IMG/VR virus record: IMGVR_UViG_3300030333_002944
Coordinates: 1 to 31,826 of that record
Strand: one strand, 5' to 3'
DNA length: 31,826 nt
Source of the DNA: a virus
The position numbers and the translations under genes are program-made. The stretch's first letter is position 1. Each line of letters starts with the position of its first letter. Of the stretch, positions 1-31,826 are shown piece by piece. The notes beneath the pieces were generated by a model. It ran no database searches and was not told the origin of the DNA. It saw only the letters and a list, made by a program, of their open reading frames with translations.

Positions 1-14
1 AACAGGAGCACATC

Positions 15-425
15 ATGAGCGACACATACACGCAACCCAAGGTTGACTTCATCCACAACCAGATACCCAACAAGCTGGAGAGCATCCGCTCTCTGCTGGA
101 GGGTGAGTACGCCAGCGCGGCACAGTCTCCTGACCACGAGACCGGACCATGGAGCCCGGAGAAGCAGGCTCACGTCGAGGCCGTGGGCGCAGCGATAGCT
201 CGTCTTGACGATGTACTGCGCGCCATTGACCGCGCCAACCATTGCGTCATGCCTCGGATGCGAGCAGCCGAGAGCGCAGAGAAGAAAGAGCAAGAGCAGC
301 TTGCAGCCATGGAGCATGGCACCACCGGACGCAATGACGCTGCCGGTTCACCCCTGGGGCAGGCAGGACACTGCCCGCACTGTCTCAAAGACTACGGCAG
401 CGGCCACCACTGCTGCGACTGCTGA
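15..425 (+). CDS. Unknown protein with Cys/His-rich C-terminus
   Basis: The protein has 136 residues and I recognise no family. The N-terminal two thirds is hydrophilic and mostly helical-looking, with Ala/Glu-rich stretches. The last 18 residues contain CPHC followed by HHCCDC, a spacing that could bind zinc. The ATG has an AGGAG SD seven bases upstream (AACAGGAGCACATC). This ACAGGA-type leader also precedes the genes at 3268, 3608, 9389 and 15729, which appear to follow promoters, so this may be the first gene of its operon with a promoter just outside the window. A tiny membrane-protein ORF follows after 9 bases. Confidence 0.75.
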   Translation: MSDTYTQPKVDFIHNQIPNKLESIRSLLEGEYASAAQSPDHETGPWSPEKQAHVEAVGAAIARLDDVLRAIDRANHCVMPRMRAAESAEKKEQEQLAAMEHGTTGRNDAAGSPLGQAGHCPHCLKDYGSGHHCCDC

Positions 426-434
426 GGAGCAACC

Positions 435-509
435 ATGTACCTGACCGCCTGCAACATCGCAGCCCTGTGCCTCCTGGCACTTCAAACCATCTCACTACTG
501 GCCTACTGA
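435..509 (+). CDS. Possible 24-residue membrane micro-protein
   Basis: A 25-codon frame starts at ATG 435 with GAGGAG just upstream (TGAGGAGCAACC), overlapping the end of the previous gene's control sequence. The product is almost wholly hydrophobic (YLTACNIAALCLLAL, then TISLLAY), so it could form one transmembrane helix. It fills the 93-base gap between its neighbours neatly. GAGGAC lies 9 bases after its stop and serves the next gene. The frame is short, so chance is possible. I rate it likely but unproven because of the good SD, tight packing and consistent hydrophobicity. Confidence 0.45.
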   Translation: MYLTACNIAALCLLALQTISLLAY

Positions 510-518
510 GGACTGACT

Positions 519-938
519 ATGACAATCAACCACAACCCTGACATTGAAGGCGAGGGCCTGGGCTCTCCCGAGTTTCCCAGCGCTCCAGTCAGTTCTGCCC
601 TGCTCTCAATCCTGTGGGCTGGCTTCGGGTTCGAGCCGCGCGACGAAGACATAGTGGCAGTGCTGACCTGCCCTGAGAATAACGGCCACCCAAACCATGA
701 CACGTCTGAGGCTACTCTCGCCTTTGTGCGTGAATCTCTCCTGACCTACGCCAAGAACTACGGACTGACCATGACCGAACAAGAACTGAACGACATCAAG
801 AACAACCTGCTCCGCTATCTGCTTGAGGATGTAGAGGGCAGATTCGACTACCTGACTGACAGGGAGCAATCGGTGGTCGGCAACCAGGAAACCTTCGATG
901 TTCTCCTGCAATCCATCAACAACCAAGGAGGCAAGTGA
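519..938 (+). CDS. Unknown acidic protein
   Basis: This 139-residue acidic protein matches no family I know. Residues 70-110 look helical (SLLTYAKNYGLTMTEQELN and onward). It ends in Gly-Gly-Lys because its last codons are GGA GGC AAG, a variant of the GGAGGTGAG junction used downstream. Its stop overlaps the next start as TGATG. The start ATG has a GAGGAC SD. It sits at the head of the first run of junction-linked small genes. Confidence 0.75.
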   Translation: MTINHNPDIEGEGLGSPEFPSAPVSSALLSILWAGFGFEPRDEDIVAVLTCPENNGHPNHDTSEATLAFVRESLLTYAKNYGLTMTEQELNDIKNNLLRYLLEDVEGRFDYLTDREQSVVGNQETFDVLLQSINNQGGK

Positions 939-1138
939 TGCCACGAACATTCCGACTCTCATTCGACATCTCAGCCGAGGCTGACCCCTCTGACCTTCTC
1001 GACCGACTCATCGACTTCCAGCAGCAACTGGTGGATGAGCTTGAGGAGGGCGAGGACGTCTTCGGCGAGCCCGTCCCCAACCATGCAACCGCCGACACTT
1101 GCAGTGTCGAGTACATCACAATCAAAGGAGGTGAGTGA
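938..1138 (+). CDS. Unknown small acidic protein
   Basis: The protein has 66 residues, with a beta-like N-terminus (PRTFRLSFDIS), an acidic helical middle (LLDRLIDFQQQLVDELEEGED) and a beta-like end. No family is recognised. The ATG at 938 shares its A with the upstream TGA and is preceded by GGAGGCAAGTG. A GTG three bases earlier is in frame, but the ATG has the better SD spacing of six bases. The C-terminus is Gly-Gly-Glu, encoded by the junction 14-mer that starts the next gene. Confidence 0.75.
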   Translation: MPRTFRLSFDISAEADPSDLLDRLIDFQQQLVDELEEGEDVFGEPVPNHATADTCSVEYITIKGGE

Positions 1139-1449
1139 TGCCACTCGCATACGCACCACCCGAGATGGCGTTCACTGTCAGTGTAGGCGGCAGCGATGCA
1201 CCTGTGTACCACGTCTACAACAATGGCAACATCAGCGACCGCATGACGTACTGGTACACGTTCGACGAGGCCGAGGGTGAGGACAACGAGTTCGACATCC
1301 GAAGCCTGCCCACATGGAGCACCAGGGCTGGGGTGATGGGCTCCCTTAGCGAACGCGCAAGGTTTCACGAGAGCTTCCTTCAAGAAGCCCTGGACCGTGG
1401 ACTGGTCCGCATCAACAACAACCAACTAATCACCGAAGGAGGTGAGTGA
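1138..1449 (+). CDS. Unknown small protein
   Basis: This 103-residue protein has a probable beta-rich N-terminal half (MAFTVSVGGSDAPVYHVY) and a helical C-terminal part with FHESFLQEALDRGLVRI. It matches no family I know. The start lies in an exact GGAGGTGAGTGATG junction and the gene ends in another, giving a Gly-Gly-Glu tail. The bases around its end (1431-1456) are identical over 26 nt to those at 2041-2066, more than the 14-mer alone. Confidence 0.75.
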   Translation: MPLAYAPPEMAFTVSVGGSDAPVYHVYNNGNISDRMTYWYTFDEAEGEDNEFDIRSLPTWSTRAGVMGSLSERARFHESFLQEALDRGLVRINNNQLITEGGE

Positions 1450-1730
1450 TGAACATGCCAGAAGGATTGAAGTATTGGACTGCTGACGAGGTAGCTGAAT
1501 GCCTCAGCGGCATCGGGCCTGACCTGTATCGCAAGCTGTGGGGCATCCTCAGTGCTGCCAAGAACCCGACACCACTTGGTGGAGACGGGTCCAACGGTAC
1601 GGTCGAGACACCGGACGGGCGCTTGGACGAGGACAACGACGACAAGGCTCCGCACTGGTGGGGCAAGCTCACAGCCTCAGAGCAAGCGACTATCCTTTAC
1701 GCGTACAACGCTGATTTTGGAGGTGAGTGA
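1449..1730 (+). CDS. Unknown small protein
   Basis: The protein has 93 residues. An N-terminal helical segment (TADEVAECLSGIGPDLYRKLWGIL) is followed by a Gly/Asp-rich linker at about residues 43-65, then a Trp-containing C-terminal segment (HWWGKLTASEQATILYAY). No family is recognised. It is flanked on both sides by the exact junction 14-mer and ends in Gly-Gly-Glu. Confidence 0.72.
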   Translation: MNMPEGLKYWTADEVAECLSGIGPDLYRKLWGILSAAKNPTPLGGDGSNGTVETPDGRLDEDNDDKAPHWWGKLTASEQATILYAYNADFGGE

Positions 1731-2059
1731 TGAGCGCCAACGTATTCCCCCATGCACTTACGAATGGAGCATGGTTTATCGGAATCCCCGACATCACCGA
1801 GGAAAACTACGAGAAGGTCTACATGCGATACGAGATGGCTCGCTTTGCCACTGAAGCTGTAGTCAGCGTGCCTGATGGCAACGGCAACATTGTCGGCAGG
1901 AAGATTACACTGGAAGAAGTGAAGGCCCACATTGGGTTGCAGGCAGGCGCACACTCACTCACTGACGCTGAGTGGAACGACAGACTCGTAGAGCACTTGT
2001 CCGACCGGGCAAAGCGGTCGCTTCGTTACGCCAAAGAGAACACCGAAGGAGGTGAGTGA
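1730..2059 (+). CDS. Unknown small protein
   Basis: This 109-residue protein is of mixed composition and matches no family I know. Residues 22-45 look helical (TEENYEKVYMRYEMARFATEA) and residues 78-100 form a second charged helix. It starts and ends in exact junction 14-mers and its last residues are TEGGE. The gene at 1138-1449 has the same last five residues, through the shared 26-nt stretch described under that gene. Confidence 0.74.
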   Translation: MSANVFPHALTNGAWFIGIPDITEENYEKVYMRYEMARFATEAVVSVPDGNGNIVGRKITLEEVKAHIGLQAGAHSLTDAEWNDRLVEHLSDRAKRSLRYAKENTEGGE

Positions 2060-2541
2060 TGAACATCTTCGTCCTTGACCGTTCACCCGGCATCGCAGCA
2101 CGCATGCAGTGTGACCGTCACGTAGTCAAGATGACGCTGGAGAGCGCACAGATGCTCTCCACTGCCGTCAACGAGTTGGGTGGGCAGACCCCTTACAAGT
2201 CTGCTCACCTTAACCACCCATGCTCTGTGTGGGCCCGTGAGACCCTCGGCAACTTCATCTGGCTCTATGACCACGGCATGGCCCTCGCAAAGGAGTACAC
2301 GCGCCGCTACGGCAAGGTACACAAGTCCGAGGCTGTCATCCAAGAGTGCATGGACCAGTGCCGAGACCTGTCCCTGTACAACCTCAAGCGCACGCCTCAC
2401 CCGCTGTGCATGCCTGACGAGTACAAGAGTGACGATGCCGTCGAATCGTATCGGCGGTTCTACATCGGAGAGAAGGCCAGCTTCGCCCGGTGGAACAAGA
2501 AAACAGAGCCGCCGCCCTGGTGGCCAGAAGGAGGTGAGTGA
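2059..2541 (+). CDS. Conserved phage protein, MNIFVLD family
   Basis: The 160-residue sequence belongs to a widespread but poorly characterised phage and bacterial family. Family marks are the start MNIFVLD, the block CDRHVVKMTLESAQMLS, then HLNHPCSVW, FIWLYDHGMALAKEYTRRYGK, and a C-terminal MPDEYK with YRRFYIGEKASFARW before PPPWW. The conserved His, Asp, Lys, Arg and Trp residues suggest an enzyme or nucleic-acid-binding protein. Homologues are, from memory, sometimes loosely named pyrimidine-dimer glycosylase, but I see no convincing DenV signature and leave the function open. The gene sits in the junction-linked array and ends in Gly-Gly-Glu. Confidence 0.82.
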   Translation: MNIFVLDRSPGIAARMQCDRHVVKMTLESAQMLSTAVNELGGQTPYKSAHLNHPCSVWARETLGNFIWLYDHGMALAKEYTRRYGKVHKSEAVIQECMDQCRDLSLYNLKRTPHPLCMPDEYKSDDAVESYRRFYIGEKASFARWNKKTEPPPWWPEGGE

Positions 2542-2801
2542 TGACCTTCACGCATCACTACGACGATAGCTCTGCGTGGCTGGAAGTGCCGATGGAGACA
2601 GTTCAGGAGTTGGGTGTCGAGTCGAAAATCACGCACAACTCTCGCGTCGATGGGACAACGGTGTACTTGAACTTCGACATCGAGGCGCTTGAGTTCATCT
2701 GGGCATACGAGAAGAAGCATGACCAGCCACTCAAGCGCAAGCTCAAGTACACGCCAGTGTCGTTCATCAACTACCTTGAGAGGTTCAAGCATGCCGTTTG
2801 A
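2541..2801 (+). CDS. Unknown small protein
   Basis: This 86-residue protein is of unknown family. The N-terminal half is beta-like with TFTHHYDDSSAWLEVPM, and the C-terminal half is rich in Lys and aromatic residues (IWAYEKKHDQPLKRKLKYTP). It starts in an exact junction 14-mer but does not end in one. Its last 11 bases overlap the start of the DUF1810 gene, so it is the last member of the first junction-linked run. Confidence 0.74.
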   Translation: MTFTHHYDDSSAWLEVPMETVQELGVESKITHNSRVDGTTVYLNFDIEALEFIWAYEKKHDQPLKRKLKYTPVSFINYLERFKHAV

Positions 2802-3198
2802 CCTCACCCGATTCCACGATGCCGTGGATGATGTGACGATGGCATCTGTCATTCGAGAGTTGTCTGCCGGCGAGAAGGAGAGCCACTGGATGTGGTTCAT
2901 CTTCCCGCAGGGCATGCGACCCAACTCAAGCCCAACGTCACAACGCTTCGCCATCCGTGACCTCGACCACGCCAGGGAGTTTCTCAAGCACGACCTGCTC
3001 GGGCCCCGCTTGGTCGAGTGTACTCGACTGGTGTTGACCCACCCCGACAAGACGGCGCTCGACATATTCGGCCACGTGGACTCCGAGAAGTTTCGTAGCT
3101 GTATGACCCTATTCGCTGAGGCATCCAAGCCTTTAGGGTCACGAGATCACCAATGCTTTCAGCAAGCCTTGGATGTTTTTTTCAACAAAAAGATTTGA
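2791..3198 (+). CDS. DUF1810 family protein
   Basis: The 135-residue protein matches the DUF1810 family over its whole length. Seen in order are an N-terminal FDLTRFHDAVDD, the hallmark SHWMWFIFPQG at about residues 30-40, SQRFAIRDLDHAREFL, LGPRLVECTRLVL, and the end motif DIFGHVDSEKFRSCMTLFAEA. The family's biochemical role is not established to my knowledge, so I assign none. I chose the ATG at 2791 because it has GAGAGGTT upstream and gives the usual family length. An upstream extension in the same frame is an antisense-like shadow of the previous gene. Its TGA stop lies inside the proposed -35 box of the next promoter. Confidence 0.88.
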   Translation: MPFDLTRFHDAVDDVTMASVIRELSAGEKESHWMWFIFPQGMRPNSSPTSQRFAIRDLDHAREFLKHDLLGPRLVECTRLVLTHPDKTALDIFGHVDSEKFRSCMTLFAEASKPLGSRDHQCFQQALDVFFNKKI

Positions 3199-3223
3199 CG
3201 CCAATACTTAATGTTGGTACTTT
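3195..3223 (+). promoter_or_regulatory. Sigma70-like promoter
   Basis: TTGACG (3195-3200) is followed after exactly 17 bases by TACTTT (3218-3223). The site lies in the short gap before the gene at 3268. The -35 box matches five of six consensus bases, while the -10 keeps the important T, A and final T. The next gene has an ACAGGAA SD, unlike genes within the array. Transcription was not observed, so this is inferred from sequence. Confidence 0.55.
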
Positions 3224-3267
3224 AGTGTCATACCTCCCTCACCCCGCAAACTAAACAGGAACACACT

Positions 3268-3552
3268 ATGCTTTGGAACACACGAGGTTCATCACTTCCC
3301 GCAGAGACCACCAAGGTCGGAATAGAGTTGATTCGAGAGATTGAAGATGAAGAGACTGGAGAGCTACTCGAAGAGCACATCATCGATGTGACTGGTCGCT
3401 TCTTTCCAGAAGACAACAGCGTAGGGCTTGGCTCGCACGTTGAGGTCATCTCCGCCTTCCGTACATTCCCCGGTCCACGCACCGAGGTTGAGCTTACAGA
3501 CGAGGAGGTTGACTCACTCGTTGACCTCCTGGAAGAGCAAAGGCGGTCATAA
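3268..3552 (+). CDS. Unknown acidic protein
   Basis: This very acidic 94-residue protein has IELIREIEDEETGELLEE in its first half and a C-terminal helix (ELTDEEVDSLVDLLEEQRR). Acidic small phage proteins can act as DNA mimics or inhibitors, but nothing specific points there. The ATG has an ACAGGAA SD and follows a sigma70-like promoter at 3195. A second promoter candidate begins 6 bases after its stop, so the gene may be its own transcription unit. Confidence 0.72.
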   Translation: MLWNTRGSSLPAETTKVGIELIREIEDEETGELLEEHIIDVTGRFFPEDNSVGLGSHVEVISAFRTFPGPRTEVELTDEEVDSLVDLLEEQRRS

Positions 3553-3557
3553 TGTGT

Positions 3558-3587
3558 CCGACATATTTTTTCCAAACGGCATACTTT
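3558..3587 (+). promoter_or_regulatory. Possible promoter with TACTTT -10
   Basis: CCGACA (3558-3563) and TACTTT (3582-3587) are separated by 18 bases in the 55-base gap before the gene at 3608. The -10 hexamer is identical to that of the promoter at 3195. Transcription would start at about 3594, leaving a very short leader that begins with the ACAGGAG SD. The -35 match is only four of six, so confidence is moderate. Confidence 0.4.
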
Positions 3588-3607
3588 ACAAACACAGGAG
3601 AACTAAA

Positions 3608-4045
3608 ATGAATGAATCTCGCTTCATTGAATACCCAAACGCCTGGTGCCCGCTGACGGACCCACACCAAGCCATGCTGGAGGCCGTCATCACCCTCGGC
3701 TTTGCCAAGGACGCCATCGAAAGGACGAATGAACACGTCTGCTCTTGGACGCGCGCAAGGATCGCAATCTCGGCACTCGAGTGGATTGTGAACCACTTGG
3801 AGTTGCACTTCAGTGAGGACTGGGAGGCGCACTGTGCTGGCAGGCAAGAGCTTGCGGCAAAGGTTCTCGCAGACCAAGCCATGGATGAGGACGCCTTCGT
3901 TCAGGCCGGCATCGCAGCGCGAGAGGCAATCAAGAACATCAAACAACAACCAACAGCAGTGATGGTTGAGGAGCACGACGAAGAACCAAAGAGCATGTCA
4001 GAACAGATCGTGCATGCTCAGAACACCAAAACAAACGAGCAGTAA
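3608..4045 (+). CDS. Unknown helical protein
   Basis: The 145-residue protein looks mostly helical, with a His/Trp-containing core (WIVNHLELHFSEDWEAHC) and an acidic, low-complexity tail from about residue 115. I recognise no family. The ATG at 3608 is preceded by AACACAGGAG. The longer frame upstream lies over the previous gene and is rejected as the start. The following gene starts one base after its TAA, at a GTG. Confidence 0.74.
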   Translation: MNESRFIEYPNAWCPLTDPHQAMLEAVITLGFAKDAIERTNEHVCSWTRARIAISALEWIVNHLELHFSEDWEAHCAGRQELAAKVLADQAMDEDAFVQAGIAAREAIKNIKQQPTAVMVEEHDEEPKSMSEQIVHAQNTKTNEQ

Positions 4046-4046
4046 A

Positions 4047-4619
4047 GTGAAAGCTTATACAATCAAAATCGAAGCCCTTGTTATCTCTGACTCCAGCATC
4101 GAGTCATCAACCCCTGAGCAGGTACTGGACCTGATCATCGACCACACCGATACCATGACTGCTACCATCGTACCGATGGTGTGCGGTGATGCAAGGGTCG
4201 CTGAGCCTGCCCCTCGCATGTCAATCGTCAGCGAGCCTCAGACCACCCACACTCCGTTGGATGTGCCAAACGAGCCTCCTGCTATTCAGGAGTTCTCTAA
4301 GAACGGTGAGAAGATTATCTCAACCAACCGCTCATGGGCACAGCAGAAGCCGCACGGCGTCATGGAGTTCTTCGACTCCAGCACTGGAGAAGTGTTTCAA
4401 ACATCGAAGCAGTGGCGATTCCGCCAGTCCACGGGCTGCCCGGAGTTCAAGTACGGCAGTCACGACTACGTAAGCTACTGCATGCGTCGTCCGATTGGAA
4501 CCTACGAGTCCAGGGACATCAAGAACCATGTGTACTTGACTCGCTCTGAGGCAACCGAGGTTCGTGACCACATCTACAGCGGACGCATGATCCGCAAGCA
4601 ACTGAAGGGAGGCGAGTGA
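4047..4619 (+). CDS. Unknown protein with GTG start
   Basis: This 190-residue protein is of unknown family. The N-terminal 30 residues are beta-like (KAYTIKIEALVISDSS), a Pro/Thr-rich linker spans roughly residues 50-85, and the C-terminal half contains FFDSSTGEVFQTSKQWRF and RRPIGTYESRDIKNHVYLT, suggesting a compact domain. GTG 4047 is the first in-frame start after the upstream stop, with only a weak GAG-type SD, so it is probably coupled to its neighbour. The gene ends with GGA GGC GAG TGA, another Gly-Gly-Glu tail from a variant of the junction motif. Confidence 0.7.
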   Translation: MKAYTIKIEALVISDSSIESSTPEQVLDLIIDHTDTMTATIVPMVCGDARVAEPAPRMSIVSEPQTTHTPLDVPNEPPAIQEFSKNGEKIISTNRSWAQQKPHGVMEFFDSSTGEVFQTSKQWRFRQSTGCPEFKYGSHDYVSYCMRRPIGTYESRDIKNHVYLTRSEATEVRDHIYSGRMIRKQLKGGE

Positions 4620-4624
4620 CTATC

Positions 4625-5449
4625 ATGGCAAACAAACTTCACAACATCGCATCTAAGATCCAAAAGCTCATGACCCTCGCCGAGCGTGGCGAGGGCAACG
4701 AGGCCGAGGTGGCTGCTGCTACCGCTCAGCGCCTCATGCGCGAGCACGCCATCTCGATGGCCACCCTCAAGGAGACAGAGATCCTTGAGCAAGACCCGCT
4801 CATGCAGCTTGCCTTTGAGGTGGGCCAGGCTTCGTGGAAGATTCGTCTCGCCTGGGCGATTGCAGAGCACTGCCAAGTTGCGGCGCTTCGTTCTTGTCGG
4901 TGGACCTCAAGTCACCCCATCACCAAGGAAAGCATGGGCAAGCGCAAGCGACGAGTGTTTGCGTGGGGATACGGTCACTCTTCAGACCTTGAGGTGTGGG
5001 AGTACCTGTACGAGGTGGCGCTGCGCCAGATTGAGTCCGAGGCCAGGAGGTACGCCAGCACCCTCAAGGGTGACCTGTTCAACATCGATGGTCACGTGTT
5101 GACCAAGCGCGAGGCGATGAACCGCTTCCGTGCTGGTGCTGTACAGGGCCTCAGCCACAAGCTGTACTGGCAGCGCGAGAGGGCCAAGGCTGATGCCCAG
5201 GCTGAAGCTGAGTGCGCTGCCGAGGCCAGCCCCGACGCGAATGAGGCTGAGGAGTTGCTACTTGCAGCGCAGGCGCTTGATAGCCGTTGTAAGCGTGCTG
5301 ACGAGTACATGCGCTCCAAGGTCCGGAAGCTGGGCAGCGGCTACCGTGGCGGTGTGGCGGGCAGCAAGGATGGAGTCAAGGCCGGGAAGAGCATCGCCAT
5401 CAACAAGGGCGTGGCTGCTGCGGCTGGCCGCAAGATGCTGGGGTGCTGA
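4625..5449 (+). CDS. DUF2786 domain protein
   Basis: The 274-residue protein begins with a DUF2786-type domain: KIQKLMTLAERGEGNEAEVA followed by AQRLMREHAISMATL (about residues 10-50). The middle and C-terminal regions contain long Ala/Glu-rich helices (about residues 175-220) and a Gly-rich segment near YRGGVAGSKDGVKAGKS. The family occurs in phages and bacteria and has no settled function. ATG 4625 lies 12 bases past GGAGG. A GTG at 4616 is in frame but too close to the SD. A metalloprotease-like gene is found two genes downstream. Confidence 0.8.
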   Translation: MANKLHNIASKIQKLMTLAERGEGNEAEVAAATAQRLMREHAISMATLKETEILEQDPLMQLAFEVGQASWKIRLAWAIAEHCQVAALRSCRWTSSHPITKESMGKRKRRVFAWGYGHSSDLEVWEYLYEVALRQIESEARRYASTLKGDLFNIDGHVLTKREAMNRFRAGAVQGLSHKLYWQRERAKADAQAEAECAAEASPDANEAEELLLAAQALDSRCKRADEYMRSKVRKLGSGYRGGVAGSKDGVKAGKSIAINKGVAAAAGRKMLGC

Positions 5450-5450
5450 C

Positions 5451-5795
5451 ATGCAACTGTACCGAGTCGAAATGACATCCGGGCTGAGTGTGAATGGAAC
5501 CGATGTAGTCTACCGCTACTTTAGTTCCTTCGCGCGGGCCCGGTCCTTCTGCAACAAAGCCATCCGCAAGTCGCTGGCTCGCTGGAAACAGTATGACCAT
5601 GTGAAGCGGCTGGCCGATGTGATGTGGGGCGAGGAGATCGCCATCGTATCTGTCAAGACCCCCAAGCTGCCGACAAAGACCATGTTTCTCCTGATGCTCA
5701 ATCATGGAGATGACATCCCATTATCCTTAGAAATTGTCGAGCAGTGGAACCCCCAAGACAAATGGCACAAGCCACAACCGAGAGGTGAAGAATGA
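5451..5795 (+). CDS. Unknown basic protein
   Basis: This 114-residue basic protein has an N-terminal beta-like stretch (QLYRVEMTSGLSVNG), an aromatic/Arg-rich middle (YRYFSSFARARSFCNKAIRK) and a C-terminal part with KLPTKTMFLLMLNHG. No family is recognised. It starts one base after the upstream TGA. Its 3' end, AGAGGTGAAGAATGA, supplies the SD and overlaps the next ATG by four bases, a looser form of the junction seen elsewhere. Confidence 0.72.
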   Translation: MQLYRVEMTSGLSVNGTDVVYRYFSSFARARSFCNKAIRKSLARWKQYDHVKRLADVMWGEEIAIVSVKTPKLPTKTMFLLMLNHGDDIPLSLEIVEQWNPQDKWHKPQPRGEE

Positions 5796-6409
5796 GTCGC
5801 GATTGGATTCAGGACAGCAAGTACAACTTGCACGGCATGAACGTAATGCTGGCCGCTGAGAAGATGTGCAAGTCTTCTCACTGGCTGGATGCGCTCAACG
5901 CTGGCCGAGCCCAGCGAGGCCTGGACAGCAAGACCGACTGCCAGAGTGCAGCCCTCCTGTGGAAGCGAACAAAGCGCTCTAAGGGTGCCTGTGGTGACGC
6001 TGGCATCCGGTTCCGCATTCGCAACATCGAGGGCTGGCACTGCAGCGGTAGGGGTGGCCCGAGCTACGGCGTCACCCTGTCTGCTCGCAGAAGCACAAGC
6101 CGGGGTAGCCTACTGATGACGATGCTCCATGAGATTGTCCACGTCGTCCACCTTGCGGACATGCGTGCGCCCATCGTTGAGGGCGTTCGCCGCCCACACG
6201 GCATGGACTACAACCTGATGCTGTGCCACATGGCACGCGCTCTCTGGGGGTTTCCATTCAACCCGGAGCAGTCAGGCTTCTCGGTCGGGCAGGGATACCG
6301 CCCGTCTCGGATGCTGGAGGAATGGCTCCATGAACAAATCAAGTCCGGCAGCCCCCGTGTGAGTCGTTGGCTCGCTGGCCTTGAGCACAACAATGGAGGA
6401 GGTGAGTGA
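5792..6409 (+). CDS. HExxH metalloprotease-like protein
   Basis: The 205-residue protein has a zincin-like active site: HEIVH at residues 113-117 followed by HGMDYN at 136-141. The third ligand would be H136, about 19 residues on, resembling SprT-like or other minimal zincins. The preceding strand (YGVTLSARRST) and helix (RGSLLMTMLHEIVH) fit that fold. Two Cys residues (C50, C67) are not in a clear zinc-ribbon pattern. The substrate is unknown; SprT-type proteins act on DNA-bound proteins, but the resemblance here is only motif level. The gene ends in Gly-Gly-Gly-Glu through the exact junction 14-mer. Confidence 0.78.
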   Translation: MSRDWIQDSKYNLHGMNVMLAAEKMCKSSHWLDALNAGRAQRGLDSKTDCQSAALLWKRTKRSKGACGDAGIRFRIRNIEGWHCSGRGGPSYGVTLSARRSTSRGSLLMTMLHEIVHVVHLADMRAPIVEGVRRPHGMDYNLMLCHMARALWGFPFNPEQSGFSVGQGYRPSRMLEEWLHEQIKSGSPRVSRWLAGLEHNNGGGE

Positions 6410-6741
6410 TGGACTACAAACCGTTGGATTTCATTCAAAGAGGTCGAGACATATTCAACCACAACTACGGACATGCGTCATGCCCTTGGTGTGGTTTCAA
6501 CATCATGGAGGCAGACGCTCTTGTCGATGCCGGTGAGAGAGAAACGGATCACACATGCCTGCTCCAAGTCATCGAGGACACTGACGAACAAGGAGTCTGT
6601 CGGTTGTCGATGCAGTGGGAGTGCTTGAAGTGCCATAAGAATGGAATCTTCGGGGTGATGGGACCGCGCACGGATGACGACATGGTCCGCAAACAACGAG
6701 ACGCGATGTACGAAAAGTATCGCAGTGAGGGAGGTGAGTGA
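6409..6741 (+). CDS. Unknown zinc-ribbon-like protein
   Basis: This 110-residue protein has two cysteine pairs, CPWC at about residues 25-28 and CLKC at about 64-67, separated by a central segment with HTCLLQVIEDT. The layout fits a zinc ribbon that could bind nucleic acid or protein. The C-terminus is charged and helical (DDDMVRKQRDAMYEKYRSE). It starts and ends with exact junction 14-mers and opens the second run of junction-linked genes. Confidence 0.76.
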   Translation: MDYKPLDFIQRGRDIFNHNYGHASCPWCGFNIMEADALVDAGERETDHTCLLQVIEDTDEQGVCRLSMQWECLKCHKNGIFGVMGPRTDDDMVRKQRDAMYEKYRSEGGE

Positions 6742-7007
6742 TGGGCTCATGGATTATCAACAAGAAACAAAGCGGCCACCACACTATCAAGCGTTCGGCA
6801 GAGGCGGACTGTAACGAGAGTTACCTGCCCATGGTCGCTGACGTGTACGGCACGGACGAAGAAGCGCGGCTCATCGCAGCGGCACCCGACCTGCTGGCTG
6901 CGATGAAAGACGTGGTGGCATCGGCAGAGGCGGACTGTCCCGGTAGCTTGGCAAACGCCATTCTCGCAGGGCAGGAAGCAATCTGGAAAGTGAAAGGAGG
7001 TGAGTGA
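6741..7007 (+). CDS. Small phage protein with ARLIAAAPDLL motif
   Basis: The 88-residue protein contains EEARLIAAAPDLLAAMKDVV, a motif found in many short phage proteins of unknown role, then a helix ending in AIWKVKGGE. The first 35 residues look like a separate beta-like segment. Two other genes in this run (7186 and 7621) have related helix pairs, so the three may be divergent paralogues. Exact junction 14-mers flank the gene. Confidence 0.77.
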   Translation: MGSWIINKKQSGHHTIKRSAEADCNESYLPMVADVYGTDEEARLIAAAPDLLAAMKDVVASAEADCPGSLANAILAGQEAIWKVKGGE

Positions 7008-7186
7008 TGGCTAAGAAGACATACGACGTAAAGATTCTGGCGAAGGTGACACTGGACGATGATGCCCGTCCACCCGATGTAGTTCTGTTCGATGCCAATG
7101 AGGTGTTGGACCGCATCAAGGAGAACGGCAAGGTCTATGGCGTTGAGTACACAACAGATGACACGACCCGTGAAGGAGGTGAGTGA
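7007..7186 (+). CDS. Unknown small protein
   Basis: This 59-residue protein consists of a beta-like N-terminus (KTYDVKILAKVTLDDD), a short helix (DANEVLDRIKENGK) and a final strand (VYGVEY). No family is recognised. It lies between two exact junction 14-mers and ends in EGGE. The regular strand-helix-strand pattern and tight packing support it as real despite its size. Confidence 0.7.
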   Translation: MAKKTYDVKILAKVTLDDDARPPDVVLFDANEVLDRIKENGKVYGVEYTTDDTTREGGE

Positions 7187-7386
7187 TGAACTACCGTGCT
7201 GTATGCTTTGAGTTGCTTGCAGAGCGCTCAACCCTAAAAGCCAAGAACAAGATGCTTCTGGCTGCAACCACACACGCCCTTGAGGATCTTCAGGCTCTTC
7301 AAACCGGACAGTGCACCATTGATGAGATCAGCGGAGTTTTGATTGAACTTCGATGTGCCATCACCAAAGCCAAGGGAGGTGAGTGA
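7186..7386 (+). CDS. Small helical protein, possible AAAPDLL paralogue
   Basis: The 66-residue protein is largely helical. MLLAATTHALEDLQAL and a closing helix ending in AITKAKGGE resemble, in layout, the LIAAAPDLLAAM and AIWKVKGGE parts of the gene at 6741. This similarity is by eye and weak. Both ends are exact junction 14-mers. Confidence 0.7.
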   Translation: MNYRAVCFELLAERSTLKAKNKMLLAATTHALEDLQALQTGQCTIDEISGVLIELRCAITKAKGGE

Positions 7387-7634
7387 TGACCAACTTTTAC
7401 TTAGAGCTTATTGAGGTCGTTAACGAGACGTTCAAGGAAAGTTACGATCGGCGCACAGCAGAAGCCGAATCAGAGCCGTTAGACGGTGAGGATCGAATAC
7501 GAAGCTACGTCTGCATAGAAGTAGGGGAAGCGATCCGCATGAAGCTCACAGACAAGTACCAGAAGCGTGCAATCAAATACGAAAAAGCGCTAATGGAAAA
7601 ACTTAGGAAGGAGGTGAGTGATGGGAATCAGTAG
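7386..7634 (+). CDS. Unknown small charged protein
   Basis: This 82-residue charged helical protein is of unknown family, with FYLELIEVVNETFKESYDRR near the start and ALMEKLRKEVSDGNQ at the end. It is the key exception in the array. The 14-mer at its end is read one frame off, as GAG GTG AGT GAT G, giving EVSDGNQ before a TAG 14 bases inside the next gene. The junction is kept although the Gly-Gly-Glu tail is lost. Confidence 0.72.
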   Translation: MTNFYLELIEVVNETFKESYDRRTAEAESEPLDGEDRIRSYVCIEVGEAIRMKLTDKYQKRAIKYEKALMEKLRKEVSDGNQ

Positions 7635-7920
7635 ATACGAGAAAGACCTCAACGAACGCGAAGAGGCCAACCAACGGTTCGCCTTGGGTGACGAGGGCTA
7701 CCGCCTGTTTAAGGCAGCGCCTGAGCTACTGGAGGTGATGGATGAGATCCTGAAGTTCCAAGTCAAGAACGATTGGATGGACCTTCCGATTTGGGTTCGC
7801 GCCAAGAACGCAGTCGCCAAAGCCAAGGGACAAGAAGTCCAAGAACTCGACGAGGACGGCATCCCGCTGCCTGGTCCCCTGCCGTTTCCAAACGACTGGC
7901 CACCACAAGGAGGTGAGTGA
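7621..7920 (+). CDS. Small phage protein with FKAAPELL motif
   Basis: The 99-residue protein contains EGYRLFKAAPELLEVMDEIL and, later, VRAKNAVAKAKG, matching in order the ARLIAAAPDLLAAMKDVV and AIWKVKG segments of the gene at 6741, so it is probably a paralogue. The last 30 residues are acidic and Pro-rich (DGIPLPGPLPFPNDWPPQ). ATG 7621 follows an exact 14-mer and overlaps the previous gene by 14 bases. The gene ends in Gly-Gly-Glu. Confidence 0.75.
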   Translation: MGISRYEKDLNEREEANQRFALGDEGYRLFKAAPELLEVMDEILKFQVKNDWMDLPIWVRAKNAVAKAKGQEVQELDEDGIPLPGPLPFPNDWPPQGGE

Positions 7921-8267
7921 TGGACCAGTATGCAAGAGCGAAGCAAGTGGATTGCCCTGTGTGCGGAGCCTACAAGGGTAAGCCTTGCCAAGACATGCGT
8001 GAGGGGTGGTGGAGAGAGGAGAACCAGCGATCCTCGCTACCTGCCCTCAAGCGGCCACACAAACAACGGGTTGCCAAAGCCGATGGAGGGATGAGTAAAA
8101 AGAGGGTGATTGAGGGCCAGTTGATTCAATGGCACTTGCCTACGACCAAATACGATATTTGCCCGACATGCAACCAAAAGACGATTGTTGGGGGCCAAGG
8201 AAAAGACCGCTACTGTACCAACACAGAATGTAAAACAGCGTTCTTTGACATTGTAGAGAGGAGGTGA
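7920..8267 (+). CDS. Two zinc-finger-like motifs, unknown role
   Basis: This 115-residue protein has two Cys clusters. The first (residues 11-50) is CPVCGAYKGKPC followed by KRPHKQR, a pattern common in small phage and actinobacterial zinc proteins. The second is CPTCNQKT followed by YCTNTECK at about residues 82-106, a zinc ribbon. It could be a fusion of two small modules; an internal MSKKRV at about residue 58 marks the boundary. The gene ends IVERR because the 14-mer is read in the third frame (AGG AGG TGA), so its stop lies inside the motif, three bases before the next ATG. Confidence 0.76.
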   Translation: MDQYARAKQVDCPVCGAYKGKPCQDMREGWWREENQRSSLPALKRPHKQRVAKADGGMSKKRVIEGQLIQWHLPTTKYDICPTCNQKTIVGGQGKDRYCTNTECKTAFFDIVERR

Positions 8268-8270
8268 GTG

Positions 8271-8693
8271 ATGTCAGACAAGGTAGTCAAAATCAATCTC
8301 AAGCGGGCGCTCATCAATCGACTGACAGCGGCTCCTAAGGTTGATTCCTCTCCATTGGCCACGCACCTACTCGCGAAGCCACCGCAGAGCCGTGACCTGC
8401 CAGATGGTGAGGGCAGCCCCGCAAAGCGACTGAAGCAGTACCAGAATCAGAAGAATGGTAGCAGATCGCTGGATATGGCTTCACACATACCCAATCGCAA
8501 GCGTAGACACCGACACGCAGAGTCAACAGACATCGAACGTGCGGTTCACATGTCTTACGACGGCAACGGTAACCCATTTGGGACTGACTTCGAGGATACG
8601 ATTGGCGGCCTCCGAGACGTTACCAACGCAATGTCCTACACCTGGGAGGAGTCCGACCGCATGTTTCACTCCCTGTGGAATGGAGGTGAGTGA
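8271..8693 (+). CDS. Unknown basic protein
   Basis: The 140-residue protein has a basic N-terminus (KVVKINLKRALINRLTAAPK), a disordered-looking basic middle (IPNRKRRHRHAES) and an acidic, aromatic C-terminus. It may bind nucleic acid, but no family is recognised. ATG 8271 comes directly after the 14-mer; the GTG at 8268 is in frame but less favoured. The gene ends WNGGE through another exact 14-mer. Confidence 0.72.
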   Translation: MSDKVVKINLKRALINRLTAAPKVDSSPLATHLLAKPPQSRDLPDGEGSPAKRLKQYQNQKNGSRSLDMASHIPNRKRRHRHAESTDIERAVHMSYDGNGNPFGTDFEDTIGGLRDVTNAMSYTWEESDRMFHSLWNGGE

Positions 8694-9145
8694 TGCGAGG
8701 ACCAAGTATCATGCTTGAAACCATTCATGTCGAAGCGTTCAAGCACACCACCTTCAAAAGTCTCATCAAGGAGCATTACGCTCATCTAAAGAAGACTTCA
8801 GACAACACTGAGAGCGGTAGGCTGTGGGATGAAAGGAACTACCTGCTCGCCCTTTTCTCTACCATGACGAGCACAACTGCAAAGGAACTGACCATCAGCG
8901 ACAGCACGCTGAGCGTTGATGGGATGTTGAAGCTGGGTCGCCTTCTCATCAAGATTATCGAGGAAGAGAAGATCCCAGAAGCAGCGGAACTCACGGACTT
9001 GGCTGAGACAAGGGGCGAGAGGTTGATGGCGCAATGGCTCACTGAGCAGTGGCCGTATCTATTGAAACACCTCAAGTCCGCTACGAAGAGAATAAAGAAA
9101 ATCAGGTGGGAGTTGATGAAGGCTCCGCCTACGTGGGAGGAGTGA
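8693..9145 (+). CDS. Unknown helical protein
   Basis: This 150-residue, mainly helical protein has LGRLLIKIIEEEKIPEAAEL in the middle and a basic C-terminus (LKHLKSATKRIKKIRWELMK). No family is recognised. ATG 8693 is in an exact 14-mer, and a second in-frame ATG lies seven codons in. The end is GGGAGGAGTGATG, a shortened junction that still overlaps stop and start as TGATG but gives Trp-Glu-Glu in place of Gly-Gly-Glu. Confidence 0.74.
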   Translation: MRGPSIMLETIHVEAFKHTTFKSLIKEHYAHLKKTSDNTESGRLWDERNYLLALFSTMTSTTAKELTISDSTLSVDGMLKLGRLLIKIIEEEKIPEAAELTDLAETRGERLMAQWLTEQWPYLLKHLKSATKRIKKIRWELMKAPPTWEE

Positions 9146-9321
9146 TGGACCTGAGTGACGCACGCTTCCACCGCAAGGTCATCCCCTGGGCGAAGCTGGA
9201 GGCCGAGGGGGTAGAGGCACGCAAGGTGATGAAGGAAGCACAGAAGCAGAGAATGTGGGTTCTGGCCCGCAAAGCCGAGCACCGATGGGTGAATCAGAAA
9301 CTCAAAGAGGCTCGGTCTTAA
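9145..9321 (+). CDS. Unknown small basic protein
   Basis: The 58-residue basic protein is probably one or two long helices (AEGVEARKVMKEAQKQRMW and onward), rich in Lys, Arg and Trp. I do not recognise it. It starts by TGATG overlap with the previous gene after GGGAGGAG. It is the last gene of this transcription run, and a promoter candidate follows within 20 bases of its stop. Confidence 0.68.
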   Translation: MDLSDARFHRKVIPWAKLEAEGVEARKVMKEAQKQRMWVLARKAEHRWVNQKLKEARS

Positions 9322-9335
9322 CCGACAAAACACAC

Positions 9336-9364
9336 TTGACAGACTTGGGATGACCCTATAGGCT
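9336..9364 (+). promoter_or_regulatory. Probable promoter, consensus -35
   Basis: TTGACA (9336-9341) matches the sigma70 -35 consensus exactly. The likely -10 lies within TATAGGCT (9357-9364): TATAGG gives a 15-base spacer and TAGGCT a 17-base spacer. It sits in the 67-base gap before the gene at 9389, whose ATACAGGAG leader resembles those of other operon-first genes. Confidence 0.5.
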
Positions 9365-9388
9365 GTCTAAACCATACAGGAGAATGTA

Positions 9389-9676
9389 ATGGGCAACAAC
9401 GTAACCAATCTACCAAAACCACGAAAGACGAATCAAAAGCGAGAGTGGACCTGGGAATCATTTATTGATGCCTGGCAGACCTCTGAGTCTTACGATGAAG
9501 TGCTTGAGAAGATGGGGTTTGAGAATACTCCACAAGAGCGCAGCTTCATCGGAGTCAAGGCTTCTTACGCACGCAAGAAGGGTGTGCCGCTCAAGAAGCT
9601 GCAGCGAAAGTCGCGGAACTCAAAGATTGACTGGAACGGCCTTGCAGACTTGGCCAAGTCCAAGACCAGTGAATGA
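9389..9676 (+). CDS. Unknown basic protein
   Basis: This 95-residue basic protein has a Lys/Pro-rich N-terminus (LPKPRKTNQKREW) and helical segments, including SYDEVLEKMGF, which looks like the first part of a helix-turn-helix, and SFIGVKASYARKKGVPLKKL, which could be the recognition part. A DNA-binding role is plausible but not shown. AGGAG lies eight bases upstream of the ATG, after the promoter at 9336. A hairpin and seven T overlap and follow the stop. Confidence 0.7.
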   Translation: MGNNVTNLPKPRKTNQKREWTWESFIDAWQTSESYDEVLEKMGFENTPQERSFIGVKASYARKKGVPLKKLQRKSRNSKIDWNGLADLAKSKTSE

Positions 9677-9700
9677 GCCGGTCGAGGACTACGTTTTTTT
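9658..9700 (+). terminator. Possible terminator overlapping gene end
   Basis: GTCC-AA-GACC (9658-9667) can pair with GGTC-GA-GGAC (9680-9689), giving two four-pair stems around a small internal loop. Seven T follow at 9694-9700. The stem includes the last codons of the gene at 9389. The interruption and four-base gap before the T run make it a weak candidate. Confidence 0.35.
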
Positions 9701-9707
9701 AGTAACC

Positions 9708-9818
9708 ATGGCAAGGCTATATTGGGTTTCATTATCAATGCGCCTAATCAAACTTTGTGACAAACTTGCCAAGCACGGTCTTGGCGAAAGGATTGAAAAT
9801 CACAATGGCAAACATTGA
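9708..9818 (+). CDS. Possible 36-residue leader ORF
   Basis: A 36-codon frame begins at ATG 9708. It encodes a basic, amphipathic product (MRLIKLCDKLAKHGLGERI in the middle) and ends 14 bases inside the next gene. It has no SD. It fills an otherwise empty 128-base gap and could be a real micro-protein, a leader peptide or chance. A six-pair hairpin (GCCAAG/CTTGGC) lies within its 3' half. Confidence 0.22.
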   Translation: MARLYWVSLSMRLIKLCDKLAKHGLGERIENHNGKH

Positions 9819-10308
9819 AGAAGCTGAGGGATCTTACAAGGTCTACTTAGCAATCAAAAGTGACAGCAAACTCAACGACAAGTTCAGTTGCACGCGAGAT
9901 GGGGTGCAGTACTACAAGGGTAAGAAGATGACCGAGCCTGACTTCTCAGAAGTCTCGGTATACCTGGCCCAGAAGTACCGCATCGTATCGTCCAAAGAAG
10001 AACTGAAGTCCGGCATCATGGCAGCGTCTAAGAAGATTGAGCCTCAGCTTATCTACGGGACCAACTTGCCAGAGGACTTCAGAGATAAAATCAGAGAGTT
10101 CCTGTCGATGAACCCGCCGTCATTCAGGCGGTACGACATTACAACAGATGCAGTCGCTGAATACGTTGACCCTGACGGTTGGCAAGAGCAGCAGCGGCTG
10201 ACTGAGATGAAGGTAGCAAAAGCCCTAAAAGAGCAAGGGCTTCAAAAAGTACGAGTCACGTACAAAGGAGAGAGAAAGATGCGCTGGTTCCCGATTAGCG
10301 GGGCCTGA
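9805..10308 (+). CDS. Unknown protein
   Basis: The 167-residue protein has a beta-like N-terminal part (SYKVYLAIKSDS, then VQYYKGKKM), a helical middle (SKEELKSGIMAASKKIEPQL) and a basic end (VRVTYKGERKMRWFPISGA). No family is recognised. I chose ATG 9805, with AAAGGA 12 bases upstream. A GTG at 9757 is in frame but has no SD and would add a poor-looking N-terminus. Confidence 0.7.
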   Translation: MANIEEAEGSYKVYLAIKSDSKLNDKFSCTRDGVQYYKGKKMTEPDFSEVSVYLAQKYRIVSSKEELKSGIMAASKKIEPQLIYGTNLPEDFRDKIREFLSMNPPSFRRYDITTDAVAEYVDPDGWQEQQRLTEMKVAKALKEQGLQKVRVTYKGERKMRWFPISGA

Positions 10309-10331
10309 ACAACAAACACATGGAGAGTGCT

Positions 10332-10826
10332 GTGGAACTCACATCACAAGAAATCATCGCCCTTACAAAGGCGATGTCAGGTAAAGCCGTCACGATTGCA
10401 AAACGTGACATTGACAACAACTCTGAGATTGACGTGAACCTCATCGTCAAGATTGCTGGCAAGCTCAAGCGTGGAGCAAAGTCAAAGCCAGTCAAGGCAA
10501 CCTCCTCGATTCCGTGGAAGGTGGCCCTGGCCCTCTTTGCGAAGCGCTCTGGGTTCACCAGGGAGCAAACAGCCAAGGTGCTGCTCGATGCAGTCACCCT
10601 GGCGCTCGACACCGATAAGGACAAGGAGAAGCAACTCCTTGAAGAGATGGGTGTCGGAGATGCTCTGGCGATGCTTGACCGGGAGGTCTTTGACAAGCTG
10701 CCAAAGAAGTCTCGTGATGGCAACATCACCTTCGACGTGGCCGTCATCGAAGCCATACGTCAACCCATTTTGGTGACTGACCAAGATACTCCTGACCTTG
10801 GGGAAGGGGAAGAAGTGGCGAAGTGA
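10332..10826 (+). CDS. Unknown protein
   Basis: This 164-residue protein is of unknown family. It has a helical N-terminus (TSQEIIALTKAMSGKAV), a basic linker, then WKVALALFAKRSGFTREQTAKVLLDAV, which resembles a helix-turn-helix or armadillo-like helical pair, and an acidic tail ending in GEGEEVAK. I prefer GTG 10332 because GGAG lies six bases upstream. ATG 10320 is four codons earlier in frame but lacks an SD. A strong terminator follows seven bases after the stop. Confidence 0.7.
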   Translation: MELTSQEIIALTKAMSGKAVTIAKRDIDNNSEIDVNLIVKIAGKLKRGAKSKPVKATSSIPWKVALALFAKRSGFTREQTAKVLLDAVTLALDTDKDKEKQLLEEMGVGDALAMLDREVFDKLPKKSRDGNITFDVAVIEAIRQPILVTDQDTPDLGEGEEVAK

Positions 10827-10832
10827 GTCACC

Positions 10833-10870
10833 GGGGCCGCCGTTAAGCGGGGCGGCGGCCCCACCTTTTA
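10833..10870 (+). terminator. Strong Rho-independent-like terminator
   Basis: A perfect ten-pair, all-GC stem (GGGGCCGCCG at 10833-10842 with CGGCGGCCCC at 10853-10862) has a ten-base loop and is followed by ACCTTTTAG. The short T run (TTTT) is its weak point. It closes the operon that begins near 9336. Confidence 0.75.
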
Positions 10871-10971
10871 GACCACGCATTCAGTCTGTTTTATTACTCG
10901 GCAAACTGGATGTCCTTGTTACCCGAGCAGGAAGGCATGTCGGGGGTCGAATAGATGCCTTACTTTTTATT

Positions 10972-11310
10972 ATGCAAGCAGAAGACAACAACGACGACTA
11001 CGAGCGTATTGATACGTTCTACCTTGTGCAGCAGATGACTGAGTGCATGGGTGGCAATCAAAGAGGCAATCACACCAGGATCTCGGAGATCTACGGCACA
11101 AGCCGTTCTCGACTCAGAAGCATCCTCAAGCGAGAAGCCAAGGCCCCCACGCTGGACACCGTCATGTGCTGGATCAACAGGGTCTATCGCCGCACAGGCA
11201 TGAAGGTAGTGTTGACGATTACCCCGGATCTACGGTTGCACTTTAGCATCGTAGACCAGAAGCTCGGCCGTATCGATGGTATGACCGTCTCATCTAAAAA
11301 CGATTTGTAG
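10972..11310 (+). CDS. Small HTH (XRE-like) protein
   Basis: The 112-residue protein has a helix-turn-helix-like core: ISEIYGTSRSRLRSIL, then REAKAPTLDTVMCWINRVY at about residues 40-75, the pattern of XRE-type domains where the second helix reads DNA. A C-terminal beta-like segment follows (MKVVLTITPDLRLHFSIVD). ATG 10972 is the first possible start in the frame after the terminator and has no SD. TACTTT lies five bases before it, so a leaderless mRNA is conceivable, but the -35 is poor. The gene precedes the structured primase leader and may regulate replication genes. Confidence 0.68.
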   Translation: MQAEDNNDDYERIDTFYLVQQMTECMGGNQRGNHTRISEIYGTSRSRLRSILKREAKAPTLDTVMCWINRVYRRTGMKVVLTITPDLRLHFSIVDQKLGRIDGMTVSSKNDL

Positions 11311-11341
11311 GAGGTCGTAAGACAGACTACAGAGCAAAGCC

Positions 11342-11427
11342 CTTTGGGGATTGATCCCCCCAAAAGTTGGGCTCCTGACTGAGCCCACCGGGTTTCCGGT
11401 GGTGCTCTCTCAGGACCCCGTCAGGAG
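11342..11427 (+). promoter_or_regulatory. Structured mRNA leader that can hide the primase SD
   Basis: The 122-base gap before the primase gene can form several stems. (a) 11346-11350 pairs with 11355-11359. (b) TGGGCTC 11368-11374 pairs with GAGCCCA 11381-11387. (c) CCACCGG 11385-11391 pairs with CCGGTGG 11396-11402 around GTTT, extended by GAGC/GCTC across a bulged T. (d) CTCCTGAC 11372-11379 pairs perfectly with GTCAGGAG 11420-11427, which contains the SD of the ATG at 11433. Stem b cannot coexist with c or d, so the leader has two exclusive states, one masking the SD. No T run follows, so it is not a simple terminator. Confidence 0.6.
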
Positions 11428-11432
11428 TTCAA

Positions 11433-12500
11433 ATGTGGATACAAAATTGCAAGAACGCACGCATCACGACGATAGCGTCCGATCTTCAGTACAGCCGAGG
11501 CAACGGTAGTTCGATCTACCCCTGCCCATCATGTGGCCTGCTTGAGCGAGGGTCCAAAGACAAGAAGCGAGGACCAGTAGGCTTCACTCGCAGCGAGATC
11601 GCGTGGAAGTGCCATGCCTGTGGAGCCAAGGGTGACGTTGTAGACTTCGTCGCTCAGCACTTCTTTCAGCAGCCTGTGCGTAATCTCAGCAAAGAGCAGA
11701 CGGCGTCTGTGCGGGACTGGTTCGCTGAGAAGGGCTACTGCACTCCATCAGGCGTACCGTCTCACATTCAGCCCGACGTGAAGAAGATGCCGACTATGAG
11801 GCCAGCGCCCACAGCGGGATACCTCAGGCCACCAGAGGATGAGCTTCATGACTTGTGGGCCAACACGCTCACCGTAGAGGCTGCCATGGAGCAGCCTGTC
11901 CGATACGCCGATCAACTGACTCGGTGGTTTATCAACAGGCGATTCGCCCCCAAGATCATGGACATGACGGACAGTATCCGCATCATGCCTCTCCCGAACG
12001 ACTACAAGTACCCTGGATGGTTCCCGCACCAGTGGGGCGGCATCTACCGTGTCGCAGCCCCATGCTTCGAGCCAGACGGGACGTTCGCCAGCATCCACTG
12101 TCGCAGCGTCAGCTTTGCCAAGGGGCGACAGCCATCGGGATCTAAGACTCGCTGGCCAACTGGATACGAGGCCGGTGGATTGCTGATGGCGAACCCTGCC
12201 GCACGCAAGCTCATGCGAAGCAAGTCAGTCGATGATCTCGAAGGCTTGTTGATCTGTGAGGGCATTACCGACTACATGAGAGCCTGCGAGCAAGCACATC
12301 GTGAGAGTATGAACCTTGCAATCGTGGCTGGAACGTCCGGCAGCTACAAAGCGCTTGCTAAGATGGACATCCCCACTGACCTAAAGGTTTTTATTGCTAC
12401 AGATTCAGATGACTCCGGCGATGACTATGCGGTAGAAATCTGCGATCACCTTCCCCAACACACACTGTACCGCGTACCCCTGGAGTCCAACGATGGCTGA
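11433..12500 (+). CDS. DNA primase, zinc finger plus Toprim
   Basis: The 355-residue protein begins with a zinc-binding primase domain: CPSC at residues 31-34 and CHAC at 60-63, followed by KGDVVDFV. It ends with a Toprim domain: LLICEGITD (Glu276), then FIATDSDD with Asp324 and Asp326, the usual metal-binding acids. It would make RNA primers for phage DNA replication. There is no helicase domain of its own. The next gene, overlapping by eight bases, encodes a VapE-type ATPase, so the pair probably acts as primase and helicase. The AGGAG SD is five bases from the ATG and can be masked by the upstream leader. Confidence 0.9.
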   Translation: MWIQNCKNARITTIASDLQYSRGNGSSIYPCPSCGLLERGSKDKKRGPVGFTRSEIAWKCHACGAKGDVVDFVAQHFFQQPVRNLSKEQTASVRDWFAEKGYCTPSGVPSHIQPDVKKMPTMRPAPTAGYLRPPEDELHDLWANTLTVEAAMEQPVRYADQLTRWFINRRFAPKIMDMTDSIRIMPLPNDYKYPGWFPHQWGGIYRVAAPCFEPDGTFASIHCRSVSFAKGRQPSGSKTRWPTGYEAGGLLMANPAARKLMRSKSVDDLEGLLICEGITDYMRACEQAHRESMNLAIVAGTSGSYKALAKMDIPTDLKVFIATDSDDSGDDYAVEICDHLPQHTLYRVPLESNDG

Positions 12501-13827
12501 CCTTGATGAAGTGCTCGCCGCTGGAGAGCGACGACTTGCTGACTTGCTGAGCGCTGCTGAATCTGATCACTGCATCAATGAGCCGAATCAACCCCAACAA
12601 GAGGTGGAGCTTCCTGAGAACGTCGGAGACATCAATGTCACCAACATGCTCGACCAATACATGGACCGGGAAGGCAACCCCAGCGGACGGCCCCGTAAGA
12701 ACAAGAACAACCTGTACATCATCCTTCGACGGGACCGCAGATGGCGTGGCCGAGTCTGGTTGAACGAGTTCACCAATGTCCTGAAGATCGACGACCGTGA
12801 CTACAGGGACACTGATGACACGCGCATCGCTCTGTGGGTCTCTCGTGCCTACGGGCTGGAGTACGGGAATGAGGCCATCAGTTCTACGGTGCAACTGATC
12901 GGCGAGGAGAACAAGCGCAACCCTCTTACTGAGTGGTTGGATGGCATCGAGTGGGATGGCGTACCTCGACTCGCGTCTTGGATCGTGGAGGCGACCGACT
13001 GCCTGGACACCAAGCTGAACAAGAAGATGGCGGAGAAGTGGCTGATTCAGGCGATTGCGAGAGCCTACAGCCCAGGCTGCAAGGCTGACTGTGTGCTCAT
13101 CCTCGCGGGCGAGCAGGGCGCTGGTAAGAGCACTCTGTTCCGCACGCTGGCCACTGACGAGTACTTCGCGGACACGCCGCTCGACATCGGCTCTGCAAAC
13201 TCGTACAGCCAGATTGCTCGCGCCTGGATCTATGAGGTCGCGGAGTTGGACTCAGTACGACGTTCCGCTAACAGTGCGACCAAGGCTTTTCTCAGTGCTC
13301 AGGAAGACAACTTCCGGCCAGCTTACGGTCGTCACGCAATCACCCTAAAGCGTCACGTTGTCTTTGCCGGTACGACTAATGAGTCTCAGTTCATCAATGA
13401 CATGACGGGGTCGCGCCGGTACTGGCCCATCAAGGTGAGTGAGATCAACCTACACTGGGTCAGAGAGAACCGAGACCAACTGTGGGCCGAGGCCATCGTC
13501 GCATTCAAGAACGGTGAGACATGGTATCTGGACAAGGAAGCTGATGAAGATCGTCACAACTCCAGCTTGATCTACCGTCAAGATGACCCCTGGGCCGAGC
13601 CGATATCGGACTACCTTATGATTCAACGAGGCCCGGTAACGATGAACCTCATCATGGAGGAGGGTTTGCAGATCGACCGTGGACGTATGAGCCGTAGAGA
13701 CGAGTTGCGTATTGCTGAGATACTGAGAGAGTTGGGATACGAAAAGAAGAGAATGAGAATAGGTGGTAAAAAGAAATACGTATGGGCAAAAAATGAAGTA
13801 CTTAAATTAAGTAATAAGGAAGCATAA
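12493..13827 (+). CDS. VapE (VirE) family P-loop helicase
   Basis: The 444-residue protein carries the virulence-associated E domain. Visible are NPLTEWLDGIEWDGVPRL (about 143-160), Walker A GEQGAGKST at 206-214, Walker B-like IYEVAELD at 246-253, FAGTTNE at 291-297 and an arginine-finger-like GSRRYWPI at 306-313. In phages this family is the replicative or initiation helicase and sits beside the primase, as here. The C-terminus has a winged-helix-like basic region (RRDELRIAEILRELGYEKKRM). The start has GGAG seven bases upstream and lies inside the primase 3' end. The stop shares a base with the next ATG. Confidence 0.9.
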   Translation: MADLDEVLAAGERRLADLLSAAESDHCINEPNQPQQEVELPENVGDINVTNMLDQYMDREGNPSGRPRKNKNNLYIILRRDRRWRGRVWLNEFTNVLKIDDRDYRDTDDTRIALWVSRAYGLEYGNEAISSTVQLIGEENKRNPLTEWLDGIEWDGVPRLASWIVEATDCLDTKLNKKMAEKWLIQAIARAYSPGCKADCVLILAGEQGAGKSTLFRTLATDEYFADTPLDIGSANSYSQIARAWIYEVAELDSVRRSANSATKAFLSAQEDNFRPAYGRHAITLKRHVVFAGTTNESQFINDMTGSRRYWPIKVSEINLHWVRENRDQLWAEAIVAFKNGETWYLDKEADEDRHNSSLIYRQDDPWAEPISDYLMIQRGPVTMNLIMEEGLQIDRGRMSRRDELRIAEILRELGYEKKRMRIGGKKKYVWAKNEVLKLSNKEA

Positions 13828-15194
13828 TGAGTAAAGTAGCAATGGGTGGCGGGGTATTCCTCGCGCCTGGATATCAAAATGAAGAGTCAGTGCTGAGCAG
13901 ATTTCAGATTCGCAATCCCGAGTACGACATGGCGATGGGTATGAGGAAAAACGGCAAGTACGTGCCCATTCCTGACAAGCATATCAACGCATGCCACCGC
14001 ATCCCCCTGGACCACCCCTGGGGCGGCGGCTTGGCTGTGCCCCGTAAGGCAGCGACACAGATGGATCTCGGCAACATTATCGACAAGAGAACCGCACCAG
14101 ACGCCAGTCTGTTGACCCTTGCCAAGGGGTTCTCGCTCCGAGACTACCAGCAGAGCGCCCTCGATGCCTGGCTTAAGAATCAAGGCGAGGGTGTAATCGT
14201 CGCCCCATGCGGTGCCGGTAAGACAGCCATTGGCGTTTCAGCGATGACCAAGTTCAACACCAAGGCGCTAGTCTTGGTTCATACCAACGACTTGGCGGTG
14301 CAGTGGATGAATCGCATTCGGTCAATGCTCAACGAGGAGGCAACTCAGTATGGCGCGGGTAAGAAGGATGACTCTGGACGGATTGTCGTCGCGACTTTCC
14401 AGACTCTTGAACGAATGTCATTCACAGAGCGCTACCAGTTCGGGCGTCAGTTCGGACTGTGTATCGTTGATGAAGCACACCACGTTCCAGCGCACACGTT
14501 TTGCTCTGTCATGTTCTGCATGCCAGCAAGACACAGGCTCGGATTGACGGCCACACCCGAGCGTCCTGATGGGCTGACATCCATTCTATGGTGGCACTTC
14601 GGTCAGCCGGTCTACGAGATCACCAACGCGCAGTTGACTGCGTCTGGGCACGTTGTCGCGCCAACAATTGAGTGGCTATTCACTGACTACAGCGGCCCAC
14701 CCAATCGAGTCGATTGGTCGAAGCTGATTACTAAGATGACTACAGACGATCAACGCAACGCAAAGATTATCAATCGCATCGTAAAGGCATGCGACAATGG
14801 CCGACAGATTCTCGTGCTCTCCGACCGTGTAGATCACTGCATGAAGATCGCAAAAGTGCTTCAATCACAGTCGATTGTCGCAGAGCCACTTGTTGGGAAG
14901 ATGACTAAAAAACAAAGAGCAGAGGTTTTAGAACGTGCAGATAACAGAGAGATTCAAGTCGTATGTGCCACAACGGTCGCGGATGAAGGCCTTGATCTTC
15001 CATCACTCGACACTGTTGTACTCACAACTCCGACGAAAGCTATGGGCCGAATACAGCAAAGGATTGGCCGTGTCATGCGACCCCACCCACAGAAGCAAGA
15101 TCCGATTGTTATTGATTGCATTGACGATAGCGGAGCAATGCATGGACTCGCTCGGAAACGCCAAAGACTCTACACCAAGCTTGGGTGCTCCTAA
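13827..15194 (+). CDS. SF2 DEAH-box DNA helicase
   Basis: The 455-residue protein is a superfamily 2 helicase of the XPB/UvsW-like type. Motif Q-like FSLRDYQQSALDAW precedes motif I APCGAGKT (126-133). Motif II is VDEAHH (214-219), motif III GLTATPER (239-246), and motif VI QQRIGRVMRP (410-419), with ATTVADEGLDLPSLD before it. The first 95 residues are a separate N-terminal region without a known domain. It probably remodels branched DNA during replication and recombination. It is joined to the VapE gene by TAATG with AAGGA upstream. Confidence 0.9.
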   Translation: MSKVAMGGGVFLAPGYQNEESVLSRFQIRNPEYDMAMGMRKNGKYVPIPDKHINACHRIPLDHPWGGGLAVPRKAATQMDLGNIIDKRTAPDASLLTLAKGFSLRDYQQSALDAWLKNQGEGVIVAPCGAGKTAIGVSAMTKFNTKALVLVHTNDLAVQWMNRIRSMLNEEATQYGAGKKDDSGRIVVATFQTLERMSFTERYQFGRQFGLCIVDEAHHVPAHTFCSVMFCMPARHRLGLTATPERPDGLTSILWWHFGQPVYEITNAQLTASGHVVAPTIEWLFTDYSGPPNRVDWSKLITKMTTDDQRNAKIINRIVKACDNGRQILVLSDRVDHCMKIAKVLQSQSIVAEPLVGKMTKKQRAEVLERADNREIQVVCATTVADEGLDLPSLDTVVLTTPTKAMGRIQQRIGRVMRPHPQKQDPIVIDCIDDSGAMHGLARKRQRLYTKLGCS

Positions 15195-15195
15195 A

Positions 15196-15405
15196 ATGAT
15201 TGACGTATTGAAAAAACTTCCGGAAGGTTGGTACATGATTGAGACTAGCGAAGGCTACGTCATCAGAGACGAGGACGATGAGTTCGTTTGCGAGGCTGAT
15301 AGCACTGAAAGGCTAAACGAGATCTTAAACAACGAGTTTGAACTTGCGCAGCTTTACGCCAGCATGATGTATATCCTCAAGTCATCTAAAGCTGCTGAGG
15401 CTTAG
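15196..15405 (+). CDS. Unknown small acidic protein
   Basis: This 69-residue acidic protein has a strand-like N-terminus (LPEGWYMIETSEGYVIRDED) and a C-terminal helix (NEILNNEFELAQLYASMMYIL). No family is recognised. It starts one base after the helicase stop and has no clear SD, so it is probably translated by coupling. Its TAG overlaps the stop codon of the leftward HTH gene in the four bases TTAG (15402-15405). Confidence 0.68.
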   Translation: MIDVLKKLPEGWYMIETSEGYVIRDEDDEFVCEADSTERLNEILNNEFELAQLYASMMYILKSSKAAEA

Positions 15406-15638
15406 CGTCTTGCACTCGTAAGGCCAGCCCACTCACGCACGGTCACTTTCTTCTTGGTGAAGTCTTCGATGGCGATAGCCAAGCGCAAAGACGGAATCGA
15501 TCGGCCCGACTCCAGGTCACGCAAGTAGGGCACCGATACGCTCAGGCCTTGTGGTCTGAGTGTCTCGTTGATCCACTTGCAGAAGCCAAATCGGCTGTAA
15601 AAAGCGGGCTGGCTCTCACGGAATGATCGTATGTCCAT
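15402..15638 (-). CDS. HTH (XRE/Cro-like) repressor-like protein
   Basis: The 78-residue protein has a Cro/XRE-like helix-turn-helix: a first helix around FCKWINETL, then VSVPYLRDLESGRSIPSLRL (35-54), where YLRDLESG matches the usual second-helix and turn pattern. It is the only leftward gene amid the rightward early genes. It faces the exonuclease operon across a control region with inverted repeats, the usual position of a repressor acting on itself and its divergent neighbour. No strong SD is seen, only GGA followed by T residues. Confidence 0.78.
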   Translation of the reverse strand: MDIRSFRESQPAFYSRFGFCKWINETLRPQGLSVSVPYLRDLESGRSIPSLRLAIAIEDFTKKKVTVREWAGLTSARR

Positions 15639-15670
15639 AAAAAAATCCAGTCAGAAATTGTCCGGGTGAG

Positions 15671-15697
15671 GTGATGTTATTACCATCACGCCGTGAT
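15671..15697. promoter_or_regulatory. Operator-like inverted repeats
   Basis: Three half-sites occur in 27 bases: GTGAT at 15671-15675, ATCAC at 15685-15689 and GTGAT at 15693-15697. The first two form GTGATG-7-CATCAC. The last two form ATCACG-C-CGTGAT, a perfect 13-base palindrome. They lie between the HTH gene and the exonuclease gene and touch the proposed -10 of the latter, fitting repression by the HTH protein. Binding is inferred. Confidence 0.6.
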
Positions 15698-15702
15698 ACA
15701 GT
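15694..15702 (+). promoter_or_regulatory. Extended -10 promoter for recombination operon
   Basis: TGATACAGT is an extended -10 (TGN plus TACAGT). The predicted start would be about 15709, just before the AACACAGGAAC leader of the exonuclease gene at 15729. No good -35 is visible at the right distance, as is usual for extended -10 promoters. The last operator half-site overlaps it, so a bound repressor would block it. Confidence 0.45.
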
Positions 15703-15728
15703 AAAGTCAAACACAGGAACCAGCCAGT

Positions 15729-16628
15729 ATGAATGAGAATCTACCCACTATCGGCAGCAGCAGCATCGGTGCAATCCTGGGACTGTCGCCATGGAGCAGT
15801 CCATGGGATGTATGGGCACGAGCACACGGCCTGACTGAAAGCTCCTCGTCGGCAGCGACACAGCGGGGCCACATTCTTGAGCCGGCCATCGGTGCTCACT
15901 ATGCCCACCTGAACAACGTCCAGATCGAGAAGGGACCAGAGTACGAGGCCGCTCCAATCATCGGGCCAGAGGAGTGGATGCATGCGCGCCCAGACTTTTT
16001 TGTGAAGTCGGAAGACGCTCGCTGGCTGCTTGAGATCAAGTCGACGCGCAAATTCGACTACAGGTGGGAGGGCGTGCCACCATACTACCTGACCCAGTGT
16101 ATCTGGCAGATGGCCGTGACGGATGATGAGCGATGCGACCTTGCGGCCTTCGCAACGATGAACGATGAATACCGATCCTTTAAGATTTACCGTGATGCAT
16201 CAGTCGAATCTAAGATGATCGACTATGTCAGGGACTGGTATGACCGGCATATTCGAGAGGGTAAGCCCCCAGAGGTGGACGGCTCCACCGCATGCTCCAG
16301 ATCCCTCGCCAAGCTATTTGAGCAGGAGTCGAAGGAGTTCATCGAGCCGTCCGAGGCTCACCTCGACTTGGCCATGGAACTCAAGGAGGTCCGCCGCATG
16401 AGCGCCGAGTTAGACGAAAAGAAGCGGATGCTTGAGAATAAAATAAAAGAAGAAATCGGCACCGCATATGGTATCAGTGGTGTAGCTACGTGGTCCCAGA
16501 GCAAGCCACGTAGTCGATTCGATCGCGCTTCATTTGAGGCCGATCACCCAGACCTCGCCAAGAACTACGTTAAGGTTGGCGAGCCAACGCGAACATTCAG
16601 GTTTTCATTCACAGGAGAGAAAAAATGA
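15729..16628 (+). CDS. YqaJ-type viral exonuclease
   Basis: The 299-residue protein is a PD-(D/E)XK nuclease of the YqaJ viral recombinase type. Motifs are SSIGAILGLSPWSSPWDVW at the start, RGHILEP with Glu51, ARPDFF with Asp89, LLEIKST with Glu102 and Lys104, and YYLTQCIWQM with Gln123. The C-terminal third contains a coiled coil (ELKEVRRMSAELDEKKRML) and a small extra domain. It would degrade one strand of broken DNA so that the RecT protein from the overlapping next gene can anneal it. It begins the divergent, probably repressor-controlled operon. Confidence 0.88.
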   Translation: MNENLPTIGSSSIGAILGLSPWSSPWDVWARAHGLTESSSSAATQRGHILEPAIGAHYAHLNNVQIEKGPEYEAAPIIGPEEWMHARPDFFVKSEDARWLLEIKSTRKFDYRWEGVPPYYLTQCIWQMAVTDDERCDLAAFATMNDEYRSFKIYRDASVESKMIDYVRDWYDRHIREGKPPEVDGSTACSRSLAKLFEQESKEFIEPSEAHLDLAMELKEVRRMSAELDEKKRMLENKIKEEIGTAYGISGVATWSQSKPRSRFDRASFEADHPDLAKNYVKVGEPTRTFRFSFTGEKK

Positions 16629-17443
16629 GCACAGCAATCCATCCAGCACATCACTTCAGGAATGTCGTAGAGTCCAAGGCCTCTGACTTCCTCCAGGCAA
16701 TGGCAGGTACGGAAGAAGGGGCAAAGGCAGCAGGCCGTGTAGCCCTGGCATTCCGTCAGGCTGCACAGACCAATGACCGTCTATATGGGTGTGACCCCGC
16801 ATCAGTAGCCCAGGCCGTCGCCCTCTCAGCGATGACAGGCTTGATGCCCGGTGGGCCACTTCCAGATGTCTACCTGCTCCCACGAGGCAAAAGCCTACAG
16901 TGGCAGGTATCTCACCGAGGCTTCTCTAAGCTCGCCGCTCGGAGCGGTGTACGCCTCCGCACAAAGGCGGTGTTTGAGAGCGACACTTTCCATGTCATTG
17001 AGGGGACGGAGCCGAAGCTGGAGCACGTTCCTGACCTCTCGGCAGAGCAGTCCTGGGACACCCTGGTGGCAGTCTATGTGGTCGCCCACTACAAGGACGG
17101 CAGCAAGGACTTCGTCGTAATCCGCAAGGCCGACATCGAGAAGCGTCGGGCAAACTCGGACTCTTACAAGCGCAACAAGAACCAGTCTCCGTGGGGTCAG
17201 TGGCCCATCGAGATGGCGCTTAAGACTGGGCTCCGGTATGCGTTTGCTCGCGGCATCGTAAGCATGGATGACACAACCACCAGCGCTTATGAGCATGATG
17301 GCATCCAAGATGCGTCTACCGAAGAACTCAATGTGGTAGACATGAATGAGGCCCCAGAGGTTAACACCATGAACGTATTGTCTGATCAGCTTGATGAGCT
17401 TGTTCAACAGACGGACGCAGAAGAATCATTGCTTGAGGATTAA
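16625..17443 (+). CDS. recT: RecT-family single-strand annealing protein
   Basis: The 272-residue protein matches the RecT family: AFRQAAQTNDRLYGCDPASV, LSAMTGLMPGGPLPDVYLLPR, LQWQVSHRGFSKLAARSG, and the C-terminal SPWGQWPIEMALKTGLRYA. RecT proteins coat single-stranded DNA and anneal complementary strands. The tail after residue 225 is acidic and probably disordered. AGGAGA upstream of the ATG and ATGA overlap with the exonuclease stop show a translationally coupled exonuclease-annealase pair, as in rac and lambda Red systems. Confidence 0.9.
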   Translation: MSTAIHPAHHFRNVVESKASDFLQAMAGTEEGAKAAGRVALAFRQAAQTNDRLYGCDPASVAQAVALSAMTGLMPGGPLPDVYLLPRGKSLQWQVSHRGFSKLAARSGVRLRTKAVFESDTFHVIEGTEPKLEHVPDLSAEQSWDTLVAVYVVAHYKDGSKDFVVIRKADIEKRRANSDSYKRNKNQSPWGQWPIEMALKTGLRYAFARGIVSMDDTTTSAYEHDGIQDASTEELNVVDMNEAPEVNTMNVLSDQLDELVQQTDAEESLLED

Positions 17444-17451
17444 TCAACAGC

Positions 17452-17673
17452 ATGGCCCGTGATTACAAACGCGAGTACGAGCAGTACCACAGCAAGCCAG
17501 AACAAAAGAAGAGGCGCGCTGGGCGCAATCGTGCTCGCCGTATCATGACCATGTTGAAACGAGTTAAGAAAGGCGACGGTAAAGATGTCCATCATAAAGA
17601 TGGTAATCCAAAGAATAATTCTAAGAAAAACCTTAGAGTTGAAAGTAAAAAAACAAATCGTTCAAGAAAGTAA
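17452..17673 (+). CDS. HNH-like mini-protein
   Basis: This very basic 73-residue protein ends with VHHKDGNPKNNSKKNLRV, resembling the His-His...Asn core of HNH/HNH_3 nucleases, followed by KTNRSRK. The first half (YKREYEQYHSKPEQKKRRAG) is basic and helical. Small versions like this are common in phages. They may be reduced HNH nucleases or DNA-binding relatives, and activity cannot be told from sequence. There is no clear SD. The base composition becomes A-rich in its 3' part. Confidence 0.72.
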   Translation: MARDYKREYEQYHSKPEQKKRRAGRNRARRIMTMLKRVKKGDGKDVHHKDGNPKNNSKKNLRVESKKTNRSRK

Positions 17674-17684
17674 AGGAGAACGTA

Positions 17685-18344
17685 ATGAGTTTGTTTGAAG
17701 AAGCTAAGCAGGCAAAAAACCCATTCGGTGAGCGCGCCAGGCCGAAGCAAAAGTCTGACGATATTCCCATGATTAATCAAACATCTTTGCTGCTTCGTGT
17801 GGTCAACGATGTGTTCAGTGAGCAACAACTGAGCCCAGCACAGAGCGCCAACTGTGAAGGCTACCGGACTCGTCTGGCGGATTCCTCATGGCCTCTTCAC
17901 AATCTGCAGGGCAACGTGACTGAGCCTACATGGGCAAACATGCTGAACGCGACAATCGCCGGCATGGACAAAACAATTCGAAACAGCCAGCCCAATGGTA
18001 GCTGGAAGATTATCGAGTATGAGAGCAAGATTGATCATGACTCGGATAAGGTCGAGCGCCTGTTTATCGTGGTGAAGTTCGTCGATGTAGACAACAATCA
18101 AGACCTTGAGTACCGGAACGGAGCACCAGTTTCGACGACTGTAAATGTTCAAACAAGCCCGATTCCTCAAGAGGTCGTCGACGCGCTGACCAACCGCCAG
18201 ACTGACGACTCTCACCTTGCAGGCATGATCGAAAAGCTCGTAGAGGCAATCGCATCAAAGACGACAACGTCTGCTACGGTCACGGCTGAGCCATCGGCAG
18301 CATCTGGTGAACCAGAGCCAGAGCCTGTGGTCTTCAACGACTGA
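17685..18344 (+). CDS. Unknown protein of recombination operon
   Basis: The 219-residue protein is not recognised. The first 30 residues are basic, residues 30-150 look like a compact mixed domain (WKIIEYESKIDHDSDK, then LFIVVKFVDVDNN), and the C-terminal 50 residues are Ser/Thr/Ala/Glu-rich ending in an acidic tip (EPEPEPVVFND). Acidic tips are found on many single-strand DNA-binding proteins, and the position after RecT would suit such a role, but no OB-fold signature is visible. It has a good AAAGGAG SD. Confidence 0.7.
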   Translation: MSLFEEAKQAKNPFGERARPKQKSDDIPMINQTSLLLRVVNDVFSEQQLSPAQSANCEGYRTRLADSSWPLHNLQGNVTEPTWANMLNATIAGMDKTIRNSQPNGSWKIIEYESKIDHDSDKVERLFIVVKFVDVDNNQDLEYRNGAPVSTTVNVQTSPIPQEVVDALTNRQTDDSHLAGMIEKLVEAIASKTTTSATVTAEPSAASGEPEPEPVVFND

Positions 18345-18348
18345 TACG

Positions 18349-18534
18349 ATGCCGTTGTATCAGTTCGTATGTGAAGACTGCGGCGCAAAAAAAGAAGTAC
18401 TGCAAGCATTCGGGGATCCAAGCCCAGTCTGCTTGCAGTGCTCTTCTGAGATGACCCGGAAGATCGCTGCCACCAACTTCAGCCTGAAGGGCGATGGGTG
18501 GGCCAGGGACAACTACGGATTGAAGAAGAAGTAA
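18349..18534 (+). CDS. FmdB-type zinc ribbon protein
   Basis: The 61-residue protein matches the FmdB/CxxC_CxxC putative regulatory family: MPLYQFVCEDCGAKKEV, then PVCLQCSSEM, with two CxxC pairs (C8/C11 and C28/C31), and FSLKGDGWARDNYG at the C-terminus. The role is unknown; phage copies are common. It starts four bases after the previous stop, without a clear SD. Its TAA is followed with no gap by the tRNA-Asn gene. Confidence 0.8.
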   Translation: MPLYQFVCEDCGAKKEVLQAFGDPSPVCLQCSSEMTRKIAATNFSLKGDGWARDNYGLKKK

Positions 18535-18608
18535 TGGGGTGAGGCGCCGCTGGCAGGTGCATCGGGTTGTTACCCCGAAGGTTGTTGGTTCGAGTCCGAC
18601 CGCCCCAG
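18535..18608 (+). tRNA. tRNA-Asn (anticodon GUU)
   Basis: A complete cloverleaf can be drawn. The acceptor stem is TGGGGTG/CGCCCCA, the D stem GCGC/GTGC with GG in the loop, and the anticodon stem TCGGG/CCCGA with loop TTGTTAC and anticodon GTT. The variable loop is AGGTT and the T arm GTTGG/CCGAC with loop TTCGAGT. The discriminator is G and the 3' CCA is not encoded (CCT follows). Unusual points are U at the first position and A at position 8 in place of U. It abuts the stop of the FmdB gene and precedes the next gene by 19 bases. Confidence 0.85.
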
Positions 18609-18627
18609 CCTTTGACCTGGAGAAACT

Positions 18628-19122
18628 ATGCCTGATCATTCATTAGACGACATTGTTCATTCCATTCAGTCTGCCGTGATCGCGGCCACAGATATTGCCG
18701 AGCGCCACGAGCTTGATTCAATTACGAACCAGGAGTTCTGGGAGCTAAAGACGGATGATTCCGGGGAGCCACTTAATGATGAACATGGAAGGCCCATTTA
18801 TGTACCTCGCATGGTCGTCATGGAAATCCCAACATGGGAAGATGGAGTACTGGTACACAAGAGAGTTCCGGTCCCCCTCCAGTCGCTCACGACGGGTCAA
18901 AGCCTGCGTGTGGATACGCTTGAAGTGGAGATGTCTGTTGAGATCTCTGGGCTTACGGCGGACAAGAAGAAAGGCAAGTTGATGGTCCGGCCTTGTGCCA
19001 ACACTCCGTCATGGTTCAAAAAGCAGAACAATGCTGCTAAGGTAAAGCTAATTTTCAAGGGCAGTGAACCCCCTGAAGGTTATGCAAGAATCGATGACCA
19101 GCTAATAAAGCTGATTCCATAG
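18628..19122 (+). CDS. DUF2589-like companion protein
   Basis: The 164-residue protein has an N-terminal helix (LDDIVHSIQSAVIAATDIAE), a linker with PRMVVMEIP, then VPVPLQSLTTGQSLRVDTLE followed by EMSVEISG, which parallels the VPLLAIINTPSLSVKEAEV and FTMEV region of the downstream DUF2589 protein. The C-terminus (KVKLIFKGSEPPEGYARIDD) is beta-like. I infer a distant paralogue pair. GGAG lies five bases before the ATG. Function is unknown. Confidence 0.7.
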   Translation: MPDHSLDDIVHSIQSAVIAATDIAERHELDSITNQEFWELKTDDSGEPLNDEHGRPIYVPRMVVMEIPTWEDGVLVHKRVPVPLQSLTTGQSLRVDTLEVEMSVEISGLTADKKKGKLMVRPCANTPSWFKKQNNAAKVKLIFKGSEPPEGYARIDDQLIKLIP

Positions 19123-19131
19123 GAGTAAATG

Positions 19132-19737
19132 ATGCCAGATCAACTTGTAAAGATGTCAGACCAGTTCGGTGGTCTTCCCATGGACCAGCTTATCGGTGGC
19201 CCACTCAAGGCCGCCTGTAGCGCTCAGACGCTCCTCGCCAAGGCTTCCAGCGACTTCATCAAGGATGTTGGGCTGAACGATGCCGGTGGTGGCAACATGA
19301 GTGCCCGCACGGTCGACTTCAGCTTTAACCGCCCAACCACGGCTCCCGATGGCTCTACATCGCTGGAGAAGGTTGATCTACAGGTTCCACTTCTGGCGAT
19401 CATCAACACGCCCTCGCTCTCTGTGAAGGAGGCCGAGGTCCGCTTCACTATGGAAGTGAAGTCATCGACATCCAGCAAGACGACATCCGACACAAAGGCT
19501 GAGCTTACAGCGCACGCTAAGTACAACGCTGGCCTGTTTAGCTGTGACGTGACCGTTCACGGCTCCGTAGCCAACCACAGCGAGAACAGCCGCAAGAGCG
19601 ACAACAGCGCCAAGTACGATGTCAAGGTGGTCGCGCGTGATGACGGCCCTCCAGAGGGCCTGATGAAGGTTCTGGATATGCTCAACGACGCCATCGCGCC
19701 TACCCCTGCGGGCGCGGCGCCGGCTAAAAAGAGCTAA
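19132..19737 (+). CDS. DUF2589 family protein
   Basis: The 201-residue protein matches DUF2589: PMDQLIGGPLKAACSAQTLL at about residues 16-35, DFIKDVGL, then LQVPLLAIINTPSLSVKEAE and VRFTMEVKSS, with a Ser/Asp-rich middle (SENSRKSDNSAKYDVKV) and GLMKVLDMLNDAI near the end. The family has no known function that I can name. Of two adjacent ATGs, 19132 is better placed (six bases after AGGAG) than 19129. It ends a transcription unit, since a large terminator hairpin starts eight bases after the stop. Confidence 0.82.
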   Translation: MPDQLVKMSDQFGGLPMDQLIGGPLKAACSAQTLLAKASSDFIKDVGLNDAGGGNMSARTVDFSFNRPTTAPDGSTSLEKVDLQVPLLAIINTPSLSVKEAEVRFTMEVKSSTSSKTTSDTKAELTAHAKYNAGLFSCDVTVHGSVANHSENSRKSDNSAKYDVKVVARDDGPPEGLMKVLDMLNDAIAPTPAGAAPAKKS

Positions 19738-19744
19738 GCGACCC

Positions 19745-19833
19745 CCCTGCACCCCCACCCACATCGTCTGTTCCCATCTCGGGGCGTGAGCATGGGCGAT
19801 TCCTACCGGGTGGGGGTGCAGGGTTTATTTTTT
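19745..19833 (+). terminator. Large terminator hairpin with structured 47-base loop
   Basis: A perfect 16-pair stem (19745-19760 with 19808-19823) is followed by TTTATTTTTT. The 47-base loop can itself fold: CCCAT 19773-19777 with ATGGG 19792-19796, and ATCG 19763-19766 with CGAT 19797-19800. The stem is much longer than a terminator needs and the loop is unusually large, so it may also be a stable small RNA or a 3' end protector. Confidence 0.7.
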
Positions 19834-19862
19834 GGTAACCTCAGATAGGCTGGAGTTGCCAA

Positions 19863-19879
19863 TTAATCCCGTGGATTAA
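19863..19879. promoter_or_regulatory. Perfect 7-base inverted repeat
   Basis: TTAATCC-CGT-GGATTAA is a perfect palindrome between two terminators, in a stretch without a gene. It could be an operator or a small hairpin. No promoter elements fit convincingly around it. Confidence 0.35.
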
Positions 19880-19885
19880 ACCTGG

Positions 19886-19920
19886 CCCCGCCTGAGAGTC
19901 ACGACTTGGGCGGGGTTTTT
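19886..19920 (+). terminator. Second stacked terminator
   Basis: CCCCGCC (19886-19892) pairs with GGCGGGG (19909-19915), followed at once by TTTTT and an AT-rich run. It has classic Rho-independent form and lies 52 bases after the first terminator's T run. Confidence 0.75.
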
Positions 19921-19939
19921 ATTTGAGCAGCTTATTGAT

Positions 19940-20128
19940 ATGAAGACCAGCAAAAGGGTACATAAAACCAAAGAACGCAAAAAACCATGCTTCCTGTTTT
20001 TCTGGAAGAAGGCGCCGGAGCCTACGAGAACGCTTTGCGGCAGACCGCTTGAGGTCGTATTTTATAGCCCAGATCGGATGGCTATTACTTGTAAATCTTG
20101 CCGAAAGATCATGAACACAGTAGATTGA
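19940..20128 (+). CDS. Unknown small basic protein with Cys pairs
   Basis: The 62-residue basic protein has a Lys-rich N-terminus (KTSKRVHKTKERKKPC), a LCGRPLEVV segment and a C-terminal CKSCRKIM. Cys18, Cys33, Cys51 and Cys54 could bind zinc. No family is assigned. It lies between two terminators and has only a weak GAG-type SD, so its transcription is unclear. Confidence 0.6.
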   Translation: MKTSKRVHKTKERKKPCFLFFWKKAPEPTRTLCGRPLEVVFYSPDRMAITCKSCRKIMNTVD

Positions 20129-20131
20129 TCT

Positions 20132-20148
20132 CTCACCAACATGGTGAG
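20132..20148 (+). repeat. Short perfect hairpin
   Basis: CTCACCA-ACA-TGGTGAG is a seven-pair hairpin three bases after a stop codon. No T run follows. It may protect the mRNA end or act with the terminator 19 bases downstream. Confidence 0.4.
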
Positions 20149-20166
20149 TGGGTAATGAAGAGAAGG

Positions 20167-20203
20167 CTGGCAGGGGGCGTAGGGCTCTCTGCCAGTTTTT
20201 TTT
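20167..20203 (+). terminator. Third stacked terminator
   Basis: CTGGCAG (20167-20173) pairs with CTGCCAG (20189-20195), followed by eight T. It ends only 13 bases before the ATG at 20217, so that gene is expressed by read-through or from a promoter I cannot identify. Confidence 0.75.
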
Positions 20204-20216
20204 GTTAGAGTACCCT

Positions 20217-20510
20217 ATGGCTCGATGCGGACGATGTGGCTTCTACAAGCCTTACAATGGTGCTAGCAAACAGGCAGGCGTCTGTTTAATGTACAAGGGC
20301 CTTGAGATACCTGAGGATGCTCTGTGGGAGCATCGGAAGTGTTCTGAGTACACTCAGAAGATTCCTGACTGGACGCCTGAGCAGCATTTCGAGTTTGAAG
20401 TACAGAGACATGGTGTTGAGCGCAGTTGGCGTGCCAATAGACGAGCGATGATCTTTTCTGCTGCGGCATTAGTCTTATCTGTCCTTACGCTGATAAGTAA
20501 GCTGATTTAG
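20217..20510 (+). CDS. Membrane-anchored Cys-motif protein
   Basis: The 97-residue protein begins MARCGRCGFYKPYNG with CGRC, then VCLMY and HRKCSEY, a four-Cys set that may bind zinc in the N-terminal half. The C-terminus is a transmembrane helix (MIFSAAALVLSVLTLISKLI) after a basic stretch (WRANRRA), suggesting an N-in topology. A longer upstream frame runs through the terminator and is rejected. Its TAG overlaps the stop of the leftward gene in TTAG at 20507-20510. Confidence 0.65.
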   Translation: MARCGRCGFYKPYNGASKQAGVCLMYKGLEIPEDALWEHRKCSEYTQKIPDWTPEQHFEFEVQRHGVERSWRANRRAMIFSAAALVLSVLTLISKLI

Positions 20511-21019
20511 CTCTTCTCAACGATCTCGAACAACTCATCAACGCGCTTCTTCATGCGCTTGACCTTACGTTCAACATCGTCACCGTCGAAATCAGCAGAA
20601 ATAGTAGCCGTCTTTTTCTCAATACCTGCAAGCTTCGCCTTCAGGGCATCAATCTCTACCTGCATAGCAGCACACTTGGCCGCACAAGGAGGAGGCTGCT
20701 GGCCCTCAAGACCTTGATTCTGGGACTCGATCTCCAGCTTCTTCATCTCCCGTTCATGCTTCTGCTCAGCCCAGTCTCGGTAAAGCTTGAACGCCTTTGA
20801 TCCACCGGCTACGGCCATACCCGCCAAGGCAACGGCCACCATGGGCGCGTGTTCACCGCCCAGCGACTTAGCCGCATCAGCAGCCGCCGTGATGTCTGAA
20901 GCAACACCGAGCGTTTCTGAAAGCTCTGGGGGCTCAGGGCCTAAGTCGAGGTTGGCGATGTTGACAGGCTCGGAGGTTGCAGTTGTGGTTGGTGCTGGCG
21001 TTTCTGCTGGTGATGACAT
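20507..21019 (-). CDS. Membrane protein with coiled coil, lysis cassette
   Basis: The 170-residue protein has a Pro/Thr-rich N-terminus, a Gly/Ala-rich hydrophobic segment (PMVAVALAGMAVAGGS, about 59-74) that may span the membrane, then a long charged coiled coil (WAEQKHEREMKKLEIESQ and MQVEIDALKAKLAGIEKK). No family is recognised. It is the last gene of the leftward cassette and follows the holin-like gene by 13 bases. A role in lysis or virion assembly is inferred only from context. Confidence 0.65.
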   Translation of the reverse strand: MSSPAETPAPTTTATSEPVNIANLDLGPEPPELSETLGVASDITAAADAAKSLGGEHAPMVAVALAGMAVAGGSKAFKLYRDWAEQKHEREMKKLEIESQNQGLEGQQPPPCAAKCAAMQVEIDALKAKLAGIEKKTATISADFDGDDVERKVKRMKKRVDELFEIVEKS

Positions 21020-21032
21020 GGCTGTGGTTTCC

Positions 21033-21341
21033 TTACTTGTCGCGATCTAAAATGCGGTCGAGTCGAGACACGATGTCGTTGTGTACCTTGGTGCGAGCAA
21101 TCAAGAAGTCTTTGGACTGACTGTCGGCATTGTTTCGATACTCTTGAATGACTCGGTCATATCGCTCACGAATCTTTTCAATGCGCTCGTCATAGTCTTT
21201 ACGGATCTCTTCAATCTGCTCCTGAAAGCCCTCTACGAGCTTGTCCAAGCGCTTTTGCATCGTGACAAACTGAAAGATAAGGAACGCTGCAAAGATGCCG
21301 AGATGGCCATCAGCCAACAAGGAATCAACGAGGGCTTCCAT
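21033..21341 (-). CDS. Holin-like protein (BhlA/UviB-type layout)
   Basis: The 102-residue protein has an N-terminal membrane segment (GHLGIFAAFLIFQFVTM, about 12-28) followed by a long charged coiled coil (DKLVEGFQEQIEEIRKDYDE and onward). This layout resembles small holins of the BhlA/UviB type. Holins make holes in the inner membrane at the end of infection. It overlaps the cell-wall enzyme gene by TGATG with AGGT upstream, which supports a lysis role. The call is by architecture and position. Confidence 0.6.
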   Translation of the reverse strand: MEALVDSLLADGHLGIFAAFLIFQFVTMQKRLDKLVEGFQEQIEEIRKDYDERIEKIRERYDRVIQEYRNNADSQSKDFLIARTKVHNDIVSRLDRILDRDK

Positions 21342-21928
21342 CAGACTACCTGTTTGGCTTCTTCGGGCACGAGCGTGTAGCTGAAGGAGTTACCCCACTT
21401 ATCTCTAGCCTTGTAGCAGATGTCCATGAACTCAGCGAAGTCATCTGCGTTCGCGAACACTTGGCAGCCAGCAGACCATTTATCTACTTGCGTCGAGTGC
21501 GCACCGGCTTTGTGAATGTTGATGCCATAGTAGCCTTCAGTAATAGACTCCACATCACAATCAATGATGTCGTCTTTATTGCTGTCACGATAAGTCTTGA
21601 CCTTACCGTTCCTCTGACAAAGCGCATCATACCGTCCTTGGTGCTTGTCGATCTTCCAGACGCCTCGATACTGACCAGGGACGAGAATAGCGGTGCCGTT
21701 GACATTCGTAGGGTTCTCAAGCCAGTAGTTACCCGGCTCCGTCGTGCAGGCCCATGACTTGTGTACCCACTCTCCGTCCTCGTCCTTGTAGACGCAGTGG
21801 ATAACATCATCAAAGCTGTTTGCCTTGTGGTCTGTGGACCGTACGCCGATGATGTTGACGTTGTAGGCCCCAGACTCGAAGACCTTGTAGCCGAGCGACT
21901 CAGCGTAATCGAGAATCTCAGGACGCAT
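21341..21928 (-). CDS. Putative cell-wall hydrolase, L,D-transpeptidase-like motif
   Basis: The protein has 195 residues from ATG 21928, which lies one base after the stop of the upstream gene. The longer frame (to 22072) overlaps that gene and its N-terminus looks artificial. The active-site-like region is YGINIHKAGAHSTQVDKWSAGC (His139, Ser152, Gly154, Cys155), comparable to the His...Ser-x-Gly-Cys of L,D-transpeptidase (YkuD-type) enzymes, followed by DFAEFMDICYKARDKWG. It would cut or remodel peptidoglycan, so I call it the likely endolysin. There is no signal peptide, so it would need the holin. Confidence 0.6.
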   Translation of the reverse strand: MRPEILDYAESLGYKVFESGAYNVNIIGVRSTDHKANSFDDVIHCVYKDEDGEWVHKSWACTTEPGNYWLENPTNVNGTAILVPGQYRGVWKIDKHQGRYDALCQRNGKVKTYRDSNKDDIIDCDVESITEGYYGINIHKAGAHSTQVDKWSAGCQVFANADDFAEFMDICYKARDKWGNSFSYTLVPEEAKQVV

Positions 21929-21929
21929 A

Positions 21930-22226
21930 TCAGTTACCGCTGCTGCAATTTGCATTTGTGGCTTGGCAGATCTGGGCGATATTGACGGCCTGCCTTTGTT
22001 GGTTCTCCAGCATCTTCTGAACAATGTCTTCCATCTTGTCCAGGCGATTTTCAATACCTTGAATCTTGACATCGACTACGTCCTGTTTGCTGAGGCTAGA
22101 CTCAAGCACAGTGACCCGTTTATCAAGATCATCCACATCCTGGGCAGCGGATTCAAATGAAGCAAACGAAATGCCAGCGGCAAATACAATTGTAATGCCC
22201 GGTACGGCTATGTCCTTCACTTCCAT
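21930..22226 (-). CDS. Small membrane protein with coiled coil
   Basis: The 98-residue protein starts at ATG 22226, with GGGAG five bases upstream. A 15-codon longer frame exists but would overlap the upstream gene. A hydrophobic segment (ITIVFAAGISFASF) is followed by a coiled coil with VDDLDKRVTVLESSL and IQGIENRLDKMEDIVQKML, and a C-terminus with two Cys. It could be a spanin subunit, a holin accessory or a second holin; sequence alone does not decide. Confidence 0.6.
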   Translation of the reverse strand: MEVKDIAVPGITIVFAAGISFASFESAAQDVDDLDKRVTVLESSLSKQDVVDVKIQGIENRLDKMEDIVQKMLENQQRQAVNIAQICQATNANCSSGN

Positions 22227-22239
22227 GCCCACTCCCAAA

Positions 22240-22635
22240 TTATTGAAGGTCAGGACAACTATAAGACCCAAGAAGCTTATCGGTCAACTTAGATGGCTCA
22301 CATCGTTGCTTATCTGTTTCACCTGTACGGATACATAAAGCCCACATACACTGCAAAGACATAGGATCTCCGCCAACTTCTTTGATGCATGGGGGCGGCA
22401 AGTCGGTAAGCTTATTGGCAATCGCTGTCTCTCGCTTAGCCTCTTCCACAGAAACTTCTTGAACCTTATCTACGAGCGCTTGGTTTCCATCATTCAGCGC
22501 CTCAATGGCCTCTGTTTGCGCCTCTAAGGCTTTTACGCCCGCATCAGGCTTCAGTCCCCAGCCAGCGCCGAAACCCACACTAAGGGCGGCAAGAACAGTG
22601 ATTGTCGTCAAAGTAACTGGTTCCATGTTCAACAT
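22240..22635 (-). CDS. Membrane protein, possible Rz-like spanin
   Basis: The 131-residue protein has an N-terminal membrane helix (LTTITVLAALSVGFGAGWGL, about 8-27), a helical stalk (ALEAQTEAIEALNDGNQALV) and a Cys-rich C-terminal part (PPPCIKEVGG, LQCMWALC, RCEP, YSCPDL) likely held by disulfides outside the cytoplasm. This type II layout fits an inner-membrane spanin or a related lysis protein. ATG 22635 has GAG six bases upstream, and a second ATG lies three codons in. Confidence 0.6.
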   Translation of the reverse strand: MLNMEPVTLTTITVLAALSVGFGAGWGLKPDAGVKALEAQTEAIEALNDGNQALVDKVQEVSVEEAKRETAIANKLTDLPPPCIKEVGGDPMSLQCMWALCIRTGETDKQRCEPSKLTDKLLGSYSCPDLQ

Positions 22636-22687
22636 TCCAATCTCGTTTAAAGGTCGACCACCACACAGCGCAAATCAAACAAAATCA

Positions 22688-22706
22688 CACCGCTCAACAA
22701 GCGGTG
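22688..22706 (-). terminator. Hairpin after Lys/Ala repeat gene
   Basis: On the minus strand CACCGCT-TGTTG-AGCGGTG gives a perfect seven-pair stem, followed by TGATTTTGTTTG. It lies between the genes at 22726 and 22635 and may weakly terminate the virion transcript before the lysis cassette. The broken T run lowers confidence. Confidence 0.45.
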
Positions 22707-22725
22707 ATCGACATGATGATAGTAA

Positions 22726-22956
22726 CTACTTTTTGGCAGCAGACTTCTTTGCGGCAGACTTCTTTGCGGCAGGCTTCTTGGCGGCAGGCTTCTTGGCGGC
22801 AGGCTTAGATTTTTTAGCCTTTGCCTCTGCTTCAAGTTTAGAAATTTTAGCTTCAAGCTCACGAATCACAACAAGAAGAGCGCGAATGCCTCCAGACTTA
22901 TCGCCAAACTTAGAGTTGAGTTGAGTCTGAGCCCATGCAATTTTACTTTGGTACAT
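22726..22956 (-). CDS. Histone-H1-like Lys/Ala repeat protein
   Basis: The 76-residue protein has a helical N-terminus (IRALLVVIRELEAKISKLEA) and ends in repeated five-residue units, PAAKK three times then SAAKK twice and a final truncated one. Such tails look like bacterial histone H1-like proteins and bind DNA or other polyanions by charge. In the late block it could help package or condense DNA, but this is inference. The DNA shows matching 15-base tandem repeats (22736-22807). AGGTGA precedes the ATG. Confidence 0.7.
   Translation of the reverse strand: MYQSKIAWAQTQLNSKFGDKSGGIRALLVVIRELEAKISKLEAEAKAKKSKPAAKKPAAKKPAAKKSAAKKSAAKK
22736..22807. repeat. 15-base tandem repeats in coding sequence
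   Basis: About five copies of a 15-base unit (plus strand form CTTCTTTGCGGCAGA or CTTCTTGGCGGCAGG) encode the PAAKK/SAAKK tail. Copies fall into two subtypes, pointing to expansion by slippage or unequal recombination. Confidence 0.75.
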
Positions 22957-22964
22957 TGTTTCAC

Positions 22965-23345
22965 CTATGAAGAAAATATAGTAACTTTAACATTAGAGGT
23001 TGGCGAAACATTACCGCTAACAGCAGCAGATGTAACAGCCCAAAAAGTTAAAGCAGTGGAGTACGCCCACCCGCCATTAATTACATATGAAGTAGTTGTG
23101 CCGATTGGAGCATATAAGATCATGTCTGCGCTAGTGGTGCCAACAGTGGCGCTAGATGCATCAACGAATTTCACGTAACATGCGGGCTCAGATGTGGTCG
23201 GAGACCCGGCGGTAGCATCAATCTGAACCAGATATACGGAGCCGGTGGTTCCGGTAACGTTATTTTGAGAGGTCGCGCCCAAGCTCTCATCAACGATGAG
23301 CTTAGGTGCGAGGTCATTGGTAACGCCAGTTATTACAGCAGCCAT
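22965..23345 (-). CDS. Beta-rich virion protein, paralogue of next gene
   Basis: The 126-residue protein is beta-rich and Thr/Ser/Gly-rich, typical of head-decoration or tail-associated proteins. It aligns by eye with the protein at 23347: GSVYLVQIDAT with GVLYSVKIEST, ATVGTTSADMILYA with ATSGTTAPDWIFEC, INGGWAYSTALTFWAV with IPGGVAYDALSCWATE, and a final VKVTI with VRVTI. This indicates gene duplication. No SD is strong, and the ATG is one base after the upstream stop. Confidence 0.75.
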   Translation of the reverse strand: MAAVITGVTNDLAPKLIVDESLGATSQNNVTGTTGSVYLVQIDATAGSPTTSEPACYVKFVDASSATVGTTSADMILYAPIGTTTSYVINGGWAYSTALTFWAVTSAAVSGNVSPTSNVKVTIFSS

Positions 23346-23346
23346 G

Positions 23347-23718
23347 TCAGCCCGTCACAATGGTAACGCGAACATACTCGTTACCAGTTACGCTTGGCGT
23401 AGTGTCATTGTTTATTGCCGCCGACTCAGTAGCCCAGCAAGACAATGCGTCGTACGCTACGCCACCGGGAATTTCAAAAAAGTAAGTACTGGATGCAGCG
23501 CACTCGAAGATCCAGTCTGGTGCTGTTGTTCCAGACGTTGCCGTGTAGGCATTCGCCATCTTCAGGTACACCGCAGCATCATGGGTACTCTCAATTTTAA
23601 CTGAATACAGTACGCCTGGACCGTTTGTAAGATTAGACGTAACATCATTCGTAATCTGAGAGTTGTACGCAATCTTATATTCAGATGCATCATCAAATTT
23701 TGTAGTTACGAATGCCAT
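23347..23718 (-). CDS. Beta-rich virion protein, paralogue of previous gene
   Basis: The 123-residue protein shares the domain seen at 22965-23345: an N-terminal ITNDVTSNL, then GVLYSVKIESTHDAAVYLKM, SGTTAPDWIFEC, IPGGVAYDALSCWATE and VRVTIVTG. A role in head or tail structure is inferred from composition and location. It starts three bases after two stop codons in a row (TAG TAA) ending the upstream gene. Confidence 0.75.
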   Translation of the reverse strand: MAFVTTKFDDASEYKIAYNSQITNDVTSNLTNGPGVLYSVKIESTHDAAVYLKMANAYTATSGTTAPDWIFECAASSTYFFEIPGGVAYDALSCWATESAAINNDTTPSVTGNEYVRVTIVTG

Positions 23719-23721
23719 TTA

Positions 23722-23913
23722 CTACTTCTTAGAGATTGCGCTCATTGCCTTTTCGGCGCTGTCACCAGCAATATAAGCAAGACCAAGATAAAGCCACTGC
23801 TCAGAACCGAGAAGACCGCATACCAGCAGTGTAGTTCCAAGCACCAGAACAGCAAGCCGACGCCAAGAGACACGTTTCTGAGAGCAAAAAAGAGAGTTGA
23901 TAAGGTCCTTCAT
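23722..23913 (-). CDS. Small two-helix membrane protein
   Basis: The 63-residue protein has a basic N-terminus (FCSQKRVSWRR) and two hydrophobic helices (LAVLVLGTTLLVCGLLG and WLYLGLAYIAG), ending with EKAMSAISKK. The size, hairpin topology and charged ends fit a class II holin, making it a second holin candidate apart from the gene at 21033. It has a strong AAGGAG SD. The gene lies inside virion genes, so a structural or packaging role remains possible. Confidence 0.62.
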   Translation of the reverse strand: MKDLINSLFCSQKRVSWRRLAVLVLGTTLLVCGLLGSEQWLYLGLAYIAGDSAEKAMSAISKK

Positions 23914-23931
23914 GATTTCTCCTTGAAATGA

Positions 23932-24768
23932 TTAGCCGCTTGCGCCGCTTTTGGGGATGTAAGTGGGAGCCAGCCCGTCTCTTGCCAGATTAATCCTGTA
24001 CCAAACTTTCCAAGTCGCGTCGGCATCATCGATACCACCCACAGTTGACCCCCAACTTGGCGACAAAAACAAATATACGCTATCTGTGAGCGTATACTCA
24101 AAGGTCTGTGATGAGGGCCTGCTCGTCTCTACAACATGATTATTACTATTCAACATTAGTGTTGTTAGATGCCGGGTGCTTGGGTTGTCATCAACATCAT
24201 CATCATCTACTGGAGGACCAATAGTTGCGTAGATGCTTACACAGTCTGAATCTTGAGCATTGGTTGTTCCGGTATCTCCACCAACCACGCTCTGAAGTCC
24301 TGGGTCACTAATGTATTTAAGCAGAGCTCCTTGACCAACCCAATTGCAGGCCGATGTTGAGTCAGTCACATCTGAATCAACAATGCCAAAATATATTCCA
24401 GACCGATCGCTGCCTGACGTGCTCGTGTTGGCATGCAACGTCACGAGCTTAATCAAGATCTCAACGGTAAAAAAATCTCCGAATGTAAGATCCTGACCGT
24501 CTGGGCCGACAAGCTTTTTATGCCAACGACCAGTCTGTTGATTTGTCGCATTCCATCTTTGCGAGTTTTGTGCGTTATCAGAAACGATTCGCATTCCATC
24601 CGTACTGGTTGTTACGCTAACAACCGTACTGTTGGGGTCATATAGAGTCCAACCGTCGTTTACGTCTACACTAATCCAACGGCTCAGGCCATCATTGTGC
24701 CTTTCTCCAGAGTTGCCCAAACTCTGATCTACAGTGATTGGGCCGGGAACTCGTGTACGCTTACCCAT
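23932..24768 (-). CDS. Beta-rich virion protein, possible tail-associated
   Basis: The 278-residue protein starts at ATG 24768, two bases after the TAA of the upstream gene; the longer frame overlaps that gene and is rejected. It is rich in Ser, Thr, Asp and Gly, with segments such as WISVDVNDGWTLYDPN, FFTVEILIKLVTL and FEYTLTDSVYLFLSPSWGS, suggesting a lectin- or jelly-roll-like fold. An Asp run (PPVDDDDVDDNPS) may bind metal or be a loop. No family is named. It is probably exposed on the virion. Confidence 0.68.
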   Translation of the reverse strand: MGKRTRVPGPITVDQSLGNSGERHNDGLSRWISVDVNDGWTLYDPNSTVVSVTTSTDGMRIVSDNAQNSQRWNATNQQTGRWHKKLVGPDGQDLTFGDFFTVEILIKLVTLHANTSTSGSDRSGIYFGIVDSDVTDSTSACNWVGQGALLKYISDPGLQSVVGGDTGTTNAQDSDCVSIYATIGPPVDDDDVDDNPSTRHLTTLMLNSNNHVVETSRPSSQTFEYTLTDSVYLFLSPSWGSTVGGIDDADATWKVWYRINLARDGLAPTYIPKSGASG

Positions 24769-24770
24769 AA

Positions 24771-25133
24771 TTACGCCGCATCGATAAGGTTGATATATCC
24801 AGTCGCGTTGACCTTGTTGGCTGTGGTCGAAGCCGCTGTAATCACAACTGCTGTCGATGAGTTTCCTTGAATAGTCCAACCAGGAACAGCAAGAACAGTT
24901 GATTCTGCTGGTACTTTCACCTTGATCTTATCGCCATCAGCCGTGCCACCGAAGGCAATAGTAACAAGCTCTTGACTCGTCGAGATGTTGCTTAACCAGA
25001 TCCAAACCTCTTCAAAGTCTGCCACTGTCCCTGTGCAGGTGTGGACCGTCGTGTAAGTTCCCGAATCAATAGCAAGCGCCAATGGGCGCCCATCTGTAGA
25101 TCCGCTCAGGTGATTTCGTGAAATAGTTGCCAT
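24771..25133 (-). CDS. Small beta-rich virion protein
   Basis: The 120-residue protein has VHTCTGTVADFEEVWIWLSN, ELVTIAFGG and VLAVPGWTIQGNSSTAVVIT, a pattern I associate with small structural proteins in marine phage genomes. It could be a decoration or tail protein. An AGGAT SD precedes the ATG, and the gene is packed between the fibre-like gene and the gene at 23932. Confidence 0.7.
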   Translation of the reverse strand: MATISRNHLSGSTDGRPLALAIDSGTYTTVHTCTGTVADFEEVWIWLSNISTSQELVTIAFGGTADGDKIKVKVPAESTVLAVPGWTIQGNSSTAVVITAASTTANKVNATGYINLIDAA

Positions 25134-25142
25134 GATTGAATC

Positions 25143-27035
25143 CTATGCGAATACTTGCATGTGAAGAATTGTGTTTGCGTCATCAGCAGCAGCACCGCCA
25201 CCGCCAGCAGTAGCCGTGCCTGACGTAATCTGGATGTCGTCGCCAGCATCTGTTGTGAAGTAAAGTTCGTTTGGAGTTGCAGTCTTTACCCAGAGTTGCC
25301 CAAATGCCGCCGTGTCTGCTGGAGCATTAGCCATTTCCTTCAACGCCACCGCAGCAGCCGCACCATCGAGAGCAAGCGATGCAGCGTGTGCCGTTGATCC
25401 ATTGATAACGACATTACCGTTTGTGTTGATACGCATGCGTTCTGCGGCAGCATCTGCCCCACTAATCTTAGTGTGGAACTGCATTGCTGAAGTACCTGTA
25501 CCGTCACCACCGCCAGACTTGAGAATCAAGTCTCCACCATTTAGGTCGTTTGCGCCAGTAGTGGTAGATCCCGCTGCAATGGTCAGAGACTTACCGACAT
25601 TTGTGCTGGTGTTTGTAACTACTTGAATCGTTGTCGCTGTTGTGTTCCCAGCGGTACCCAATGTGGCGTCACCGCCATCGATTGTGAGGTCACCAGCAAG
25701 TACTGTGTTTTGACTATCGTCAATACTCATTGCCAGTTGGATACCCGACCCATTGTTAGTCGAGACTCGGAACTGGCCCTTAGCGTCATCTGAAGAACCT
25801 GAGTGAGACCCTTCAACCTGGCTCAATGCGTTTCCGGCGTGGTCGCCAAAGAGAACCTTAGATTCAGCGCCTCCGTCAGTGTGCTCATTCGTTGTGTTTT
25901 GAACCACAAGGATTGGAGCAGCGGACGCTACTTGAAGAATTTGGCTTGGGGCGTCAGTTCCAATACCTACGTTTCCATTTGTGTGAATACGCATGCGCTC
26001 TGCTGCCGCATCTGCGCCACTGACCTTGGTAGAGAACGCAATCATAGACGTTCCGGTCCCGTCGCCACCACCCGATTTTAGGAGGAGGTCACCACCATTC
26101 TGGTTAGCGCTACCTGTAGGAGCGGAGCCAGCAGAAATCGTAAGGTCACGACCGTCTGTACCTGAACCCGTATCGGCTACGCTTAGGGTCGCGTCTTGTC
26201 CGTTCCCGTATGATACGTCACCACCCGTAACAGTAAGGTCTGTACCCACAGTGACGGCAGCGTTGAAGGATGCCGCGCCAGCTTCTGACATGTCAAGAGT
26301 CAGTGCGGTAATATCACTGGTGTCGTCTGTACCCTTGAAGATGATGTCAGCATCGCCCGCTTGAGCGTCAAGTGTGATGTTTCCGGTGGTGGTTGCGATA
26401 GTAACTGCGGCGTCACCCGTGCTGATGTCATCTGCGGCACTTGATCCAGTAGCGACGGCGTCCCAAACAGCCTTAGACCCGTCCCACTTCAAGAACTGAC
26501 CAGAGGTATGTGTGTCTTGGCCAATCTTAGTGACGTGGCCAGAACCATCAAAAGTAATTGCCGCAGTGCCGCCAGCCTCTTTCAGCGATCCACCATCATC
26601 GAGAATAATGTCACCAGTGACCTGCACATCACCAGCAGCCGTCACCTTTTGAGCTTCACTAATAGTCAACGCCGTCTGCAATCCAGAGTCATTGTTCGTT
26701 TTGATGATTAGTTGTCCCTTTTCATCATCAGAACTACCAACGTGGCTGACTTCAATTTGGCCAAGCGCATTGTTGCCGTGGTCCTCAAAGATTATCTTTG
26801 ACTCACAGCCGCCAGCGGTGTTCTCTGCTGTGTCGTTCTTCAGTGTGACATACGGGGCATTGCTTTCAACTTGAAGCTGTGTTCCTGGGGCGGTCGTGCC
26901 CATGCCAACACGGTTGTTGGTTTCATCAATAGACAGCGTCCCGCTATCAACCTCAAGGTCATCAGCGGTAATTGTTGTGGCTGTAATGGTTGTTGTCGTT
27001 AGGGCGCCGCCATCACGATTATAAAAGTCACCCAT
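25143..27035 (-). CDS. Fibre-like virion protein with duplicated modules
   Basis: The 630-residue protein is strongly beta-rich. It has two copies of module A (about 41-127 and 352-440; APGTQLQVES and APSQILQVAS, then SSDDEKGQL and SSDDAKGQF) and two of module B (about 272-361 and 455-545; NGGDLLLKSGGGDGTGTS and NGGDLILKSGGGDGTGTS, then SGADAAAERMRI). Between them is ITLDAQAGDADIIFKGTDD. The C-terminus has LWVKTATPNELYFTTDAGDD, a segment I know from many marine phage structural proteins. It is probably a tail fibre or baseplate appendage used for host contact. AGGAG lies before the ATG. Confidence 0.8.
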   Translation of the reverse strand: MGDFYNRDGGALTTTTITATTITADDLEVDSGTLSIDETNNRVGMGTTAPGTQLQVESNAPYVTLKNDTAENTAGGCESKIIFEDHGNNALGQIEVSHVGSSDDEKGQLIIKTNNDSGLQTALTISEAQKVTAAGDVQVTGDIILDDGGSLKEAGGTAAITFDGSGHVTKIGQDTHTSGQFLKWDGSKAVWDAVATGSSAADDISTGDAAVTIATTTGNITLDAQAGDADIIFKGTDDTSDITALTLDMSEAGAASFNAAVTVGTDLTVTGGDVSYGNGQDATLSVADTGSGTDGRDLTISAGSAPTGSANQNGGDLLLKSGGGDGTGTSMIAFSTKVSGADAAAERMRIHTNGNVGIGTDAPSQILQVASAAPILVVQNTTNEHTDGGAESKVLFGDHAGNALSQVEGSHSGSSDDAKGQFRVSTNNGSGIQLAMSIDDSQNTVLAGDLTIDGGDATLGTAGNTTATTIQVVTNTSTNVGKSLTIAAGSTTTGANDLNGGDLILKSGGGDGTGTSAMQFHTKISGADAAAERMRINTNGNVVINGSTAHAASLALDGAAAAVALKEMANAPADTAAFGQLWVKTATPNELYFTTDAGDDIQITSGTATAGGGGAAADDANTILHMQVFA

Positions 27036-27053
27036 GATGTCTCCTGAAGTGGT

Positions 27054-27512
27054 TTAGACGGTTTCTCGCATTGCCCAGTGAAGCCTGGCTCGCTTCACCG
27101 TTACGGTCCCAGTGTTAACTTTAATCCAAAGGTAGCACGCGCCACCAGTTGTCTGGCTTGCAGGTGACGTAATCCAGACATTCAGGGCGATAGACGTATT
27201 GTACAAAGCCGTAACTGAATTGTCGTCGATATCGGCATTAGTGAGTCCGGCCCACAGTTTGTTGCCTTCAGCCAACCCGGTCATCGGGCTATCGCCACCC
27301 GAATCCCACGCCAGGAACGCATCCACCGTTGCAGGTGTTCCGCTCGTCGCGTCCAACTGCAAGTCTAGGTGTGACAAATAGCAAGCGTTGGGCAGTGCCG
27401 ATGACTTAGCATCGACATCAGTGTCTGCGTGAAGCTTGATGGCCTTAGCAAGAACAAATGATGATCCAGTAATAGCGGCCACATCGCCGTCATTTGATGC
27501 AAAACCCTGCAT
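27054..27512 (-). CDS. Beta-rich virion protein
   Basis: The 152-residue protein has LSHLDLQLDATSGTPATVDA, LAWDSGGDSPMTG and a final VNTGTVTVKRARLHW, pointing to an all-beta structural protein. No named family is recognised. It has a GGAGG SD five bases before the ATG. A GC-rich hairpin lies just upstream, between it and the gene at 27573. Confidence 0.68.
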   Translation of the reverse strand: MQGFASNDGDVAAITGSSFVLAKAIKLHADTDVDAKSSALPNACYLSHLDLQLDATSGTPATVDAFLAWDSGGDSPMTGLAEGNKLWAGLTNADIDDNSVTALYNTSIALNVWITSPASQTTGGACYLWIKVNTGTVTVKRARLHWAMRETV

Positions 27513-27536
27513 GGGAGCCTCCAGAGAGAAGTGATC

Positions 27537-27556
27537 CGGGGGACTCTTGCCCCCCG
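27537..27556 (-). repeat. GC-rich hairpin in leftward intergenic gap
   Basis: CGGGGG and CCCCCG form a six-pair stem with an eight-base loop in the 60-base gap between the genes at 27573 and 27512. An alternative pairing joins GACTC (27542-27546) with GAGTC (27556-27560). No T run follows on the minus strand, so it may be an RNA-processing or partial-attenuation site. Confidence 0.4.
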
Positions 27557-27572
27557 AGTCAGGGGTTCAGAA

Positions 27573-28334
27573 TCAGCTTCGGTCCCAGAGCACCGAAATG
27601 TAATCGACATCGACAGAGTGCTCAACGGCACCACCGTCCTTCTGCATTTCAATGTAGGGCTGAAGAAGATCGCCAGCAGCCATGCCGCTTACGTCCATCT
27701 TTTCAGGCAAAGCGCACCCGTCGCCGTCAACGTAAAACTTAACATCAGATAGATCGCTCATGTCGATCTTAAAGGTATGGAAAGTTCCGCTAGTAAAATC
27801 CTTTCCGGTGTCGTTGTCATTGTTGTCGGTGGTTCCGTTGTCATCACCTTCAACAAGAATGTTGCTTGCATCCACCCCGCCGTCAATTTTGAACCATACG
27901 TGGTCATCAATGCTGTCGAGCGTAGCGTTTCGAGCAGATGCAAGACCGATAACAATTCGATCATCGGCGCTCATGGTCCCAGTAATCTTTACGCGAGCCT
28001 CAAAGATTGGGTTCTTAGTTGGAGGGATGCAACAATCATCACCAAGGTACAAGGTCAGCTTTTCCGCATTGGTGTCGCTGGAAAACTTCATACGATACAC
28101 GCCGTCCGCAAGAGCCAGATGGTCAAAGGTTGGAGCGCCCGAAGAAGATGTGTCCTGATTTACAAACAACGACGCCCCAGAACCCGTAGAGGCCGCAAGA
28201 GGCAGTGCGCCATTTCCAAAAAAGTCACTAAAAATCTGGACCTTTCCGCCAACGCCGGTAGTGTAAAAGCCTTTGTCGCTTAGTACGTCGTGAGAAAGGC
28301 GGCGACCGCCCATAAGTTCAGGGATTTGAGACAT
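27573..28334 (-). CDS. Lectin-like beta-sandwich virion protein
   Basis: The 253-residue protein reads like a concanavalin/LamG-like beta sandwich: GVYRMKFSSDTNAEKLTLYL, NPIFEARVKITGTMSADDRI, DHVWFKIDGG, GTFHTFKIDMSDLSDVKFYV and LLQPYIEMQKDG, the usual pattern of such folds in phage virion proteins. It could bind sugars or sit in the tail or capsid; the exact role is open. GGAG lies six bases before the ATG. It is the first gene after the 91-base gap that holds a possible promoter. Confidence 0.72.
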   Translation of the reverse strand: MSQIPELMGGRRLSHDVLSDKGFYTTGVGGKVQIFSDFFGNGALPLAASTGSGASLFVNQDTSSSGAPTFDHLALADGVYRMKFSSDTNAEKLTLYLGDDCCIPPTKNPIFEARVKITGTMSADDRIVIGLASARNATLDSIDDHVWFKIDGGVDASNILVEGDDNGTTDNNDNDTGKDFTSGTFHTFKIDMSDLSDVKFYVDGDGCALPEKMDVSGMAAGDLLQPYIEMQKDGGAVEHSVDVDYISVLWDRS

Positions 28335-28345
28335 TATTTACTCCA

Positions 28346-28400
28346 TTTGGGAGAGGGGTAAGGGATTGCAGCTAAAGAATAGCACGTTTGGGAGAAGGGT
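28346..28400. repeat. Two direct 14-base repeats, 41 bases apart
   Basis: TTTGGGAGAGGGGT (28346-28359) and TTTGGGAGAAGGGT (28387-28400) differ at one base and lie in the only sizeable gap of the leftward virion block. The second lies within the spacer of the promoter candidate at 28376-28405. A regulator-binding role is possible. Confidence 0.5.
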
Positions 28401-28405
28401 TTGAA
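28376..28405 (-). promoter_or_regulatory. Possible late promoter
   Basis: On the minus strand TTCAAA and TATTCT are 18 bases apart, each with four of six consensus bases. The site would drive the virion genes from 28334 leftward. It is weak, and a phage-specific late promoter cannot be excluded. Confidence 0.35.
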
Positions 28406-28425
28406 TACTGTATATCACTTTAATT

Positions 28426-31400
28426 CTATTTTGGTCCTTGATATCTGCGCTTAATGATTCGCTCTTCCTCTGTAAGCTTGGCCTCAAACTCTGCCTGACC
28501 AATGTGAAGCTTCCATGCATTAAGTATTTTCTGGTGAGCAGCCTCAGATGTTGGAACAGGAAACGGCTTAATGCCAAGCAGCCCAAGAAGCTCATCCAAC
28601 TCTGTAAGCCCGGTGCGCGGGGCAAACATGTCTTTGTGCATTCGAGACAGGTACCTGCTGCGCTCCCACGCGCCCATGGTGGCGCCTTCTTCATGAATGA
28701 TCCTTGCGACCGAGCCAAAAAGCTCCATCGGCCCAAGATTTGCCCGATCTAGGTACGAAAGCGTATCCATAGACCGGCCAGCGCCTGGAATTTGAAGAAC
28801 GTTTTTCCACAGCCACCAGTACATTCCATTTTGAGCGCGGTAGTGGCCCATATATTCGTCACCCTCAACATACCGGCGAGAAAGGTCTATCTGGGGCGTT
28901 TCGACAATATCAAACCCATCCGTAAGCGAATTTCCAAGAATTGTTTGGTCCAGATGAACAAGCCAGGGCGGAACCGGGTTGTATTTATTGATGTCCTTTT
29001 GGTAGAAAAAGTCCTTCTGTGTAACGTATACAAACGGGGCCTGAAGGTAAGGGTTGACCTGCTGGGTCATGTAGGCAACGCTGTCTGGGTCGCCAGTGAC
29101 AGCGCCAACCAACTCGGTGATGAAGCCAAGCGCGTCGTATGCTGGAATAGGTGGAGTCATATACATCCACTTGTCCGTCATATGCTCTTTAACGCCTGCA
29201 TTTTTGAACCCAACTGCCAACCTTGTCTTGGCGTAGTCTCTGTCGTATAGGCGGACTTCTGTGTCTTCTTCTATATAGGCGTTGTGAATACCTTTCATCG
29301 CCCGAAGCTGCCCAATTACGCGGTCAGGATTCGTGAGAAGGGTGTCCCAGAAGAGATCCATGTTCTTTCTGAGGTAGCTGTAGAACATGAATACTGTTCT
29401 GAATGTTTTCTTTTCAACGTCAGTTAGGTCCGCGTAGTCAAAAGCCACCTTTCTTGCGAGCTTTGCGGCAGACGCCGCATCAAGCCCTCTCTCAAGGTTG
29501 TCAACAAAAACGCTGACTCGGTAGTAGTTGTCCATCGCGGTGGCCGACTCAATGAGAGTCCTTTGCCACTCAGCAGCAGTCCAGTAAACCTTGTTGATGC
29601 CCTTTGCTCTGAGCTTGTTCATAGACTTAGCGAGAGACTGGGGGGACTCTGCAAGAACATAGCTTGATTTAAGGCCGTACATTTGAGCAAGCTCTGCGAC
29701 CTGATCAGCGGTGTAAACTGTGCCATCTTTTGCAACAAGAATGGACCTTCCTGGGGCGTATTGCCCATCCTTCCACATTCTGGCAACAACAGACCCAACC
29801 ATATCGTTGTTTTTAAAGAGTGTTCTTGCTGTACCTGCCGCCCCGACGCCCTGGTAAAGCTGCAACCCGCCACCCATTCCCACGCCAAAGAAGTACGCAG
29901 GGTTAGGCACAAGAATTCCAGAGGTTACCCCCATTTTTGTCATCTGGTACGAGACAGGAAACTTCTCTCGTACGAACTCGACAAATCGACCAATAATGTC
30001 TTCTGCCTTCTTTGGTGTGCTGATAATTGGCTCAATGTCGATCGGGCTTCCAAGCCTATCTGCCCGAAGCGAGGGAATAGACCCTGCGCGAGCGGCGCCG
30101 ATGTTTGCCGCACGCTCAAGCGCTGAGTCAATTTCCGTAATTAGCTGCGCCGGAACAAGGCCCTGCTGACCGCTTGGAAACCTGTAAAGCTCAAACGTTT
30201 CTGGACGGTGCCTGTGGCCGTACCTTGCAAGAATCTCCTGGGCCCGGCTGTATGCTCTAAAATCATGCGGATTGCCTACCACGCCGCCTTTGACGGCTGC
30301 GTAGTCTGGGCCAGATGCAGGGTAAAGTTCGCGACCAGGGGCCTGTGGCTCAATAGTCCTTCGATCAACAACAATCTTTTGGCCAGTATTAGGGTCAACT
30401 TTTGTGATTTGCTCTTCTGGGCGCATCATTGAGAAGTTTAGCTCTTGCTCAATGTAGAACTTTACGCGCTTCCAAAAATGGCTCTCCGCCTCAATTGGCG
30501 ATGCAATGGGGTCTCCAAACGGATTTAGAATTGGGTCAGGCTTGCTGAATTTCTTAATGTCTCCAGGCATTCCATGCCTGACCATTTCATCAGCCATGTC
30601 ATCAAGCAACTCATACGCTCGCATTCGTACCATTGCGCCCAAAAAAGCTTCAGTCACGCGATAGCGTGGGAGTCTTCGCCTGCCTCCCGGCCCACCAACC
30701 GTCTCAAGCCCTGTCTCCAGAGCATTCCTTACAGCGACGTTCTGAAGGATCTCGGTCCACTTTCCAGAGTAAAACAACTTGTAAACTTCAGCAGCCTGGC
30801 CAGGGTGTATATTTTTTAAAATTGCAGAGCCTGGGGATCCAGCAAAAGCAACAAGAAGCTTTTTGCCCCTCTCTACAATAGAGTGGTACCGGCCATCGAA
30901 CGCATCCTTAATGTGCTCGATAGCTTTGCCCATAGCCATTCTGTCAAGGTTGCTGAGCTTCTTAAAGTCCTTTCTGCTGTACACTTCAAGCACTTTAAAG
31001 GCTTCTGAAAGCTCGTAGGTCATCTTGTTGCCGCCCTGGAGCAGCGTGTTCTGCATGTCGGCGATTGTTTCGGGCTTGAGCAAAAACTCAGCTTTTGACC
31101 CGGCCATTTGAACGCCAACAGCAAAATCATCGGCTGATATCGGGTCGCCCTCGCCGATAAGAATATCCGGCTCTTTTGGTTTCTTAAACTTCTTACCGGA
31201 AGACTTCGCCGCCTGTTCTGCCGCCTCAAAGTCTACGTGGCGCTTTTTCTCTGCCTCTACAAAGTCTCCAAGCAAGTCGACGTACCCCCTCCTTGCCTGC
31301 TGTGTCGGAGGAAAGCTCCACTCCCCAGTTGATCCGTCTCTTCTCTTTGGGGGCCTAATGATTACATGTCCGCCAATCTTATCAACCTGATCGACGGCAA

Positions 31401-31826
31401 CAGGTGGAGTAAGCTGCTTTCGCATCTCTTGGAACATGGCGGCCATTGAGAGATCTTTATTGCCCCTCATTGCCTCTCTTGCCCAGTTGAACACATCCCT
31501 TGGGGCTTGCTCAAGCCTCATCAAAAATGGGTCGATAACCCTCCTCTGGGCTGGCCCAAGGGTGCTCTTCATGTCATCTGAAACAACAAACGCATTACGT
31601 AGCTGCGCAATGTTTTCGGCCAGGTACATTTCAGAATCTGCCGCCCTATCACCAAGCGACTTAATTGCGCCCCACAGAGCCTTTCCGATGCTCTCTGAAA
31701 TCTCCTGTGAGTAGTGGGTGGCCCTACTAAAGACACCGGCCTCGATGTCTTTAATGGCCTCAATTACTGCGCCCCACTCCTCTTGGGTGATCTTGCTTAG
31801 GTCAGACCCAACTTCAAGCAGCCTTG
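28426..31826 (-). CDS. Very large virion or ejection-type protein (5' end outside window)
   Basis: The frame is open to the window edge, so at least 1,132 residues are visible and the N-terminus is missing. The protein is mostly helical, with a long Gly-rich hydrophobic stretch (YFFGVGMGGGLQLYQGVGAA) and the segment FDYADLTDVEKKTFRTVFMF followed by YSYLRKN, at about 29,400-29,460. That segment resembles one in large internal virion or ejection proteins of many phages and in related large polyvalent proteins. A Lys/Glu-rich part (AAKSSGKKFKKPKEPD) occurs near 31,180. It probably travels in the virion and enters the cell with the DNA. An internal ATG at 31629 is not the real start. Confidence 0.72.
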   Translation of the reverse strand, partial: RLLEVGSDLSKITQEEWGAVIEAIKDIEAGVFSRATHYSQEISESIGKALWGAIKSLGDRAADSEMYLAENIAQLRNAFVVSDDMKSTLGPAQRRVIDPFLMRLEQAPRDVFNWAREAMRGNKDLSMAAMFQEMRKQLTPPVAVDQVDKIGGHVIIRPPKRRDGSTGEWSFPPTQQARRGYVDLLGDFVEAEKKRHVDFEAAEQAAKSSGKKFKKPKEPDILIGEGDPISADDFAVGVQMAGSKAEFLLKPETIADMQNTLLQGGNKMTYELSEAFKVLEVYSRKDFKKLSNLDRMAMGKAIEHIKDAFDGRYHSIVERGKKLLVAFAGSPGSAILKNIHPGQAAEVYKLFYSGKWTEILQNVAVRNALETGLETVGGPGGRRRLPRYRVTEAFLGAMVRMRAYELLDDMADEMVRHGMPGDIKKFSKPDPILNPFGDPIASPIEAESHFWKRVKFYIEQELNFSMMRPEEQITKVDPNTGQKIVVDRRTIEPQAPGRELYPASGPDYAAVKGGVVGNPHDFRAYSRAQEILARYGHRHRPETFELYRFPSGQQGLVPAQLITEIDSALERAANIGAARAGSIPSLRADRLGSPIDIEPIISTPKKAEDIIGRFVEFVREKFPVSYQMTKMGVTSGILVPNPAYFFGVGMGGGLQLYQGVGAAGTARTLFKNNDMVGSVVARMWKDGQYAPGRSILVAKDGTVYTADQVAELAQMYGLKSSYVLAESPQSLAKSMNKLRAKGINKVYWTAAEWQRTLIESATAMDNYYRVSVFVDNLERGLDAASAAKLARKVAFDYADLTDVEKKTFRTVFMFYSYLRKNMDLFWDTLLTNPDRVIGQLRAMKGIHNAYIEEDTEVRLYDRDYAKTRLAVGFKNAGVKEHMTDKWMYMTPPIPAYDALGFITELVGAVTGDPDSVAYMTQQVNPYLQAPFVYVTQKDFFYQKDINKYNPVPPWLVHLDQTILGNSLTDGFDIVETPQIDLSRRYVEGDEYMGHYRAQNGMYWWLWKNVLQIPGAGRSMDTLSYLDRANLGPMELFGSVARIIHEEGATMGAWERSRYLSRMHKDMFAPRTGLTELDELLGLLGIKPFPVPTSEAAHQKILNAWKLHIGQAEFEAKLTEEERIIKRRYQGPK

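Follow-up and report, generated by a model that had tools for sequence, protein, structure and literature searches.

A 14-base translation junction at the borders of exchanged genes in an uncultured phage lineage

In this work, we analyzed a window of 31,826 bases, part of a virus record of 54,943 bases, and we describe a 14-base sequence, GGAGGTGAGTGATG, that recurs at the joints between its small accessory genes. The comparison of related phages shows that genes are exchanged at copies of this 14-mer: gains, losses and rearrangements of whole genes fall almost exactly on the joint, so that the lineage offers a clear test case for the origin of mosaicism in phage genomes. We consider it probable that the 14-mer acts both as a translational coupler and as a uniform seam between single-gene cassettes, which would most likely be joined through annealing by the phage's own RecT and YqaJ proteins. 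The element would be a natural standard part for operon building, and it provides a simple rule for finding accessory-gene cassettes, nearly all of them without known function, in uncultured phages.

The 14-mer in the window and in its lineage

The window encodes a Toprim protein, a VapE-like helicase/primase and a ResIII helicase (11433-15194, plus strand), a replication block of fixed, conserved order without modules, together with a RecE/YqaJ-type recombination exonuclease (15729-16628, plus strand; PF09588, phrog_434) and the ssDNA-annealing protein RecT (16625-17443, plus strand; PF03837, phrog_148). The major head protein is encoded in the same record, outside the window. RecT is found across the lineage, and RecT plus the exonuclease in most relatives whose sequence extends to that region. 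Among 50,697 named phage records, neither the DNA of the record nor the Toprim protein had a match, and the VapE-like helicase matched cultured phages only below 60% identity; one scan of bacterial genomes for a host returned only remote helicase relatives (31-35%).

The 14 exact copies lie between 1127 and 8695, in the 0.9-9.2 kb region, all on the plus strand and all at gene junctions. This agrees with the initial annotation, whose coordinates mark the first letter of the ATG, 11 bases past the first base of each copy. The copies occupy 1127-1140 (stop of gene 938-1138, start of 1138-1449), 1438-1451 (stop of 1138-1449, start of 1449-1730), 1719-1732, 2048-2061 (preceding a cassette gene for a pyrimidine dimer DNA glycosylase at 2059-2541, plus strand; Pyr_excise, PF03013), 2530-2543, 6398-6411, 6730-6743, 6996-7009, 7175-7188, 7375-7388, 7610-7623, 7909-7922, 8260-8273 and 8682-8695. 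Four variants had also been listed, all of which were recovered with differing quality. Two are real near-copies on the plus strand, namely GGAGGCAAGTGATG at 927-940 (two mismatches, at the start of gene 938-1138) and GGAGGCGAGTGACT at 4608-4621 (three mismatches, preceding gene 4625-5449), the latter a synteny breakpoint in L133 and L131. The variant at 5792, AGAGGTGAAGAATG, is weak, and that at 9135-9147 (plus strand), GGGAGGAGTGATG, is a shortened form at the start of gene 9145-9321, on the right border of the variable region and at a recurrent breakpoint (9140). The rest of the record contains no further copy on either strand, the pattern read backwards has no match in the whole record, and 100 dinucleotide shuffles give an expectation of zero copies. 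Past the 14 bases, the one feature common to the copies is a weak preference for purines at -1 to -3.

Within the 14-mer, GGAGGTGA is an eight-base Shine-Dalgarno (SD) sequence, complementary over its whole length to the usual 3' terminus of 16S rRNA, UCACCUCC. The following GTGATG contains two candidate start codons, and the TGA stop of the upstream gene overlaps the ATG; 12 of the 14 copies overlap the upstream stop codon in this way, with the SD inside the upstream gene. The upstream reading frames read GGA GGT GAG TGA (Gly-Gly-Glu-stop) in frame 0 at 12 of the 14 copies, the same number as first counted. Two genes use the other frames, also as previously reported: gene 7386-7634 crosses the copy at 7610 in frame +1 (EVSDGNQ-stop), and gene 7920-8267 stops at the TGA in the SD part of the copy at 8260 (ERR-stop). 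With its SD, two starts and overlapping stop, the 14-mer would most naturally be read as a device for translational coupling.

A profile search with the VapE-like protein retrieved 80 related loci. The 14-mer was present in 37 of the 38 related records, which were searched whole, with one orientation per record and no match to the backwards pattern. In 554 kb of non-redundant lineage sequence (the relatives plus the window), plus-strand sites with 0, 1, 2 and 3 mismatches numbered 144, 54, 37 and 54, against 0, 0, 2 and 22 on the other strand; these counts indicate that the 14-mer is a discrete element rather than one extreme of a broad range of SD sequences. No exact copy was found in 1.02 Mb of other phage contigs. 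An ORF of at least 40 aa is opened by 139 of the 144 exact copies. Where upstream genes cross a copy (126 cases in the lineage), they do so in frame 0 at 115, in +1 at four and in +2 at seven, and single-base variants keep the SD, stop and start signals (G10>A converts the stop to TAA, and G8>A is also seen; A11 is never altered). The use of three frames and the conservative nature of the tolerated changes support the earlier suggestion that selection acts on the nucleotide sequence.

Two simpler causes were rejected. A protein-level origin in the Gly-Gly-Glu tail conflicts with the other frames used by two window genes and by 11 of the 126 lineage copies, and with the glycosylase gene, which has the module only within the lineage. 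A genome-wide SD preference, which according to the initial annotation would weaken the idea of a module, is ruled out by the absence of the 14-mer elsewhere in the record, whose core and structural genes have SDs of varied sequence, among them TAATG and TGATG couplers that lack the 14-mer.

When up to two mismatches are allowed, a copy stands at the start of 219 genes of the lineage and at the end of 138. The module-started genes belong to 111 families, 69 of them singletons, and their partners are hardly ever the same; in its six module-linked cases, the glycosylase family is followed by a different neighbour each time. The 14-mer was found at none of the 50-odd glycosylase homologues outside the lineage and thus belongs to the junction, not to the gene. 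Only a handful of 99 cassette representatives have a Pfam match, and the idea that the cassettes are defence or counter-defence genes was rejected, as these 99 gave only methyltransferase-type PADLOC matches and six Pfam families. The commonest cassette family (16 members, IAAAPDLLAAM / FKAAPELLEVM motif) has two members in one array, at 6741-7007 and 7621-7920 of the window.

Two to three exact copies at gene starts are also present in four phage contigs for which no relation to the lineage was detected (L067, L069, L043 and L009), and the 14-mer therefore arises or spreads as a coupler outside the lineage too. A further contig, L117, was missed by the helicase search; it has a late gene (76%) and a cassette (86%) in common with the lineage, and three exact copies.

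Exchange of genes at copies of the 14-mer

Pairwise comparison gives isolated blocks of homology that run from module to module. Window positions 1437-1732 correspond to L140 2084-2379 (82%), positions 6397-6743 to L149 1658-2004 (92%), with both block ends at window modules and the left one at the copy 6398-6411, and positions 7375-7621 to L155 1072-1318 (97%), the left end being the copy 7375-7388. L142 and L173 provide an isolated block (97%) that starts and ends at copies, and one cassette is found at different places and among different neighbours in L146 (574-867) and L149 (3760-4053; 93%). The edges of homology pile up, on the left mostly at offset -1 or 0 of a copy and on the right at 13, its last base. 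At the position of the copy at 7610, L155 has GGAGGTGAATGAGTGATG, and the stop lies within it.

Furthermore, 11 precise gene insertions or deletions are bordered on each side by a copy (two mismatches or fewer), and a copy is also present at the empty joint, with an overlap of about 12-26 nt. L131 and L077 match on both flanks of one gap, in which L131 has one extra gene and one extra copy. Junctions conserved between diverged relatives are almost absent, and only five alignments of 65-93% identity in the lineage span an exact copy. A role in cassette exchange, first offered without data, is thereby borne out: the gene content between copies varies in the relatives, the seam is fixed, and an identical short sequence stands at the borders of the exchanged modules. 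In a separate case, the homology of window gene 3608-4045 to L077 and L178 ends inside the gene, at 3946-3949; since an exact copy starts in L077 and L178 where this homology ends, the gene has two alternative ends.

Gene boundaries in general might attract breakpoints, and we therefore compared classes of junction. When a relative shares one flank of an exact copy, homology continues to the far side in only about 8-9% of cases. The ratio of spanning to single-flank hits, which we take as an effect size and not as an independent test because the gene calls were our own simple ones and the comparisons share ancestry, was 0.083 for exact and 0.097 for near copies, against 0.339 (strong SD) and 0.422 (weak SD) for the other coupled junctions of the zone, 0.641 and 0.825 for its spaced junctions, 0.853 for random zone positions and 0.873-0.944 in the core (coupled strong-SD, 0.935); near-copies beyond the zone border gave 0.066, unlike the rest of the core. 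Exact copies were spanned less than other zone junctions in 15 genomes, the opposite being seen in 3. As to breakpoints in the zone, 46% have an exact copy within 5 nt, compared with a mean of 7% and a maximum of 16% for shifted copies, and the proportion is 65.5% when the blocks have an identity of at least 90%. The breakage effect is partly regional, as other gene starts of the zone also break more often than those of the core, and 106 of 365 partners at a broken edge (29%) lack a copy within two mismatches.

Candidate mechanisms

Taken together, these results suggest the following model. A start overlapping a stop would let the ribosome that finishes one small gene begin the next. With the same part at both ends of an accessory gene, the gene plus one copy would form a cassette, and any cassette could be added, removed or swapped with the order still working, whatever the neighbour. 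The likely route would be strand annealing at the 14-16 shared bases by the phage YqaJ exonuclease and RecT, and selection for translation would keep the seam intact. Annealing at shared bases fits the pattern of exchange, the single copies at empty joints, the frame-blind joins (7610 compared with L155) and the nearby RecT/YqaJ genes, from which it may be proposed that the 14-mer itself drives recombination. A length of 14-16 bp is short for annealing, as the minimal homology quoted for RecA- and Red-dependent recombination is about 30 bp (PMC2327257). The broken-edge partners that lack a copy (29%) and the regional share of the breakage effect also count against the model. We hold more tentatively, at slightly less than an even chance, that the lineage has an active gene-shuffling architecture, in which a universal, frame-tolerant 14-bp part would be both translation junction and RecT/YqaJ annealing site and any small gene flanked by it would be pluggable anywhere in the operon.

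The main rival explanation invokes selection only: illegitimate joins would occur anywhere, survivors would be those with a working stop, SD and start, and the 14-mer would be the best coupler of the lineage and no recombination part. This is possible, but we find it rather doubtful. The usual view of phage mosaics is indeed one of illegitimate exchange near gene boundaries (PMC3029335), the 14-mer comes close to an ideal coupler of SD plus TGATG, whose tolerated variants retain the translation signals, and the four unrelated contigs also have their two to three exact copies at gene starts. However, homology spans the other coupled strong-SD junctions of the zone four times as often (0.339 versus 0.083), and core couplers of the same genome do without the 14-mer sequence. 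Selection alone also sits poorly with homology edges that are base-sharp at the outer limits of the 14-mer, with the one copy that remains at the joint after precise insertions and deletions, and with the frame-blind join at 7610, where the gene reads into its neighbour.

A purely translational element similar to the start-associated sequences (SAS) of mycobacteriophages, either a coupler or the target of a phage translation regulator, with the gene turnover of the region unrelated to it, seems improbable. Such an element would agree with copies that sit almost without exception at start codons and share one orientation, but it gives no account of homology ending at copy edges or of cassettes bounded by copies on both sides in different places, and the spanning ratios of the junction classes disfavour it. 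A dedicated, integron-like site for a site-specific recombinase would suit one-gene cassettes arrayed in one orientation with a uniform seam, but is very unlikely, as no integrase or other site-specific recombinase was detected among the scanned proteins (part of the record's genes) and the 14-mer is, by inspection, a plain translation signal without second arm or inverted repeats.

The choice between annealing at the seam and selection alone touches an old dispute on phage mosaics, which sets rare homologous exchange at short boundary sequences against illegitimate joining filtered by selection. The lineage offers one exact sequence at more than 100 junctions, rarely crossed by homology, beside a RecT/exonuclease pair, and the two views therefore make different and testable predictions here.

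Comparison with described systems

Integron cassettes are single genes arrayed in one orientation and swapped as units, with attC sites and an integrase. The module array is alike in its single genes, orientation and unit swapping; attC sites were not seen, nor was an integrase among the scanned proteins (part of the genes), and inspection of the 14-mer shows no paired arms. In T4-like phages, the promoter-stem-loop cassettes named PeSLs are repeated regulatory elements said to mediate modular shuffling. Both PeSL and 14-mer are repeated regulatory elements, but the PeSL is a transcriptional promoter/terminator element and not a translation junction. In the open-access literature, no published description of the 14-mer was found.

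The nearest described element is the SAS of cluster K mycobacteriophages, and the nearest described process is recombination at boundary sequences. As described in PMC3203893, the SAS (GGGATAGGAGCCC) is a 13 bp asymmetric repeat with an SD core, present in 11-19 copies, mostly in one orientation, at the starts of non-structural genes of different families; it lies 3-7 bp before the start codon, mostly after gaps of more than 50 bp, and some copies include the upstream stop. The proposed role is in translation, and no exchange at the SAS is described in the sections consulted. Both are thus oriented repeats with an SD core, immediately at the starts of non-structural genes of varied families. 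They differ in sequence (GGGATAGGAGCCC versus GGAGGTGAGTGATG), in content, the 14-mer holding stop, SD and start whereas the SAS precedes the start codon and mostly lacks the upstream stop, and in setting, as 12 of the 14 window copies overlap the upstream stop codon. The SAS parallel drawn in the initial annotation is fair, although its statement that the SAS does not include the stop was too strict and the gaps before most SASs make the likeness looser (PMC3203893).

For lambdoid phages, short conserved boundary sequences have been proposed at which homologous recombination between gene modules produces mosaicism (as cited in PMC3029335 and PMC2327257), and such a sequence is said not to be seen at most mosaic borders (PMC3029335, PMC2327257). 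The 14-mer is likewise a short sequence shared between gene modules, but in this lineage a single sequence is found at dozens of borders. As a similar case, the nin region of lambda was rejected, as it has no repeated 14-mer or junction and no match to GGAGGTGAGTGATG closer than four mismatches.

Two minor observations concern other parts of these genomes. A late gene on the minus strand of the window (21341-22072) has a peptidase-like C-terminal motif (HSTQVDKWSAGCQVF) and possibly encodes an endolysin, with no Pfam match. Finally, the distant relatives L194 and L195, as well as L200, have another repeated start sequence, AGGAGAAACAACATG, three to four times, which is perhaps another dialect of start-associated sequence.
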